A stretch of DNA of 64,000 nucleotides from Methyloferula stellata AR4 (GTDB taxonomy: Bacteria; Pseudomonadota; Alphaproteobacteria; Rhizobiales; Beijerinckiaceae): positions 512,081-576,080 of the forward strand of contig NZ_ARWA01000001.1 in assembly GCF_000385335.1 (NCBI RefSeq), given 5' to 3'. The notes under the pieces were generated by a model, which saw nothing but the letters and a program-made list of their open reading frames with translations, was not told the origin of the DNA and ran no database searches. Of this stretch, positions 1-64,000 are shown one piece after another (position 1 is the stretch's first letter; every line of letters starts with the position of its first letter). The position numbers and the translations under genes are program-made.

Positions 1-386
1 CGATTTTGAAAGAAAGCGACATCGTCTCGCTGCACTGCCCTTTGACCGATGGCACCCGCAACATCATCGGCGCGGCCGAATTGAAAAAGATGAAGAAGGA
101 CGCGATCCTCATTAACACGGCGCGCGGCGGCCTCGTCGACGAAGCGGCTCTGGTCGATGCCTTGAAGACGGGCGAGATCGGCGGCGCCGGCTTTGACGTA
201 CTCACTGTCGAGCCGCCGAAGAACGGCAATGTGCTGCTCGATCAAGGCGCCGATCTGCCGAATCTCATCATCACGCCGCATGTCGCTTGGGCGAGCCACG
301 AGGCCATGACCGGCCTTGCCAACCAGCTTGTTGAAAATATCGAGCTTTGGGTCGCAGGCACACCGCGCAATCTCGTGACGGAATAA
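1..386 (+). CDS. D-isomer-specific 2-hydroxyacid dehydrogenase (hydroxypyruvate/glyoxylate reductase type), C-terminal part
   Basis: The gene is cut by the left edge; the first complete codon is at base 3. About 128 residues remain, the end of the NAD(P)-binding domain and the C-terminal return to the catalytic domain. The three catalytic positions of the family are visible: Arg in NTARGGLVDEAAL, Glu in FDVLTVEPP and His in ITPHVAWAS. The enzyme reduces a 2-oxo acid to a D-2-hydroxy acid with NAD(P)H. The glycerate kinase starting 4 bases downstream suggests the substrate is hydroxypyruvate, giving D-glycerate. That pair serves the serine cycle of methylotrophs or glyoxylate use in other bacteria. 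Family assignment is firm; the exact substrate is inferred from the neighbour. Confidence 0.88.
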   Translation, partial: ILKESDIVSLHCPLTDGTRNIIGAAELKKMKKDAILINTARGGLVDEAALVDALKTGEIGGAGFDVLTVEPPKNGNVLLDQGADLPNLIITPHVAWASHEAMTGLANQLVENIELWVAGTPRNLVTE

Positions 387-390
387 GCGC

Positions 391-1659
391 TTGGCCTCTG
401 CCCATAAAGACCTGCTGCGGGCTTTGTTCGACGCAGCGATCCATCGCGCCCTACCCTCGGTCTGCTTGCCGCAAAACCTGCCGCCGAGGCCCAAGGGCCG
501 CACGATCGTCATCGGCGCGGGCAAAGCCGCCGCTGCCATGGCGAAAGCCGTCGAGGACAATTGGGACGGGCCCCTCGAAGGTCTCGTCGTCACGCGCTAC
601 GGCCATAACGTGCCCTGCAAGACGATCGAAGTGATCGAGGCGGCGCATCCTGTGCCGGACGCGGCCGGCATGGCGGGCGCCGCGCGCATCCTTGCCTCTG
701 TGAAAGGGCTCACCTCCGACGATCTCGTGCTCTCCCTCATCTCCGGCGGCGCCTCGGCGCTTCTGGCTTTACCGGCGCAGGGCATTTCGCTCGCCGAGAA
801 GCAGGAGATCAACAAGGCGCTTTTGAAATCCGGCGCGACGATCACCGAAATGAATTGCGTGAGGAAACATCTCTCGGCGATCAAGGGCGGCCGCCTCGCG
901 GCGGCGGCGACGCCGGCGCGGATGGTGACTTTGATGATTTCGGACGTGCCCGGCGACGACCCGTCCGTCATCGGCTCGGGGCCGACCGTCGCCGATCCCA
1001 CGACGCAAGCCGACGCTTTGGGGATTCTGCAGAAATATAAGATCGACGTGCCGGCCTCGGTCAAAGCCGTGCTTGGTCTTCCGGCCAATGAGACGCCGAA
1101 ACCGGGCGACGCCTGTTTCTCGAAAAACGAATTACGCATGATCGTGACGCCGCAAGCCTCGCTCGAAGCCGCGGCGGAGATTGCGAAAGCGCATGGCTAT
1201 CAGCCAATGATCCTTGGCAATGATATCGAGGGCGAGGCGCGCGATGTGGCGCTCGTTCATGCCGCGATCGCGCGGCAGGTGGCGCATTACGGCCAGCCCG
1301 GCGCCGCGCCCTTGGCGCTTCTCTCGGGCGGCGAAACCACGGTCACGGTGCGCGGCAAAGGCCGCGGCGGCCGCAATGCCGAATTTTTGCTGGCGCTCGC
1401 CGTCGCGCTCGATGGCCATGCAGGCATTCATGCCATCGCGGGCGATACAGATGGGATCGACGGGACGGAAGACAATGCCGGCGCGATGCTCGCGCCTGAT
1501 ACGCTCGCGCGAGCGGCCGCGATCGGCGCGAGTGCCAAAGCCCATCTCGCGAATAATGACGGCTATAGCTTCTTTTCGGCGCTCGGCGATCTTGTCGTCA
1601 CCGGACCGACGCTGACCAATGTGAATGACTTCCGCGCGATCCTGATCGACAAAAGCTGA
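391..1659 (+). CDS. gckA: Glycerate 2-kinase, MOFRL family
   Basis: The 422-residue product has the usual length of the GckA/TtuD glycerate kinase family. An N-terminal nucleotide-binding fold carries the glycine-rich IGAGKAAAAMAKA and SLISGGASALLALP segments. The C-terminal MOFRL domain contains LLSGGETTVTVRGKGRGGRN and AGDTDGIDGTEDNAGA. It phosphorylates D-glycerate to 2-phosphoglycerate in the cytoplasm. The start is taken as TTG because it lies 4 bases after the preceding stop, follows a GGA-containing leader, and no ATG exists before the conserved fold. Close coupling with the hydroxyacid dehydrogenase indicates one operon converting hydroxypyruvate to 2-phosphoglycerate. Some databases call this family 'hydroxypyruvate reductase TtuD'; the kinase reading fits the fold better. 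Confidence 0.87.
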   Translation: MASAHKDLLRALFDAAIHRALPSVCLPQNLPPRPKGRTIVIGAGKAAAAMAKAVEDNWDGPLEGLVVTRYGHNVPCKTIEVIEAAHPVPDAAGMAGAARILASVKGLTSDDLVLSLISGGASALLALPAQGISLAEKQEINKALLKSGATITEMNCVRKHLSAIKGGRLAAAATPARMVTLMISDVPGDDPSVIGSGPTVADPTTQADALGILQKYKIDVPASVKAVLGLPANETPKPGDACFSKNELRMIVTPQASLEAAAEIAKAHGYQPMILGNDIEGEARDVALVHAAIARQVAHYGQPGAAPLALLSGGETTVTVRGKGRGGRNAEFLLALAVALDGHAGIHAIAGDTDGIDGTEDNAGAMLAPDTLARAAAIGASAKAHLANNDGYSFFSALGDLVVTGPTLTNVNDFRAILIDKS

Positions 1660-1687
1660 GCGATCGGCAGATGAGGTCCAAAACGAA

Positions 1688-1710
1688 ATGGCAGGCGCTA
1701 GGCCTGCCAT
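1688..1710 (+). terminator. Hairpin after glycerate kinase
   Basis: A perfect 9-bp stem (ATGGCAGGC / GCCTGCCAT) with a 5-base loop lies 28 bases after the kinase stop. No T-tract follows, so it is at best a weak or factor-assisted terminator. Confidence 0.3.
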
Positions 1711-1733
1711 TCGCTCGATCACATTAGATCACG

Positions 1734-1764
1734 ATGATTTTGGATCGAATCGATCCAAAATCAT
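1734..1764. repeat. Perfect 31-bp palindrome
   Basis: Two 15-base arms with one central base (left arm ATGATTTTGGATCGA) form a perfect inverted repeat in the gap between convergent genes. It sits 24 bases from the next inverted repeat and looks like part of a compound dispersed element. Confidence 0.7.
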
Positions 1765-1788
1765 GAACATGATCGATTCTAATAGTTT

Positions 1789-1839
1789 AGAGCGGGATGC
1801 GGCCGGAAAACCGCTACACACTTTTCCTCATCCCGCTCT
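1789..1839. repeat. Dispersed palindromic element, AGAGCGGGATG ends
   Basis: Eleven-base terminal inverted repeats AGAGCGGGATG / CATCCCGCTCT enclose a core containing CCGGAAAACCGCTACACAC. A diverged copy of the right half is at 46947-46991. This style of short element is common in intergenic DNA of Rhizobiales. Confidence 0.65.
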
Positions 1840-1848
1840 ATCGCGATC

Positions 1849-2067
1849 TCAGTATTTCCGGACGACCGGAGGCGGCGGAGCGAGCGGAGGCGGAGGCAGC
1901 GGCGCGAAGATCGCCGTCAGGATGGGCGTGATCGGATCGAAGAGAGCCAGTGGCGGCGGCACGAACACGACCGGCGCAGGCGGCGGCGGAGCGGCGAGAT
2001 CTGCCGCTTGCGCGGCAACGCCCCCGAAGAGCGCGAGGAACGCGCCCGCAATCAAGATTGAACGCAT
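1849..2067 (-). CDS. Small proline-rich secreted protein
   Basis: A 72-residue product with a typical signal peptide (residues 1 to about 22, cleaved after AAQA) followed by a short mature part made of proline blocks (PPPPAP, PPPL, LPPPPLAPPPP). A strong ribosome site (AAGGGGGAC) lies 7 bases before the ATG, which is the main reason to accept it as a gene. No catalytic or metal motif is visible; the mature peptide is only about 50 residues. The role is unknown; an envelope or periplasmic structural peptide is possible. Its 3' end abuts the palindromic elements. Confidence 0.62.
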   Translation of the reverse strand: MRSILIAGAFLALFGGVAAQAADLAAPPPPAPVVFVPPPLALFDPITPILTAIFAPLPPPPLAPPPPVVRKY

Positions 2068-2252
2068 TTGGATGTCCCCCTTGTAGCAAGGATCTACAGC
2101 TTAACTAGGCCTGGAGGACGGGGCAATCGGGCTTTCGCGGTTTTTCGGCCGCTCGCTTTTTGATACGTTCCAATAACAGTGACGATGCCGATTTCATACT
2201 GGTATCAGCGTCCCGCCGAGAGCAGAATTCCAAAATCGAAACGCGTTCGCGA

Positions 2253-3053
2253 TCAATCTTTTCCTTTGTGGAAATGATTCAAGGGCCCGTGGCCTTTACC
2301 GACGCTCAGAGCATCCGCGCCCTTTAAAGCACAGGTCAGAAAAATCTTCGCGGCCTTGATCGCCTCGATGAGATCGTGACCTCTGGCGAGATAGGCTACG
2401 ATCGCGGAAGCCAGCGTGCAGCCCGTGCCGTGGGTGTTTTTCGTCGCGATGCGCGGCACGGAAAACAAGGTCTCGCCCGCCGCGTCAAAGAGAAGGTCGT
2501 CGGCGCTCTCGCCTTCGAGATGACCGCCCTTGAGCAGTATGGCGCGGGCGCCTTTTTCCAAAAGGCTCGGCGCCAGCAACCGCACCTCCGCGAGATCCAG
2601 CGGCAAGGCGCAATCGGCAAGACGCGCGGCTTCCGCAATATTGGGGGTGACCAATGTCGCGAGCGGAAAGAGATATTTGACGAGCGCGGCCGGCACATCA
2701 TCGGCGCTCAGCGCATCGCCGCTTGTCGCAACAAGGACGGGATCAAGAACGATCGGACAGGCTTTATGCCGTGCGAGTTCCTTTGCCACCACCCCGACGA
2801 TCTCAGCCGAAGGCAAAAGCCCGATCTTGATCGCAGCCACGTCGATGTCGGCAAAAATCGCCGCGATCTGAAGCGCGACGAAATCCGCCGGCGGCACATG
2901 CACGCTTGCGACCCCTTGCGTATTCTGCGCCGTCAAGGCTGTGACCGCCGCCATCCCGTAGCAGCCCAGCGCGGCAAAGGTCTTCAGATCGGCCTGAATG
3001 CCGGCGCCGCCGCTCGGGTCGGAGCCCGCGATCGAAAGGACATTGGGGATCAT
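2253..3053 (-). CDS. thiD: Hydroxymethylpyrimidine / phosphomethylpyrimidine kinase
   Basis: The 266-residue product begins with the family opening MIPNVLSIAGSDPSGGAGIQ and has the C-terminal anion-hole signature THGTGCTLASAI. It phosphorylates HMP to HMP-P and then HMP-PP, the pyrimidine half of thiamine. The ATG at 3053 is chosen because ThiD homologues begin two or three residues before the NVLSIAGSD strand; a GTG at 3092 would add 13 unconserved residues. No other thiamine gene and no obvious TPP riboswitch is next to it. Confidence 0.92.
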   Translation of the reverse strand: MIPNVLSIAGSDPSGGAGIQADLKTFAALGCYGMAAVTALTAQNTQGVASVHVPPADFVALQIAAIFADIDVAAIKIGLLPSAEIVGVVAKELARHKACPIVLDPVLVATSGDALSADDVPAALVKYLFPLATLVTPNIAEAARLADCALPLDLAEVRLLAPSLLEKGARAILLKGGHLEGESADDLLFDAAGETLFSVPRIATKNTHGTGCTLASAIVAYLARGHDLIEAIKAAKIFLTCALKGADALSVGKGHGPLNHFHKGKD

Positions 3054-3146
3054 GGCACTCACAATCGTTGCGCCTCGGTTTTGTTCCGGCACAGGTCTTC
3101 ATACAAACGACCGAGTCCGGGACAGCGGCGATTCATCATCCTTCGC

Positions 3147-3292
3147 CATTCATCTCTTGGCGGCTAGCATGGCGAGCGGATCGCTTTCGTCAAGGATGGC
3201 CCTTCGGGCCACCGCCTTCGGCGGCGCATCGAAGATGCGTCCTTGACCAAAGCGTATCCGTCTCGCCGAAAATCGCCGCCGTCAGATGAATG
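3147..3292. repeat. 146-bp dispersed repeat, copy 1
   Basis: The outer parts (left CATTCATCTCTTGGCGGCTA, then GCATGGCGAGCGGATCGCTT; right TCTCGCCGAAAATCGCCGCC) match the reverse complement of 22840-22980. The middle 60 bases differ but both copies keep internal complementary segments (here GGCCCTTCGGGCC). It lies between thiD and the DUF2937 gene. Confidence 0.8.
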
Positions 3293-3326
3293 GGTTATCA
3301 TATGAACGATCGCCGGTATCATCACC

Positions 3327-3863
3327 CTAAGCCGCGAAGCCGCTTTCCGGCAGCGTGCGCATCCGCTGGCGACGGCGGTGATGCCTCTCGATCGGCCAGC
3401 CGAGCAGGCGGATCAGTCCCCAGCCCACGACGAAACCAATGACAGCGCTGATAATGCCTTCCGTCGTGACGGGCACAGCCGGCTCGAAGGTCTCATAGGC
3501 GCGCCAGGCGATATAGGGATCGGCTTGCGTCGCAAGCTCCCAGACGCGCTTGATGTTTCCGGAGTCGGCATAGACCTGGGCCTGGCGTTGAAGCTTGTCG
3601 CGCCGCGCCACGATCTCGCGCATCTGGTCGCCGCGGCCTTGCACGAAAACATCGGGATTATGTTGAAGGCGCGAGATCCCCTCGGGCTCCGACAACCCTG
3701 CCTGGGCGGTATCCTGGTCGAAGCGCGCAATGATCGTATTCAATTCGTCGATCGCGCCGCCGAGCCTTTGCCGGTATTGCTGCGCATATTCCGGAAATTG
3801 CGCGCCGATCACGCCGAAGATCATCGCGAAAAACAACGCCAGCCGGCGAATGAGCATGATCAT
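3327..3863 (-). CDS. DUF2937 family inner-membrane protein
   Basis: The 178-residue product has a hydrophobic N-terminal segment (RRLALFFAMIFGVIGAQ), then the family opening FPEYAQQYRQRLGGAIDEL, a polar helical middle rich in Arg, Gln and Asp, and a second membrane segment near residues 137-158 (GIISAVIGFVVGWGLIRLLG). A basic tail ends the protein. This topology, two membrane helices flanking a periplasmic helical domain, is that of DUF2937. Function is unknown. It is a single-gene unit; the ATG at 3857 is an equally possible start. Confidence 0.75.
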   Translation of the reverse strand: MIMLIRRLALFFAMIFGVIGAQFPEYAQQYRQRLGGAIDELNTIIARFDQDTAQAGLSEPEGISRLQHNPDVFVQGRGDQMREIVARRDKLQRQAQVYADSGNIKRVWELATQADPYIAWRAYETFEPAVPVTTEGIISAVIGFVVGWGLIRLLGWPIERHHRRRQRMRTLPESGFAA

Positions 3864-3905
3864 GGACGCGCTGCCTCAAAAGCCGTTTGGTGCATCTTGA
3901 ATTTC

Positions 3906-3947
3906 GCATGATCTCGTCCGAAAAGTCTGCAACTTTCGGGATCATGC
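3906..3947. repeat. Palindromic element with GCATGAT ends and CCGAAAAGT core
   Basis: GCATGAT and ATCATGC flank an imperfect CCGAAAAGT / ACTTTCGG hairpin. Related copies are at 48221-48264, 48277-48319 and a half copy at 54754-54769. Confidence 0.7.
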
Positions 3948-4010
3948 GCAGAACCGATGGCATCCGCCGAGGTTCCTGAAGCTTCAGCTTTTAGCAGACG
4001 GCGACCCGTT

Positions 4011-5024
4011 TCAAGTGGGCATTGTCAGAAGACCGGCAAAACCTTCGGCCGAGCCGAAAAGCAGATGCCGCCCGTCCGCATCCCAGGTCAAAGCCGTGAT
4101 CGCGCCTTCCGGCGTCTCGCCGGGACGGTGCACCAGAAGTTCGGCTGCGTCCGTCAAGCGGCACAGCAGAATCCAGCCATCGTCATAGCCGACCGCGATG
4201 ACGAGCGCCTTGGGATGAAAGGCCACCTGCGACACCCGCGATTCGCGCACGCCGCATTCGTGCGGCGCCTTGTTCATCGGGCCGGTTTTCTCCTTGAACG
4301 GCCAGACGATGCAGGCATCCGCCCCGGAGGTCGCGAGCCAATGGCCATCGCTCGACCACGAAAGCGAGCGCGATTTCGCCGGATAGCCGCTCATGCGCAT
4401 GTTCTGCTTGTCGCTGAGCCGCCAGCCGTGAAGCGCGTTTTCCTGCATCGAGGTGACGAGAAAGCGACCGTCCGGCGACAGGGTCACGTCGAGATGCGAG
4501 CCCTTCCATTCGTAAAGGTCGAGCCCGGCATCCGTATTCGGAAACCACAGGCTTGCGCCATTATAATGCGCCATGGCAAGGCGATAGCCCTTCGACAGGA
4601 AGGCGAGGCCGCGCACGGTCGAAGGCGCGGCGATCGATTTGACCTCGCCCTTGGCGCTGCGCGCCCGCACGGTCTTGCCGGAGGCCCAGCTGATCGAGCC
4701 ATCGTCCCGCACGGCGAGCGCATCGATCCAGCCGGTTTTCTCTTTGGCGATTTCGGTCACCGTGCCATTGGCCGCGATCTCGACAACGCGCCCGTCATCG
4801 CCGCCCGTGACGAGCGTGCGCGGCCCCTTGGCTGCCGAGAGAATGCCCGCATCCGGATGCGCGGCGATGCGCTTTTCCTGGCCGATCTCGGCAAGGACGA
4901 CTTGCCCGTCGCCCAAAGCCAGCACCGGCGTGCGCCCGAGAAAAGCCGCCGCCGTCACATAGGCGCCGGCCTCGATCTTGGTGACATACTGGGTGAGGGA
5001 AGAGGCTGTGTCTGTCGCGGCCAT
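4011..5024 (-). CDS. WD40-repeat protein linked to a CobW GTPase
   Basis: The 337-residue protein has no signal peptide and consists of about seven beta-propeller blades with degenerate WD-type strands (for example SWSSDGHWLATSGADACIVW, VTLSPDGRFLVTSMQ, LTWDADGRHLLFGSAEG). It starts at ATG 5024; a TTG two codons upstream is less likely. It begins 44 bases after the stop of the CobW-family gene and is probably co-transcribed with it. WD40 proteins are binding scaffolds, so the context suggests it works with the metallochaperone GTPase or with its client, but no partner can be read from the sequence. Confidence 0.82.
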   Translation of the reverse strand: MAATDTASSLTQYVTKIEAGAYVTAAAFLGRTPVLALGDGQVVLAEIGQEKRIAAHPDAGILSAAKGPRTLVTGGDDGRVVEIAANGTVTEIAKEKTGWIDALAVRDDGSISWASGKTVRARSAKGEVKSIAAPSTVRGLAFLSKGYRLAMAHYNGASLWFPNTDAGLDLYEWKGSHLDVTLSPDGRFLVTSMQENALHGWRLSDKQNMRMSGYPAKSRSLSWSSDGHWLATSGADACIVWPFKEKTGPMNKAPHECGVRESRVSQVAFHPKALVIAVGYDDGWILLCRLTDAAELLVHRPGETPEGAITALTWDADGRHLLFGSAEGFAGLLTMPT

Positions 5025-5068
5025 GATCAATCAAATATCAAAATAATCACATATGTGCCGCATGATTA

Positions 5069-6151
5069 TCACGCGGCACAAGCGAGGAACCCGGAGCGGA
5101 TCTCGTCTTCCTTCAAATGGCGCCCGATGAAGACGATGCGGCTGACCCGCTTCTCGTCCGGCTTCCATTCGCGTTGAAGATCGCCGTCGAGCATCATATG
5201 GACGCCTTGATAGACGAAGCGCTTCGGTTCGTCCTTGAAGGCGAGAATGCCCTTCGAGCGCAGGATCGAGGCACCTTCCTTCTGCACATAGTCGTTGACC
5301 CAGGGCAGGAATTTTTCCGGATCGACATCGCCCTCGAGCGTGATCGACAAGGATTGCATCTCTTCGTCGTGATAATGTTTCAGGCCGTGGCCGTGTCCAT
5401 GCGCCTCATGTCCATGATCGTGGCCATGATGATGACCGTGGTCATGCCCATGATGATCGTGGTGATCGTGCCCATGATCGTGATGGCCATGATCATGCTC
5501 GTCTTCCACGTTCAGAAAATCCGGCTCGATCTCGAGGATGCGCTGCAGATCGAAGGCGTTTCGGTTGAGCACCTCGTCGATCGGCACATTGCTTTTCGTG
5601 GTCTTGTGAAGTTTCGCATAAGGATTGATCGCCCGGATGCGGCCTTCGACCTCGGCCAGCTCTTCCGCGCTCACCAAGTCGATCTTGTTGAGCAGGATCA
5701 CATCCGCGAAGGCGATCTGGTTCTTCGCCTCGGGCGCATCCTTCAGGCGGTCGGACAGCCATTTGGCATCGGCCACCGTCACGATGGCATCGAGGCTTGC
5801 CGCTTCCTTGACATCGGCATCGGCGAAAAAGGTCTGCGCGACCGGCGCCGGATCGGCGAGACCCGTCGTCTCGACGATGATCTGATCGAACTTGCCCTTG
5901 CGCTTCAGCAGGCCCTCGATGATGCGGATCAGGTCGCCGCGCACCGTGCAGCAGATGCAGCCATTGTTCATCTCGAAGATTTCTTCGTCGGCGCCGACGA
6001 CGAGCTCGTTGTCGATGCCGATCTCGCCGAATTCGTTGACGATCACCGCGAATTTGCGGCCATGCGGCTCGGTCAGGATGCGGTTCAGCAGTGTCGTCTT
6101 GCCCGCGCCCAGATAGCCGGTGAGCACGGTCACGGGAATTTTCTCTGCCAT
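5069..6151 (-). CDS. CobW/COG0523 GTPase with His-rich segment, probable zinc metallochaperone
   Basis: The 360-residue G3E GTPase has Walker [10 protein letters not shown] (residues 12-20), the metal-binding CICC (65-68) and the base-recognition NKID. A segment rich in His, Asp and Gly at about residues 218-262 holds some 25 histidines, and a CobW C-terminal domain follows. COG0523 proteins deliver metal, mostly Zn, using GTP. The ATG at 6151 is preferred because GGAG lies 6 bases upstream. A possible Zur-like site lies 125 bases upstream. An 8-bp inverted repeat (TGTGCCGC / GCGGCACA, 5054-5080) overlaps the stop codon and may reduce read-through into the WD40 gene. Metal identity is inferred from the His-rich loop; cobalt or a specific enzyme client remains possible. 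Confidence 0.9.
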
Positions 6152-6275
6152 ATGATGCTCCAAAGGGCGCCCTGAGCGGGCCCAGCTTAACCCCAGCTAA
6201 TCATCTCTCACACGCCTTCAAGTCAAATATCCGGCACCCGCGCCGGTCGGATGGGAAAGCGTGACCTTCAGCTAT

Positions 6276-6290
6276 GCGATATAATATCAC
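6276..6290 (-). promoter_or_regulatory. Possible Zur/Fur-type operator upstream of the CobW gene
   Basis: The leftward-strand sequence GTGATATTATATCGC is a near-palindrome of AT-rich dyads resembling the alphaproteobacterial Zur consensus (GTTATA-TATAAC-like). It lies in the divergent gap between the CobW gene and the SCO1 gene, so it could act on either. The match is by eye and imperfect. Confidence 0.28.
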
Positions 6291-6375
6291 AGACGGGGAA
6301 AATCGAGCCTGGTCAAGGTGAGACATCCTGACCTTCGCTCTGGCCCCAAGCGCGAAGGAAGCCTAAAATGCGATC

Positions 6376-6966
6376 ATGCTCAAAGATTCACGCCGTCTTC
6401 TTCTGCCCCTTTCCGTCATCGTGCTCGGCCTCATGGCCCTTGCCGCGACGGCCTATGTGGTCACGCCGGATAAGTCGGCACCGCGGGCCTCGGCCATAGG
6501 CGGGGCCTTTACCCTGGTGCGGCAGGACGGCCAGACGGTAACGGACGCCGCCTTCAAGGGCGAGCCCTTGCTGGTCTTCTTCGGCTATACGCATTGCCCG
6601 GACGTCTGCCCGACCTCGCTCTTCGAGATTTCGGAAGTCTTCAAGGCCATGGGCCCGGATAAAAAGGTCCAGGCTCTCTTCATCACGGTCGATCCGGCGC
6701 GCGATACGCCTGAGACGATGAAAGACTATCTGTCGAGCTTCGATCCGCGCATCGTCGGGCTCTCGGGCGATCCGGCCCAGACCAAGGCGGTCGAAAAAGC
6801 CTTCCGGGTCTACGCGAAGAAAGTGCCGGGTGCGCATGGCGACGATTATACGATGGACCATACGGCCATCGTCTATCTGCTCGACAAGCAAGGCCGCTTC
6901 GTCAACGCCTTCAACCTCGAGCGCACGCCGCAAGAGGCCGCCAAGGATCTGGAACGGTATCTGTAG
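6376..6966 (+). CDS. SCO1/SenC family copper chaperone
   Basis: The 196-residue protein has an N-terminal membrane anchor (residues 8-28) and a periplasmic thioredoxin fold. The copper ligands of the family are all present: Cys74 and Cys78 in CPDVCP and His162 in MDHTAIVYLL. It loads copper into the CuA centre of cytochrome c oxidase or keeps its cysteines reduced. It is divergent from the CobW GTPase, giving a small metal-homeostasis neighbourhood. No oxidase subunits are nearby. The start ATG is the first codon before the anchor. Confidence 0.92.
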   Translation: MLKDSRRLLLPLSVIVLGLMALAATAYVVTPDKSAPRASAIGGAFTLVRQDGQTVTDAAFKGEPLLVFFGYTHCPDVCPTSLFEISEVFKAMGPDKKVQALFITVDPARDTPETMKDYLSSFDPRIVGLSGDPAQTKAVEKAFRVYAKKVPGAHGDDYTMDHTAIVYLLDKQGRFVNAFNLERTPQEAAKDLERYL

Positions 6967-6977
6967 CGGGAGTTAGC

Positions 6978-7108
6978 GAACCTTCTCCCTGTGGGAGAAG
7001 GTGCCGAGCGAATGCGAGGCGGATGAGGGGTTACCTCTCCCTCAACGAAGATCGAAACCCCTCACCCGGCTTGCTCCGCAAGCCACCCTCTCCCACAGGG
7101 AGAGGGTT
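6978..7108. repeat. Dispersed repeat with CCTTCTCCCTGTGGGAGAAGG ends, copy 1
   Basis: A 131-bp element: terminal hairpins CTTCTCCCTGTGGGAGAAG and CTCTCCCACAGGGAGAG around a core GGATGAGGGGTTAC ... AACCCCTCACCCGGCTTG. A second full copy is at 18241-18370. It fills the gap between two convergent genes. Confidence 0.82.
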
Positions 7109-7118
7109 TTGCTCAGCC

Positions 7119-8036
7119 TCAATAAAGCCCGACCGGAAAATATTTTAGATAGAGATCGGCATAGACGCCCTTCTCGGCCAGCGCCGCGAGCGCATAATCG
7201 AGCGCGTGGCGCAAAGTGACATTGCCTTTTTTCACAGCGATGCCGACACCTTCGCCGAAAAACCGGCTTTCGGTGTAAGGGCCGCCGCGAAAGGCGCAGC
7301 AATTCTGCGCATCGGCGCTATTGAGCCAAAGACTGAGCGTCACGCCATCGCCGAAGAGCGCGTCGATCTCGCCCTTTTTGAGCGCGGCCCGCAGATTTGC
7401 GGGCTGGTCCGTCTTCAGGATCGCGGCGGGAAAGAAGGTTTTCAGATAGGCCTCATGCGCGCTATTGGCCTCGACTCCGATCGCCTTGCCGGCCAATCCC
7501 TCGAGTGAGAAATCTTTCAAGGGCGCATTGGCGAGCACGACAAAGCGCGCCGGCGTTTTATAATAAGGCGCGGTGAAATCGAGCTTGGACCTTGTCTCGG
7601 CATTGATTTCGAACGAAGCGATCAGAGCGTCGCCATGGCCATCGTTCAGGCTGTCGATCAAAGTGTCCCAGCGCCTAGCCTGAACCGTGCAGGTGACTTT
7701 CAATTCTTCGCAGATCGCGCGGGCGAGATCGATGTTGAAACCGGCCAGGGTCCCATTGGTCAGCGTGAAATTGAACGGCGGATAATCGTCTTCCGTCAAA
7801 AAGCGCAAAGTGTGGATCCCGACGAGATCCGGCTTTTCAAGCCGATGTTGCGGGTCCCAGAAATTCGGCAGAAAAACGGAATCCTCGGCCGTCGCGCTGC
7901 CCCCAAGCAGGCTCGAAAGGCCAAGCATCAGACCAAGGATCAAGGACGCGATCGTCCCGCGCCGCGAAACCCCTTCGCGGCTGTTTTTTACGGCTTTAGG
8001 CCGTGAGGGCTTGGATGACGGGAGGAGCAGGAGCAT
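7119..8036 (-). CDS. Extracellular solute-binding protein, family 3
   Basis: The 305-residue product has a long basic N-region, a hydrophobic signal segment (about residues 30-50), then the bacterial SBP_bac_3 fold. Recognisable strands are LRFLTEDDYPPFNF, LAGFNIDLARAICEEL, DALIASFEINAETR, KLDFTAPYYKTPARFVV and the GKAIGVEANSAHEAYL hinge. Such proteins bind amino acids or small polar compounds in the periplasm. There is no ABC permease or ATPase gene nearby, so it is an orphan receptor or signals elsewhere. The ATG lies 41 bases inside the end of the upstream glycosyltransferase gene; no later ATG exists before the signal segment, so the overlap appears real. Confidence 0.82.
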   Translation of the reverse strand: MLLLLPSSKPSRPKAVKNSREGVSRRGTIASLILGLMLGLSSLLGGSATAEDSVFLPNFWDPQHRLEKPDLVGIHTLRFLTEDDYPPFNFTLTNGTLAGFNIDLARAICEELKVTCTVQARRWDTLIDSLNDGHGDALIASFEINAETRSKLDFTAPYYKTPARFVVLANAPLKDFSLEGLAGKAIGVEANSAHEAYLKTFFPAAILKTDQPANLRAALKKGEIDALFGDGVTLSLWLNSADAQNCCAFRGGPYTESRFFGEGVGIAVKKGNVTLRHALDYALAALAEKGVYADLYLKYFPVGLY

Positions 8037-8775
8037 AGCGCAGACGCGGGTCCCCTTGGAAATGATAGGATCCGATATGCGTCAGCTTTCCTTCGGTGTC
8101 GAGCCAGATCTTGCCGCCTATGTCGCGCCATTTCTGGCAGAAGCCGAAATCCTCGCTGATATAGGCCTTGGTTTCGGGATCGATCTGACATTCGAAGAGC
8201 GCGTAATTTTCCTCCGCCTTGGCGTTGCTGAAGGCGTGGACCTTGTTGTAGCGGCTCTCCGGATAGGCTTCGATCATGCGCAGGATCACTTCGCGCTTGA
8301 CCAGCATGAAACCGCCGCCGCAATAAACGCCGGTCGCGAAGGCGCCCTCGCGTTCAAGCTCGTCGCCTTCGCAAAGCGTGCCGACGTAAAGCAGAGGCGC
8401 CGAGGTCAAGGCTTCGCCCATGGTGGCGCGCCGCATTGCGTTTTGGCCCCAATCGATGACCTTCAGCGGATAGATGCCCGCGACGAATTCGCGATCGAAG
8501 CAGAGCATGCGGTGGACCTGCTCCGGCTCGAAGGAAATATCGGCATCGATGAACAGAAGATGCGTGGCGGACGTGCTTAAAAATTGCGAAACCAGCGTGT
8601 TTCGGCTGCGCGTGATCAAAGAATCGTGTCCAAGCAGCGCGAGCATCGCATCAAACCCGGCTTGGCCGGCATATTGAATAAGGCTAATGATCGATTGCAT
8701 GTAATGTTGCGAAACGAGACCGCCAAAGCACGGCGTGGCGATAAATACCATCGGTCTTTTTGCGGTTTCCGTCAT
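7996..8775 (-). CDS. Family A (GT2-like) glycosyltransferase
   Basis: The 259-residue soluble protein opens with MVFIATPCFGGLVSQHY and contains the acidic metal-binding DADISF after LLFI, typical of GT-A glycosyltransferases. A second acidic region (YISEDFGFCQKWRDIGGKIWLD) fits the acceptor or base site. No membrane helices are seen. The sugar and acceptor cannot be read from the sequence. Related short GT-A proteins in Rhizobiales occur in polysaccharide or glycan loci, but the only neighbour in operon is the solute-binding protein whose start overlaps its end. Confidence 0.75.
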   Translation of the reverse strand: MTETAKRPMVFIATPCFGGLVSQHYMQSIISLIQYAGQAGFDAMLALLGHDSLITRSRNTLVSQFLSTSATHLLFIDADISFEPEQVHRMLCFDREFVAGIYPLKVIDWGQNAMRRATMGEALTSAPLLYVGTLCEGDELEREGAFATGVYCGGGFMLVKREVILRMIEAYPESRYNKVHAFSNAKAEENYALFECQIDPETKAYISEDFGFCQKWRDIGGKIWLDTEGKLTHIGSYHFQGDPRLRYAPAPPVIQALTA

Positions 8776-8945
8776 GACTGGCCTTAAAGGTGAGGCCGCG
8801 CTAGTTTACATATGTCTGGTTGAGCGCGGCACGGGATCGAATCATGTTGGAATCCTGCGGTTGAGCGGTTCAAAAGGCAATCTGACGCAAGCTGGAGCCG
8901 TCAGCTTGGCGCAAGCGAAGATTTAGGAATGATAGGGGCCTGGGC

Positions 8946-9365
8946 ATGCCATCCATGAAGACAATCACGGCTCTGTCGAGCTGCCTTGTGCTGATGTCGC
9001 TGATGCGGCCGGCCTTCGCGATCACCGATCACGTCCCGAGTTTCGACGTGAAAAGCTCCTGCAAGGCGGCCGAGGCCTATGACGTCATGGAAGATCGCGA
9101 CAAAACCTTCCAGGGCTGCCTGCAGGACGAAAATCGCGCCAAATCGCTCCTCACCAAGAACTGGTCGCAATATAAGATCAAGGATCGGGTGGATTGCGTG
9201 ACGCAAGGCGAGATCGTCGCCCCGAGCTATGTCGAAATCCTGACCTGCCTTGAAATGAGCGACGAGACCGGTGCCGCCCTGTCGCGGGATGTCAATCAGC
9301 CGACCGGCTCGCCCGATACATCGCCGATCAAGGAACCGCCGCTTCCGAGCGCGATACCCAAGTAG
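8946..9365 (+). CDS. Secreted hypothetical protein, Rhizobiales type
   Basis: A 139-residue product with a signal peptide (cleavage near FAIT) and a mature domain containing four cysteines, in the pattern SCKAAEAYDVM, FQGCLQDENRAKSLL, VDCVTQGEIV, EILTCLEMS. The tail is proline-rich and unstructured. The cysteine spacing suggests two disulphides and a helical periplasmic protein; small proteins of this pattern are widespread in Rhizobiales without assigned function. An ATG three codons in (8955) is an alternative start. Confidence 0.72.
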   Translation: MPSMKTITALSSCLVLMSLMRPAFAITDHVPSFDVKSSCKAAEAYDVMEDRDKTFQGCLQDENRAKSLLTKNWSQYKIKDRVDCVTQGEIVAPSYVEILTCLEMSDETGAALSRDVNQPTGSPDTSPIKEPPLPSAIPK

Positions 9366-9373
9366 CAGCGGGA

Positions 9374-9487
9374 GCCCTCATCCTGAGAAGCGCTCCGCAG
9401 GAGCGCGTCTCGAAGGACGGGGGCTTAGCGGCTTTTACAAACCCTCGGTGCTTCGAGACGGCCTTCGGCCTCCTCAGCATGAGGGTT
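9374..9487. repeat. Dispersed repeat, CCTCATCCTGAG / GCTTCGAGACG family, copy 1
   Basis: Contains AGCGCTCCGCAGGAGCGCGT, TCGAAGGACGGGGG and GCTTCGAGACGGCCTTCGG with terminal CCCTCATCCTGAG / CTCAGCATGAGGG. A related copy is at 58821-58930. Confidence 0.75.
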
Positions 9488-9514
9488 TGGTGTCGGACCG
9501 GTACGAAAACGGTG

Positions 9515-10777
9515 TCACTGCGCTTTATGTGGAGTCGTACCAGCGCTTCGAAGCGCGTGCAGAACCTCAGCCGAGCCATAGCCGTCGGCCGGATGCAGCC
9601 CGGCCGACCTTTGGAAGTCGTGGATCGCATCGCGCGAGGCGGGGCCGAATTTTCCGTCGATCGTCCCGTGATAAAAGCCCTGCGCCGTCAAAAGGTGCTG
9701 GACCTCGTTCTTCTCCGTCCGGCTCAGCATTTTTTCCTGCGCGGGCCACGCAGCGCGGACCCCGCCGCCGCCCGCCAGCCGATCCGCGAGCAGCGCCAGC
9801 GAGAGCGCGTAGGAATCCGAATTATTATAGGCTTTCAGGACCCAATAATTATCCGACAGCAGAAAGGCCGGGCCGCCGGCACCCGACGGTAGAAATAAGG
9901 CGGCATCGCCCGTGGACGGCAAAGCCTGCTGGCCGGCTGGTCGCACGTCAAGCGCCGCCCAGGCCGGAAAAGCCATGTGAAGCGATGCAAAATCATAATC
10001 GCCGGGAAGCATGACTTCAATGCCCCATGGCAGGCCGGGCCGCCAGCCGGAATCGCGCAGAAAATGGCCGATCGAAGCGAGACTGTCGGGCACCGAGGTC
10101 CAGATATCCGGCGCACCCGAGCCTTCGAACCGCACCGCATATTTGAGATAGGCCGAGGGCAGAAATTGCGGATTGCCCATGGCGCCCGCCCATGAGCCTT
10201 TAAGCGCCTCGCGCGGGACGCCACGCTCGAGCATGACCAGCGCAGCCACGAATTCATCGGCGAAGAGGCTGCGGTCGTCGCGGCGAAAAGCGAGCGAGGC
10301 CAAAGACCGGACGATGTCCTTTCCCCCCGTGCTGCGTCCGAAATCGGTCTCCATGCCCCAGGCGGCGAGCAGGATCGGCGCGGGAACCCCGAAACGTCTT
10401 TCGATTGCCGCCAATTCCGTCTGCCAGCGCGCCGCTTGCGCGCGGCCTTGCGCGATGCGTTGCGGCGTCACGGCAGCGGCGAGATAGGCGTGCAAGGGCC
10501 GATCGAATTCAGGCTGCGCACTTGCGCCGCTTGGCGTCGACGGATCGTAGCTGAGCCCGGCGACGGCTGCCTCAAAAGTTTCGCGGCGCACGCCCTTCGC
10601 CTCGGCGAGCGGCCAAAGCGATTGCAGAAAGATCGTGAAACCGCCGGAGGCTTCGGCTGCGTCCCGCGGCATTTGGGCGGCGGCGGATCGCGGATTTACG
10701 CAAAGGACCGCGAAAGCGGCCGCGCCTTGCAGGATGGCGCGCCGGTTGATCGCGCGAGAGGCGAAGATAGGCGTCAC
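9515..10777 (-). CDS. Lytic murein transglycosylase, MltB type with peptidoglycan-binding domain
   Basis: The 420-residue protein has a signal segment (residues 8-30), an SLT_2/MltB domain with the catalytic Glu in [10 protein letters not shown] and motifs [13 protein letters not shown] and [10 protein letters not shown], and a C-terminal PG_binding_1 domain ([20 protein letters not shown], residues about 350-405). It cleaves the MurNAc-GlcNAc bond and leaves 1,6-anhydroMurNAc. The start is a GTG overlapping the stop of the RND pump gene (GTGTGA), so translation is coupled. Coupling to an efflux pump is unusual and may help local wall opening for envelope assembly. Confidence 0.9.
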
Positions 10778-13700
10778 ACAGCCTCGGGCGCACCGCCACG
10801 CGGGGGCTCCGAGGGCGGCGGCTCGGCCGGCGGCTGTTGCGTCTTTCCGGCCGTGCGCATTTCGGCCAGCCTTTGGAAACTCACATAAAGCATGGGGATG
10901 ACGAAAATGCCGACGAGGCTCGCCGCGATCATGCCGCAGAAGACCGGCGTACCGACGCCGCGGCGGGACAATTGCGCCGCGCCATGCGCCGTCACCAGCG
11001 GCACGAGGCCGAGAATAAAGGCGATCGAGGTCATCATGACCGCGCGGAACCTCTGCTCGGCGCCGAGGATCGCGGCTTCGACAATGCTGCGGCCCTCTTC
11101 GCGCTGCTCCTTGGCGAAGGCGACGATCAAAATGCCGTTTTTGGCCGCGAGCGCGATCAAGACGACAAGCCCGATCTGCGCATAGAGATCGAGCGGCAGG
11201 CCTAGGTAGTAGACCCCGAAATAGGCGCCGAACACGCCGACGGCCACGGATAAAAGCACCGGGATCGGAATGATCCAGCTCTCGTAAAGCGCGACCAGGA
11301 AGAGATAGGCAAAGAGCACGGCAAGCGCGAGAATGATGCCCGTCTGGCCGCTGGCCGCCTGTTCCTGATAGGCCGTGCCGCTCCATTCGAAGCCATAGCC
11401 TGCCGGCAATGTCTTGGCGGAGATGGAGGCCATGGCTGCGAGAGCCGCGCCGGATGAGACGCCCGGCGCAGGAGAGCCATTAACCGTGATCGCACGGTAA
11501 TTGTTGTAGCGCGTGATGACTTGCGGGCCTTGCACGATCCGGAGCGAAGCCAAGGACGCCATCGGCACCATTTGCCCGTCCTTGTTGCGGACGTAGATCT
11601 GCCAGATCGAGGAAATATCGCGGCGGTCTTGCGCCTCGCCTTGGATATTCACCTGCCAGGTTCGGCCATAAATATTGAAGTTGTTGATGTAATTTCCGCC
11701 GAGCGTAGCGGAGAGCGTCAAGAAAATATCGCTGATGCCGACGCCGAGCGATTGCGCTTTATCGCGGTCGATGTCGAGATAAAGTGACGGATTCGTTGCC
11801 GTGAAGGTCGAAAACACACGCGACAGGGATTTATCCTGATTGGCGGCGGCGACCAGACCTTGCATCACGCTGCCGACTTGGGTCGGCGGCTGGCCTTCGA
11901 GCGCTTCCAATTGATATTCGAAGCCGCCCGAGGTCGAGAGACCGATGATCGGCGGCAGATTGAAGGCGATGACCGAGGCTGTCCTGATGCTTTGGGCCGC
12001 GCCGAACACCTTCCGGATGATGGCCTGCGCCGAGTCCGACGCGCTTTGGCGGTCTTCGAAGGGCTTCAGCTTGACGAACATGAAGCCGTAATTCGGCTCA
12101 TTGGCGGAATCCAGGATCGAAAAGCCGACGACCGTGAACGTGTCTTGAACCTGCGGCATGCCGAGCATCAGCTTCTCGACATCGCGCATCGTCGCGCTGG
12201 TCCGCGCGACGGACGCCCCATCCGGCAATTGGACCGATATGAAGAAACCGCCCTGGTCTTCTTCCGGCAGGAACCCGGTCGGCGTGTGCAAGGCGGTGCC
12301 GTAGATCGCTATGCCGAAGCCTATGATGACGACGACGCCGACCACGGCGACGCGCACGAGCCTCGTCACGACCGCGGCATAGCCGTCGCGCACCCAGTCG
12401 ATGCCCCTCAGCACGTAACTCATGACGCCGCGCTTCGGCCCGCTGTGGCGCAGGAAGACAGCGCAAAGCGCCGGCGACAGGGTCAGAGCATTGAGGGCCG
12501 AGATCAGCATGGCGACGCTGATCGTCACGGCGAATTGCCGGAACAATTGGCCGGATACGCTTGGAATGAAGGCGATCGGTACGAAGACCGATAGAAGAAC
12601 AAGCGTGATCGCGACGATCGGCGCGGTGATCTGCCCCATCGCCTTCTTGGTTGCGTCAGCCGGCGACAGATCCGGCTCTTCTTCCATGACGCGCTCGACG
12701 TTTTCGACGACGACGATCGCGTCGTCAACGACAATGCCGATCGCAAGCACCATGGCAAGCAGCGAGACCGTATTAGCCGAAAAGCCGACAGCGAGCAGGA
12801 CCGCGAAAGTGCCGATCAGGCTGACCGGCACGGCGACCGCTGGTATGATCGTCGCGCGCAGGCTGCCGAGGAAGAGAAAGACCACGAGCACGACGAGGAC
12901 AAAGGCTTCGGCGAGAGTCTTCAAAACCTCTTTGATCGTGTCGGTCACGAAGGTCGTCGAATCGTAGACGACCTTATATTTGAGGCCCGCCGGAAATCGT
13001 TTGCTGGCCTTTTCCAAGACTTTGGCGATCGCCGCCGCCGCGTCCACGGCATTGGCGCCGGGCGAAAGATAAGTCGCAAGCGCGACGGCGGGACGGCCGG
13101 AAAGCCTGCTCTCGGTATCGAGGTTTTGCGCCCCCATCTCGACCCGCGCGACATCCTTGATGCGCAGGACGGAACCGTCGGGCAGAGCCCTGACGACAAT
13201 ATTGCCGAACTCCTCCGGCGTCGTCAGCCGCCCTTGCGTCTGGAGATTGAATTGGAACTGCTGATCATCGCCGATCGGCCGCGAGCCGATGCGACCGATC
13301 GGGGCCTGAACATTTTGGGTCTCGATCGCCGTGATAATGTCGGACGGCGCGAGATTCAGGCTCGTCAGGCGCTGGATATCGAACCATATGCGCATCGAAT
13401 ATTTCTGCAGGGCGAAAAGATTCGCCTGACCGACGCCGAAAGTGCGCGATATCTCGTCGAGCACATTGATCGTGACGTAATTGGTGATGAAGAGCGTATC
13501 GAGATCGTCATGGCCTTCATCCGCATAGAATTGAACGAATTGCAGAATCGCCGAGGAGCGCTTCTGAACGGTGAGACCTTGCTGCGTCACCTGCGTCGGC
13601 AATTGCGACAAAGCCGTCTGCACGCGGTTGTTGACGTTGACCGTGTCGATATCGGGATTGGTGCCGAGCGCGAAGCTGACGGTGAGATTATAGCTGCCGT

Positions 13701-13956
13701 CATTGCCACTCGTCGATTTCATGTAGAGCATCTTATCGACGCCGACCATCTGCGCTTCGAGCGGCTGCGCGACGGAGGCTTCGACGACATCGGCCGAGGC
13801 GCCCGGATAGGTGGCCGTGACCTGGACCTGCGGCGGCACGATATCGGGAAATTGCGCGACGGGAATGCGCGACAGCGCGATGAGCCCCGCCAAAGTGATG
13901 ACGATGGCGATCACGATGGCGAGGCGCGGGCGGTCGATGAATGTCGCTGAAAACAT
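10774..13956 (-). CDS. RND efflux pump inner-membrane transporter, HAE1/AcrB family
   Basis: The 1060-residue protein has the duplicated RND layout: helix 1 at the N-terminus, a large periplasmic loop, helices 2-7, a second loop (with [12 protein letters not shown]) and helices 8-12. The proton-relay aspartates are in [18 protein letters not shown]. Family strands such as [21 protein letters not shown] match AcrB/MexB. It exports hydrophobic or amphiphilic compounds by proton antiport as a trimer. The adaptor gene lies 40 bases upstream; no outer-membrane channel is encoded here, so a TolC-type partner must come from elsewhere. Confidence 0.96.
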
Positions 13957-13996
13957 GAACCCGTGTTCCTAGACGCCTGCCTTCGAAAGCCGATGA

Positions 13997-15193
13997 TTAT
14001 TTTGGCACGGTAGAGGAGGCCGCCGGACCAGGCGTCGGCGGACCCGGCGAGACGAGCTCTCCCGCGCGAACGCGCTGGATGCCTTCGACGACGACCAACT
14101 CGCCTTCCGTCAGACCGGAGATGATGGAGGCGTCGGCGGGCGTCGATTGTCCAAGCTGGATATCGCGGCGCTGCGCCTTGTTGTCGGCATCGACCACATA
14201 GACGTAATCGCCGCGCTGATCGGTGAGGACCGCCGAGCGCGGAATGGACAGCACCAGGACCGGCTGAACACCTTCGAGATTGACCGTAACAAACTCGCCG
14301 TCCGTAAGCTGGCGGACGACGCTTTGCCCCTGCTTGTTTGCACTATCCAGGATTGGCGGATTGGCGATGGTCGCGCGCATCATGACGGTATCCGTCGCCG
14401 TCTGCACCGTGTTGTCGACGAAGGTCAGCTTTCCGGTCTGATCGTAGATCTGGCCGTTCGGCAAGGTGACACGGATTACCACCGCATTGAATCCGCCGAG
14501 CGGCACATAACGGTTGCGCAAAGCGAGCAGGGTACGGACCGAGACCGGAAACAGCACATACATCGGGTCCTGTCCGACGATCGTGACGAGCACGCCGCTG
14601 CTGGGCGAGACGACATTGCCGAGCGTGATCGCCGTGCGGCCGATCTTGCCGTCTATGGGCGATGCGATCTGCGTGTAGCCGAGATTGATCTCGGATTGCT
14701 TTACGGCCGCCTGCGCGCCGAGCAATTGCGCCGCATAGCTCTTTTGCGTCGCGAGCGCGGAATCATAGTTCGACTGCAGACCGGCGGGACCCTTCAATAA
14801 GGTCTGCGCGCGATCGAGCGCGGCATTCGCGTTCACCAATTGCGCCTGATACTGCTCGGCGACAGCCTTTTTGGCTTCGAGATCGGCCTCAAAAGGCGGC
14901 CGTTCGAGACGGTAGAGAATGTCGCCCGTCTTGACCTCTTGGCCGTCCTTAAATTCGACGCTGTCCACAAAGGCCGTGACACGGGCGACGATATCGACCC
15001 GGTTGATCGCCAGGATACGGCCGTTGAACTCGTCCTTTTCGGTGATCGGCTTCTTCTCCGCCCTTTGCACGCCGACGGCCGGCGGCGGCGGGGCAGCGGC
15101 TTGCGCTAAGGCTGCCTCCGACGCACCCAAAACCAGAAAAGCAGAAAGGAAGATTTTGCCGACAAAGGCCACGAAGCAGGTCCTTTGATCCAT
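13997..15193 (-). CDS. RND efflux periplasmic adaptor (membrane fusion protein)
   Basis: The product (398 residues) has a signal peptide (residues 1 to about 31), a beta-barrel and lipoyl half (DIVARVTAFVDSVEFKDGQ and TQIASPIDGKIGRTAITLG) flanking an alpha-helical hairpin (residues about 100-170), and a C-terminal membrane-proximal domain ending in a proline tail. It bridges the RND pump and the outer-membrane channel. The ATG at 15193 begins the signal peptide; a longer reading to 15244 would add 17 residues of no known pattern. It is the first gene of the adaptor - pump - transglycosylase operon. Confidence 0.93.
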   Translation of the reverse strand: MDQRTCFVAFVGKIFLSAFLVLGASEAALAQAAAPPPPAVGVQRAEKKPITEKDEFNGRILAINRVDIVARVTAFVDSVEFKDGQEVKTGDILYRLERPPFEADLEAKKAVAEQYQAQLVNANAALDRAQTLLKGPAGLQSNYDSALATQKSYAAQLLGAQAAVKQSEINLGYTQIASPIDGKIGRTAITLGNVVSPSSGVLVTIVGQDPMYVLFPVSVRTLLALRNRYVPLGGFNAVVIRVTLPNGQIYDQTGKLTFVDNTVQTATDTVMMRATIANPPILDSANKQGQSVVRQLTDGEFVTVNLEGVQPVLVLSIPRSAVLTDQRGDYVYVVDADNKAQRRDIQLGQSTPADASIISGLTEGELVVVEGIQRVRAGELVSPGPPTPGPAASSTVPK

Positions 15194-15352
15194 GAATGGA
15201 AGACGCTCTTGCGCCAGACTCGAAACTACCCGAGGGGCGGGCAACTGAGCAAATGTAGGCTTAGCATAAGCTCGCCGCGGTTCCTATGCCTCAGCCCGCA
15301 AATTTCCAAGTTATTTCAGCCCCTAGCCCCTTAAATCCGGACTTTTTCAGGG

Positions 15353-16420
15353 CTAGTCCGTTGCGTCCCCGCCCGGCGGATAGGCATGAACCGCGCCGCG
15401 ATGATCCGTGACGCGAAAGGTCCCGGCATGGCCGTCTCCCGCCAAATGGCCGAGTTCAATCGGGACCTTTCCATAGCCGCCCGGAATATCGAGCATGTAG
15501 CGGGGCAGGCAGAGGCCCGAGACGCTGCCTTGCAAGCCGCGCAACAAAGCCTGCCCCTCTTCGATCGGCACCCGGAAATGCGAAGTGCCCGGCGCGAGGT
15601 CGAGCTGATGCAGGTAATAGGGTTTGATGCGGCATTCGACAAAGCTGCGGAACAGAGCGGCAAGAGTCATGGCATCATCATTGACGCCGCACAGCAACAC
15701 GCTCTGGCTGAGCATAGGAATACCGGCATCGACGAAGGCGGCCGAGGCCGCGCGCGCTTCGGGCGTCAGCTCACGCGGGTGATTGGCATGCAGGACGACA
15801 TAGACCGTTTTGCCGCAGCCTCGCAGCAGGTCGATGAGCTCCGGTGTGACCCGCGCCGGATCGACGCACGGAATGCGCGTATGGATGCGCAGGATCTTCA
15901 CATGATCGATGGCCGCGAGCCGCCGCACGACATCTTCAAGCCGCCGCACGGATAGAGTGAGCGGGTCGCCGCCGGTCAGGATCACTTCCCAGATCTCCGG
16001 CTTTGCCTCGATATAGGCGAAAGCCGCATCGAGCGCAGTGGCCGACAGGAATGTTTCGGCCTGCGGTCCGACGCTGGCGCGGCGAAAACAGAAGCGGCAA
16101 TAGACCGGGCAGACATGCAGAAGCTTCAACAAGACGCGGTCTTGATAGCGATGCACGACGCCTTCGACGGGGCTAAAAGCCTCATCGCCGATTGGATCTT
16201 CTTTTTCGTCCGGCTGCGTTTCGAGCTCGGCGGCGCTCGGCACGAATTGCCGTGCGATCGGATCGTGCCTGTCGTGCCGATCGATCAAATCGGCGACGGT
16301 TGGCGTCAGCGCTATGGCATAACGCGCGCCGACGGCTTCGATCACGGCCTGGCTCGCCTCGTCGACGAGACCGGCGCCGATCAGGTCCCCGACACTATGG
16401 AGCGAGACGGCTTTCGTCAC
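15353..16420 (-). CDS. epmB: EF-P beta-lysylation radical SAM enzyme (lysine 2,3-aminomutase-like)
   Basis: The 355-residue KamA-family protein carries the radical SAM cluster motif CPVYCRFCF (Cys-x3-Cys-x2-Cys) and the family strands WEVILTGGDPLTLS and PYYLHQLDLAPGTSHF. It converts (S)-alpha-lysine to (R)-beta-lysine for attachment to elongation factor P. It is shorter than true catabolic lysine 2,3-aminomutases, as expected for EpmB. The ATG overlaps the stop of the ligase gene (ATGA), and efp is divergent from the pair, which fixes the role. Confidence 0.93.
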   Translation of the reverse strand: MTKAVSLHSVGDLIGAGLVDEASQAVIEAVGARYAIALTPTVADLIDRHDRHDPIARQFVPSAAELETQPDEKEDPIGDEAFSPVEGVVHRYQDRVLLKLLHVCPVYCRFCFRRASVGPQAETFLSATALDAAFAYIEAKPEIWEVILTGGDPLTLSVRRLEDVVRRLAAIDHVKILRIHTRIPCVDPARVTPELIDLLRGCGKTVYVVLHANHPRELTPEARAASAAFVDAGIPMLSQSVLLCGVNDDAMTLAALFRSFVECRIKPYYLHQLDLAPGTSHFRVPIEEGQALLRGLQGSVSGLCLPRYMLDIPGGYGKVPIELGHLAGDGHAGTFRVTDHRGAVHAYPPGGDATD

Positions 16421-17502
16421 GGCGCGCCATCCGTCGGTGCGAGCGGGGTCCAGATCACCTGCTCGATATGGGCCGCGCCCGTCATTAGCATCACCAATCT
16501 GTCGAAGCCAAGCGCGATGCCGCAGGCTTGCGGCATGATGGCGAGCGCCGAAAGAAAATCCTCATCGATCGGATAGGACGTGCCGTAAAGCGCCTGGCGT
16601 TCCGCCATCTCAAGCTCGAAGCGCCGCCTTTGCTCGACGGGATCGGTCAATTCGCCAAATCCATTGGCGAGCTCGACACCGCAGGCATAGAGCTCGAAGC
16701 GCTGCGCGAAACGCGGATCATCCGGCTGCAGCCGCGCCAGTGCCGCCTCGCAAGCGGGATATTGGTCGAGACGCACGGCGCGGCCATGGCCCAAATGCGG
16801 CTCGACCAATTGGCTCAAAACCTTGCTGAAGAGATCGGACCATGTGTCGTCTTCGGTCACGCGGACGCCGGCCTTGCCCGCCGCCGCCGCGAGCCGTTCG
16901 CGGCCGTTCCCGTCGCCAGGGAGGCAGGCGAGAAGATCGATCCCCGCATAGCGCTCGAAGGCGGCGGCGACACTCACCCGCTCGGGCTCGAGAAAAGGGT
17001 CGGCCGAAACGCCGCGAAAGGTCAAGCTTTTGACGCCCAAAGCTCTGGCCACGGCGCTGAGAAGCGCGCCGCAGTCGCGGCCGAGAGTCTCATAGGGTTC
17101 ATAGGCCCGGTACCATTCGAGCATGGTAAACTCGGGGTGATGCAACGGCCCGCGCTCAAGGTTGCGGAAGCAATGGCCGAGGCTGAAAATCCGGGGTTCG
17201 CCCGAAGCCAGCAGCTTCTTGCAGGCGAATTCCGGCGAAGATTGCAGGTAGAATGGTGTTTTCGTCCCATCCGGGGCACAAAACTCCGTCGCAAACCCGG
17301 CAATATGCGCCTCATTGCCGGGCGAGACCTGTAGAATGGCCGTATCGACCTCCAGGAAGCCCTCTGCTGCGAAGAAAGCCCGGACGGCTGCCATGGCCTT
17401 GACGCGGCTCAGAAGGAAGCTGCGCCGGTCGGCATGGATATCCGGCCGCCACCAGGGCGAAGCTGACCTGGACGAGGCTAACCCGGACGAGGCTGCGGTC
17501 AT
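16417..17502 (-). CDS. epmA: EF-P--(R)-beta-lysine ligase (GenX/PoxA)
   Basis: The 361-residue class II aminoacyl-tRNA synthetase paralogue lacks the N-terminal anticodon-binding domain of LysRS. Motif 2 is visible in FRNLERGPLHHPEFTMLEW and motif 3 in GIALGFDRLVMLMTG. It activates (R)-beta-lysine as the adenylate and transfers it to Lys34 of EF-P. It is first in the epmA-epmB unit and divergent from efp across a 142-bp gap that must hold both promoters. EpmC (hydroxylase) is not seen. Confidence 0.93.
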   Translation of the reverse strand: MTAASSGLASSRSASPWWRPDIHADRRSFLLSRVKAMAAVRAFFAAEGFLEVDTAILQVSPGNEAHIAGFATEFCAPDGTKTPFYLQSSPEFACKKLLASGEPRIFSLGHCFRNLERGPLHHPEFTMLEWYRAYEPYETLGRDCGALLSAVARALGVKSLTFRGVSADPFLEPERVSVAAAFERYAGIDLLACLPGDGNGRERLAAAAGKAGVRVTEDDTWSDLFSKVLSQLVEPHLGHGRAVRLDQYPACEAALARLQPDDPRFAQRFELYACGVELANGFGELTDPVEQRRRFELEMAERQALYGTSYPIDEDFLSALAIMPQACGIALGFDRLVMLMTGAAHIEQVIWTPLAPTDGAP

Positions 17503-17644
17503 TGCGTCATTTCGCTTGAAAAAGGGCCTAGAAGGCGGATAGCCAGATACGAGATATCTTGTCTCACTACGCCTATCGTGCGATCCGCATCATTTCGCAA
17601 GCCCGGCCGCCGCGCGGGCATTCATCCCTTAAGAGGAACGTTTC

Positions 17645-18214
17645 GTGAAAGTCATCGCCAGTTCGATCCGCAAAGGCAATATTATCGAGCGGGAGGACGG
17701 ACAGCTCTACGTCGTTTTGACGGCCGAGAGCTTCCACCCCGGCAAGGGCACGCCAACCACGCAAATCGACATGCGGCGGCTCTCGGACGGCGTGAAGACC
17801 ACGGATCGCTACAAGACGACCGAACAGGTCGAACGCGCCTTCGTCGAAGATCTGAACTTCAGCTATCTCTACCAGGATGCCGACGGCTATACGTTCATGA
17901 ACACCGACACCTATGATCAGGTGATCGTGCCGCCCGACGTCATCGGCGATCAGGCGCAATGGCTGCAGGAAGGCATGGCCTGCATCCTGTCGATCTTCAA
18001 CGGTACGGCGGTGGGTATTCAATTGCCGGCCCGCGTCACGCTCGAAATCACCGAGACGGAGCCCGCGATGAAAGGCCAGACGGCCTCGTCATCCTATAAG
18101 CCGGCGAAGCTCACGAATGGCGCGCGCGTGATGGTGCCGCCGCATATCGCGCCCGGCACGCGCATCGTCGTCCTGACCGAAGACGGCTCCTATGTCGAGC
18201 GCGCGAAGGATTGA
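17645..18214 (+). CDS. efp: Translation elongation factor P
   Basis: The 189-residue protein shows the three-domain EF-P fold: a KOW-like N domain, a central OB domain and a C-terminal OB domain ending [16 protein letters not shown]. The modification site is Lys34 in HPGKGTP, the type modified by beta-lysine in organisms with EpmA/EpmB, both of which are encoded next door. EF-P relieves ribosome stalling at polyproline stretches. The ATG is preceded by GAGGAACG. Confidence 0.97.
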
Positions 18215-18240
18215 GATTTTAATGCCGAAGGATCGCGTGC

Positions 18241-18370
18241 GAACCTTCTCCCTGAGGGAAAAGGTGGCCCGCGAAGCGGGACGGATGAGGGGTTACAGCC
18301 TCTCAATGCAGGATCGAAACCCCTCACCCGGCTTGTTTCATAAGCCACCCTCTCCCACAGGGAGAGGGTT
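18241..18370. repeat. Dispersed repeat with CCTTCTCCCT ends, copy 2
   Basis: A 130-bp match to 6978-7108 in the same orientation, with identical GATCGAAACCCCTCACCCGG and CTCTCCCACAGGGAGAGGGT segments. It lies between efp and the hydrolase gene, two genes in tandem. A short remnant (ACCCTCTCCCGGTTGGAGAA) is at 44504-44523. Confidence 0.82.
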
Positions 18371-18395
18371 CGCGCACACCGATCTGACATAACCC

Positions 18396-19394
18396 ATGCC
18401 GCGCAATCCCTATCATGCCGGGCCAGTCTCCGATCATTTCGACGGCACGCGTTTCTTCGTGCCGGGCTTTGCAAGCGACAAAAGCTCCGCCGATCTCTTT
18501 CGCTTTCTGTCGGAGCGCGGCGCACGCAGGCGCTGGCCGAAGCGTGTCGCCAATCCGCCGCGCACCGAACCTGTCGCGGAGCGGATCGCGGGCAACGCTC
18601 TCCGCGTCACCTTCATCGGCCATGCTACGGTTTTGATCCAGACGCAGGGGTTGAACCTGCTGGTCGATCCGGTCTTCTCGAAACGCGCGAGCCCCGTCAC
18701 CTTCGCCGGACCCTTGCGCGTCAATGCCCCCGGTCTTTCGCTCGAAGAGCTTCCGCCCCTCGATGCGATCCTCGTCACCCATAACCATTACGATCACCTC
18801 GACCTGGCGAGCCTTTCGCATCTCGCTGCGCATCGCGCCTGCCCAGTGCTGACGCCGCTGGGCAATGACAAGATCATGCAAAACCACAATAGCGCGATTG
18901 CCGCGCAGGCCTTCGACTGGGACGCATGCGTAAGCCTGTCAGCCGATGTCGCAGTGCATTTCGAGCCTTGCTATCATTGGTCGGCACGAGGCGTACGCGA
19001 CCGCCGCATGGCGCTCTGGGCGGCTTTCGTCATCGAGACATCCGGCGGCAAGATCTATCACATCGGCGACACGGGCTATTCCAAGGGCGAGATTTTTCGC
19101 GCCATACGGGTGAAACACGGGCCTGTCCGCCTCGCCATATTGCCGATCGGCGCCTATGAGCCGCGTTCGTTCATGCGCGATAACCATATCGATCCGGAAG
19201 AGGCCGTCGCGATTTTTCAAGATTGCGGTGCCGCTTACGCGCTGGCGCATCATTGGGGCACGTTCCAATTGGCCTATGAGGCCATAGACGAGCCGCCGAA
19301 ACGCCTCGCCATAGCCTTGGAGCGCGCCGGCATTCCAGCCGATCACTTTCAAGTGAAACGGCCCGGCGAATTTTTCGACGTACCGCTGGATTAG
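18396..19394 (+). CDS. MBL-fold hydrolase, NAPE-PLD/UlaG-like
   Basis: The 332-residue metallo-beta-lactamase-fold protein has the metal motif HNHYDHLDL, an upstream FIGHATVLIQT strand and later histidines in HFEPCYHWSARG, IGDTGYSKG and LAHHWGTFQLA. The order matches N-acylphosphatidylethanolamine phospholipase D and related UlaG-type hydrolases. It may cleave a phosphodiester in lipids, but bacterial members have varied or unknown substrates. It ends against the ruvB stop codon with no gap. Confidence 0.82.
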   Translation: MPRNPYHAGPVSDHFDGTRFFVPGFASDKSSADLFRFLSERGARRRWPKRVANPPRTEPVAERIAGNALRVTFIGHATVLIQTQGLNLLVDPVFSKRASPVTFAGPLRVNAPGLSLEELPPLDAILVTHNHYDHLDLASLSHLAAHRACPVLTPLGNDKIMQNHNSAIAAQAFDWDACVSLSADVAVHFEPCYHWSARGVRDRRMALWAAFVIETSGGKIYHIGDTGYSKGEIFRAIRVKHGPVRLAILPIGAYEPRSFMRDNHIDPEEAVAIFQDCGAAYALAHHWGTFQLAYEAIDEPPKRLAIALERAGIPADHFQVKRPGEFFDVPLD

Positions 19395-20441
19395 CTAATC
19401 TCCCGCATCCTCGCCGAAGAGGCCGAATTGCGAGGCATCGCGCACCGGCTCTTTCAAGCCGAGATGCTTGAACGCATGGAGCGTCAGCACACGCCCGCGC
19501 GGCGTGCGCTGGATGAAGCCGCGCTGCATGAGAAACGGCTCGATGATTTCCTCGATCGCATCGCGCGGCTCGGACAAGGCCGCGGCGATCGTCTCGATCC
19601 CGACCGGGCCGCCGCCAAATGACAGAGCGACGAGATTGAGATAGCGCAGGTCCATCTTGTCGAAGCCCATATGATCGACTTCGAGCAGGCTCAAAGCGCG
19701 GTCGGCGCTCTTGCGGGTGATTTCGGCGTCGCCATCGACGATCGCAAAATCCCGCACCCGGCGCAACAGGCGCCCGGCGATACGCGGTGTGCCCCGCGCG
19801 CGCTTGGCGATCTCGTTCGCGCCTTCATCCGTCATGCCGATGTTGAGCACGCGCGCGCCGCGCCGCACGATCACTTCAAGCTCCGCGACGCTATAGAAAT
19901 CGAGCTGGATCGGAATGCCGAACCGGTCGCGCAGAGGTGTCGTCAAGAGGCCGGCGCGGGTCGTGGCTCCGACCAGGGTGAATTTGGCCAGATCGATCTT
20001 CACCGAACGGGCGCCCGGCCCTTCGCCGATCATGAGATCGAGCTGAAAATCCTCCATGGCCGGATAGAGGATTTCCTCAACCGCCGGATTGAGCCTATGG
20101 ATTTCGTCGATGAAAAGCACGTCACGCGGCTCAAGCGCAGTCAATTGCGCCGCGAGATCGCCCGCCTTGGCGATGACCGGGCCCGAGGTCGAACGGAAAT
20201 TGACGCCGAGCTCGCGCGCGACGATCTGCGCCAGCGTCGTCTTGCCGAGACCGGGCGGCCCGACGAAGAGTACGTGATCCAAGGGCTCGCGGCGGGTTTT
20301 CGCGGCCTCGATGAAGACCTTGAGATTGGCGCGCGCCGCCGCCTGCCCGGTGAAATCATCGAGCGAGAGCGGACGCAGCGAAAGCTCCGCGTCGTCTTCG
20401 CGTTTTTCGGGGGTCACAAGGCGGGGTGGCGGAGACGGCAA
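19395..20441 (-). CDS. ruvB: Holliday junction branch migration ATPase RuvB
   Basis: The 348-residue protein has Walker [10 protein letters not shown], Walker [11 protein letters not shown], sensor 1 [19 protein letters not shown] and the RuvB winged-helix end ([13 protein letters not shown]). It drives branch migration with RuvA. TTG is taken as the start because it precedes the conserved [10 protein letters not shown] by six residues and no in-frame ATG exists there; a GTG at 20417 is the alternative. It is separated from ruvA by an opposite-strand gene and a repeat, so the ruv genes are not one operon here. Confidence 0.96.
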
Positions 20442-20636
20442 AGGGTCATCCCGGACGGCGGAAGCAGCGGGTCACGAATCGACCAACTTTCCAAAGACTA
20501 TAGGCCGAACGAACGTCGGCAGGCGAATAGCGTGACCTTGAGGTCCAAAAATCAGATTTCGCTATACGCGCCGCCCGGGATTATTGGCATGGTATGAGCT
20601 TCCACACTTAGAACTCTATTTCAATTTCCAGAGGCC

Positions 20637-21491
20637 ATGTCCGACACGCTCAATCCACCTAATATCCCCGCCCTTTTGCGGTCGGACGGCCTGCCGCAGG
20701 CCTTCGCGGCGCTTGGCGCGGTCCTGGCCAGAAGCCCCGAGCCGGACCGCGCCGGTCTCAGGCAGACCATCCTCGACGGGCTCGAGGCAACGCCCGCGGC
20801 GACTCAAGCAGCGCTCGCGACCCGAGAAGGGCTCAGAACCTTCCTTCAAGGCAGCCCCGTCTATCTGCGCGTCAAGGAAACCCGAAGAGATCCCGAGGCG
20901 CCGACCATCCAAGAGCGCTTGAGCCGGCTGCTTATCAAAGCTTTGGACCCAAAACCCGCATCCGAGCGCGGTTCGCTCGTCATCGCCGTCCTGCCGGACC
21001 TCGCGGAGATTTCGCTGATCTGCGAGCTGTTCCGCATGGTCGAAGGCAATTGGGCGGCCGACCACGCGGCACGGCCGCCAGAAGAGACCTATTTCGGCGC
21101 TTCGACCGCGGCCTTGCGCGACATGCTTTTTGCGCGCGTCCAATTGGCAGCCAAGAAAGGCACGCTCTGGACCCAGGGCTCCCCCACCGCCATCCTCTGG
21201 TTCTGGTGGGCCTGCGGCGAGGAACAGCGCGTCTATGCCTTTATCAAGGACGCCATGGGCGACGCCAAGGCGCTGCCGGCTTTGCTTGACGAGATCGTTT
21301 ATCGCGTCGCGACGCCCGAGGAAGAATATGACGTGATCCCGGTCCGGCGCTGGTCGAAGCTCATCGATTTCCGGGCTTTGGAGCAAAGCGCGGTCAATCT
21401 TTCGATGAACGGGACAGCGCGCGACGATCGCAAGAAGGCGCGGCGTTTTCTCGACGCATTCGGGAACGGCAAAAGCGAGCTGTATCGGTAG
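20637..21491 (+). CDS. Conserved hypothetical protein
   Basis: A 284-residue soluble protein that I do not recognise. The N-terminal third is helical and Ala/Leu-rich (FAALGAVLARSPEPDRAGLR); the middle has VIAVLPDLAEISLICELFRM, and a Trp-rich patch ILWFWWACGEEQRVYAF; the C-terminal part is charged. No signal peptide, membrane helix, cysteine cluster or nucleotide loop is visible. It starts at ATG 20637, and its gene lies between ruvB and ruvA on the other strand. Codon usage and GC resemble the neighbours. Confidence 0.68.
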   Translation: MSDTLNPPNIPALLRSDGLPQAFAALGAVLARSPEPDRAGLRQTILDGLEATPAATQAALATREGLRTFLQGSPVYLRVKETRRDPEAPTIQERLSRLLIKALDPKPASERGSLVIAVLPDLAEISLICELFRMVEGNWAADHAARPPEETYFGASTAALRDMLFARVQLAAKKGTLWTQGSPTAILWFWWACGEEQRVYAFIKDAMGDAKALPALLDEIVYRVATPEEEYDVIPVRRWSKLIDFRALEQSAVNLSMNGTARDDRKKARRFLDAFGNGKSELYR

Positions 21492-21517
21492 AACCAGACT
21501 TGGCAAAACCATAAACG

Positions 21518-21609
21518 CCGTCATGGCCGGGCTTGTCCCGGCCATCCACGTCTTTGATTGGTGTAGCTTCATCGCGTGGATGCCCGCGACAAGCGCGGGC
21601 ATGACGGCC
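21518..21609. repeat. Dispersed palindromic element (GCCGTCATGGCCGGGCTTGT type)
   Basis: Left part CATGGCCGGGCTTGTCCCGG and right part GCCCGCGACAAGCGCGGGCA are each hairpins and together form a larger inverted pair with GTCATGGCC / ATGACGGCC ends. This is a widespread REP-type element in Rhizobiales. It lies between convergent genes. Confidence 0.7.
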
Positions 21610-21631
21610 GGAGTTGGAGTCCAACGTCCGC

Positions 21632-22240
21632 TTACTGCGCCAATTCCTTCAGCCCATGCCGGATCAATGCGCCGACCTCGGCCTCCGCGCCCAGCGCCTT
21701 GACCGAGGCCGCCACCGCCGCCACGGCCTGCGGCCGTCCATAGCCGAGGTTGACCAGAGCCGAGACCGCATCCTCGGCGCCATTGGGCAGCGCCGTCCCT
21801 ACGCCTGCCGTCAAAGCGATGGGCTCGAAGGCCGCCGCCGCGGGCGCCTTATCCTTCAATTCGGCAACAATCCGCGCCGCGAGCTTCGGTCCGACGCCGG
21901 GCGCACGCGACACCGCCGTCTTATCCTGCAAGGCGATGGCCTGGCCGAGCTCCGCCGCGCTCATAATGCCAAGCAGCGCCAAAGCCACTTTCGCGCCGAC
22001 ACCCTGCACGCCCTGCAAGAGCCGGAACCAATCGCGCTCGATGTCGCTCGCAAAACCGTAAAGGCGGATCGCGTCTTCGCGCACCTGCGTCTCGATCGAG
22101 AGCGCCACGGGTTCGCCAGCGCCGGGCAAGTGCTGCAAGGTCCGCGACGAGCATTGCACGACATAGCCGACGCCATGGACGTCGAGGATGACGAAATCCT
22201 CGCCTACGGAATCGACAAGGCCCGTGAGTTTCCCGATCAT
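21632..22240 (-). CDS. ruvA: Holliday junction DNA-binding protein RuvA
   Basis: The 202-residue protein has the RuvA OB-fold start [20 protein letters not shown], helix-hairpin-helix motifs ([18 protein letters not shown] and [16 protein letters not shown]) and the C-terminal RuvB-contact domain ([18 protein letters not shown]). It binds four-way junctions as a tetramer. The ATG overlaps the ruvC stop (ATGA), so the two are translationally coupled. Confidence 0.97.
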
Positions 22241-22749
22241 CGCACAGCCCGCAGCAAGGCCGCGGCCGTCTGGCCGCGATGTTGCGCATGGGTGATGGCG
22301 ACCGCCAAAGCATCGGCGGCATCGACGCTGCCCGGCTCGCATTTCGGCAAAAGCACTTTCACCATCATGGCGATCTGCGCTTTTTCGGCATGGCCCGATC
22401 CAACCACCGTCTTCTTGATGAGATTGGCGGCATATTCGGCGACGAGCAGGCCGGCCAAGGCTGGCACCACGATAGCTATTCCCCTCGCCTGTCCAAGCTT
22501 CAAAGCCGAGCGCGGATCGCGATTGACGAAGGTTTCTTCGACAGCCGCTTCCTGAGGCGCATATTCGGCCACGATCGCGGCGAGGCCCTCGTGCAGCGCG
22601 CGCAGGCGCAGGCCAAGATCGGCCTTATCGTCCGAATGGATCGCACCGCAGGCGACATAGGAAAGCCGCGACCCCAAAACCTCGACGACGCCCCAGCCCA
22701 TATGGCGGAGGCCCGGATCAATGCCGAGGATGCGAATCGGAGAGTTCAT
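22237..22749 (-). CDS. ruvC: Crossover junction endodeoxyribonuclease RuvC
   Basis: The 170-residue RNase H-fold nuclease begins [16 protein letters not shown] with the first catalytic Asp, has the middle Glu in [11 protein letters not shown], and the last Asp pair in [15 protein letters not shown]. It resolves Holliday junctions by paired nicks. ATG 22749 gives the usual length; a reading to 22842 would add 31 unconserved residues. Confidence 0.96.
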
Positions 22750-22839
22750 GCGGATGAAGCTACGCTCGATCCGCCTGAGATGGGAAGCTATTACGGCAGC
22801 CGCCGCGTGGATGGCCGGCGGACACTGAGCAGATCTCGC

Positions 22840-22980
22840 CATTCATCCCACAGCGGCCATTTTCGGCGAGGCGGATGCGCTTTTGTCAATGACGAGCCTT
22901 CGGCTCGCCGCCGTAGGCGGTCGCGAAGCGATCATTGACTAAAGCGATCCGCTCGCCATGCTAGCCGCCAAGAGATGAAT
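22840..22980. repeat. 141-bp dispersed repeat, copy 2 (inverted relative to copy 1)
   Basis: Its reverse complement begins CATTCATCTCTTGGCGGCTA and continues GCATGGCGAGCGGATCGCTT, identical to copy 1 at 3147-3292; the other end CTCGCCGAAAATGGCCGC is also shared. The centre is different and holds its own palindromic run (GAGCCTTCGGCTC). It occupies much of the 305-bp gap between ruvC and dnaA. Confidence 0.8.
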
Positions 22981-23054
22981 AGCAGCCTTTGGAACGCGAA
23001 AGCCGCCCGATTTCTCTTGATCGGACAGCCGTCGAGCAAGTCCAGCTATGGCGC

Positions 23055-24557
23055 TCAATCCAACAGCATCCGCTTCAAAAGCTCGATTTCCTCATGCAGA
23101 TTGCCGTCTGAGCTGGACAGGGCCTCGATCTTGCGCACGGCGTGAAGCACCGTCGTATGATCGCGCCCGCCGAAGCGCCGGCCAATTTCCGGCAAGGACC
23201 GCAAGGTCAGGACCTTGGCGAGATACATGGCGATCTGCCTCGGACGCACGACATTGGCGGTGCGGCGCGACGATAGGATATCGGCCTTGCTCACATTGAA
23301 ATGGGTCGCGACGAGCTTTTGAATATCCTCTATCTTCACGCGCTTGGGTTCGCGCGTGCGTACGAGATCGCGGATCGCCGTCTCGGCCGTCTCGACCGTG
23401 AGCACCGCCCCCGTCAAGGACGTATGCGCGAGAAGCCGGTTGATCGCGCCATCAAGATCGCGGCCATTGGTTTCGATCACGCTTGCGACATAGGACACGA
23501 CGGCCGGAGGCACGGTGAAGTTCGGATGGATCTGCCGGGCCGCCGTGATGCGGGCTTCGAGGATCTTGATGCGCAAAGCCTCGTCGAGCGGACCCATTTC
23601 GACGCAGAGCCCGCCGGCCAGACGTGAGCGGACCCGCTCATCCAGGGATTCGAGCTCGGACGGCGGCCGGTCCGCCGCGATGACGATCTGGCGCCGCGCG
23701 TCGATCAGCGAATTGAGCGTGTGGCAGAATTCCTGCTGGATCGATTTGCCCTGCAGGAATTGCACATCGTCGATGACGAGCACATCGATCGCGCGGAGCT
23801 TTTCCTTGAAGGCGATCGCCGTCTGCGCCTTGAGAGCGGAGACGAAGCCATACATGAATTTCTCCGCCGTCAGATAGATGACGCGGCGCTTCACGTCGCT
23901 TGCCGCGTGGGCGATCGCCTGCAGAAGATGGGTTTTGCCGAGCCCGACGGAGGCGTGGATGTAAAGCGGATTATAAAGCAGCGGCTCTCCAGCGGAGGCC
24001 GTACCGACGCGTTGCGCCGCGGCATGCGCCAATTGATTGGAGCGGCCGACAAGGAAATTATTGAAGTTCAGTCTTTTATCGAGCGGCGAACCGCCGAGAC
24101 TCTCGACGTCCTTGGACTCGTGCGCATGCGGCGTGCCTTGCTTATGCGCGTCGGACGCGTAAGCCTCGGCGCGCGGATCGGACGGACGGGACACCGCCCC
24201 TTCCTGCGAACCCTGCATGCCGTCGAGCGGCACGGCGCGCAGATAATCGGATGCACGGACGGAGCGCGTGCCGCCGGGACGCGAGGACGAGCGCACGTCG
24301 ACGACGATTTGCTTGATCCCGCTGAATTCTGTGCCGACCACCGCCGCGAGGCGGTCGGTATAGTGAGATTGAATCCAGCTCTTCAGAAATTTCGTGGGCA
24401 CCGAAAGATAAGCGATCGGTTCGGCGAGCCGATCAAGTTCCAGACGCCCGAACCAAGAGGTGAAAACATCTTCGCCAAGCTCCGCGCGCAAGCGGCGGCA
24501 AATACGTGCCCATGCCTCGTGAGGCGTATCATCCATGTGTGGCTGCTCTTTTAACAT
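23055..24557 (-). CDS. dnaA: Chromosomal replication initiator DnaA
   Basis: The 500-residue protein has domain I ([23 protein letters not shown]), a Gly/Ser-rich linker, the AAA+ domain with Walker [12 protein letters not shown] and Walker [13 protein letters not shown], and domain IV with the DnaA signature [17 protein letters not shown]. It binds oriC and opens the origin. ATG 24557 is favoured since GGAACGC precedes it and alphaproteobacterial DnaA proteins carry a short extension before the EAWARI helix; ATG 24536 is the alternative. Confidence 0.97.
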
Positions 24558-25410
24558 TTGCGTTCCAACATCAAAAAGGACGATCAACAAGCCGGAGAAA
24601 GCGCCCCGCAGACAATAGTTCGCCTGCCGTGCTTACGCCGGACCATTCTATTTGTAACTGAAAGAAAAACGATCGTGCCGATCGGCTAGTTTATGAGGCG
24701 CGTTCGATATCGCATTGGGGCCATCTGCGCCAGCAACCAGAGCGTCCCTCCAAGGCAGGAGATGGCCAATGGAGTTCTGACGGACTGTTTCATAGTTTCA
24801 GATCCCCCCTTATGCCGGAACGGGTTCGCCGCATCCACGGTCGCTCCAACAAACGCATTTCATCGCCGACAAGAACGCGCCGGAGAACTCAGGGCACACG
24901 TTTCCCAGGCGCAGAAAAACGCTAGAGAAACTCTATTGCAGGAGAACATGTGCGATGTTGAAGGACAACGGCGGTGCTGCGTGCCCAACGAAGAAACTTT
25001 AGCATAGGTTCGACCTTGCGCAACATCATCGTTATGGATTCGTCATTTCTCTGAATCGTGCGAATCGTGCGGTTTCCGAGCACCTTCCCGACGCCGATGT
25101 TAAGCATCTGATTCATCACCAATCTGGGATCATCACGTCAGATTTTTATCGGCTACATGACAGTCGCGCCAACCGACGTTTGACGGCCGAAACGAGTCGC
25201 CTCTTATCGTCAAGCGCTATGTTGCAGTGCTCCTCCGGAGCTTTATGAGCAAGCCGTTGACTCGTTTGGAATTTGATTGAGCGGCCGCATGCAGCACGGA
25301 AAAATATACGACTGTGTGTTCAAATGTGACCACTCAGCACTTCTACGTTCGCCCGACAGAGCTGTTAGGAACGAAACCAATGAGCACTTCTACTGATGCG
25401 AATGAATCAT
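24558..25410. other. 853-bp gene-free region between rpsT terminator and dnaA
   Basis: It is visibly more AT-rich than its surroundings and holds no convincing reading frame. It must contain the dnaA promoter. I searched by eye for TTATCCACA-like DnaA boxes and found none with fewer than two mismatches, so there is no support for an origin here. Confidence 0.5.
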
Positions 25411-25441
25411 AAAAAAAGCCCGGCTACGTGCCGGGCTTTTT
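25411..25441 (-). terminator. Intrinsic terminator of rpsT
   Basis: Read leftward, the stem GCCCGGC / GCCGGGC, extended on both sides by A/T pairs, is followed by a run of seven T. It lies 29 bases after the rpsT stop. Confidence 0.9.
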
Positions 25442-25469
25442 ATCCGAAAAAATATCTCGAAAGAGAGGT

Positions 25470-25736
25470 TTATTTCGCCAAGGCACTGACACGGCGCGAC
25501 AAGCGCGAGACCTTTCGCGACGCCGTATTCTTATGGACGATTCCCTTTTGCGCTGCGCGCATCACAAGCGGCTCTGCTGCCCGCAAAGCGGCGGCGGCGG
25601 CTTCCTGGTCACCGGAAGCAATCGCTTCCTCGACCTTGCGGACGTATGTTCTCATTTGGCTGCGGCGCGACCGATTGATGGAAGTGCGCCGCGCAATTTT
25701 ACGAACGGCCTTTTTGGCCGATGGTGTATTCGCCAT
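25470..25736 (-). CDS. rpsT: 30S ribosomal protein S20
   Basis: The 88-residue, very basic, all-helical protein begins [17 protein letters not shown] and ends with the conserved [16 protein letters not shown]. It binds 16S rRNA in the small subunit. It has its own promoter (25819-25847) and terminator (25411-25441). Its place between an enoyl-CoA hydratase gene and dnaA is the arrangement seen in many Rhizobiales. Confidence 0.97.
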
Positions 25737-25818
25737 TTAAAAGATCCTGGCAACGAGGTGATTGAGGTGAGCAGCATGACGCCGACGAAAACAGCATCCA
25801 AAGCTCAAGAAGGGAGGC

Positions 25819-25847
25819 TTATAGTCGGCAAAGGCCATGTGCGTCAA
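25819..25847 (-). promoter_or_regulatory. Sigma-70-type promoter of rpsT
   Basis: On the leftward strand TTGACG (-35) and CTATAA (-10) are separated by 17 bases. The transcript would start about 75 bases before the rpsT ATG. Confidence 0.55.
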
Positions 25848-25861
25848 CGACATGTTGAAAC

Positions 25862-26635
25862 TCAACGGTTTTTGAATATTGGCGCGCGTTTTTCGAGGAA
25901 CGCCGCCATGCCTTCCTTTTGATCTTCCGTCCCAAAAAGGGAATAGAATGAAAGGCGTTCGAACCTCACCCCCTCGGCCAGGGTGGTCTCATAGGCCCTG
26001 TTAACGCTGGCTTTCGCCATGATCGTGGCAGGCAGGGACATGGACGCAATCGCCGCCGCCGCCTCCAAAGCCTCATCGATCAGCCGTTCGGCCGGGACGA
26101 CGCGGGCGGCAAGTCCGGCCCGCTCGGCTTCCGCTGCGTCCATCATCCGGCCGGTCAGGCAGAGGTCCATGGCTTTGGATTTGCCAATGATGCGTGTCAG
26201 CCGTTGCGAACCGCCGGACCCGGGGATGATGCCGAGCTTGATCTCAGGCTGACCGAATTTCGCCGTGTCGGCGGCGATGATCATGTCGCACATCAAGGCC
26301 AGTTCGCAGCCGCCCCCCAAAGCAAATCCGGCGACGGCCGCGATCACCGGTTTGCGGGCCCGCGACAGCCGTTCCCATTGACCAATAAAATCTTCGAGAT
26401 AGGCCTCGATGAATGTCTTCGACTGCATTTCTTTGATATCGGCTCCCGCGGCGAAGGCCTTAGCAGACCCGGTGAGAATAAGGGCGCCGATCCCCGGATC
26501 GCTCTCGAATGCGTCGAGCGCCGCGTTGAGGTCATGGATCAAGGGCAGGCTCAGCGCATTCAAGGCCTGCGGCCGGTTGAGACGGATCAAACCGACCCTT
26601 CCATGCGTCTCGACTTCGATATTTTCATAGGCCAT
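25862..26635 (-). CDS. Enoyl-CoA hydratase (crotonase family)
   Basis: The 257-residue protein has the crotonase signatures [28 protein letters not shown] (oxyanion hole) and [20 protein letters not shown] with the first catalytic Glu. At the place of the second catalytic Glu of rat hydratase it has Asp ([10 protein letters not shown]). The start ATG at 26635 follows GGGAGAC by 6 bases. It hydrates trans-2-enoyl-CoA in fatty-acid degradation. No other beta-oxidation gene is adjacent. Confidence 0.9.
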
Positions 26636-26768
26636 GGCGCTGTCTCCCCGGATGTTATGCGTGATGGTTACGCGATCCCGAACACCGCCAAAAGACAGAG
26701 GCTGCGAGACTCGCTTTATTTTATACGGCGGCGCGCGGACGCATTCCGATCGAGGCGCTATGACGCAA

Positions 26769-26797
26769 TAAAAGGCCGCCCCGAAGGACGGCCTTTT
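26769..26797 (-). terminator. Intrinsic terminator of dps
   Basis: An AAAAGGCCG / CGGCCTTTT stem with an 11-base spacer lies 29 bases after the dps stop; on the leftward strand the stem ends in TTTT. The T-run is part of the stem, so it could work in both directions. Confidence 0.75.
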
Positions 26798-26825
26798 ACA
26801 ATTCGCGTCAGAATTCAAGCTGGTC

Positions 26826-27374
26826 TTAGTGGCCCGACTTGTCGCCAGCACGGCTGGCCTCAAAGAGGAACCAAGTCCTGCGCTCGGTTTCGTCGATCGT
26901 CGTCTCCAACAGACCCGCGGTGCCGGCGTCACCGACGTCATCGGTCAACTCGTGGCACTTCCTCATCGCAGCGGCGATGTGCTTGTTATCATCCATGAGC
27001 TCGCGGAGCATATCGAGGGGCGAAACGAATTCCTCGTTGTTGTCCTTGATCGTTTGAATCTTGCTGATATGCGAGATTGAGCGGAGCGTTTCGCCGCCAA
27101 GCTTGCGCACCCGCTCCGCCAGCGGATCGATGGACGCGAAAACCTGATCGCTCTGCTCGTCGAGCAGCAGGTGATAATCGCGAAAATGCGGGCCGCTCAC
27201 ATGCCAATGGAAATTCTTGGTCTTGAGATAGAGCGCAAATCCATCTGCGATGATGGCATTGAGCTGTGCGCAGATCTTGGCGACCCCATCGGCCGGCAGA
27301 TCGGTCGGGGTGTCGAGCGGAGCGGCGGCCGGACGGCCTGCCTTTTCCAGTTTTACTGCTGTGCTGGTGGCCAT
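26826..27374 (-). CDS. dps: Dps-family DNA-protection ferritin
   Basis: The 182-residue protein has the four-helix Dps fold with the inter-subunit ferroxidase ligands in [21 protein letters not shown] and a following [11 protein letters not shown]. The N-terminal 30 residues are basic and Pro/Ala-rich and may bind DNA. Dodecamers oxidise ferrous iron with peroxide and coat DNA under stress. The ATG at 27374 is chosen over a TTG two codons upstream. An EcfG-type promoter sits 66 bases upstream, which fits a general stress gene. Confidence 0.94.
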
Positions 27375-27439
27375 GATCAAACTCCATTTTGCGGGGGATT
27401 TTTACGATAAACGGTGGCTGCCGTTTTGTTCGTGCGAAG

Positions 27440-27464
27440 AACGCTGCGACCCGGCCAAGGTTCC
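27440..27464 (-). promoter_or_regulatory. EcfG (general stress sigma factor) promoter of dps
   Basis: On the leftward strand GGAAC is followed after 16 bases by CGTT, an exact match to the alphaproteobacterial EcfG consensus (GGAAC, N16-17, CGTT). Its position predicts a leader of about 55 bases for dps. Confidence 0.75.
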
Positions 27465-27512
27465 GCCATTTGCTGCCTATTTGGAGCGCAAATTGACACG
27501 GCGCCCCTGGAA

Positions 27513-29777
27513 TTAGGGCTCGCGGATCAAGATCACAGTGGCGAGCGGCGGCAGCGTCACAGAAATTGAAAAAGCCTCGCCATGGCTGGGCCGGGCTTCT
27601 GCATATAGTCCACCGAGATTGCCCATATTGCTGCCTCCGTAAAGGGCAGCATCAGTGTTCACGGCTTCGCGATAGAAACCTTCTAATGGAACCCCGATCC
27701 GGTAATTCTCACGCGGCACAGGTGTGAAATTGGAGATCGCTATCGCGACCGTGTCCGGCGTTTCGCCGAAACGCGCGAATGCAAAGACGCTATTGTTCCG
27801 ATCGTCGCCGACGATCCAACGAAACCCGCTCGCCTCGCAATCGCGCTCGTAAAGCGCCGGCGTGGTACGATAAAGCACATTGAGATCGCGCACCAAAATC
27901 TGCACGCCGCGATGATTCGGCTCGTCAAGCAAATGCCAATCGAGCGCGGTGTCATGGTTCCATTCGCGCATTTGGGCGAACTCGCCGCCCATGAAGAGCA
28001 GCTTCTTGCCGGGATGCGCCCACATGAAGCCGAAATAGGCCCGCAGATTGGCAAAACGCTGCCATGTGTCACCCGGCATTTTAGCTAAAAGCGAGCCTTT
28101 GCCGTGGACGACTTCATCATGGCTCAGAGGCAGGATGAAATTCTCGCTGAAGGCATAGAGCAGCCCGAAAGTCATATCGTGATGGTGATAGCTGCGGTGG
28201 ATCGGATCATCCGACATGAACCGCAACGTGTCGTGCATCCAGCCCATGTTCCATTTGAAGCCGAACCCGAGACCACCGGCATAGGTCGGCCGCGAGACGC
28301 CCGGCCAGGCGGTCGATTCTTCCGCGATGGTCACGACGCCGGGCGCCGCCTGATAGGCGATCTCGTTCATGTGCCGCAGGAAATCGATGGCTTCGAGATT
28401 CTCGTTGCCGCCAAAGCGGTTGGGAATCCATTCGCCGGCGCGGCGCGAATAATCGAGATAGAGCATGGAGGCGACGGCGTCGACGCGCAGCCCGTCGAGA
28501 TGATATTGCTCCAGCCAGAACCGCGCATTGGTGACGAGAAAAGCCGCGACCTCCTCGCGCCCATAATTATAAATATAGGTGCCCCAATCCTGATGAAAGC
28601 CTTGCCGCGGATCGGCATGCTCGTAGAGATGGGTCCCGTCGAAGAGGCTTAGCCCGTGCGCGTCATTGGGGAAATGCCCCGGCACCCAATCGAGGATGAT
28701 TCCGAGACCGGCTTTATGTGCGGCTTCGACGAAAGAGGCGAAATCCTCAGGGGTCCCGAACCGGCTCGTCGGCGCAAAAAGCGAGACGGGCTGGTAGCCC
28801 CAAGATCCGTCGAAGGGAAATTCGGTAATCGGCAAGAGTTCGATATGGGTGAAACCGAGATCGCGGACATAAGGCACGAGCTGTTCGGCAAGTTCGCGAT
28901 AGGAGAGCGAGCGATAATTGTCTTCGGGCACGCGCGTCCATGATCCAAGGTGGCATTCATAGATCGCGACCGGCTTTTTGCGGAGGTCGCCGGTGCCACG
29001 CGCGATGATCCACTCGTCATCATGCCAATCGAAGGCCGGCAGGCCATGCGTCACAGAGGCGGTCGAGGGCGGACATTCCGTTGAAAAAGCGACAGGATCG
29101 GCTTTCAGCGGCAGGCGCTCGCCCGACGGTCCCTTGATCTCGAATTTATAATGCTCGCGCTTTTCAAGGCCCGGCACGAAAAGCTCCCAGAGGCCGCCCG
29201 CGTGATGCAGCCGCATCGGATGACACCGCCCGTCCCAGCCGTTGAAATCGCCGACGACGCTGACATTATGCGCATTGGGTGCCCAGACGGTGAAGCGCAC
29301 GCCCTTGCAGCCGCCGTGCGTCATGCAATGCGCGCCGAGGACGCGATAAAAGGCGTCGCTAATACGATCCCTGATGGCCGAGAGATCCGAACCGGCAAGC
29401 GCCGAGCCGAAGGCATAGGGATCCTCAGCCAGCCTTTCGCCGGCTTTATCCTTGATGCGCAGTCGATAATGCGGCCGGTTTTGGCAGGAAAAACGGGCGA
29501 TGAAAAAGCCGCCCGGATGGCGCTTTTCGAAGGGCGCGAGAACAGCCCCGTTCGATACCGCGAGCGCCTCGGCGCTTTCGGCCCCAGGCAGCATGACGCG
29601 GATTTCCCATAGGCCCGGTGCAACCTCGTGCGGCCCAAGGACGGCAAAAGGGTCGCCATGCGAGGCCGAAACGATCGCTTCGATGGCGCCCTTATCGAGC
29701 TCCGCGACCGCCTGACCGCGGGTGGCAGGCTCAGCGGAATTCTTTTCAAGCTTCGCCAATCCGCCCGTCTTGCTCAT
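27513..29777 (-). CDS. glgB: 1,4-alpha-glucan branching enzyme
   Basis: The 754-residue GH13 enzyme has a short N-terminal beta module (PFAVLGPHEVAPG), a CBM48 domain (FTVWAPNAHNVSVVGDFNGW), and a catalytic barrel with nucleophile Asp in GLRVDAVASMLY (about residue 432), acid/base Glu in TIAEESTAWP and LPLSHDEVVHG. It makes alpha-1,6 branches, using linear chains made by GlgE or a glycogen synthase. It is the last gene of the leftward otsA operon; its ATG overlaps the stop of treS::mak (ATGA). Confidence 0.96.
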   Translation of the reverse strand: MSKTGGLAKLEKNSAEPATRGQAVAELDKGAIEAIVSASHGDPFAVLGPHEVAPGLWEIRVMLPGAESAEALAVSNGAVLAPFEKRHPGGFFIARFSCQNRPHYRLRIKDKAGERLAEDPYAFGSALAGSDLSAIRDRISDAFYRVLGAHCMTHGGCKGVRFTVWAPNAHNVSVVGDFNGWDGRCHPMRLHHAGGLWELFVPGLEKREHYKFEIKGPSGERLPLKADPVAFSTECPPSTASVTHGLPAFDWHDDEWIIARGTGDLRKKPVAIYECHLGSWTRVPEDNYRSLSYRELAEQLVPYVRDLGFTHIELLPITEFPFDGSWGYQPVSLFAPTSRFGTPEDFASFVEAAHKAGLGIILDWVPGHFPNDAHGLSLFDGTHLYEHADPRQGFHQDWGTYIYNYGREEVAAFLVTNARFWLEQYHLDGLRVDAVASMLYLDYSRRAGEWIPNRFGGNENLEAIDFLRHMNEIAYQAAPGVVTIAEESTAWPGVSRPTYAGGLGFGFKWNMGWMHDTLRFMSDDPIHRSYHHHDMTFGLLYAFSENFILPLSHDEVVHGKGSLLAKMPGDTWQRFANLRAYFGFMWAHPGKKLLFMGGEFAQMREWNHDTALDWHLLDEPNHRGVQILVRDLNVLYRTTPALYERDCEASGFRWIVGDDRNNSVFAFARFGETPDTVAIAISNFTPVPRENYRIGVPLEGFYREAVNTDAALYGGSNMGNLGGLYAEARPSHGEAFSISVTLPPLATVILIREP

Positions 29778-32700
29778 ACGATCTCCCGTGCCAAATCGAG
29801 GATTGCGAGAACCCCTTCAATGGGAATGTCGATCCAGTCGGGCCGGTTGCTTGCTTCGTAATTTATTTCGTAAAGCGCCTTCGACAGGATGAAAAACAGC
29901 AGAAGACGCTGGCGTGTCGGCTGATCTTCGATCCAGATCGGGCTGCCGCGCGCCGCTTCCATATAGGTTTCGACGAAAATATGTGAAAATTGCACCAGCT
30001 TGTCGTGCAGTTCAGTGGCCGATGTGTCCGGCAGACGTTGCGACAAGTCGCGCCTCGCCGTCGCCACAGCGTAAGCGAAGGAGCGCAGCATGCTTGCGAC
30101 ATCGCGCAAGGGCGAACTCTTGGCCAGCCGCTGCGCCAGCGACCGCGACGGTTCGCCTTCGAAATCGATGATGATCACGTCATCCTTGACGACAAGCACC
30201 TGGCCGAGGTGATAATCGCCATGGATTCTCGTCTTGACGGCGCCAATCGGTTCGATGGACAGCGACTCGATCAAAGCGAAACATTCTTTGCGTCTGCCCA
30301 ATAGCCGGTCAGCCAGCAGATGAGCCGTCTCGTTGGCGCGCTCGCCCAGCCGGGTCAGATGCCCGAAGGCGCGCTCCGCCATCGCCCGCGCATCGTCGGC
30401 CGCCTCCAAAAGATCCGCATGGGTCAAAGGCTCCACGGCAAAAGCCTTGTCGTCGGTCGGCGTCGCAAGCGCTTTATGCAGCTCGGCGGTGCGCAGACCA
30501 AGCCTTTGCATATGCGGCACATAAGAGGAAAAGCTGTCTGGAACCACGGCCTCGGCCTCCGCCGGGGCAAGCGTCAAATCTTCCAGAAGGCGCTTCAAGG
30601 CATCAAGCGTCCATCGCCAGGCATCGCCCTGGCCGCGCACGAAACCCTGCAGCACGCCGAGCGCCGTGTGATGGCCTTCGGCATCGACATATTCGATCGT
30701 GCCGTAGAGGGGCGGCGTATTGGTAAAGCCCGCGACCTCGGTCAGAAAACGTCCGATATCGATTTCCGGATTCTCCCCCTCCTGCAAGCGCCGGTAGATC
30801 TTGAGTGCGAAGCGGCTGCCAAGATTGAGCGAGGAATTGCTCTGCTCGACGCCCATGCGCTGGACGTCCGCGACCGAAATCAGTTCCTCTTCCGGAAACG
30901 AGGGCGAGGGCGAAAAGACGATCCGGCCGCCCGCATTGGTTTTCAAGACGGTCCCATCTCGGATAGCGCCCAGCATGGCGACGCCGAAGGCCGGACTGGC
31001 GTCGGCATCATAGAGAATGCCCGTCCGCGCGCCCCGCCTCAGCAGTGAGATGGCATAGGCGAGCTTATTTTCATTGTCGCCGTCTTCCTCGGCGGCCAAG
31101 GGCGTGAAATAGGTCTGCCGCCCGTCGCGAGCGAGATCGATGTCGAGAAGCGGCAAGACGAACCTGCCTTCCATGCCATCGCGCAGGACGGTGAAATCCC
31201 GTACCTTGACCTCTTTGATCTGGGCGCCTTTCGCCGCATACCAGCGCCGCGCCTCCAGGAATGCCGGCGCGATCGTGGACTCGAAAGCAACCAACTCGCG
31301 GCCGGAGAACAGGCTTTCGAGTTTTTCGGTCAAAACCAGTGTGAATAATTCGGGCGACGGTGTGGGCCCGTAGCGAATAGGCTCCGTGGTCGCCGGTTCG
31401 AGGTTGAACCAGTAGAACGCATAGGCCGGCAAAGTGAGCAGATAAGGCAATGTGCCGATCGGAGGGAAGACGCTGCCCGCCGTCAGTTCGACCGGCGTAG
31501 CGCCTTTGAATTCGGAGAGATTGACCTCGACCGCTTGCGGCGCGCGCGAAATATTGACCACGCAGAGAATGCGTTCATCCTCGAATTCGCGCAAATAGGT
31601 CAGCACTTTGCGGTTGGCGGGATAGAGAAACCGCAAGGTCCCGCGCCCGAAGGCGCGATAGTTGCGCCTAACCGCGATCATGCGCCGCGTCCAGTTGATC
31701 AGGCTCGACGTGCTCGCCAATTGCGCTTCGACATTGATCGCGCTGAAACCATAGATCGGGTCCTGGATCGCCGGCAGAAACAGCCTGGCGGGGTCGGCCC
31801 GGCTGAACCCGCCATTGCGGTCGACGGACCATTGCATCGGCGTGCGCACGCCGTCGCGGTCGCCGAGATAGATATTGTCGCCCATGCCGATCTCGTCGCC
31901 ATAATAAAGGACCGGTGTGCCCGGCATGGAAAAGAGCAGCGAATTCAAAAGCTCGATCTTGCGGCGGTCTTTCTGCAACAGCGGCGATAGGCGGCGGCGG
32001 ATACCGAGATTGATGCGGGCGCGCTGATCGGCGGCATAAGAGGTCCAAAGATAGTCGCGCTCTTTGTCGGTCACCATTTCGAGGGTCATCTCGTCATGGT
32101 TGCGCAGAAAGATCGCCCATTGCGCGCCTTCGGGAATATCGGGCGTCTGCCGCATGATATCGGTGATCGGGTGCCTGTCCTCTTGTGCCAGCGCCATATA
32201 AATGCGCGGCATCAATGGAAAATGAAACGCCATGTGGCATTCGTCGCCATCGCCGAAATAGCGCGCCGCATCCTCCGGCCATTGATTGGCCTCACCGAGC
32301 AGCATGCGATCCGGATAGCTGGCATCGACGGCGGCCCGGAGCTTCTTGATGACCGCATGGGTCTCGAAAAGATTTTCGCAACTCGTACCTTCCCGCTCGA
32401 TCAGATAGGGAATGGCGTCAAGCCGCAACCCATCGACGCCCATGTCGAGCCAATAGCGCATCACATCGAGGACGGCCTCGATGACGCGCGGATTGTCGAA
32501 GTTGAGATCCGGCTGGTGGCTATAGAAGCGGTGCCAGAAATAGGCATTGGCCTCTTCGTCCCAGGTCCAGTTCGATTTCTCCGTGTCGAGAAAGATGATG
32601 CGCGTGTCGGTGTAACGCTCATCCGTATCCGACCAGACATAGAAATTGCGGAAGGCGGATCCGGCCTTGGCCTTGCGGGCGCGCTGAAACCACGGATGCT

Positions 32701-33031
32701 GATCCGACGTATGGTTGATGACGAGCTCGATGATGACGCGAAGCCCGCGCTCATGCGCCTCGCGCACGAAATGTTTGAAGTCGCGGATCGTGCCATAGGA
32801 AGGATTGATCCCGCGATAATCCGAAATATCGTAGCCGTCGTCGCGCAGGGGCGAGGGATAAAACGGCATCAGCCAGAGCGCGGTTGCGCCGAGATCCTTG
32901 ATGTAATCGAGCTTCTGCGTCAGGCCGATGAAGTCGCCTATGCCGTCATTGTCCGAATCGAAAAAGGATTTGACGTGCAATTGATAGATGATCGCATCGC
33001 GATACCATTGTACATCGTCGCGATCGATCAT
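29774..33031 (-). CDS. treS-mak: Trehalose synthase / maltokinase fusion
   Basis: The 1085-residue protein joins two enzymes. Residues 1 to about 550 are TreS (GH13): WYRDAIIYQLHVKSFFDSD, nucleophile Asp in DGLRLDAIPYL (about 200) and LRNHDEMTLEMV. Residues about 560-1085 are maltokinase (Mak/Pep2) with the kinase motif HGDYHLGQVLV (about 930) and IIDFEGEPSR. TreS interconverts trehalose and maltose and Mak phosphorylates maltose with ATP, so the fusion turns trehalose into alpha-maltose-1-phosphate, the GlgE donor. ATG 33031 overlaps the stop of the preceding gene (ATGA). TreS-Mak fusions are known in several bacteria. Confidence 0.95.
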   Translation of the reverse strand: MIDRDDVQWYRDAIIYQLHVKSFFDSDNDGIGDFIGLTQKLDYIKDLGATALWLMPFYPSPLRDDGYDISDYRGINPSYGTIRDFKHFVREAHERGLRVIIELVINHTSDQHPWFQRARKAKAGSAFRNFYVWSDTDERYTDTRIIFLDTEKSNWTWDEEANAYFWHRFYSHQPDLNFDNPRVIEAVLDVMRYWLDMGVDGLRLDAIPYLIEREGTSCENLFETHAVIKKLRAAVDASYPDRMLLGEANQWPEDAARYFGDGDECHMAFHFPLMPRIYMALAQEDRHPITDIMRQTPDIPEGAQWAIFLRNHDEMTLEMVTDKERDYLWTSYAADQRARINLGIRRRLSPLLQKDRRKIELLNSLLFSMPGTPVLYYGDEIGMGDNIYLGDRDGVRTPMQWSVDRNGGFSRADPARLFLPAIQDPIYGFSAINVEAQLASTSSLINWTRRMIAVRRNYRAFGRGTLRFLYPANRKVLTYLREFEDERILCVVNISRAPQAVEVNLSEFKGATPVELTAGSVFPPIGTLPYLLTLPAYAFYWFNLEPATTEPIRYGPTPSPELFTLVLTEKLESLFSGRELVAFESTIAPAFLEARRWYAAKGAQIKEVKVRDFTVLRDGMEGRFVLPLLDIDLARDGRQTYFTPLAAEEDGDNENKLAYAISLLRRGARTGILYDADASPAFGVAMLGAIRDGTVLKTNAGGRIVFSPSPSFPEEELISVADVQRMGVEQSNSSLNLGSRFALKIYRRLQEGENPEIDIGRFLTEVAGFTNTPPLYGTIEYVDAEGHHTALGVLQGFVRGQGDAWRWTLDALKRLLEDLTLAPAEAEAVVPDSFSSYVPHMQRLGLRTAELHKALATPTDDKAFAVEPLTHADLLEAADDARAMAERAFGHLTRLGERANETAHLLADRLLGRRKECFALIESLSIEPIGAVKTRIHGDYHLGQVLVVKDDVIIIDFEGEPSRSLAQRLAKSSPLRDVASMLRSFAYAVATARRDLSQRLPDTSATELHDKLVQFSHIFVETYMEAARGSPIWIEDQPTRQRLLLFFILSKALYEINYEASNRPDWIDIPIEGVLAILDLAREIV

Positions 33032-36000
33032 GGCGCAACTCTCGGCGGTATGATGCGCCAGATGACGGCCGAGCGTTCGGCCGGATCGAGCGCGATTTGA
33101 TGGGTCTTGCCATAGAGCGTGAACCGGCCGCCGTTCAGAAGGTCCTCCGCCTCGATCGAGGCTTGATCCGGCAGGCCGAATTCCCAAAGCGGCACTTCAT
33201 AGGTGCAATCCTGGCGATAATGCGGGTCGAGATTGACGATCACCATCACGCAATTCGATTTATCCGGTGAAAATCGCGCGTAGGCGACGATCGCATCGTT
33301 CCAGGCATTGAGAAACAGGCACTGGCGGAAATCGTGCAGCGCCGGATTTTCGCGGCGGATGCGATTGAGCGCGGATATATGCGCCTTGATGTTGCCGGGA
33401 CGGTCATAATCCCAAGGCTTGATCTCGTATTTTTCCGAGTCCGCATATTCTTCCTTGCCGGGCAAGGCGCGGGCCTCGCAAAACTCGAAGCCGCTATAAA
33501 GTCCCCAATTGCTCGACAGGGTCGCAGCGAGAGTCGCGCGCACGATGAAACCCGCGCGGCCGCTCGTCTGCAGATAGATGGGATTGATATCCGGCGTATT
33601 CACGAAGAAATTCGGCCGGTAATAATCCGCCATCTCGCCCGCGAGTTCTTGCATATAGGCCATGATCTCAGGCTTGGTATTGCGCCACGTGAAATAGGTA
33701 TAGGACTGCTGGAAGCCGATTTTCGCGAGGCTCTTCATCATTTTGGGCCGTGTGAAGGCTTCTGCCAAAAATATGACATCCGGGTCTTCTCGATTGACCT
33801 CCGCAATCAGCCATTCCCAGAAGGGCAAAGGCTTCGTATGCGGATTATCCACCCGGAAAATCCGCACGCCTTCACGCACCCAGAACGTGACGATATCCTT
33901 CAAGGCCTCCCACAGCGCCGGCAGGCCTGCGCCGTAGAAATCGACATTGACGATATCTTCGTATTTTTTGGGCGGATTTTCGGCATATTGAATCGTGCCG
34001 TCGGGGCGCCAGGCGAACCATTCTGGATGCTGCCTGATCCACGGATGATCGGGCGAACATTGAACCGCGAAATCGAGCGCGATTTCCATGTCATAGTCCC
34101 GCGCGGCCCGCACGAGCGCGCGAAAATCCTCGATCCCGCCGAGCTGCGGATGGATAGCATCATGGCCGCCTAATTCATTGCCTATCGCATAGACGCTGCC
34201 AGGGTCGCTTTTGCCGGCGGTAAGCGCATTGTTGCGGCCCTTGCGGTTCGTCTTGCCGACCGGATGAATGGGCGGCAGATAGAGCACGTCGAAGCCGAGC
34301 TCGTGAACATAAGGCAGATGCGCGATCACGTCGCGAAACGTACCGTGGCGATTGACATCGTCGGTGACGGAGCGCGGAAAGAGTTCGTACCAGGCCGAGA
34401 AATTCGCCTTGCGACGATCGACCTCGACGGCAATCTCGTGGCCATAGACCGAAACGTTTCTGCGCGGACCGATCTTCGCCATCAGCAGGCGCGTCTCATC
34501 CGTGGAGAAAAGATCGATGCGGGCCGGATCAGCCGCTCCGGCTTTGGCAAGCAGCGCTTGCAATCTATCCTTGGTTTGCGGATCGCGGGTTTGCGCATCG
34601 CGGTTGTCCGCCTCGGGCGTGTCGAGCAAAGCCAGAATCTCCGCGGCTTCCACATCGACGGCGATCCCGGCGGCACGTTTCTTCTCCATCGCGTCGAGCA
34701 GCGTCGCGACGGGATCGCGCCAAGCCTCGATCGTGAAGCGATGTTCGGCCATAGCCTGAACCGTGAACGTCCCGCCCCAGCGGTCATTGTCGATAAAACG
34801 CATCGGCGCGCGCTGCCAGGACGCCTCATCCACCGTGCGCCACAAAATATCGGCGGCGATCTTTTCATGCCCATCGGTGAAAATATCGGCGGAGACTTCG
34901 ACAAGGTCGCCGACGACGCGTTTGATTTTGTGACGGCCGCAGTCAAGCTCCGGCGTGACGGCCTCGACGACAACGCGACCTTCGGCATCGGGCACGGGCC
35001 GCATCGCGTCGGGCGAAGACTTGGTCTTCTTGCCCTTGTCTTTTTTGTCAGGCTTATCCTTGGCCTTTTTATCTTTGCTCATGACCCCTGCCGCAGTGTC
35101 GCCGAGAAATAAGGTTCGCAGAGCCAGGTTACCGCCTGATAAAACATTCTCGGCCTTTGGCTTCACCATTCGCGCGATTTTCTGCCGTTCCATCTTCAGA
35201 AGCGCAGCGATCCGGGCAAAAGGACCATCCTTTTGCATAATGCCTTCGATCGGATGCGATAATTTCCGCCGCCAATTGGGATGGCCAAGGTCGCGGCCCG
35301 GGAGATTGGCCTGATTCACCTCGGCCGAGACGTCTTCGCATTGCACGGCGACAAGGCAGCATTGCGTCCGGGCGAGATAGCGCATGGCCGCTTCAAAGGG
35401 CGGATCGGCCGGAACGGCGGGCGAGGGCAATAAATTTTCTTCACTCAAACTTTCGCAAAATTGTTCCAATTCATGCGCCCGCTGAGCCCGTTCACGCTCC
35501 GCCGTCGCCGGGTCGTAAAGACCGACGGACTGCCGGACACCGACATCGACGCCGTGCCACCAGCCGGCAAAAGTCGGCAGATCATGCGTCGAGAATGTCG
35601 CAATCGCGTCGCGCGGATAGGCGGAGGGCCGTTTGAACGCGCCGTCCGCCTCGCGTTCGAAAGGCATCACGCGATAGCTCAGAATGCCTGCCTGCATGAT
35701 CGCTTCGGAGAAATGCTCCGGGCTGGTGCCGAGGTCTTCTGCGATCACGAGCGATTTCGCACGATGGCTTTCAAGCCGCAGAACGGCAAGCATGGCCTCG
35801 AACGGATAATCCACATAAGTGCCAAGCCTTGCCGGCGCGCCGAGCGGGATCAGAAACAGCCGCTGCAATTGAAACGCATGATCGATCCGTATCGCGCCGG
35901 CATGACGCATATTGGCGGCAATCAAACTCCGGAAGGCGGCGAGGCCGTCCGCTTCGAGCATGAGCGGATTGAGCGGCGGCAAACCCCAATCCTGCCCCTG

Positions 36001-37266
36001 AGTGGCAAGCGGATCCGGCGGTGCGCCGACCGAAAGACTGGTCGCGAAACGTTCGGGCGAAGCCCAGACTTCCGAACCGCCGCGATCGACGCCGACGGCA
36101 AGATCGCGGTAAAGCCCGATCTCCATGCCGCTCGCCTTGGCAGCGGCCTGCGCGGCACCCAACTGCCGATCGGCCAGCCATTGCAGCCAAATGTGGAAGG
36201 CGATGTCGGAGGCTGCTTCGCTCCTGTATTGGCGCACGGTCGATGATTGGGCCTGACGATATTCTTCCGGCCATTCGCCGAGCCACATCAGGCCTTCATC
36301 GCGAAACCGGTGCGCGAGCGCTTCGAAAGTCGCATGAAGCTCCAAACCCTCGCCACCCTCGCGGCGGAAGCTTTCGAACTCCGGATTCGTGGTTTCTGAA
36401 AAGTCCCGCCACAGCCGGTTGAGCAACTGCCGCTTCAAGGCCCAGACGGAGGCATGATCGACCAGAGGTGTTTCGCGAATCTGTTCGAGGAGAAACGCAA
36501 CATCGGGCTCCTGAAGATAATGAGCCGCCGCGCTTTGCGCGAAACCCGGCACCTCGCGCGGATCGATGAAGATCGGATCGATGAACAGGCGCGACGACGG
36601 CGAATAGGGTGAAAACTTGGTGCGATCGGCGGAAAAAAGTGCATGCAACGGGCTGAGCCCAAGAAAGGACGCGCCATAGGTTCCGCTCGCCTCGGCAAGC
36701 GAGGCGATGGCCGTAAGATCGCCGATCCCGCAATCGCGCGCCGAGCGCAAACCATAGACTTGCGCGGCAAGCCCGAAGCCGCAGGCGCCTTCCATGAAAG
36801 CTTGCGGCAGATAGGCGCGCCGCGGCGCCGAGATCAAAAGCGCTTTGGCCTTCTGCCGCCCGGCTTCGACATGAAGGTCGTGGTAGCCGGCCGGGCAGCC
36901 CGGAAGCTCGAATGAGGCCGCGCCATCTTCGAACGCGATCGTCGCCAAACCTTCGCTCGTCTTTCCCGTTTCGAGCGTGACCCGCCAGGAGAGAATCGCA
37001 TCCGGCGGATTGACCACCGCGACGCGTGTTCTTTCACCGGCCTCGCACGGAATGACGCGTGCGATCAAAGCACTCCGGAATACTTCCAGACGCGCGATAG
37101 AGTCCTCGAGGTCGCTTTGGGTCTCGACGGCAAATCCCAATCCGGCAAGAACCGCTCTGACGCCTTCTTCGCCCGGATCGAAGCCGACGCCAAAGGCGTC
37201 CCTATAGGTCCGCGCCACGCCGGCCTGTTCCGCAAGCCGCCACAGAAGGTCTGTTTCGTTGGTCAC
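33028..37266 (-). CDS. malQ-glgE: 4-alpha-glucanotransferase / alpha-maltosyltransferase fusion (MalQ-GlgE)
   Basis: One uninterrupted frame of 1412 residues. Residues 1 to about 715 are a complete GH77 MalQ: KFSPYSPSSRLFIDP, nucleophile in IRIDHAFQL (about 460), acid/base in VIAEDLGTS and FSTHDLPT. A Lys-rich linker starting MSKDKKAKDK (residue 729) leads into a complete GH13_3 GlgE: PIHPVGKTNRKGRNN, nucleophile in FRVDNPHTKP (about 1140), acid/base in FLAEAFTRP. MalQ rearranges malto-oligosaccharides; GlgE adds maltosyl units from maltose-1-phosphate to alpha-glucan. The start is GTG 37266, just before the first conserved MalQ residues. The internal Met729 codon (35082) is preceded by AGGGG, but only 2 bases away, so separate GlgE initiation is possible yet weak. 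I know both enzymes as separate genes in most bacteria. Confidence 0.93.
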   Translation of the reverse strand: MTNETDLLWRLAEQAGVARTYRDAFGVGFDPGEEGVRAVLAGLGFAVETQSDLEDSIARLEVFRSALIARVIPCEAGERTRVAVVNPPDAILSWRVTLETGKTSEGLATIAFEDGAASFELPGCPAGYHDLHVEAGRQKAKALLISAPRRAYLPQAFMEGACGFGLAAQVYGLRSARDCGIGDLTAIASLAEASGTYGASFLGLSPLHALFSADRTKFSPYSPSSRLFIDPIFIDPREVPGFAQSAAAHYLQEPDVAFLLEQIRETPLVDHASVWALKRQLLNRLWRDFSETTNPEFESFRREGGEGLELHATFEALAHRFRDEGLMWLGEWPEEYRQAQSSTVRQYRSEAASDIAFHIWLQWLADRQLGAAQAAAKASGMEIGLYRDLAVGVDRGGSEVWASPERFATSLSVGAPPDPLATQGQDWGLPPLNPLMLEADGLAAFRSLIAANMRHAGAIRIDHAFQLQRLFLIPLGAPARLGTYVDYPFEAMLAVLRLESHRAKSLVIAEDLGTSPEHFSEAIMQAGILSYRVMPFEREADGAFKRPSAYPRDAIATFSTHDLPTFAGWWHGVDVGVRQSVGLYDPATAERERAQRAHELEQFCESLSEENLLPSPAVPADPPFEAAMRYLARTQCCLVAVQCEDVSAEVNQANLPGRDLGHPNWRRKLSHPIEGIMQKDGPFARIAALLKMERQKIARMVKPKAENVLSGGNLALRTLFLGDTAAGVMSKDKKAKDKPDKKDKGKKTKSSPDAMRPVPDAEGRVVVEAVTPELDCGRHKIKRVVGDLVEVSADIFTDGHEKIAADILWRTVDEASWQRAPMRFIDNDRWGGTFTVQAMAEHRFTIEAWRDPVATLLDAMEKKRAAGIAVDVEAAEILALLDTPEADNRDAQTRDPQTKDRLQALLAKAGAADPARIDLFSTDETRLLMAKIGPRRNVSVYGHEIAVEVDRRKANFSAWYELFPRSVTDDVNRHGTFRDVIAHLPYVHELGFDVLYLPPIHPVGKTNRKGRNNALTAGKSDPGSVYAIGNELGGHDAIHPQLGGIEDFRALVRAARDYDMEIALDFAVQCSPDHPWIRQHPEWFAWRPDGTIQYAENPPKKYEDIVNVDFYGAGLPALWEALKDIVTFWVREGVRIFRVDNPHTKPLPFWEWLIAEVNREDPDVIFLAEAFTRPKMMKSLAKIGFQQSYTYFTWRNTKPEIMAYMQELAGEMADYYRPNFFVNTPDINPIYLQTSGRAGFIVRATLAATLSSNWGLYSGFEFCEARALPGKEEYADSEKYEIKPWDYDRPGNIKAHISALNRIRRENPALHDFRQCLFLNAWNDAIVAYARFSPDKSNCVMVIVNLDPHYRQDCTYEVPLWEFGLPDQASIEAEDLLNGGRFTLYGKTHQIALDPAERSAVIWRIIPPRVAP

Positions 37267-37322
37267 GCACTGCTTTCGATCATTGTCGGGCGAAGCCCGG
37301 TTCGGGTGTTCCGGCCTGACGT

Positions 37323-39422
37323 TCAAGGCCGTGCCGCGGGCACATGCTGGAAGAGCATCAGGCAACGCGAAGCGAGCGGAAAGGATCCGCCTGCCTTCAG
37401 AAGCGCTCCCGGTTTCTTGACGAGCCCTTCCGGCTCGGCTGAATGAAAAATCGGCATGAAACCGTCACAGGGAAAGTCCACCGGCAGTTGAAAGGTCACG
37501 TCCTCGGGCGCCGCGTTGAAGAGAACCAGAAAACGTTCGCGGTCTTGCGCATCATTGCCAAATTGCAGCCCCAAAACGCGCCGATCCCCGGCCAGCCAAT
37601 CGTCCTGGCTCATCTCGCGTCCTTCCGGCGCAAGCCAGTAAATATCTCTCTGATCCCTGCCTGCCAGGGTTTCGCCGGTGAAAAATGTGGGGTGGCGAAA
37701 TGCGTCGTACCGGCGCCGCAGCGCCAGGAGATTGCGGACATAGGCGAGGAGCTCGGAGTCACCGGCGTCGGACCAGTTCATCCAGCTCAATTCATTGTCT
37801 TGGCAATAGGCATTATTATTGCCTTTCTGGCTGCGCGCGAACTCGTCGCCCATGCCGAACATCGGGGTGCCGGTCGAAAGCAACAGCGTCGCGAGAAGAT
37901 TACGCCGTTGGCGTGCTCGCAAGGCAAGAATGCCCGGATCCTCCGTCTCGCCTTCGGCGCCGCAATTCCATGAGAGATTATTGCCATGGCCGTCGCGATT
38001 ATCTTCGCCATTGGCTTCATTATGGCGCTCGTTGTAGCTGACGAGATCCTGTGTCGTGAAACCGTCATGCGAGACGATAAAATTGACGGAGGCCCATGGC
38101 CTGCGCCCGGCATAGGCATAAAGCTCGGCCGAGCCCGCGAGCCTCGCCGCGAGATCCGGCAGCTTGCCGGGATCGCCGCGCCAGAAAGTCCGCACCGTGT
38201 CGCGATATTTATCGTTCCATTCGCCCCAGCCGGGCGGAAAGCCGCCGACGCGATAGCCCCCTTCGCCGAGATCCCAAGGCTCGGCGATAAGCTTCACGCG
38301 CGATAGGACCGGATCCTGACCGATGGCGCGTAAGAAACCGGCGCGATCGGTGAAGTCATAAGGGTCGCGCGCGAGCGTCGAGGCCAGATCGAAGCGGAAG
38401 CCATCGACGTGATAGGCCTCGACCCAATGGCGTAGGCTGTCGAGCACCATTTGCAGCACGCGGGGATGCGCGAGATCGAGCGTGTTGCCGCATCCCGTGC
38501 TGTCCCATGAAAAGCGGGGATTGTCGGGCGCGAGCTTGTAATAGCTCGCATTGTCGATACCGCGGAAGCTGAGCGTCGGCCCAAGATGATTGCCTTCGCA
38601 TGTATGGTTATAGACGACATCGAGAATGACTTCGATATTGGCTTCATGCAAAGACGCGATCGCGGCTTTGAAGCCGAGTACGCCATCCTCGCCGAAATAG
38701 CGCGGCTCCGGCGCGAAAAAGCCAAGCGTCGAATAGCCCCAATAATTGCGAAGCTGCTTTTCGACGAGAAAGCGGTCATCGACGAAAGCATGGACCGGCA
38801 AGAGCTCGATCGCGGTGATGCCGAGCTTGACCAGATGATCGATCACGGCCGGATGGCCAAGCGCCGAATAGGTGCCACGCAATTCCTCCGGCAGATCCGG
38901 ATGCAGTTGCGTGAGCCCTTTGACATGGGCTTCGTAGATGACCGTATCGCGCCACGGCAGCAGGCGTCGGCGATCGCCATCCCACGTCTGGGCGGGATCT
39001 TCGACGACCGCTTTGGGCATCATGGCCGCGCTGTCACGCCGGTCGGGGGCGAGATCGCCGCGCGGCGCGCCGACGCGATAGCCATAAAGCGCATCGTGCC
39101 AATGAATGCGCCCGAAAATCTGCCGCGCATAGGGATCGAGAAGGAGCTTATGCGGATTGAACCTGTGCCCGGCCGCGGGATCATAAGGACCATAAACGCG
39201 GTAGCCGTAAAGCTGACCAGGTCTTATCCCACGCACATGGGCATGCCAGACTTGGTCCGTGCGGCCCGGCAGCGAGATGCGTTTCGTTTCGCGGCGGCCG
39301 GAAGGCTCGAACAGGCAGAGCTCGACCTTTTGCGCATGCGCCGAAAACAGAGCGAAATTGACGCCCTTACCATCCCACACCGCTCCGAACGGAGCGGGGC
39401 TGCCCTCCTCGACCATCAGCAT
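37323..39422 (-). CDS. glgX: Glycogen debranching enzyme GlgX
   Basis: The 699-residue GH13_11 protein has an N-terminal CBM48 (PFGAVWDGKGVNFALFSAHA), nucleophile Asp in DGFRFDLASTL (about residue 342), acid/base Glu in KLIAEPWDLG and the debranching signature KGNNNAYCQDNELSWMNW. It hydrolyses alpha-1,6 branches. It lies 22 bases after otsA and 56 bases before malQ-glgE, in the same operon. The second codon pair allows ATG 39416 as start. Confidence 0.95.
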   Translation of the reverse strand: MLMVEEGSPAPFGAVWDGKGVNFALFSAHAQKVELCLFEPSGRRETKRISLPGRTDQVWHAHVRGIRPGQLYGYRVYGPYDPAAGHRFNPHKLLLDPYARQIFGRIHWHDALYGYRVGAPRGDLAPDRRDSAAMMPKAVVEDPAQTWDGDRRRLLPWRDTVIYEAHVKGLTQLHPDLPEELRGTYSALGHPAVIDHLVKLGITAIELLPVHAFVDDRFLVEKQLRNYWGYSTLGFFAPEPRYFGEDGVLGFKAAIASLHEANIEVILDVVYNHTCEGNHLGPTLSFRGIDNASYYKLAPDNPRFSWDSTGCGNTLDLAHPRVLQMVLDSLRHWVEAYHVDGFRFDLASTLARDPYDFTDRAGFLRAIGQDPVLSRVKLIAEPWDLGEGGYRVGGFPPGWGEWNDKYRDTVRTFWRGDPGKLPDLAARLAGSAELYAYAGRRPWASVNFIVSHDGFTTQDLVSYNERHNEANGEDNRDGHGNNLSWNCGAEGETEDPGILALRARQRRNLLATLLLSTGTPMFGMGDEFARSQKGNNNAYCQDNELSWMNWSDAGDSELLAYVRNLLALRRRYDAFRHPTFFTGETLAGRDQRDIYWLAPEGREMSQDDWLAGDRRVLGLQFGNDAQDRERFLVLFNAAPEDVTFQLPVDFPCDGFMPIFHSAEPEGLVKKPGALLKAGGSFPLASRCLMLFQHVPAARP

Positions 39423-39444
39423 TTAGGCAATCCGGAGAGAGGTA

Positions 39445-41016
39445 TCAGTGGCTCAGCGAGAACCTGTGAAGCGCGCTGGCGAGCCAGGAGCCGGCGCCTT
39501 CTTCCACCGTGCCATTTTCATTGGCGATTCCAGGCGCAAGACCGTCTTTCAGAAACGCGGCAGGTTCGACAGGCCCAACCAAGCTGCTATCTCCGCCAAG
39601 CTGCTCCAGAAAGCGCTGAACCCAGGTGTCGACCGTGTTGAGGCGCAAGATCTCAATCGCCTCGGTCCAACGCGCCTTGCGCTCGTCGAGCGGCATCTCG
39701 AATGCGCGAGCGATCGCCGTCGCCGTCGCCTCGATATCGTAAGGATTCACGATCAAAGCGCTCTTCAGCTCATAGGCCGCGCCGGCAAAGCGCGACAGAA
39801 TGAGGACGCCCGGATCGTCCGGCGATTGCGCCGCGACATATTCCTTGGCGACGAGATTCATGCCGTCACGCAGAGGCGTCACAAGGCCAACGCGCGCCAG
39901 CCGGAAGAGCCCGGCCAAGGCGGAGCGGCTCATTGTCTTGTTGCTGTAGCGGATCGGCGTCCAATCGACATCGCCGAGCTTGCCGTTGATATGGCCGACA
40001 TGTTCGGCCACTTCGCGCTGCATATCGACATATTCCGGGATGTCCGAACGCGACTTGGGTGTGATCTGCAACATGGTGATGCGCGCTTTGGCGGCTTCGG
40101 GCGAGCGTTCGATAAAGGTCGAAAACGCATCGATCCTACGCCTTATGCCTTTCGAATAATCGAGCCGGTCGACGCCGATCACCAATTGGCGGCCTTCGAG
40201 GCTCGAGCGCATGCGTCTGACGATCGCATTGCGTTCGGCGATCTGGGCTTCGTGGCTGAAGCCGGCCGTATCGATACTGATCGGGTGGGCCGCGACGGTG
40301 AAACGCCGCCCAAAAGCCTCGCAGAGACCGCCGTCGATGACGCGCCCCGCTTTTGCATGGGTGAAGCAGCCGATGAGATTTTCCGCATCGCCGGGAGTCT
40401 GCACGCCGATCAGATCATAGGCGGCGAAGCCCCGGAGAATGCGCTCGTGAGACGGCAGTGCCATCGCGATTTCGTGCGACGGCCACGGAATATGGAGGAA
40501 GAAACCGATGCGATTGGCGATGCCGAGCTGGCGCAGATAATCGGCGACCGGGATCAGATGATAATCGTGAATCCAAACGATATCTTCCGGCTTGATCAGC
40601 TTGGCGAGCCTACGGGCGAACATTTCATTGACCCGGAAATATCCGGCGACATCGCGCCGCGAAATTTCCGCCAGATCAAGGCGGTAATGACAGACCGGCC
40701 AAAGAACGCGATTGGAAAAGCCATGGTAATATTCGTCGACGTCGCGGCGTGACAGATCCATGACGGCGTAATTGATCGCGCCGCGCGTATGGATTTGCAG
40801 TTGCGGATCGTTTTCGGCGCCGATTTTACCCGACCAGCCGAACCAGATCCCGCCGCGCGTCTTCAGCGCCTCTTCGAGCGCAACCGCCAAGCCGCCGGCA
40901 GCGGGCACGCTGCTCGCTGAGGGAACCGAGACTCTGTTTGAAACTATAATCAATCTGCCACTGGTGCCGCCACGGCCCGTAAGCGGAAGTTGTTTCAAAG
41001 CTTCAACATGAGCCAT
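39445..41016 (-). CDS. otsA: Alpha,alpha-trehalose-phosphate synthase OtsA
   Basis: The 523-residue GT20 enzyme begins with a 20-residue extension, then RLIIVSNRVSVP and AAGGLAVALEEAL. Substrate and donor motifs are WFGWSG, VWIHDYHLIPVADYL (about 147), and VDRLDYSKGIRRRIDAF. It makes trehalose-6-phosphate from UDP-glucose and glucose-6-phosphate. It is first in the five-gene alpha-glucan operon. No OtsB phosphatase domain or gene is in the window. A stress-type promoter candidate lies 39-64 bases upstream. Confidence 0.95.
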   Translation of the reverse strand: MAHVEALKQLPLTGRGGTSGRLIIVSNRVSVPSASSVPAAGGLAVALEEALKTRGGIWFGWSGKIGAENDPQLQIHTRGAINYAVMDLSRRDVDEYYHGFSNRVLWPVCHYRLDLAEISRRDVAGYFRVNEMFARRLAKLIKPEDIVWIHDYHLIPVADYLRQLGIANRIGFFLHIPWPSHEIAMALPSHERILRGFAAYDLIGVQTPGDAENLIGCFTHAKAGRVIDGGLCEAFGRRFTVAAHPISIDTAGFSHEAQIAERNAIVRRMRSSLEGRQLVIGVDRLDYSKGIRRRIDAFSTFIERSPEAAKARITMLQITPKSRSDIPEYVDMQREVAEHVGHINGKLGDVDWTPIRYSNKTMSRSALAGLFRLARVGLVTPLRDGMNLVAKEYVAAQSPDDPGVLILSRFAGAAYELKSALIVNPYDIEATATAIARAFEMPLDERKARWTEAIEILRLNTVDTWVQRFLEQLGGDSSLVGPVEPAAFLKDGLAPGIANENGTVEEGAGSWLASALHRFSLSH

Positions 41017-41054
41017 AGTCGCGAACGCCTTTTTCTGAACAAGGTCGGAAATCC

Positions 41055-41080
41055 AACGCTGCTAAGGCAGTTTCGTTTCC
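41055..41080 (-). promoter_or_regulatory. EcfG-like promoter candidate of the otsA operon
   Basis: Leftward strand GGAAAC, 16 bases, CGTT. It equals the EcfG consensus with one mismatch or one extra A in the -35 box. Spacing to the otsA ATG (about 30-base leader) is suitable. Confidence 0.4.
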
Positions 41081-41899
41081 ACAACCGGCCAAGAAAAATT
41101 GTCTAAAGCGTATTGTTTTTTTTGAAGATTTTTATTTTTACCAGGGAACTTTCCGGGTTGTTCAACCGATATGCTTCTTTGCCCTCGCGACCGGGCTTTT
41201 TAAGGCCAAGCTTCTTTTCCGAACGACTTGATCTTATACACCAGCCGCACCGGCTCGGTGTGGTACGGATTCCCGATAAATCGTTCCGGCGAAATCCGCA
41301 GGGAAGTAGCGTGATCGGCCTTCTGGCCCGATGAACAATCGCCGCTAGCGTTAGATCGCGCATCCCGCCGGAGCGGCGCTTAAAAGCGCGAAGCTGCAGC
41401 GCGCGGCCAGATCCTCCGCCACTCCAGATCCCCTCTGCCACTTGGGCGCCACAGTTCGCGTCTTTGACGAAAGAGATTCGCGGCTGCTAAACCTCGCGTG
41501 CAAAAGGCCGTTCGGGCGCTGTGTAACGCTTTGTAACGTGATTTGACAGAATGCCTTAACCATTTGATTTCAAATCGGTTCAGCTTCGACAAAGGGGTCC
41601 CGCGCGCGGCCTCTTACGAATGGCTGGGCGATCAGCTTTTGCCGAGCCCACTCGGGGATGCTATGGCTGGAGCGTTGTCATGGGTTTGCCACGAACCCTG
41701 GCGCCGGGATGCTTTCAGACAAAGACATTCAGACAAAGACTTTGGGAGTTTCGTCCGAACGCGCTTTCCTGCGGAAAGGGCAAATCTCGAACGGTACGCC
41801 AGAGCCCTTCGCCTGAAAAGGCCCCAACGCGGTAGGCAATTGCGCGGTAGGTAATCGCCGGGAATCGCATCCGATCCTCTATAATGAACGCGGATATTC
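41081..41899. other. Gene-free region between otsA and the sphingolipid-type genes
   Basis: No credible gene. It is AT-rich near 41100-41170 and contains two short tandem duplications: a 14-base unit (ATTCAGACAAAGAC) at 41714-41740 and a 15-base unit (GCGGTAGG-AATtype) at 41829-41856. It must hold the promoter of the rightward genes. Confidence 0.5.
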
Positions 41900-43129
41900 G
41901 TGACCAAGATCAACAGCCTCGCTGACTTCGCAAACAAACGCTTTCGCCATGCCGGAAAAGCCTATCTCGAAAAGGGCGATCCGTTCTTCTGGGAAATCGA
42001 CAGTATGCGCCAGGCGGCGGAGGCGCGCGGAACGCATTTCGTCAGCTTCGCGAATTACGATTATCTGGGGCTCTCCGCGCATCCGGCCGTGAAGGCCGCC
42101 GCGACCGAAGCTGTCGACAAGCAAGGCGTAGGCGCCCTCGCCTCGCGTCTCGTCGGCGGCCAGCGGTCGATCCACCGTCCTTTCGAGGATGCGCTTGCAA
42201 GCTTCGTCGGCACCGAGGCGGTCTTGGCGCTAGTCAGCGGCTACCTGACCAACATGACCGTCATCGCCCATATCATGGGCTCGCGCGATGGCCTCTTCCT
42301 CGACGAACTCTCGCATAACAGCATCGTCAGCGGCGCCAAGAGCGCCTCTTCTGACAAAATCCACTTCCGCCATAACGATCTCGACCATCTCGATTATCTG
42401 CTGACGCAGAAACGTGCGGACTATAAGAACGTCCTCATCGTCGCTGAAAGCCTCTACAGCATGGACGGCGACATCACCGATCTCGCCCGTCTCGTCGAGA
42501 TCAAGGAGCGTCACGGGGCCTGGCTTCTCGTCGACGAGGCCCATTCGATCGGCGTGCTCGGCGCCGACGGCCGCGGCCTTTGCGAATATGCGGGCATCGA
42601 TCCCAATCGCGTCGATCTCATCATCGGCACCTTGTCCAAGTCCTTTGCCTCCTGCGGCGGCTTCGTCGCCGGCAAGACCGAGGTCATCGACTGGCTGCGT
42701 TACACACTGCCGGGATTCGTCTATAGCGTCGGGCTCTCGCCCGTGATCATCGCCGCGGCGAAATGCGCGCTGGAACTCATGCAAAAGGAGCCCTGGCGGA
42801 TCGCGCGGCTCCATCGCAACGCCGAACTCTTCATCGAATTGGCGCATGAGGCGGGGTTGAACACGGGGCCCTCGATCGGTGGCGGCGGCGTCGTTCCGAT
42901 TCTCTTTTCCGATAGTCACGAGACGCTCGCAGCCTCGCGCCATCTGATGGCCAATGGCTATTACGTGCCGCCGATCATCCAAATCGGCGTTCCGAAAGAT
43001 CAGCCGCGTCTGCGCTTCTTTCTGTCGGCGCAGCATACGGAAGCCGAGATCCACGGCGTCATCGACCTCCTCGCAAAACGCGAGAGCGCCCATACCGCGC
43101 CCACCCATTCTCTCAACGCCGCTACCTGA
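41900..43129 (+). CDS. Alpha-oxoamine synthase, serine palmitoyltransferase-like
   Basis: The 409-residue PLP enzyme of fold type I belongs to the ALAS/KBL/BioF/SPT family: FANYDYLGLSAHPAV, GSRLVGG-type SRLVGGQRSIH, LVDEAHSIGVLGADGRG and the PLP lysine in GTLSKSFASCGG (about residue 248). The family condenses an amino acid with an acyl thioester and loses CO2. Sequence alone does not separate SPT from 5-aminolevulinate or 8-amino-7-oxononanoate synthase. The adjoining ceramide-synthase-like and ceramide-desaturase-like genes point to SPT (serine + acyl thioester to 3-ketosphinganine). The start is GTG; the nearby ATG is out of frame. Confidence 0.85.
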   Translation: MTKINSLADFANKRFRHAGKAYLEKGDPFFWEIDSMRQAAEARGTHFVSFANYDYLGLSAHPAVKAAATEAVDKQGVGALASRLVGGQRSIHRPFEDALASFVGTEAVLALVSGYLTNMTVIAHIMGSRDGLFLDELSHNSIVSGAKSASSDKIHFRHNDLDHLDYLLTQKRADYKNVLIVAESLYSMDGDITDLARLVEIKERHGAWLLVDEAHSIGVLGADGRGLCEYAGIDPNRVDLIIGTLSKSFASCGGFVAGKTEVIDWLRYTLPGFVYSVGLSPVIIAAAKCALELMQKEPWRIARLHRNAELFIELAHEAGLNTGPSIGGGGVVPILFSDSHETLAASRHLMANGYYVPPIIQIGVPKDQPRLRFFLSAQHTEAEIHGVIDLLAKRESAHTAPTHSLNAAT

Positions 43130-43296
43130 CCGCGAGACGATTTCTGCCGCACGGCCGCGATCTCGGACGGCGGCCAAGCAGCCTTCCGTCTTTGCCATGT
43201 TACGGCCGTCACATAAATGCTTGGCGCTGACATAATTTTGCGCCTAAAGGCGTGAAGGGTCCGAGCCGAAGCTTTGAGCAGGATCGAAACCGGCAC

Positions 43297-44433
43297 ATGA
43301 GTATAATTGAGATCACGCCTGTCGATGGACTGAGAAGTTTTCTCGCCTTCTGCAAAGTCCCACGCGTCATCTATCGCGGCATGACCGGCTTCGCTCCCTC
43401 TCTCGATGCGGAACGCTGGACGCTTTACGCCAAACCGCTCAACCCGCATTTCAAGCTCGTCGATCAGCAAGCCTGGATTGCCCGTCGCGACGGTAAGCTC
43501 GCCGGCCGCATCACGGCACAAGTCTATAAGGATGGCATGGTTCCGCGCGAAGCTTCGCGCGCGCAATTCGGCAGCCTCGATGCGATCGAAGACGAAGAGG
43601 TCGTCGCCAAATTGACGGCAACGGCCGAAGCCTGGCTTAAAACCCGCGGCGAGACCCTCGTCCACGGACCTTTTTCTCCGTCGATCAACGGCGAGATGGG
43701 CATGCTCGTCGAAGGGTTCGATGCGACGCCCATGTTTCTCACCCCGTGGCATCCGTCCTATCTTCCGGCCTTGCTCGAACGGCAAGGCTATCGCAAGGCG
43801 CGCGATGTCGTCTCCTATCGTTATGATATCGGCCCGGTCGATCGCGAAGCCGAATCAAAAATCATGGCACGGCCGGAGTGGCGCGAAAGGCTGAAGATCC
43901 GCACGCTCGATTTGAAAAGCCTGAAGGCCGAATCCAAGATCATCGTCGATATTTTCAACGATGCCTGGAGCCAGAATTGGGGCTTCGTGCCCTTCACGCT
44001 CGAAGAATTTATGTCGATCGCCGATTCATTGAAATATATCATGCCGCCCGAAGGCGGGTTCATGATCGAGCTCGACGGCGAAGCCCAAGCGTTCGGCGTC
44101 TTTCTTCCCAATCTGCATGAGATCACGGCCGATCTCGACGGCAAATTATTTCCCTTCGGACTGCCGCGGCTGATCTCGCGAATGCGCAATCACGTGTATA
44201 AGTCCGGACGCATTGTCCTTTTCGGTATCCGTCGAGACCTGCAAAAGAAAGCCATTGGCGGCGTCGTCCTTCTGGCTTTCATCGAGGAATGCCGGCGGCG
44301 CAGCAGGAACGTCTCATTCGAACATGCCGAATTCGGCTGGATTCTTGAAAACAATATGGGCATGCGCAAACCGATCGAAATGTCGGGCGGGAAGACCGAC
44401 AAAATCCACCGGGTCTACGAAAAGGCTCTCTAG
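43297..44433 (+). CDS. GNAT-fold N-acyltransferase, candidate bacterial ceramide synthase
   Basis: The 378-residue soluble protein has a duplicated acetyltransferase-like layout: first half with WIARRDGKLAGRITAQV and HGPFSPSINGEMGMLVEGF, second half with NDAWSQNWGFVPFTLEEF and GMRKPIEMSGGKTDKIHRVYEKAL. Proteins of this pattern are annotated in Rhizobiales as hypothetical or 'dATP pyrophosphohydrolase'. From memory, the Caulobacter bacterial ceramide synthase is a protein of this kind encoded near spt; I could not align them. It would transfer an acyl chain from CoA or ACP to the amino group of a long-chain base. ATG 43297 is preferred to 43252 because it begins the conserved region. It is 167 bases after the synthase and in the same direction. 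Confidence 0.7.
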   Translation: MSIIEITPVDGLRSFLAFCKVPRVIYRGMTGFAPSLDAERWTLYAKPLNPHFKLVDQQAWIARRDGKLAGRITAQVYKDGMVPREASRAQFGSLDAIEDEEVVAKLTATAEAWLKTRGETLVHGPFSPSINGEMGMLVEGFDATPMFLTPWHPSYLPALLERQGYRKARDVVSYRYDIGPVDREAESKIMARPEWRERLKIRTLDLKSLKAESKIIVDIFNDAWSQNWGFVPFTLEEFMSIADSLKYIMPPEGGFMIELDGEAQAFGVFLPNLHEITADLDGKLFPFGLPRLISRMRNHVYKSGRIVLFGIRRDLQKKAIGGVVLLAFIEECRRRSRNVSFEHAEFGWILENNMGMRKPIEMSGGKTDKIHRVYEKAL

Positions 44434-44572
44434 CCTTGATCGAGATCATCCCCGGGAGGGTTTTCTCGGTTGATGGTGCCAGCGAGGAAATGATGATGCG
44501 CAACCCTCTCCCGGTTGGAGAAGATTACGCAGAGTCTTATGTTTATTGGCTCCGAAAACAGGCGGCGGAAGA

Positions 44573-45616
44573 ATGCAGTCAAACATTCACAGCGTTGACT
44601 TTGCCCCCAGCGCGGCTGCCGCGAAGCCCGCTTTGACGTTTTTGTCCGCGAAGCCGCAACGCCCGCACCCTTTAAGGCGGCGCGCGATTCTGGCGGCGCA
44701 TCCCGACGCCGAGCGCCTCATCGGCCACGACCCGCTCACGGCCGTCATCACGCTCGCCGTCGTTCTCGGCCAAACCGCGATCGCGGGCTTTCTCGGTCAT
44801 CTCGGCGCCGGCTATTGGTGGGCGGCCCTGATCCTCGCTTATTGCGTCGGCGCCTTCGCCAATCACGCCATGTTCGTCGTCATCCATGACGCGACCCATA
44901 ATTGCGTCTTCGCCGGCAATACCGCGAACAAATGGGTCGCAATCCTCGCCGATCTGCCGAATGCGGTTCCGACCGCGATGGGCTTTCGCTGCTATCACAT
45001 GAAGCATCATTCGCATCTCGGCGATTATGATTATGATGCCGATCTGCCGAGCCGCTGGGAAGCCCGCTTCTTCGGCAATAGCGCCTTCGGAAAAGCTGCC
45101 TGGTTCTTTTTCTTCCCGGCGCTGCAACTGTTTCGTCTGAACCGGCTCAGGGGCACGGTCCCGATGTGGGGCCGCTGGACCTTCATCAACGGCGCCTGCA
45201 TCATTGCCTATGACGTTGCGATCCTCGCGCTCTTTGGCCCGAACGCGCTGTTTTATCTGTTCATGTCGTTCTGGTTCTCAGTCGGCGGGCTGCATCCGCT
45301 CGCGGCGCGCTGGGTACAGGAACATTTCACCTTCGATCCCGAGCAGGAAACCAATGATTATTACGGGCCGCTGAATCTCATCGCGCTCAATATCGGCTAT
45401 CATAACGAGCATCATGATTTTCCCGATATTCCCTGGCGCCGCCTGCCGGATTTGAAGAAGATCGCGCCGGAATATTACGACGGGCTGCGGACGCATCCGT
45501 CCTGGTTCGGCCTCTTCGCGCAATTCATCGTCGATCCTCGCTACACGCTATTCACGCGGGTCGATCGCAGCAGCCTGCGCGCCCAGGCAACGCAAGCGGC
45601 CGGACCGAAACCTTAA
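44573..45616 (+). CDS. Sphingolipid Delta4-desaturase-like (DEGS-type) fatty acyl desaturase
   Basis: The 347-residue membrane protein has an N-terminal RRRAILAAHPDAERLIGHDP segment like the Lipid_DES domain of DEGS proteins, four or more membrane helices and three histidine boxes: HDATH (about residue 106), HMKHH (about 143) and HNEHH (about 279). The last box lies in GYHNEHHDFPDIPWRRLP, followed by KKIAPEYYDGL and HPSW, which closely parallels eukaryotic dihydroceramide Delta4-desaturase. The enzyme would be a di-iron desaturase or hydroxylase acting on a sphingoid base. ATG 44573 is chosen over a TTG nine codons upstream. It ends 3 bases from the facing glycosyltransferase gene. Confidence 0.85.
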   Translation: MQSNIHSVDFAPSAAAAKPALTFLSAKPQRPHPLRRRAILAAHPDAERLIGHDPLTAVITLAVVLGQTAIAGFLGHLGAGYWWAALILAYCVGAFANHAMFVVIHDATHNCVFAGNTANKWVAILADLPNAVPTAMGFRCYHMKHHSHLGDYDYDADLPSRWEARFFGNSAFGKAAWFFFFPALQLFRLNRLRGTVPMWGRWTFINGACIIAYDVAILALFGPNALFYLFMSFWFSVGGLHPLAARWVQEHFTFDPEQETNDYYGPLNLIALNIGYHNEHHDFPDIPWRRLPDLKKIAPEYYDGLRTHPSWFGLFAQFIVDPRYTLFTRVDRSSLRAQATQAAGPKP

Positions 45617-45619
45617 AGA

Positions 45620-46906
45620 TCACGACAGGGTGGATTTCGGCGTGCGCTTGAATTGCTCGCGGCGCCCGAAAGCCGTTTGCAGGATTTTCGGCGTATTCGA
45701 CACGCTGACATAGATCATCAACGGCGTCAGCGACGCGGCGGTGATCGCATATTCCTTCAAGGTGCCGCGGCGCAGGACGATATAGGGCATCAGCGTCAGG
45801 CCGACGGCGACGAAGAAGATCAGGACAAACAGAAAGCCGATGACCGGCAGATAGACTCTCGGGTCGCCACCGCGCAGCAGCAGGCATGCGATAAGAGAGA
45901 CCGTGGCGATCGCGACGCAAGGATAGAAAGCCTGCACGAGGATCAAAAAGGTCGCCGAGAGCTTGCGGCCGAAGGACCAGCTTGTGCTTGTCCAGATCGG
46001 CGTCATCAACTTATGCGCGACCTGCACGAAACCATTCGACCAGCGTCTCTGCTGAACCCGCCAATGCCTTACGCGTTCGGGAACGAGACCGGGAACCGGC
46101 GGCTCCATCAGAAAGAGCCCATGCCATCCGGCAAGCCCGGCGCGAATGGTGAGATCGAGATCCTCGCAAAGCGAATCCGCCGACCAACCGCCCGCCGCGT
46201 CGACTGCCGCGCGGCGCCACACGCCGCCCGTCCCATTGAACTGGAACAGCCAGCCGCCGCGAAAGCGCGCCGCCTGCTCCATCGCAAAATGCGCATCGAG
46301 CAGCATGCCTTGCGCACGCGTCAGCCAATTGGTTTTGTAATTTGAAAATTCGCAGCGCGATTGCGCGAAGCCCGCCTTCGGATCCGCGAGCATCGCCGGC
46401 ACGATGGTGCGCAGCCAATCGGACGGCGGCCGGAAATCGACATCGAGCATGGCGATGAAGGGCGCGTCGCTGACTTTCAATCCAGCTGCGAGCGCACCCG
46501 CCTTGAAACCCGTCCGGTCGGTGCGGAAGAGATGCTGGACGTCGAAACCTTTGTCGCGCAATTCCTGCGCGAGAGCCGCGGCGACTTTCGGTGTCTCATC
46601 CGTACTGTCGTCGAGAAGCTGAATATGCAGTTTCGATTGCGGCCAATCGAGCGCCGCTGCCGCGCGCAAGGCGCCAGAGACGACATTCGGTTCGTTGAAG
46701 ACCGGAATCTGCACGAGAACATGCGGCAGATCCGCATCCGCCAAGCCGCTCGGCTGCGGTTTGCTCCGCCATCCGCTGCCGCTGACCAGTTCCATCAGAT
46801 TGATGCCGATCAGTGCGAGAAACGCACCGGCTACGATCACAAGCCCGAGGATCGAAATCGTCAAACTGATCTCGAAAACCAATCGGATGAGCTCAATTAC
46901 GATCAA
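45620..46906 (-). CDS. Membrane GT2 glycosyltransferase, CslA/cellulose-synthase-like
   Basis: About 428 residues: an N-terminal membrane helix, a cytosolic GT-A domain with LPHVLVQIPVFNEPNVVSG, LLDDSTDET, the DVDFRP metal site, CEDLDLTIRAG and the acceptor motif QQRRW, then four to five C-terminal membrane helices. This is the layout of CslA-type glucomannan synthases and related lipid glycosyltransferases. The start is uncertain: TTG 46906 is used because the upstream frame up to 47041 runs through a dispersed repeat. Facing the ceramide-type genes end to end, it may glycosylate the lipid, or it may make a short beta-glycan. Confidence 0.78.
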   Translation of the reverse strand: MIVIELIRLVFEISLTISILGLVIVAGAFLALIGINLMELVSGSGWRSKPQPSGLADADLPHVLVQIPVFNEPNVVSGALRAAAALDWPQSKLHIQLLDDSTDETPKVAAALAQELRDKGFDVQHLFRTDRTGFKAGALAAGLKVSDAPFIAMLDVDFRPPSDWLRTIVPAMLADPKAGFAQSRCEFSNYKTNWLTRAQGMLLDAHFAMEQAARFRGGWLFQFNGTGGVWRRAAVDAAGGWSADSLCEDLDLTIRAGLAGWHGLFLMEPPVPGLVPERVRHWRVQQRRWSNGFVQVAHKLMTPIWTSTSWSFGRKLSATFLILVQAFYPCVAIATVSLIACLLLRGGDPRVYLPVIGFLFVLIFFVAVGLTLMPYIVLRRGTLKEYAITAASLTPLMIYVSVSNTPKILQTAFGRREQFKRTPKSTLS

Positions 46907-46946
46907 CGGCCGCGACCCCCCGGTTGGTCCGATTAGATAATTCAGC

Positions 46947-46991
46947 GCGGGCTGCGAGCGAAACGCTTCGCACTTTGCCTCATCCCGCTCT
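46947..46991. repeat. Diverged copy of the AGAGCGGGATG element
   Basis: Shares CACTTTNCCTCATCCCGCTC and the GCGGG-TGCG left end with 1789-1839. It sits in the leader of the glycosyltransferase gene. Confidence 0.55.
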
Positions 46992-47028
46992 CGTCCCTGC
47001 GTCGCAGGCTTCCGCCGGGGTATATCAC

Positions 47029-47054
47029 GGATCATCGACAAAGGTCGATGATCC
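47029..47054. repeat. Perfect 11-bp hairpin
   Basis: GGATCATCGAC and GTCGATGATCC separated by 4 bases, between the hotdog gene and the glycosyltransferase gene. No T-run follows on either strand. It could be an attenuator or another repeat remnant. Confidence 0.5.
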
Positions 47055-47131
47055 GAATAGGGCCTCGATCATCCGCAATTATAACCATGTCCAGGGCGCG
47101 AGCCCATTCACATTGACGCGCGCGCCAATGC

Positions 47132-47578
47132 TCACACGGACGGACTGCGATGCGGCAAAAGCTTGGCCTCGGCGACGAGCGCCAGATCGCGTCCCTGGCC
47201 ATGCGCCATCAAACGCAGAATGATGCCGGGGCTTTCGCCCGTGGTGACCCGTATCACGCGGCCGGAAACCTCGAAAGTCTGCCCAGCCAGAACCGGCCGC
47301 AGGAATTTCGCGGAAAGATTGACCAGCGCCAGATCCGGCCGCCATGCCAGAATCAAGGGCTCAAAATGGCCCATCATGAGCATGCCGTGGATCGGCCGCT
47401 CCTCAAGTCCGGCCCTTCGCGCGATGGCCGGATCGAGATGCAAAGGATTGTCGTCGCCGGAGGCACGCGCATAGCGGGCGAGCGCATCACCGTCAAAGGG
47501 ACCGCAGCAGCGCTTGGGCAGTTGCTCGCCGACCTGCGGCCAATCGATCGCCGCGGCACACGCATGATTGGCGTTCAT
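47132..47578 (-). CDS. MaoC-like hotdog hydratase/dehydratase, catalytic subunit
   Basis: The 148-residue hotdog protein carries the hydratase 2 motif ARASGDDNPLHLDPAIAR followed by PIHGMLMMGHF, where Asp and His of the D-x4-H arrangement form the active site. Such enzymes (de)hydrate (R)-3-hydroxyacyl thioesters. The ATG overlaps the stop of the preceding hotdog gene (ATGA), so the two are likely a heterodimer like split MaoC or HadAB dehydratases. Neighbouring ACP and ketoacyl synthase genes suggest an ACP-bound substrate. Confidence 0.8.
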   Translation of the reverse strand: MNANHACAAAIDWPQVGEQLPKRCCGPFDGDALARYARASGDDNPLHLDPAIARRAGLEERPIHGMLMMGHFEPLILAWRPDLALVNLSAKFLRPVLAGQTFEVSGRVIRVTTGESPGIILRLMAHGQGRDLALVAEAKLLPHRSPSV

Positions 47579-48039
47579 GGCGCGCTCCCCGCCGCGCTGA
47601 TGATCCGCAGGATCGTCTCCATTCGAAGACAAGGCTCATCGCGGGCGGTGACGACCGAAGTCCGCACGATCAAGCGCTCCGGATTCATCTGATGATCGAT
47701 GTCGGCGGTCATCAGATAATCTTGATCCGCATCGAGTGGGGTCTCGTAAGTGAAGCTTTGCGATTCATGAACGGCGATGCCGCCGGCTTCCTTCAATTTT
47801 ATTTCGAGGACGCGCCAAAGCTCGGGCACAGTCAGCCAGCGCATCGGAAATGTATGCGGTACCTGAATAGACTTCGCCCGGCCCTCTGCAGAGCAGTCGT
47901 CGACGGACCAGCCCGTCTCACAGCGGAAGGCTTCGATATCGGCACAGGCCGTCGAGACGCGAAAGGGACCAAGCCGCAAAGCGCCCGAGCCCTCCGGGTC
48001 CGGCGCCCCGGAGGAATGCATATTCGTAGCGTCCTGCAT
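47575..48039 (-). CDS. Hotdog protein, non-catalytic MaoC N-terminal-domain type subunit
   Basis: A 154-residue product resembling the MaoC_dehydrat_N / FAS1-type dehydratase half: IQVPHTFPMRWLTVPELW, a strand ESQSFTYETPLDADQDYL and LIVRTSVVTARDEPCLRMET. The hydratase Asp/His motif is missing, as expected for the structural half of a two-subunit dehydratase. GAGGAC lies 5 bases before the ATG. It directly precedes the catalytic subunit. Confidence 0.72.
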   Translation of the reverse strand: MQDATNMHSSGAPDPEGSGALRLGPFRVSTACADIEAFRCETGWSVDDCSAEGRAKSIQVPHTFPMRWLTVPELWRVLEIKLKEAGGIAVHESQSFTYETPLDADQDYLMTADIDHQMNPERLIVRTSVVTARDEPCLRMETILRIISAAGSAP

Positions 48040-48220
48040 CGACGGTCCTCGGTCTGAAGCTACGCGGCATTATATCGGACTGCCGCCATGCTTCAAATTG
48101 TTGTGTCGCCTTATTTTACAGGGGAGACGGCGACTTATTTAGAGTCACTGCGCCTTTATGCATCGGCGCATGAGCCTTCCTAAAAAGGCAAGTCCACTTC
48201 AAAATCGGGTTTCTTTAAAC

Positions 48221-48264
48221 GCATGATCTTCTCCGAAAAAGCGAACCAACTTTTCGGGATCATG
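48221..48264. repeat. GCATGAT / CCGAAAAG palindromic element, copy 2a
   Basis: GCATGATCTTCTCCGAAAAA and CCAACTTTTCGGGATCATG, the same plan as 3906-3947. It is followed at once by copy 2b. Confidence 0.65.
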
Positions 48265-48276
48265 TCTTCTCTCGCC

Positions 48277-48319
48277 GCATGACCTCACCCGAAAAGTCTG
48301 CAACTTTTCGGGATCATGC
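48277..48319. repeat. GCATGAT / CCGAAAAG palindromic element, copy 2b
   Basis: GCATGACCTCACCCGAAAAG, then TCTGCAACTTTTCGGGATCA. This copy overlaps the last codons and the stop codon of the ketoacyl synthase gene; on the leftward transcript it forms a strong CCGAAAAGT hairpin at the stop codon. Confidence 0.7.
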
Positions 48320-49537
48320 TGCCTCAATCTTCTTTACGACGAGGACCGCATTGATCCCGCCGAAGGCGAAAGAATTCGACATGGCAAAATGAATCGGCAG
48401 AGGCCGCGCTTCATTCGGGATCGCATCGACCGGGCATTTTTCGTCTGGCACGGCCCAATTGATCGTCGGCGGCGCCACATTGTCCAAAACGGCGCTGATC
48501 GTGACCGCGAGTTCAAGCGCGCCGCCCGCACCCAATCCATGGCCATGAATGGGTTTCGTCGACGAAACCGGAAGCACTGGCGCCTTCTTGCCGAAGACCA
48601 TCCCGATCGCTTCGGATTCGGTCAGATCATTGATGACGGTTCCGGTGCCATGCGCATTGACGTAGTCGATCGCATCAGGGGGGATGCCGGCATCCTGCAA
48701 GGCATAGCGCATCGCGGACGCGGCACCGAAAGCATCCGGACGGACATGGTCCTTGGCGTCGCTCGATGTGCCATAGCCCGCCAGTTCGACGATGGGCACA
48801 GCACCACGCGCGCGTGCAAGTTCCTCGGTTTCGAGAATGAAAACGCCGGCGCCGGCGCCGATGACCATGCCATTGCGGTTTTTCGAAAAGGGTCGGCAAT
48901 AATCCGGGCTGAGGACACGCAAGGCCTCCCAGGCCAGCATGGTGCCGCTCGTGATGCAATCCTCGGTACCGCCGACGATCGCCCGGTCGACGAGACCGAA
49001 GCGGATCATCTGAGCGCCGAGGCCGATCGCCTGCGTGGCCGAGGAACAGGCACTGCCGACCGCGAGACATGGTCCCGTCGTTCCAAAGCGCATGCTGACA
49101 TTGGACGGACAGGAACTCGGGATAAGTTTCGGAATCGTCAGAAGTTCGGGCCGGCTATTATTGATGAAGATCTGATGATGGCCTTCTTCGATCGTCGTCA
49201 TCCCGGCGATGCCGGTTCCGATGATGGCGGCGGTCCGCGGTCCTGCGAGAATGTCGCGCGGGATGCCCGATTGGGCAACGGCCTCATCCGCGGCGACGAG
49301 CAGATATTGCGTGACTGGATCCAGGAACGCGATCAGCTTGGCGTCGAGATAGGTTGCCGGATCGAAATCACGGACCTGCGCCGCGATTTTAATGCGCCCC
49401 TTGTGAGGCCGTGGAAACCGGGCTTCCGCCACACACGACCGCCCGTCCCGCGTAGCATGCCATAGAGGTTTTGCCCCGACACCGGCCGCGGAAACCGCGC
49501 CCATGCCGGTGATAACGACCCGTCTTGTCGAATCCAT
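48314..49537 (-). CDS. Beta-ketoacyl-ACP synthase (KAS II-like)
   Basis: The 407-residue thiolase-fold enzyme starts RRVVITGMGAVSAAGVG and has the complete Cys-His-His triad: Cys in VGSACSSATQAIG (about residue 165), His in VNAHGTGTVINDLTE and His in STKPIHGHGLGAGG. The last motif differs from the usual KSMTGHLLGA, and the sequence is more like accessory or secondary-metabolism KAS than housekeeping FabF. It elongates acyl-ACP with malonyl-ACP. It starts immediately after the ACP stop. A dispersed repeat supplies its stop codon. Confidence 0.88.
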   Translation of the reverse strand: MDSTRRVVITGMGAVSAAGVGAKPLWHATRDGRSCVAEARFPRPHKGRIKIAAQVRDFDPATYLDAKLIAFLDPVTQYLLVAADEAVAQSGIPRDILAGPRTAAIIGTGIAGMTTIEEGHHQIFINNSRPELLTIPKLIPSSCPSNVSMRFGTTGPCLAVGSACSSATQAIGLGAQMIRFGLVDRAIVGGTEDCITSGTMLAWEALRVLSPDYCRPFSKNRNGMVIGAGAGVFILETEELARARGAVPIVELAGYGTSSDAKDHVRPDAFGAASAMRYALQDAGIPPDAIDYVNAHGTGTVINDLTESEAIGMVFGKKAPVLPVSSTKPIHGHGLGAGGALELAVTISAVLDNVAPPTINWAVPDEKCPVDAIPNEARPLPIHFAMSNSFAFGGINAVLVVKKIEAA

Positions 49538-49807
49538 TCAGCTTTTTTCTTTGATGATATAGGCGGCAATCGCGTCGATCAGGCTCTTTACGTCCTTGGC
49601 TTCATGGAACGGGCCATCCATCGGGATATAGACGTCGAATTTTTCTTCGATCGCCGTCAAAATCATCACGATATCGATCGATTTCAGATCCAGACTCTCG
49701 ATCGTTGCGTCCATAGTGACCTTTTCGCGATCCACCATTCCTTCGCTAATGATCACCTCGGTGATCTGATTGACGAGTTCCGCTTGGTCGAGAACTTTGG
49801 TTTCCAC
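49538..49807 (-). CDS. Acyl carrier protein
   Basis: The 89-residue acidic, helical protein has the phosphopantetheine serine in LDLKSIDIVMILTAIEEKF, where the usual DSL is KSI. A dedicated ACP next to the KAS and the facing spt-like gene parallels the separate ACP encoded with spt in Caulobacter, an observation I recall but did not check. The start is GTG with GGGAG upstream; no ATG is available. It is probably the first gene of the leftward ACP - KAS - hotdog set. Confidence 0.85.
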   Translation of the reverse strand: METKVLDQAELVNQITEVIISEGMVDREKVTMDATIESLDLKSIDIVMILTAIEEKFDVYIPMDGPFHEAKDVKSLIDAIAAYIIKEKS

Positions 49808-50228
49808 CCGTCACTCCCGTTACGCAAGATTTCCCAGCGATTTAGGTCTGGCAGCACGTTGTTGCCGCCACATTTAGGCCCGGCCACAGATTATGTCTCT
49901 CCGGCCAAGGCAGAAAGACCTAGGACTGGCCCAGCCCATATTTCCGATGTCCGAACCATAGGGGATCGCACCATGACTTGCCAGCAAATCGGACAAGGGT
50001 GCGAGCCAACCCACGGCGACCCTCGCAGGGTCAGACGCGAAGCCCTTCGTTAATCCAATCTATCATTAAAATCAAAGGTAGCTGGAAAGGTTTTCCAACG
50101 GCCGGCCAAAATAGCGGCTAAACATGCGAAAGGGTTCCCGTTTCTGGCGAAAACGGAAACCCTTGCAGCATTTTCGGTCAAATGGCCTGGCCCGGGGCAA
50201 AGCCTGAATTTCAAAAGGCAGCCCGGAT
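49808..50228. other. 421-bp gene-free region with one inverted repeat
   Basis: No reading frame I can support. An inverted repeat AAGGGTTCCCGTTT / AAACGGAAACCCTT (one mismatch) lies at 50129-50164, 65 bases after the L,D-transpeptidase stop, without a T-run. The ACP promoter must be at the left end of the gap. Confidence 0.5.
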
Positions 50229-50771
50229 TCAGGGGATCGAGACGACCGGCGTCCCGACCGAAACGCGCTGGTAGAGGTCGAGCACATCCTCGTTATACAT
50301 GCGGATGCAGCCGAAGGAGGCGGCCGTGCCGACGGAGCGGCGCATGCTCGCCGTCGTGCCGTGGATCGCGACTTCCGACAATCTCAAGGTGATCGCCGCG
50401 GCGCCCATCGGATTATGCGGCGAGCCGCCCGGGATGACGGATTTGAGGTTCGGATGGACGGCGCGCACAACGGCGGGGGCTTTCCAATCCGGCGCCATGT
50501 ATTTGCCCTCGACGGAAGTCTCGCCGCTCCAGGCCCGGCCCGCCATGCCGATTGCGATCGGATAGCGGATGGCGGTGCCATTGCCTTCGGTCAGATAGAG
50601 CCGGCGCTCATGCTGCTTGATGACGATCATGCCGGCCGGATAATTGGCTGGGAAAGAAACCGATTCACGCGCTTCGGCAACGACCGGCGAAAGAGCGGCA
50701 AAAACCCCAAATGACGCCGCGCAACCTGCCACAAGCCAAGTGAGGCAGCGGCCATGTCTAGTCTTGTCCAT
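50229..50771 (-). CDS. L,D-transpeptidase, YkuD family
   Basis: The 180-residue protein has a signal segment (about residues 10-35) and a YkuD domain with HGTTASMRRSVGTAASFGCI, the His and the catalytic Cys of the HxGT...S-GC-R signature. It cross-links peptidoglycan 3-3 or anchors proteins to it in the periplasm. ATG 50771 follows GAGGGTG. A 7-bp inverted repeat (GACGCGA/TCGCGTC, 50798-50814) lies in its leader. Confidence 0.9.
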   Translation of the reverse strand: MDKTRHGRCLTWLVAGCAASFGVFAALSPVVAEARESVSFPANYPAGMIVIKQHERRLYLTEGNGTAIRYPIAIGMAGRAWSGETSVEGKYMAPDWKAPAVVRAVHPNLKSVIPGGSPHNPMGAAAITLRLSEVAIHGTTASMRRSVGTAASFGCIRMYNEDVLDLYQRVSVGTPVVSIP

Positions 50772-50900
50772 GACACCCTCGAAACAAATGAAACAACCGG
50801 ACGCGATGCTCGCGTCACTAGGTTGAACAATACCAAGGGTGCGGATAAAGCCGAGTGAAAACCTCAACTTGAGTTAATATGCTCTGTATCCGTTACATCC

Positions 50901-50930
50901 AAGCCGCACCCCGAAAGGGTGCGGCTTTTT
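50901..50930. terminator. Strong GC hairpin downstream of acs
   Basis: The stem AAGCCGCACCC / GGGTGCGGCTT with a 4-base loop lies 12 bases after the acs stop. The T-run (five T) is on the rightward side, so its orientation favours rightward transcripts. For leftward acs it is probably still the end signal. Confidence 0.6.
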
Positions 50931-50941
50931 AAGGTTATGCA

Positions 50942-52882
50942 TTAACCTGCGGGGCGATTGCGAATGAGATCGTCGACGACGGTCGGGTCCGCCAAAGTCG
51001 ATGTATCTCCGAGAGCGCCGAACTCGTTTTCGGCGATCTTGCGCAGGATGCGGCGCATGATCTTGCCCGATCTCGTTTTCGGCAGGCCGGGTGCGAATTG
51101 GATAATATCGGGTGAAGCGATGGGTCCGATTTCCTTGCGCACCCAGGCAACGAGCTCCTTGCGCAACTCGTCCGTGGCTTCGGCATCGCTCATTAAGGTT
51201 ACATATGCGTAGATGCCCTGCCCTTTGATGTCGTGCGGATAGCCGACGACGGCTGCCTCGGACACTTTGATGTGGGCGACAAGCGCGCTTTCGACCTCCG
51301 CCGTGCCCATGCGATGACCCGACACGTTGATGACGTCGTCGACCCGCCCGGTGATCCAATAATAACCGTCGGCGTCGCGGCGGCAGCCGTCGCCGGTGAA
51401 ATATTTGCCAGGGTAGGCCGAAAAATAAGTCTGCACGAAGCGCTCATGATCGCCGAAAACGGTGCGCATCTGGCCCGGCCAGGAATCGGCGATGACGAGA
51501 TTGCCTGAGCAAACCCCTTCGAGCACCACGCCATTGCTATCGACGATCTCCGGCTGGATCCCGAAGAAGGGCAACGTCGCCGAGCCGGCCTTCAGCGGCG
51601 TTGCGCCCGGCAGCGGCGTGATCAAGTGACCGCCCGTCTCGGTCTGCCACCACGTATCCACGATCGGGCAGCGGCCGTCGCCGACCACGTGATAGTACCA
51701 GGTCCAGGCCTCCGGATTGATCGGTTCGCCGACAGAGCCAAGCAGCCGCAGGCTGGCGCGGCTCGTTTTCCTGACCGGCTCGTCGCCGGCACCCATCAAG
51801 GCGCGGATGGCCGTCGGCGCCGTATAGAAAATATTGACCTTGTGCTTGTCGATCACCTCCCAGAAGCGCGACACGGATGGGTAATTCGGCACGCCTTCGA
51901 ACATCAGCGTCGTCGCGCCATTGGCGAGCGGTCCATAGAGAATATAGCTATGGCCGGTGACCCAGCCGACGTCGGCCGTGCACCAATAGATATCGCCGTC
52001 GTGATAGTCGAAAACATATTGATGCGTCATCGACGCGAAGACCAGATAGCCGCCGGTCGTGTGCAGGACACCCTTCGGCATGCCGGTCGAGCCGGACGTA
52101 TAAAGAATGAACAGAGGGTCTTCGGCATTCATCTCGACCGGCGGACAATCGGCCGAGGCCTGCGGGACGACGTCGTCATACCAGATGTCGCGGCCTTCGA
52201 CCCACGAGATCGCACCGCCAGTACGCTTGACGACGATCATGGTCTTGACGATGTCGTCGGCTTTTTTGATCGCCTCGTCGGCGTTCGATTTGAGCGGGAC
52301 TTTTTTGCCGCCGCGCAGACCTTCGTCGGATGTGATCATCACTTTGGACTTGCAGTCGATGAGGCGGCCGGCGAGCGAATCCGGTGAGAAGCCGCCGAAC
52401 ACCACCGAATGGATCGCGCCAATCCGTGCGCAGGCGAGCATGGCGTAAGCCGCCTCCGGAATCATCGGCATGTAGATCGTCACGGTGTCACCCTTGTCGA
52501 CGCCATGCGCCTTCAGGACATTGGCGAGGCGGCACACCGCCTCGTGCAATTCCTTATAGGTGATGAATTTCTGATCTTTCGGATCATCGCCCTCCCAGAT
52601 GATCGCCACCTGATCGGCGCGGGTTGCGAGATGCCGGTCGAGGCAATTCATCGCGACATTGGTGGTGCCGTCCTGGAACCATTTGATCCACACATTGCCC
52701 GGACCGAAACTGGTGTTCTTCACTTTCGTAAAGGGCTTGATCCAGTCGATGCGTTTGCCTTCCTCAGCCCAAAAACCTTCGGGATCGGCGATCGAACGCG
52801 CATACATGACGTTATATTTCGCCGCGTCGATAAAAGCGCGCTTTTGCCAATCGGCCGTGACCGGATGCACTGTGTCAGACAT
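50942..52882 (-). CDS. acs: Acetyl-CoA synthetase
   Basis: The 646-residue ANL enzyme has the phosphate loop [18 protein letters not shown], the TWWQTETGG motif and the acetylated C-terminal lysine in [15 protein letters not shown]. It makes acetyl-CoA from acetate with ATP. The ATG at 52882 follows GGAGGAAG at 6 bases; a longer frame to 53017 is not supported. It stands alone between an L,D-transpeptidase and a Crp-type regulator. Confidence 0.97.
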
Positions 52883-53316
52883 AGCTTCCTCCCGCAGCGG
52901 CGCTCTTGAAACTCGGATTTCGGGCGCGCTTTCACTGTCCATTATGCGGGGCCACAGAGACGCGAACAAGCGCCGCGATCTTGTCCTTTGGTCAAATAGC
53001 GTCGTGTTGCGCTGCAAGAACTCAAATGGACGGGAAAGATCGACCCGCGCATCTGGCGGAACGCCAATTGAAACAATTATAGGCGTGAAATCAAGCCATT
53101 ATGGCTTAGACAACCTTTCAGAACGGGGCGACACGCCGCCAGGTTCAGGGCCTGCTGCATTGCGATACGGCTGAGGAATCGATTGAACGAAAGCGCCGCG
53201 GGATAATGACTTGCCCCGGCTTCTTCCTCCGCAATACGAGCGCTAGCGGAGCTTGAGAGCACAGCCTTAGAGATCCTCCGAGCTGGGAAAGGCGAATTTG
53301 ACGCGCCATTTTCCCA
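52883..53316. other. 434-bp gene-free region upstream of acs
   Basis: No supported gene. It holds the acs leader and, presumably, the acs promoter; I saw no clear -35/-10 pair or terminator for the regulator. Confidence 0.4.
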
Positions 53317-54033
53317 TCAGTCGAAGGAGCCGACGAGCCTTCGATATTCGGCTTCGGGGACGCCATAGCTGTCGCCTGCTGTTTCTTCCAATCTCTCCCG
53401 ATCGAGCACCTGAATCTTGCCCCGTGTCGCACGAATAATATTCACGCCTTCCAAAATATGGATCGCGTCTGTCACGCCGGACCTGCGCACACCGAGCATG
53501 ATGCCGAGAAATTCGTGGGTAATGGTCAGATCATCACCATCCACTCGATCGTGACACATGAGCAGCCAGCGGGCCAAGCGTTCGCCAATGACTCCGCTGC
53601 CATTGGAGAGTGCTGTGTAGCCGGTTTGAATCGTGAAGGCTTGAATATAGCGCATGAGCAAGGCGCGAAGAGCCGGGCTCTTCTCAAGAATAAGAGCAAA
53701 GGTTTTGACGGCGATCAAAAACCCTTCCCCCTCCATCTGGATGATGTGCTGATGCGGCGTGCGATCGACGCCGAGAATACTCGAGGTCGGGCCGATGCCA
53801 TCCCGGCCGTAGATTCCCACCTCCAGTTTCCGATTATCCAGCGTTACGGCAATCTGCGAAGCAAGGCCGCTTTCGAGGAAATGCACATGGCTGTTTGGCT
53901 GGTTGGGATGAACGAGGACGTGACCGCGCTCTAACACAAGCGGCTCAAGGTGCGGTTGAACAAGCCGGTAATCGTCCGGCGAAAGAGCGGCCAATAGCCG
54001 ATTTCGCAGAGTGCCCTGATCCGGGGGAGACAT
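53317..54033 (-). CDS. Crp/Fnr-family transcriptional regulator
   Basis: The 238-residue protein has a cyclic-nucleotide-type sensor fold (residues about 15-140: VLVHPNQPNSHVHFLESGLA) and a winged helix (LTITHEFLGIMLGVRRSGVTDAIHIL). It lacks the cysteine cluster of oxygen-sensing Fnr, so it likely responds to another signal. Proteins of this subgroup are common in Rhizobiales. Its target is not visible; the acs gene downstream in the same direction is separated by 434 bases. Confidence 0.88.
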   Translation of the reverse strand: MSPPDQGTLRNRLLAALSPDDYRLVQPHLEPLVLERGHVLVHPNQPNSHVHFLESGLASQIAVTLDNRKLEVGIYGRDGIGPTSSILGVDRTPHQHIIQMEGEGFLIAVKTFALILEKSPALRALLMRYIQAFTIQTGYTALSNGSGVIGERLARWLLMCHDRVDGDDLTITHEFLGIMLGVRRSGVTDAIHILEGVNIIRATRGKIQVLDRERLEETAGDSYGVPEAEYRRLVGSFD

Positions 54034-54535
54034 GACCGTCCCATCATTTTGGGGCGGGAGCTTACGTCTCTCTCTGCCGCTGAGGCCCTAATCACTTCCA
54101 AGCGATGATCGACGTAGCGCCGGAACGAGCCGGAGCACAACCCATAAATCCGAAATGTACGGTTTCTGACGGTTCCGGCTCGGCCTCTACCAAGAATTCC
54201 GCCAGATACATAGGATGATGCTCATCGCGCGCGAGCGAGTTCCTGCATACGCCTCCTGGAAGACGCGTATCGGCACGCGCCGCGATCTTACGCAGATGCA
54301 ACCAGACGACCTAAACAGCACATTAATGAGCGCTCGAACCTCTCGCGGCTTAAGGAGCATGAATAGCGCGTTGCGGCAAACACTTGCCGGTGTTCTCGAC
54401 AATGCCGAGGAACGCGCAAATAGGCTCCAGAATCAGATAAAGCGGCGCTTGCAGAAGCTGCTTAAGTGGGTTCAATCCATTTCGCCACGGACTTTCCGGA
54501 ATGCGCCGCGCTCATCAGAATGTCAGGCGGTCACT
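54034..54535. other. 502-bp region without a firm gene
   Basis: A frame from 54215 runs in phase into the small gene at 54536, but its first 107 residues look like chance translation (Arg/Thr/Ser-rich, no family pattern). I therefore treat the region as noncoding. Confidence 0.4.
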
Positions 54536-54715
54536 ATGTCCAAGTCGCAAGATCTACAAAATCACGCTCTGGAGTGCCTGCGCCTGGCCGCGCAGTGTAG
54601 GGGCTTGGCTCAGGATGTGTCCAAGCCCGACCAAAAGGCTCACTTCCTTCGGATGGCCGGCGAATGGGAAAAACTGGCGACCAAACCCTATCTGAGCGGT
54701 CCGACGCTGCACTGA
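54536..54715 (+). CDS. Small hypothetical protein
   Basis: A 59-residue product with an amphipathic helix pattern (HALECLRLAAQCRGLAQDV, then HFLRMAGEWEKLA). Small proteins with this ECLRLA ... LRMA ... WLA pattern occur widely in Rhizobiales and have no known role. The ATG is preceded by AGGCGG. Confidence 0.55.
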   Translation: MSKSQDLQNHALECLRLAAQCRGLAQDVSKPDQKAHFLRMAGEWEKLATKPYLSGPTLH

Positions 54716-54753
54716 CCCAGGCCCTGAACCGGGATCAAAATTGACGCCTGCAC

Positions 54754-54769
54754 CTTTTCGGGATCATGC
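54754..54769. repeat. Half copy of the GCATGAT / CCGAAAAG element
   Basis: CTTTTCGGGATCATGC, the right half of the element at 48277-48319, again directly at the stop codon of a leftward gene. Confidence 0.55.
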
Positions 54770-55432
54770 TCAGGGACATTCCTTCTGCACCTTGTCGAGG
54801 GCTTGCGAGAAGCCGGTCAGCGAATAATTGTCGGTCGTCACATTGCCCTTTATCGAGGGCGCCTTGACCACGAGTTTGGCGCTTTTCTTCATGGCCTCGA
54901 TGAATTGGCCTTCCTCGGCGGGGTTTTTGACCCATGCATTCGGGCCTTTTGCGACGAGATCGAAGCCAAGATTGCCGACTTCGGCACGCGCCTCGGCGCC
55001 GTCCTTCATGGGAAAGCCCATGATGATCGAGATCTCATTGCGGACATTTTCCGCCGGCCGGTTGGAAATGAAGACATAGGCCGGATCGCGCGGCAGGCCG
55101 GATGGCACCCGGTCTTTCGGGCTCGCAAGCGCATAGCAGGTTTTTTCTTTGCCGCTCTGCGCCAGAAACGCGCCCCAGTCGCCAAAACTCCCAACCTGGA
55201 CGGGCTTTGCCCCGCCCTTGTGGTCGCTGTCCTTCGCGTCTTTTTTCTTGCCGTCGGATTTCTTGGAGTCGGTTTTGGACTTCGCTTTAGTGTCCTTGGC
55301 CTTGCTGTCCTTGGCGACTGTCGTCTTGGTACTGGTGGTATTGCTTGGCGCGGCCACCGCCGTCGCAGCGCAAAAGCAACCAAAAATAAGGGCAAATGCG
55401 CCTGAAAGCGCCAAGGCGTGCATGCGAATCAT
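54770..55432 (-). CDS. Invasion-associated locus B (IalB)-like secreted protein
   Basis: The 220-residue protein has a signal peptide, then a Lys/Asp/Ser-rich low-complexity stretch (residues about 30-75), then a domain with FGDWGAFLAQSGKEKTCYAL, PRDPAYVFISNRPAENVRNE and EISIIMGF that matches the IalB-like proteins of Rhizobiales. The domain is thought to be periplasmic or surface associated. No catalytic residue is evident. ATG 55432 (MIRM) and 55423 (MHAL) are possible starts. Confidence 0.75.
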   Translation of the reverse strand: MIRMHALALSGAFALIFGCFCAATAVAAPSNTTSTKTTVAKDSKAKDTKAKSKTDSKKSDGKKKDAKDSDHKGGAKPVQVGSFGDWGAFLAQSGKEKTCYALASPKDRVPSGLPRDPAYVFISNRPAENVRNEISIIMGFPMKDGAEARAEVGNLGFDLVAKGPNAWVKNPAEEGQFIEAMKKSAKLVVKAPSIKGNVTTDNYSLTGFSQALDKVQKECP

Positions 55433-55636
55433 AGAACAATAATACTCCCTGCCGGCCGTTGAAGGCGAGAGGACCTGCAACTGGGCAAGACAGGCATCCT
55501 ATAACCTGAAATCCTCGAGCCGTGGACTCTTGAAAGAAATCCACCGCTCGCGTTCAAAAAGCATTAAGCCGCCGATCTCGGCAAAATTCAGACGGGTTTG
55601 CGGTCTCGATCAAGGGGGGCCGACGGCGGCGGGCCG

Positions 55637-56398
55637 CTAGAGGCCGGTGCTCTTGGCTGCGGCGAGAATTGTGCCCGGTTGCTCCAGCGTGCCTTGCTGG
55701 AGAAATACGACATAGCCTTCGTCTTCGGCTTTCAATTCGGTCACGTCGAAACTCGCCGCCTCACCGTGCCATTCGCCGATCTTGCGCATGGCGCGTACGA
55801 CATTCGTGTAGGTGATGCTGCGGCCTTTGTTCTCGCCGCGTTCGATCGTCACGGTGCGCGTATGTGCGACGCGCAAGATGAAGACGCCGGCGGAAGTCCG
55901 CGCCAGATCGCCCGTGCCGGCGCCCAATTCGATATGCAAAGTGCCGGCGGCATCTTTCAACCGCATCGGCACGGTAAGCGCCCCGCCGCTACCCTTGTTG
56001 GCGTCGATCGCTTCCTTGACGCCGTCTTCATCGCTGCCGACCACATCGGAACGGCCATCGACGACGATTTGCGGCGTATAGACATGGCCGTCGCCACGAA
56101 CCGAAGCATAGGCCTTCTGCCGCGCCGTGAAATGCGGTGAAGCCAAAGTATCCTTCCAGCCGATATAGTCCCAATAATCGACGGGAAAGGAGACCGCGAT
56201 CAGGCCGGGATTGCGGGCCATTGCGCTGACCAGCCTGTCCGCCGGCGGACAGGACGAACAGCCCTGACTCGTGAATAATTCGACGACACCTTTCGGACCC
56301 GTATCGGCCTGCGGCTCGGCATAGAGCGCAAGCGTGCCAGCCGCGAGCGCGGCCGCGAAAACGCCCGTCGGAATGAAATGTCGAAGCGAAGGTTTCAT
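55637..56398 (-). CDS. DUF1223 secreted thioredoxin-like protein
   Basis: The 253-residue protein has a signal peptide (residues 1-25) and a DUF1223 domain: VVELFTSQGCSSCPPADRLV with a Cys-x2-Cys pair, SFPVDYWDYIGWKDTLA and the YTPQIVVDGR strand. The fold is thioredoxin-like, so a periplasmic redox role is likely, though no substrate is known. Confidence 0.87.
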   Translation of the reverse strand: MKPSLRHFIPTGVFAAALAAGTLALYAEPQADTGPKGVVELFTSQGCSSCPPADRLVSAMARNPGLIAVSFPVDYWDYIGWKDTLASPHFTARQKAYASVRGDGHVYTPQIVVDGRSDVVGSDEDGVKEAIDANKGSGGALTVPMRLKDAAGTLHIELGAGTGDLARTSAGVFILRVAHTRTVTIERGENKGRSITYTNVVRAMRKIGEWHGEAASFDVTELKAEDEGYVVFLQQGTLEQPGTILAAAKSTGL

Positions 56399-56754
56399 GT
56401 CAGGTGCCAGTTAGGTGCCAAGGAATACCCAGGGTTCGTCGGAGACACATAGGTAGTGATAAGCGCGCGACACGCACTTCAATTCGGGGTGAGTTCATGA
56501 GCTTGTGATAGCATCGATACCACTTTTGGAAAGGCCGCATTGAGCATGCTCAACCGCAATCGCGATGTGACACGGGCCTATCATCCAGACCCTATATTCT
56601 CTTGAGAAAGCGCTCTTTCCTCCTCCTACGAGACGCTTTACCTTGACCCTCGGATAAAGCATCGATCTTCTTCGAAAGACCCCACGAAATCGTTCTTCAA
56701 AGATTAAATCTTCAGGCCGAAGCGCGGCCGATCCGAACTCAAAAGGACTGATAC
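56399..56754. other. 356-bp gene-free region upstream of lemA
   Basis: Divergent intergenic DNA between DUF1223 and lemA. It must hold both promoters; I could not define either. No repeat of the families seen elsewhere is present. Confidence 0.4.
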
Positions 56755-57354
56755 ATGAGCTTGACCTTTTCCCGTCTGCGTTCGCTCTTTGCGGTCGTTC
56801 TCGTCAGCCTGAGCGTTTCGGCTTGCGGCTATAATACGATCCCGACGCTTGAGGAGCAGGCGAAGGCGAAATGGTCCGACGTTCAAAACCAATATCAGCG
56901 CCGCTCCGATCTCATTCCCAATCTCGTCTCGACCGTGCAAGGCTATGCCAAGCAGGAAAAGGACGTCCTGACCTCAGTCGTCGAGGCGCGGGCCAAGGCG
57001 ACCTCCGTCAAGATCGACGCCTCGCAATTGACCGATCCGGACAAGATCAAACAGTTCCAGGATGCCCAGGCGCAATTGTCGGGCGCGCTTGGCCGGCTTC
57101 TGGCCGTCAGCGAAAATTATCCCGATTTGAAATCGAACCAGAATTTTTTGGCCCTGCAATCGCAGCTTGAAGGCACCGAGAACCGCATCGCCGTCGCGCG
57201 CCGCGATTATATCGAGGCGGTGCGCGCCTATAATACCGAACTCAAGACCTTCCCCGGCATCCTTTGGGCTTCGACCGTGTTTCGCGGCAATAAGCCGATG
57301 GCGGACTTCACCGCCAATGACGCCGCGCAGACGCCGCCTCAAGTGAAGTTCTAA
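56755..57354 (+). CDS. lemA: LemA family protein
   Basis: The 199-residue protein has an N-terminal hydrophobic segment with a lipobox-like VSACG, then the LemA coiled helices: QNQYQRRSDLIPNLVSTVQG and LEGTENRIAVARRDYIEAV. AAGGACTG precedes the ATG. LemA proteins are envelope helical-bundle proteins of unclear role, usually encoded with TPM-domain proteins as here. Confidence 0.93.
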   Translation: MSLTFSRLRSLFAVVLVSLSVSACGYNTIPTLEEQAKAKWSDVQNQYQRRSDLIPNLVSTVQGYAKQEKDVLTSVVEARAKATSVKIDASQLTDPDKIKQFQDAQAQLSGALGRLLAVSENYPDLKSNQNFLALQSQLEGTENRIAVARRDYIEAVRAYNTELKTFPGILWASTVFRGNKPMADFTANDAAQTPPQVKF

Positions 57355-57360
57355 AAGACA

Positions 57361-58182
57361 ATGATCCCGATCCCGCAACGGGCGGCAGAGCGGCGACCGC
57401 CGGTCGTAACAGATCGGCACGCGCCGCCGCGCTGGCTTATCCTTGCGATCCTGGCGCTTGTCGGTTTTTGCGGCTTGAGCCTTGCACAAAATTTTCCGGC
57501 GTTGACCGGACGCATCGTCGATCAGGCTAATGTGATCCCGCCGCAGACCCGCACGGCAATAGAGACGAAGCTCAAGGATCTCGAACAGAAATCCGGCATT
57601 CAGCTCGTCGTCGCAACGGTCGCCTCGCTCGATGGCCAGGAGATCGAGCCTTACGCCAACGAATTGTTTCGTACCTGGAAACTCGGCGAAAAAACCAAGA
57701 ATAATGGCGTGCTTCTGCTGGTCGCGCCGAAAGAGCACCGCACCCGCATCGAAGTCGGCTATGGGCTCGAAGGCACGCTGACCGATCTGCTGAGCAAGGT
57801 GATCATCACCAATGCGATGATCCCGCGTTTCAAGACCGGCGATTATGGAGCCGGCATCGAACGCGGCGTCGACGACATCATCACCGTGCTGACGACAGAT
57901 TCCTCCGAATGGGAAAAACGGCCGGAGCTGCGGGCCGTCAAGCAAGGCCAGACCGATCAATATACGCCGCTGATCGCGCTCATCGTCATCGTGATCATCG
58001 TCATCCTGATCCTGCGCTCCTCGCATCGCAGCGATATTCTCTCCTTTATCGCCGGAATGCTGCTGAGCGGCGGCAGCGGCGGAGGCGGAGGCGGCGGGGG
58101 ATGGAGCGGCGGCGGGTCGGACGATAGTTTTTCCGGCGGCGGCGGATCGTCGGGCGGCGGCGGCGCCTCGGGAGATTGGTGA
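57361..58182 (+). CDS. TPM-domain (DUF477) membrane protein with glycine-rich tail
   Basis: The 273-residue protein has a signal/anchor segment (residues about 22-42), a TPM domain (PALTGRIVDQANVIPPQT to TGDYGAGIERGVDDI) with TKNNGVLLLVAPKEHRTRIE and GYGLEGTLTD, a membrane helix (IALIVIVIIVILIL) and a tail dominated by Gly and Ser. It lies 6 bases after lemA. TPM proteins are linked to envelope quality control; glycine-rich tails are typical. Confidence 0.92.
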   Translation: MIPIPQRAAERRPPVVTDRHAPPRWLILAILALVGFCGLSLAQNFPALTGRIVDQANVIPPQTRTAIETKLKDLEQKSGIQLVVATVASLDGQEIEPYANELFRTWKLGEKTKNNGVLLLVAPKEHRTRIEVGYGLEGTLTDLLSKVIITNAMIPRFKTGDYGAGIERGVDDIITVLTTDSSEWEKRPELRAVKQGQTDQYTPLIALIVIVIIVILILRSSHRSDILSFIAGMLLSGGSGGGGGGGGWSGGGSDDSFSGGGGSSGGGGASGDW

Positions 58183-58793
58183 TGGTTCTGACGAAAGAGG
58201 ATCAAGACCGCATCGGTGCCGCGATCCGCGCGGCCGAAGCCAGAACCGAGGGCGAGATCGTCTGCGTGCTCGCCAAGTCGTCGTCCGATTACGCGGTCTA
58301 TCCGCTCGCCTGGTCGGCACTGGCAGCGCTCATCGCGCCCTGGCTCCTCGTCACTCTGACGGCGCTGTCCGTCGAGCGGGTCCTGCTCATCCAGCTGCTT
58401 TTATTCCTCGGTCTTTATGTCCTGTTTTCGGTGCCTGCCATACATCGTCTTTTGGTGCCGCGGCCGGTGCAGCGCGCTAGCGCCCATCGCGCCGCGATGG
58501 AGCAATTCATGATCCGCGGCATGTCGCGCAAAGCCAATCGCGCCGGGGTTTTGATCTTCGTCTCGCTCGAAGAACATTATGCCCGCATCGTCGCCGATCA
58601 GGGCATTACCGCGAAAGTCGATCAGTCGGTTTGGCGCGGCGCAATCGACGCGCTCATTTCGCATATGCGCGAAGAGAGGATCGCCGACGGTTTCATCGCC
58701 GCCTTGGAGCAATGCGCCGGCGTGCTCGCCGAGCATTTTCCGGTCAGCGCTGCACCGACCAACGATCTGCCCGACCGGATCTATTTGATCTGA
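58182..58793 (+). CDS. Second TPM-domain protein
   Basis: The 203-residue protein starts with DQDRIGAAIRAAEARTEGEIVCVLA, has two membrane helices (about residues 40-85) and a TPM-like half with RAGVLIFVSLEEHYARIVADQG. The ATG shares one base with the preceding stop (TGATG), so the trio lemA-TPM-TPM is one operon. Confidence 0.85.
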   Translation: MVLTKEDQDRIGAAIRAAEARTEGEIVCVLAKSSSDYAVYPLAWSALAALIAPWLLVTLTALSVERVLLIQLLLFLGLYVLFSVPAIHRLLVPRPVQRASAHRAAMEQFMIRGMSRKANRAGVLIFVSLEEHYARIVADQGITAKVDQSVWRGAIDALISHMREERIADGFIAALEQCAGVLAEHFPVSAAPTNDLPDRIYLI

Positions 58794-58820
58794 GTTGTTC
58801 GAAAACACAGCAATGCTTGA

Positions 58821-58930
58821 AGCCCTCGTCCTTCGAGACGCGCTCCTAACGGAGCGCTCCTCAGGATGAGGGCTCCCCCAACCCTCACCCTGAGGAGCGT
58901 GCGCAGCACGCGTCTCGAAGGGCGAGGGTT
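58821..58930. repeat. Dispersed repeat, CCTCATCCTGAG / GCTTCGAGACG family, copy 2
   Basis: Two inverted halves with CGTCCTTCGAGACGCGCTCC, GGAGCGCTCCTCAGGATGAGG and ACGCGTCTCGAAGG. It shares its motifs with 9374-9487 and fills the gap between convergent genes. Confidence 0.75.
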
Positions 58931-58942
58931 GGATTATCATCG

Positions 58943-61900
58943 CTAAACTTTGTTATTCACCCGTCCATCGATGCTGATCGATTTCACCTGCAAGGATCCC
59001 TTCGGCGCGAAGAGATCATCCTTCACGGTGATCTCGCCGTTCTTCATCTCGATACCGAGGATCGCATAGGCAGCCGACAGCATGCGCGCGGCCGATCCCG
59101 TGTACCAGCTCCAGCCGCCGCGCCCCTCATAACCGGGACCGTCGTAAATATCGGCCGGTTGCTGATGCGGCGCCAAGCCATAGACCGCGAGCTTCTCGCC
59201 GTCCGTCTTGCCCATCGGCGAAATTTTCACCCAACAGGCAAAGGCGCGCGCAGTGAGCTTCTCGGCGAGCACGGCTTCGCCATCCGCCTTGGCCTTTTCG
59301 GCCAGCTTTATATAGGCGTCGACGACCCAGGACACGCCATGCGAATATTGGCCGCCGTTTTCGCGCACGCCCGGCGGATATTCGACAACGCGCCCGGGAT
59401 AAGGCGCCGAATGCTCGTCGAAAGGCGGCGTCACGAGCAGAATGCGGTCATCCTTTTCGAGATGCTGCAACGCCTCTTCGAGTGCGCGGCGCCCGCGTTC
59501 GAAACCGGCCGCGCCCGAGAGGATCGGCCAGGCCGCCGTCATCGCGCTCGCGACATCGAAACAATTGCCGTAATCGTCGAAAGCCAGGGGATAGCGGTCG
59601 CCGAACCAGACGGAATCGAGCGAGCCCTTCAATTCCTTCATGACCTCATGAATATTCGCCGCGGCTTTTTCGCCTTCTCGCATGCGGACAAGCTCCACGA
59701 ATCCGGCGAGAACATCGTGCAGGAAAAAACCGAGCCAGACGCTTTCGCCTTTCCCATGCAGGCCGGCAACGTCGATACTGTCATTCCAGTCGCCGGTGCC
59801 GATCAGAGGCAGGCCATGCGATCCGAACCGCGTCAAAGCATAATCGATCGCGCGGCGGCAATGATCATAGACCGTGCCGACCTCGAGCGACGGGCGCGCG
59901 GCGAAGACGAGATCGATCACGCCGTCTGGAATGGTCGGGCCATCGAGATAGGCGAGCTTTTCATCGAGCACGCCATAGTCGCCGGTGGCATCGATATAGC
60001 GCGTGAGGACATAGGGCAGCCAGAGATGCGGATCGGACGCCCTCGTCCTTTGGCCAAGGCCCGTTTCGCCGTTCGGCGCCTCATGCCACCATTTGAAAAC
60101 GTCGCCTTCCGGAAATTGCTGTCCCGCATGCAGCACGATCTGACGCCGCACGAGCGCGGGATCGGAGAAGACGAGCGGCAGGACATCCTGCAATTGATCG
60201 CGGAACCCGAAGGCGCCACCGCGCTGGTTCGGGCCGGTGCGGCCCCAAAGGCGCGACGTGAGAATCTGATAGGGCAGCCAATAATTGACCAGCCGGTCGA
60301 ACTCCGGCTGGTTCGTCTCGATATGAATCTTGCCGGCGCGTTTCGCCCAAGTGTCGCGCGTCAATTGCAAGGCAAATTGTGCCACTGCGACATCCTTCAG
60401 GCGCATCGCCGTCCGGCAGGCTTCGTCGCGCGTCTCAACCTGACCGAGCACGACCACAATGTCGATGGCGCTTTGCGCCGGAACCTCGACGACACCCGCG
60501 AAGGCGGCGACCCGGGTTCCGTCGGTGCGGCAGGACGCGTCGGGCTTGCCCGTCTCCACCATGATGGGATTGGTCAGATCACGGCCCGTGCCCCCGATAA
60601 AGCGCGGCCGCATTACTTCGGTTGCCGGGTTGAGCAGGCTCGTCGCGGCGAAGGCCCAACCCTTGCGGAAATCGTTTGTCGGGTTTGAGAAGAGCAGCGT
60701 GCCGGTCTCTTCGTCGCGCTCTGTTTGGATCTGGCCGCGGCTCGCGAGACTGTTTTCGTCGAGCACGATCTCGAAATAGGGCACGATGCGGAAGCGCTTC
60801 GCGTGACCGGTCGGATTGCGCAAGGTGAGAAGCCTGATACCCGCTTTTTCCTCCGGCGGCGTAAAGACGGTCAATTCCAATTCGACGGCGTCGCGCAGAC
60901 AGCGAAATTGCGCCGTTCCCAAATCATACGTCACTTCGTAGCGCGCATCGGCGCGGCGGAAAGGCACGAAGCCTGCCGTGTCAGCCTCATTGGTTTCAAG
61001 ATCGACGACATAGATCAATTGGCCCGGAATCGAGACGGGCACGGATTCAAGATTGTAAGGCGTCAGCGCATTCTGCCGCTCGTTTCCGGCGAAGGAATGG
61101 ATTTCGCCTTCGTTCGAAACGACGGCGCCATGTCCGTGATGATTGGCCAGAAGATGTGCCCATGGCCGTGGCGTCTTCGGCGTCAGGTGGAGCGCTTTGC
61201 CCGCGTCCGAGAAGGCGAAAGGCCATGCGTCATGTGCCTTGCGCGGCATGTCGGGCGCCCGCGGCCTTGCAAGAAGCGCCGTGAGTTCCTGATCGGCCAA
61301 AGGCGCGAGCCCGAACTGATCGGCGATGAGCGCAGCGGCGGCGCTCTCGCTCGCCGCATGACCGTCGATAAAGATAAGCTCGCATGTGCCATGCGCTTCG
61401 AGCGCTATGTCCAAAGTCAGGCTCGCGGCGGGATCGAACGTATAAAGCGAGCCTTGATCGTCGGGATCGCGCGGGTTTCCGGCGCCGAGCCCATCGGGAT
61501 CGCGGACCGTGCCGGAGCCGATGAACCGGGTCCGCGAATCCTCATAGCCGGACAGACGTCCATTGCCGCTTTGCACGAAGGCGGCATGAAAGAAAATCTC
61601 CTGCGACATCCGGCCGGTGCGATGGTCATGCAGCAGCCGGTTGCGGCCGAAGATCGCGTTGAGCGGCTTTACGAACCACGTCTGCACATGCATCGCGTTG
61701 AAATCCGGATCGCGCACATAGGAGCCCGGCTCATGCAAGGCGAGTTCGCGGTAGCTCGTCAGCCGCAGATGCCGGGCGTGGCCCGACCAATCGGTCAGAC
61801 GCAGCCGCCAGATCGCAACCGGCGCGTCGTCGGAAAGCGAGACCTCCGCTTCCGCGTCTATTCCCTGCGTCCGGTTGGACAGCTTGATGAGATTAGGCTT

Positions 61901-64000
61901 CGGCTGCGAAGCCGCATAATCGACGCTCGCAATCTGCATCGGCTCGAAGCCGAGGCTCCATGCCGCTTGATGGGCCATATCGCGGAGATAGAAGAAAGGC
62001 CCGCGCAATTGCAGCGGATCGGTGAGGCGGCGCGTTATATCCACGCCCTGACCGCCGCGCACCATGCCTTCGATCTGCGTAAAGCCGCGGCCGTCCGGCT
62101 GCAAAGTAAGCCGCATGAAGCCCGACGACAGTTCGAATTGGCCGCGAGGTTGCAAAACGGCTTCCGGCACGAAGGGCAGCGCTGGCGCAATCGCCGCGCC
62201 GCGATGGCCCCAGTGACGCACGATAAGGCTCGCCACAAGACCGGCGACGAGACCGGCGCCCGCATAGAAGCCGATGAGCTGGAGCACCGGAAGCGGAAAG
62301 GGCACATCGGCGGCGCGCAGCCGCTCGGCGCCGGTCCAGGCCGTATCCCATGCGGCGCCGCGCGGAATGTAGAAGGGGATCAGAAGCGGCGTCCAAGTCG
62401 CAAAACGCCTTATACCTTCCGGGATGAATCGCGCGCGGGCCGAATGGCCGACGAAACGGGCCGCCGCTTCGTCGGCGCGATCGCCGCCGACGAAGGTGAG
62501 GTTCACCAGCGTCGCGACGCGCAGGCCCATATGATCGAACCAGATCAGAACCCTCAGCCAATCATAGGCGAGAAGTCCGGTGAAGATCGAAAGGCTCCAG
62601 CTCCGGAAATCGGTCGGCGTCTCGACGATATTCATCGTGGTGGCGGCAATCGTACGCACCGCGCCATCCTGATTGTACCAGGAGGGCACGGGCGATTGCC
62701 GCAGGAAGGAATTGATGATCGGGGCCATCCAAAGGCCCCAGCGCAGCACCCGGACCGTCTGCTCGACAAGGCCGATGAAGCCTTCGCCGCTCGCGAGCCG
62801 TTTCAAGGGCGAGAGGCTGCGCCTGAAGGCGGCCTCGAGCACGAAGAAATTAATGCCGAAGAGCGGCGCCGCGATCGACCAATTGATGACGCCCGACAGC
62901 GATTCATCGAAGAAAAGGCGCACGCCGCCGCCGACCTGGCCGAGATTGAGCATGCCCCATTTGCTGAACCAGGGATAGACCGTGAAATCATTCACCGGCC
63001 GTCCGGCAGCACTGTAGGAAAGATCAGTATAGGCCCAGAATTTCGCAACGACCACGTCGATTTGCGGGGCGTCGAAATACCAGCCGAGCGCACCGGCGAC
63101 GAAGCCGCCGAGCGCAAGTCCCAGGACATAGGGCTGCCAGCCTTCCAAGACCTTGCGGCGGCGGGTGACCAGCATGGCAAGATCGTAGAAGAAATCGACC
63201 CCGCCATAGGCGAGCGCGCCGATCACGAACGCGGCGAGAAACCGCATACCGCCATCTTCATGGCTCAGATTCGATGCGAAGGCGAGCGCGACGCCAAGCC
63301 CAGCGACAAGGCCGCGCCAATAGGCGCGCGGACTGCGATAGCTGACCGCGAGCCGTCCGAAGAAGGGCGGCGTCCCATCGGCGCTCGCAACGAGCGTCTG
63401 GATCAGCGGATAGAGCAGCATGCCGCCGACGGCGGCGACAAGGAAAGGCTGCTGCGACACGAGCCCGGTGAAGCCTGGCTGGCGCAGGGTCAAGGCCGCG
63501 ACCAGCAGCAGGAACATGAAGGTGCCGCCGTAGATCGCGCCTTTCAGAAAGCCGTCCTTGGCGTGAAAATAGGCTTTGATGAAAGTCGGCGGCGCGCCGC
63601 GCAAGGCATCCATGGCAACGCCCGTCAAAACAAAGGTAAGACACCAAAGGCCCGCCTGCGCCAAAGCCGCGGCCGCGACGGCGACGAGGATCTGCGTTGA
63701 GCCAAAGCCCGGCATGGCTTGCGGCAGATTGGCGATGATCGGCGTCAAGGCCGCGAGCACGGCGGTGCCAACCAATAAGGCATGAAGCCGTGGCGTCCGC
63801 GCCACGCGTCCCATGATGATCAATCCGAAAAGACCGACCATCGTTTCGATCAAGACAACGAGAGCCAGGATGCGGCCGAGCGCGATGCAGATGGAGTTCG
63901 AGGCCATATGCAAGGTCGCGGCATAGCCGATCTCGCGCATCAGTGCGGCGGTTTTCAGCGACAGGACGAGGTTGAAAAGAATTGGGGTGAGGAGGATCGC
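58943..64000 (-). CDS. Membrane GH94-family protein, cyclic beta-glucan-synthase-like, C-terminal part
   Basis: The frame is open through the right edge, so the N-terminus is missing; about 1685 residues are visible. From the left end of the protein: several membrane helices, a long segment with ARFIPEGIRRFATWTPLL, a beta-sandwich domain, and a C-terminal (alpha/alpha)6 glycoside phosphorylase-type barrel with QRGGAFGFRDQLQDVLPL, GTGDWNDSIDVAGLHGKG and ENGGQYSHGVSWVVDA. This order is that of the GT84/GH94 cyclic beta-1,2-glucan synthases (NdvB/ChvB), which make periplasmic osmoregulated glucans, but the diagnostic N-terminal GT84 part is outside the window. Other GH94 membrane proteins are therefore not excluded. 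Confidence 0.82.
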   Translation of the reverse strand, partial: AILLTPILFNLVLSLKTAALMREIGYAATLHMASNSICIALGRILALVVLIETMVGLFGLIIMGRVARTPRLHALLVGTAVLAALTPIIANLPQAMPGFGSTQILVAVAAAALAQAGLWCLTFVLTGVAMDALRGAPPTFIKAYFHAKDGFLKGAIYGGTFMFLLLVAALTLRQPGFTGLVSQQPFLVAAVGGMLLYPLIQTLVASADGTPPFFGRLAVSYRSPRAYWRGLVAGLGVALAFASNLSHEDGGMRFLAAFVIGALAYGGVDFFYDLAMLVTRRRKVLEGWQPYVLGLALGGFVAGALGWYFDAPQIDVVVAKFWAYTDLSYSAAGRPVNDFTVYPWFSKWGMLNLGQVGGGVRLFFDESLSGVINWSIAAPLFGINFFVLEAAFRRSLSPLKRLASGEGFIGLVEQTVRVLRWGLWMAPIINSFLRQSPVPSWYNQDGAVRTIAATTMNIVETPTDFRSWSLSIFTGLLAYDWLRVLIWFDHMGLRVATLVNLTFVGGDRADEAAARFVGHSARARFIPEGIRRFATWTPLLIPFYIPRGAAWDTAWTGAERLRAADVPFPLPVLQLIGFYAGAGLVAGLVASLIVRHWGHRGAAIAPALPFVPEAVLQPRGQFELSSGFMRLTLQPDGRGFTQIEGMVRGGQGVDITRRLTDPLQLRGPFFYLRDMAHQAAWSLGFEPMQIASVDYAASQPKPNLIKLSNRTQGIDAEAEVSLSDDAPVAIWRLRLTDWSGHARHLRLTSYRELALHEPGSYVRDPDFNAMHVQTWFVKPLNAIFGRNRLLHDHRTGRMSQEIFFHAAFVQSGNGRLSGYEDSRTRFIGSGTVRDPDGLGAGNPRDPDDQGSLYTFDPAASLTLDIALEAHGTCELIFIDGHAASESAAAALIADQFGLAPLADQELTALLARPRAPDMPRKAHDAWPFAFSDAGKALHLTPKTPRPWAHLLANHHGHGAVVSNEGEIHSFAGNERQNALTPYNLESVPVSIPGQLIYVVDLETNEADTAGFVPFRRADARYEVTYDLGTAQFRCLRDAVELELTVFTPPEEKAGIRLLTLRNPTGHAKRFRIVPYFEIVLDENSLASRGQIQTERDEETGTLLFSNPTNDFRKGWAFAATSLLNPATEVMRPRFIGGTGRDLTNPIMVETGKPDASCRTDGTRVAAFAGVVEVPAQSAIDIVVVLGQVETRDEACRTAMRLKDVAVAQFALQLTRDTWAKRAGKIHIETNQPEFDRLVNYWLPYQILTSRLWGRTGPNQRGGAFGFRDQLQDVLPLVFSDPALVRRQIVLHAGQQFPEGDVFKWWHEAPNGETGLGQRTRASDPHLWLPYVLTRYIDATGDYGVLDEKLAYLDGPTIPDGVIDLVFAARPSLEVGTVYDHCRRAIDYALTRFGSHGLPLIGTGDWNDSIDVAGLHGKGESVWLGFFLHDVLAGFVELVRMREGEKAAANIHEVMKELKGSLDSVWFGDRYPLAFDDYGNCFDVASAMTAAWPILSGAAGFERGRRALEEALQHLEKDDRILLVTPPFDEHSAPYPGRVVEYPPGVRENGGQYSHGVSWVVDAYIKLAEKAKADGEAVLAEKLTARAFACWVKISPMGKTDGEKLAVYGLAPHQQPADIYDGPGYEGRGGWSWYTGSAARMLSAAYAILGIEMKNGEITVKDDLFAPKGSLQVKSISIDGRVNNKV

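Follow-up and report, generated by a model that had tools for sequence, protein, structure and literature searches.

A DEGS-family desaturase gene beside putative ceramide synthesis genes in the bacterium Methyloferula stellata AR4

Introduction

Glucosylceramide synthesis of the plant and fungal type involves serine palmitoyltransferase (SPT), ceramide synthase, a Delta4-desaturase, a fatty acid (FA) 2-hydroxylase and a GT21 ceramide glucosyltransferase. In eukaryotes, the 4,5-double bond is what separates ceramide from dihydroceramide. In the moss Physcomitrium, base desaturation is described as enabling glycosylceramide formation (excerpts of PMC8318264). Among bacteria, Caulobacter crescentus has a ceramide pathway with Spt, bCerS and CerR (PMC11087976, PMC11324152); the sections of these papers used here ascribe sphingolipid hydroxylation to CC_0202, a DesA-family protein, and name no DEGS homologue. 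For Bacteroides thetaiotaomicron, an excerpt of PMC7235224 states that d18:1 sphingosine is not made. Among the matches listed in the open-access literature, represented by extracts, there was no report of a bacterial DEGS-type desaturase.

We analysed a stretch of 64,000 nucleotides of M. stellata AR4 (contig NZ_ARWA01000001.1, positions 512,081 to 576,080), hereafter the window. A reading made from the sequence alone had pointed to a possible sphingolipid locus of three genes, here called AOS, GNAT and DES.

Results

The three genes are intact + strand ORFs without internal stops, consecutive and co-directional as the sequence-only reading had described them, with gaps of 167 bp between AOS and GNAT and 139 bp between GNAT and DES. 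DES (44573..45616, +, 347 aa; longest ORF from 44546) encodes a membrane desaturase, putatively a dihydroceramide Delta4-desaturase and/or C4-hydroxylase. It matched Pfam Lipid_DES (PF08557; 30.3 bits, cut-off 23) and FA_desaturase (PF00487; 97.4 bits, cut-off 29.7); NCBIfam gave far sub-threshold carotenoid/DesA matches and no others. Lipid_DES was detected in 50/50 family members, the window's DES included, and in 0/9 other FA desaturases of the order (counted at E<=0.001, the curated cut-off not being shown per member). All five motifs quoted in the earlier reading are present, namely RRRAILAAHP (residue 35), HDATH (105), HMKHH (142), GYHNEHHDFP (275) and KIAPEYYD (296), and the three His boxes lie at residues 105, 142 and 277 (HNEHH). 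Across 50 DES-family sequences H105, H109, H145, H146, H277, H280 and H281 are invariant, and H142 is kept in at least 90%.

As the sole eukaryotic yardstick we used one sequence taken to be human DEGS1. Over 306 aa, DES was 36% identical to it (188 bits). Against 91 bacterial DES ORFs DEGS1 gave 147-245 bits, versus 25-35 bits against 13 other desaturases, and its best scores were with Bacteroidota members. In the tree, where eukaryotes stand as this one long-branched sequence, DES and DEGS1 shared a 31-row clade (support 96/99) that excluded 13 other FA desaturases; the DEGS assignment of the earlier reading thus withstood the refuting tree comparison which that reading had itself proposed, and is joined by the Lipid_DES match. 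The nesting of DEGS1 inside the bacterial family was not significant for this single sequence (p-AU 0.142). The structure model of DES (pLDDT 86.9) gave weak PDB fold matches, with AlkB and stearoyl-CoA desaturase at ranks 3-6, and no PDB sequence relative was found at E<=0.1. We conclude that DES, as judged from its sequence, is a DEGS-family protein. PF08557 matches accompanied by a desaturase occurred in at least 4/398 genomes, possibly a lower bound since many genomes were scored on 18 first-look candidates; a fifth match (G104) was dropped, the frames there being without a desaturase. A viral source was also considered, and 41 pattern-matching stretches contained no relative.

The product of GNAT (43297..44433, +, 378 aa; longest ORF from 43252) is a putative bacterial ceramide synthase (N-acyltransferase). 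It had no Pfam or NCBIfam match at E<=0.001 and no PDB sequence relative better than E 0.087. The top PDB folds for its AlphaFold model (pLDDT 83.7) were GNAT acetyltransferases, including tandem-GNAT proteins (best E 2.5e-13); N-myristoyltransferases were matched as well. A homologue lies directly 3' of a curated SPT gene in locus L158, and homologues were found within 20 kb in 7/12 alphaproteobacterial SPT-type loci and in 11/18 across AOS/SPT-type loci. Two loci had an SPT that passed the alpha-type cut-off; in one of them, L191, no GNAT lay within 20 kb. Fold and neighbourhood together support the earlier proposal of a GNAT-fold, putatively ceramide-synthase-like protein.

AOS (41900..43129, +, 409 aa, GTG start) encodes a PLP-dependent alpha-oxoamine synthase, a putative SPT (Pfam Aminotran_1_2, 148.5 bits). 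Its best PDB sequence matches were the SPTs 3a2b and 8guh (216 bits), followed by a BioF/KBL-annotated chain (204 bits). Its top NCBIfam score was with bioF (342, under the cut-off of 426), and it passed none of NCBIfam's curated SPT cut-offs, scoring 297.7 with NF047599 (cut-off 500), 295.1 with NF047600 (640) and 212.9 with NF047603 (670). Aligned with SPT, KBL, BioF and ALAS, the protein keeps the PLP-lysine (TLSKSF), the Asp/His pair (VDEAHS) and the stacking histidine (ELSHNS), features common to the whole superfamily. In the tree it formed its own clade with the AOS of other DES loci (100/98). Neither deep placement was rejected, be it union with SPTs (p-AU 0.382) or with BioF (0.271), so that the label 'serine palmitoyltransferase' rests on context. 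The SPT-like enzyme of the earlier reading held up in one part: AOS fell in neither the ALAS nor the BioF group, two enzymes that have separate genes over cut-off in this genome, but it did not group with known SPTs either. Six relatives (G003, G009, G025, G026, G045, G047) carry an AOS of 42-46% identity without GNAT or a close DES, indicating that this branch has another use too. When 20 DES genomes from Bacteroidota, Ignavibacteriota and Alphaproteobacteria were scored with the Bacteroidota SPT model, an AOS reached at least 478 bits in 16, and one of these, the curated SPT of L158, exceeded the cut-off.

The DES family is widespread in bacteria. Among the 80 named loci kept out of 459, it occurred in methanotrophic Beijerinckiaceae/Methylocystaceae, Verrucomicrobiota, Bacteroidota and Ignavibacteriota. 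In these loci AOS, GNAT and DES were co-directional within 7 kb in 30/38 cases in Pseudomonadota, in 15/24 in Verrucomicrobiota, where the gene order differs from that of the window, and in the one acidobacteriotal locus (1/1). Because it recurs across these three phyla, the arrangement is not due to chance. No such trio was seen in Bacteroidota (0/14) or Ignavibacteriota (0/3), where DES lies apart from AOS and GNAT. In Verrucomicrobiota an FA_hydroxylase gene follows directly 3' of DES in 17/24 loci, and one locus (L109) contains CDP-alcohol phosphotransferases.

The genes also co-occur. Among 60 relatives, GNAT was present in 9/9 genomes with DES versus 6/51 without it (Fisher p 3.4e-7), and a close AOS, defined by a 50% line chosen after the data had been seen, in 8/9 versus 1/51 (Fisher p 3.1e-8); both values are uncorrected for kinship. 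One genome (G054) had DES and GNAT without a close AOS. In the next search set GNAT was found in 22/23 DES genomes, two of which (G004, G054) overlap the 60 relatives.

An operon convergent to the trio, absent from the earlier reading, encodes ACP, KAS, dehydratase and GT functions on the - strand. Its first gene (49538..49807) encodes a putative dedicated acyl carrier protein (PP-binding 20.6 bits, just below the cut-off of 20.8) that is 70-88% identical in nine syntenic named loci. A FabF-like beta-ketoacyl-ACP synthase with Cys-His-His motifs SACSS, HGTGT and KPIHGH is encoded at 48314..49537 (Pfam ketoacyl-synt, 154.3 bits), and a MaoC-type dehydratase at 47132..47632 (MaoC_dehydratas, 54.9 bits). 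The conserved small protein of 47575..48039, hotdog-like by eye only, matched no Pfam or NCBIfam family at E<=0.001 and has syntenic homologues in 10 named loci (32-47% identical). The last gene (45620..46924; open frame to 47041, start uncertain) encodes a family 2 membrane glycosyltransferase, syntenic in relatives, that matched Glyco_trans_2_3 (68.9 bits) and Glyco_transf_21 (31.1 bits, cut-off 21.7).

The genome has a GT21/FA_hydroxylase gene pair about 1 Mb from the trio. This remote GT21 gene (L227, 6426-7550) encodes a putative ceramide glucosyltransferase (Glyco_transf_21 171.8 bits, cut-off 21.7); its score with the HpnI model (178.9) was under the cut-off of 310 and it was counted as not HpnI. 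In Methylocapsa acidiphila, AOS, GNAT, DES and GT21 are co-directional, and the adjoining FA_hydroxylase gene is convergent.

Discussion

Family-level gene identities, conserved linkage and co-occurrence are directly supported by these results; from them we infer substrates, the order of steps and the product. We consider it probable that the locus encodes the central steps of a bacterial sphingolipid pathway, finished in eukaryotic style by a reaction at C4 of the long-chain base. AOS would join an acyl chain, for which the ACP of the adjoining convergent operon is the probable carrier, to an amino acid (serine being the likeliest), yielding a 3-keto long-chain base. The window's cluster contains no 3-ketosphinganine reductase; a short-chain dehydrogenase encoded elsewhere would reduce this base. 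GNAT would then N-acylate the reduced base to dihydroceramide, and DES would act on C4, yielding either ceramide through a 4,5-double bond or phytoceramide through a 4-hydroxyl. Of the enzymes encoded elsewhere in the genome, the one of the FA_hydroxylase family may place a 2-hydroxyl on the amide-linked acyl chain, and the one of the GT21 family may attach a sugar. Taken as a whole, the evidence suggests a pathway to a C4-desaturated or C4-hydroxylated, perhaps glycosylated, ceramide.

Membership of the DEGS family by itself cannot tell a desaturase from a hydroxylase. DEGS2 is reported to make phytosphingosine-type backbones from dihydroceramide (excerpt of PMC11765627), and DES could be mainly a C4-hydroxylase of this type whose product is phytoceramide and not Delta4-unsaturated ceramide. 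We regard this as somewhat unlikely; with DEGS1 as the only yardstick, no decisive evidence speaks against it. The first enzyme might also use alanine, glycine or cysteate, in which case GNAT and DES would act on a 1-deoxy- or sulfono-sphingoid. The position of AOS in its own clade, outside every curated SPT model, would fit such a substrate, and 1-deoxy and sulfono-1-deoxy ceramides have been reported from the Black Sea (PMC11334938, in part). This is unlikely, however, as the cysteate-C-fatty acyltransferase 28eh matches AOS less well (140.6 bits) than the SPTs do, and linked loci contain glycosyltransferase and phosphotransferase genes, whose products would call for a 1-hydroxyl.

That DES is an ordinary acyl-lipid desaturase, placed here by chance and acting on an amide-linked or other acyl chain, would agree with its distance from AOS and GNAT in the 14 bacteroidotal and three ignavibacteriotal loci. 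The distribution of Lipid_DES, the clade shared with DEGS1, the linkage and the co-occurrence make this quite improbable. It is still less probable that there is no sphingolipid locus at all, with AOS making some other amino-ketone (e.g. a signal or cofactor precursor) and GNAT and DES serving another lipid. The bioF top score and the six relatives with AOS alone are what such a reading draws on, but BioF and ALAS are encoded separately in the genome, GNAT homologues neighbour SPTs, and the trio recurs in Verrucomicrobiota with a different gene order. According to a 2020 survey of type strains of Alphaproteobacteria, sphingolipids appear restricted to Sphingomonadales, with negatives rarely reported (PMC7179689, in part); we counted this restriction against a sphingolipid pathway.

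Under the preferred reading of the locus as a sphingolipid pathway, the gene content suggests that some bacteria may make animal- or plant-like ceramides. A DEGS family is linked to ceramide-type genes in Pseudomonadota and Verrucomicrobiota, and Methylocapsa, Methylocella, Methylocystis and Methylosinus are candidate genera for bacterial ceramide desaturation. A widespread bacterial family has consequences for the value of unsaturated ceramides as markers of eukaryotes, and also for the question of how the eukaryotic DEGS gene originated. Tentatively, and with some doubt, we propose that aerobic methanotrophic and soil bacteria make Delta4-unsaturated, 2-hydroxylated glycosylceramides in parallel to the plant and fungal route, bacterial AOS and GNAT replacing eukaryotic SPT and ceramide synthase, and that eukaryotic DEGS was drawn from the bacterial family or is of shared bacterial origin; drawing it from the bacterial family is suggested because the Bacteroidota members score best with DEGS1.

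Compared with eukaryotic DEGS1/DEGS2 (PF08557 and PF00487), DES has the same N-terminal Lipid_DES domain and three His boxes, and it shares the blocks HPx7EH, ETxxYYGPLN and GYHNEHHDFP with the DEGS1 sequence used here. It differs in being bacterial, with its gene beside AOS and GNAT and its activity predicted. The likeness to the C. crescentus pathway, in the portions of PMC11087976 and PMC11324152 used here, lies in the core pair, where an AOS is combined with an acyltransferase that lacks membrane helices. CerR is NDUFA9-like there, whereas the loci linked here have classical SDRs, and the window's AOS belongs to a clade different from that of the sampled alphaproteobacterial SPTs. In contrast to the plant and fungal glucosylceramide route, the bacterial N-acyltransferase is a GNAT and not of the LAG1 type, the AOS is a putative SPT, and we infer the sugar and the acyl hydroxylation from family names only. 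All five steps of that route nevertheless have family-level or functional counterparts in one bacterial genome, and in M. acidiphila these are contiguous.

DES belongs to the DEGS family

A sequence-only reading had proposed a sphingolipid locus made up of a serine palmitoyltransferase (SPT)-like α-oxoamine synthase (AOS), a GNAT-fold acyltransferase resembling bacterial ceramide synthase (bCerS) and a DEGS-pattern desaturase (DES). We confirmed this trio: AOS (41900–43129), GNAT (43297–44433) and DES (44573–45616) are intact and follow one another in this order on the + strand, and all motifs quoted for DES were found. In Pfam, DES matched FA_desaturase (97.4 bits) and Lipid_DES (PF08557; 30.3 bits, above the cut-off of 23), the N-terminal domain of sphingolipid Δ4-desaturase; its NCBIfam matches (carotenoid enzymes, DesA, GntB) were far sub-threshold. 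Lipid_DES was present in 50/50 family members (E≤0.001; the window protein and 49 others, a non-redundant pick out of 91 ORFs) and in 0/9 other fatty acid desaturases of the same order.

We compared DES with human DEGS1 using a provisional sequence, which scored 74.3 bits for Lipid_DES in a Pfam check. Identity to this provisional sequence was 36% over 306 aligned residues (188 bits). DEGS1 scored 147–245 bits against the 91 bacterial ORFs and 25–35 bits against 13 other desaturases, with which window DES reached 33–57 bits. In a maximum-likelihood tree of 44 rows, 30 bacterial DES and the provisional DEGS1 formed one clade (96/99) separate from the 13 others. DEGS1 was placed on a long branch as sister to a Saprospiraceae sequence (92/91), and a topology with DEGS1 outside all bacterial DES was not rejected (p-AU 0.142). 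The predicted DES structure was helical (pLDDT 86.9) and gave weak PDB matches, topped by two chains of chloroplast Ycf2/Orf2971-FtsHi complexes, with AlkB and stearoyl-CoA desaturase after them. Given Lipid_DES above its cut-off and the clade shared with DEGS1, the DEGS assignment is largely right.

Identity of GNAT and AOS

No Pfam or NCBIfam family model matched GNAT. Its predicted model has a GNAT fold, and its PDB matches include tandem-GNAT proteins, N-myristoyltransferases and a histidine acetyltransferase whose structure was determined with N-myristoyl-histidine. At locus L158, a GNAT homologue lies directly 3′ of an SPT above the curated cut-off of NF047600 (673.6 versus 640 bits), the sole such SPT in the DES genomes examined. 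Within the retrieved 20 kb, the GNAT profile matched at 7/12 alphaproteobacterial SPT-type loci and at 11/18 of all retrieved loci; of two loci with an SPT above the alpha-type cut-off, L190 had GNAT in this stretch and L191 did not. An acyltransferase bCerS is known in Caulobacter (PMC11087976), and the placement of GNAT by SPT genes would be as expected for such an enzyme. With the fold and these neighbourhoods, the bCerS-like reading of GNAT largely stands. Both SPTs above the alpha-type cut-off come from family f34, to which also belongs a genome (G302) with a Lipid_DES desaturase (L044 9181–10230; 42% identity by tblastn).

AOS is the weakest link of the pathway reading. It reached no NCBIfam cut-off (bioF 342, cut-off 426; SPT models 297.7, 295.1 and 212.9, cut-offs 500, 640 and 670), so that gene context favours the proposed SPT function but the SPT models do not. 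Among PDB sequences, SPT was on top (216 bits; a BioF/KBL-annotated chain, 204). The genome (4.24 Mb, single contig) has a separate BioF (441.6; cut-off 426.45) and ALAS (633.4; cut-off 338.55). In the tree, AOS shared a clade (100/98) with AOS of other DES loci, Verrucomicrobiota AOS falling outside; at depth, topology tests rejected neither a union with SPTs (p-AU 0.382) nor one with BioF (0.271). The PLP lysine is followed by Ser in window AOS and three of four aligned SPTs, by Thr in the fourth and in the window's relatives, and by Ala or Gly in KBL, BioF and ALAS. Because Verrucomicrobiota AOS also has Ala, this Ser would be a hint of SPT at most.

Co-occurrence and spread of the trio

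DES (≥53% identity) was found in 9/60 relatives; 11 others had weak desaturase matches only. GNAT occurred in 9/9 relatives with DES versus 6/51 without, and AOS (≥50% identity) in 8/9, G054 being the exception, versus 1/51 (Fisher p=3.4×10−7 and 3.1×10−8, uncorrected for kinship, the 50% line having been set after seeing the data). In 23 DES genomes searched further, which include G054 and G004 from the 60, GNAT was present in 22; 16 of the 20 searched for SPT had an AOS scoring 478 bits or more against the Bacteroidota SPT model, one of them above cut-off. Six relatives (G003, G009, G025, G026, G045, G047) carry an AOS of 42–46% identity without GNAT or close DES, and this AOS branch therefore also serves another purpose.

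A scan of named genomes gave at least 595 pattern stretches and at least 459 confirmed relatives. The best 80 of these were kept: Pseudomonadota 38, Verrucomicrobiota 24, Bacteroidota 14, Ignavibacteriota 3 and Acidobacteriota 1. Since many genomes are metagenome-assembled, an odd phylum such as the lone Acidobacteriota may be misbinned. The nearest named DES relatives among the matches listed were Methylocapsa, Methylocella, Methylovirgula and Beijerinckia, so that the window very likely comes from a member of the Beijerinckiaceae. The retrieved stretch, in several cases cut at a contig end, carried both AOS and GNAT at 33 of the 38 Pseudomonadota loci, at 16 of the 24 from Verrucomicrobiota and at the single Acidobacteriota locus, and at none of the 14 Bacteroidota or 3 Ignavibacteriota loci. 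A PF08557 profile search of 398 genomes of the phylum gave at least five matches, one of which was spurious.

At L109 (11026–17964), the Verrucomicrobiota locus examined gene by gene, the trio is arranged differently: DES, FA_hydroxylase, AOS, CDP-alcohol phosphotransferase, GNAT and another protein with a CDP-alcohol-phosphotransferase domain. Further on, an NTP transferase and a short-chain dehydrogenase (SDR) lie on the opposite strand. The same members in another arrangement speak for one pathway. The two phosphotransferase-domain proteins and the NTP transferase around AOS and GNAT suggest that L109 ceramides would be phosphorylated, of inositol or glycerol type. Two other alphaproteobacterial loci (L118, L120) have AOS-DES followed by two more genes, GT4-type glycosyltransferases in L118, and GNAT ~8 kb beyond this set.

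Neighbouring genes and putative pathway

An operon on the − strand is convergent to DES and ends 3 bp past it. It comprises ACP (49538–49807), a FabF-like β-ketoacyl-ACP synthase (KAS; 48314–49537), a small protein without family match (47575–48039), a MaoC dehydratase (47132–47632) and a membrane GT2 glycosyltransferase (45620–46924). This GT2/MaoC/KAS/ACP cluster adjoins DES in 10 of the best 80 named loci, all Pseudomonadota, including one (L055) whose contig stops short of KAS and ACP. In relative L037 the cluster also has a classical SDR. The window's own cluster has none; the best match in its genome (position 3738610, 48% identity) may be a 3-keto reductase or a chain-elongation reductase.

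The genome has one match (57% identity) to the FA_hydroxylase-family protein located after DES in Methylocystis silviterrae, adjoined by a GT21-family glycosyltransferase (171.8 bits; HpnI 178.9, under the cut-off of 310). In Methylocapsa acidiphila, AOS-GNAT-DES-GT21 are co-directional, followed by a convergent FA_hydroxylase-profile match. GT21 was on the retrieved stretch of 3/38 Pseudomonadota loci (L048, L074, L076).

Elsewhere in the window, a single open frame of 1445 aa (33028–37365, −) contains a 4-α-glucanotransferase part (malQ 387.9 bits; residues 154–712) and thereafter resembles maltosyltransferase GlgE by eye, a possible fusion; its neighbours are glgX (37323–39422) and otsA (39445–41016).

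Family assignments, linkage and co-occurrence were observed; from the protein families we infer each reaction, most likely in the order AOS, SDR, GNAT, DES. AOS would condense serine with an ACP- or CoA-bound acyl chain to a 3-keto base, SDR would reduce it, GNAT would N-acylate the reduced base and DES would desaturate or hydroxylate C4, the putative product being a desaturated or hydroxylated ceramide. Glycosylation and acyl 2-hydroxylation would be optional, and the KAS/MaoC/ACP operon could supply or tailor the acyl chain.

We found no report of a bacterial DEGS-type desaturase among the matches listed from the open-access literature. Databases may already carry bacterial members under this label, since the Pfam family name exists. 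A 2020 survey stated that alphaproteobacterial sphingolipids appear restricted to Sphingomonadales (PMC7179689), a statement contradicted by Caulobacter, in which Spt, bCerS and CerR are described (PMC11087976, PMC11324152) and hydroxylation is ascribed to CC_0202, a DesA-family protein (PMC11324152).
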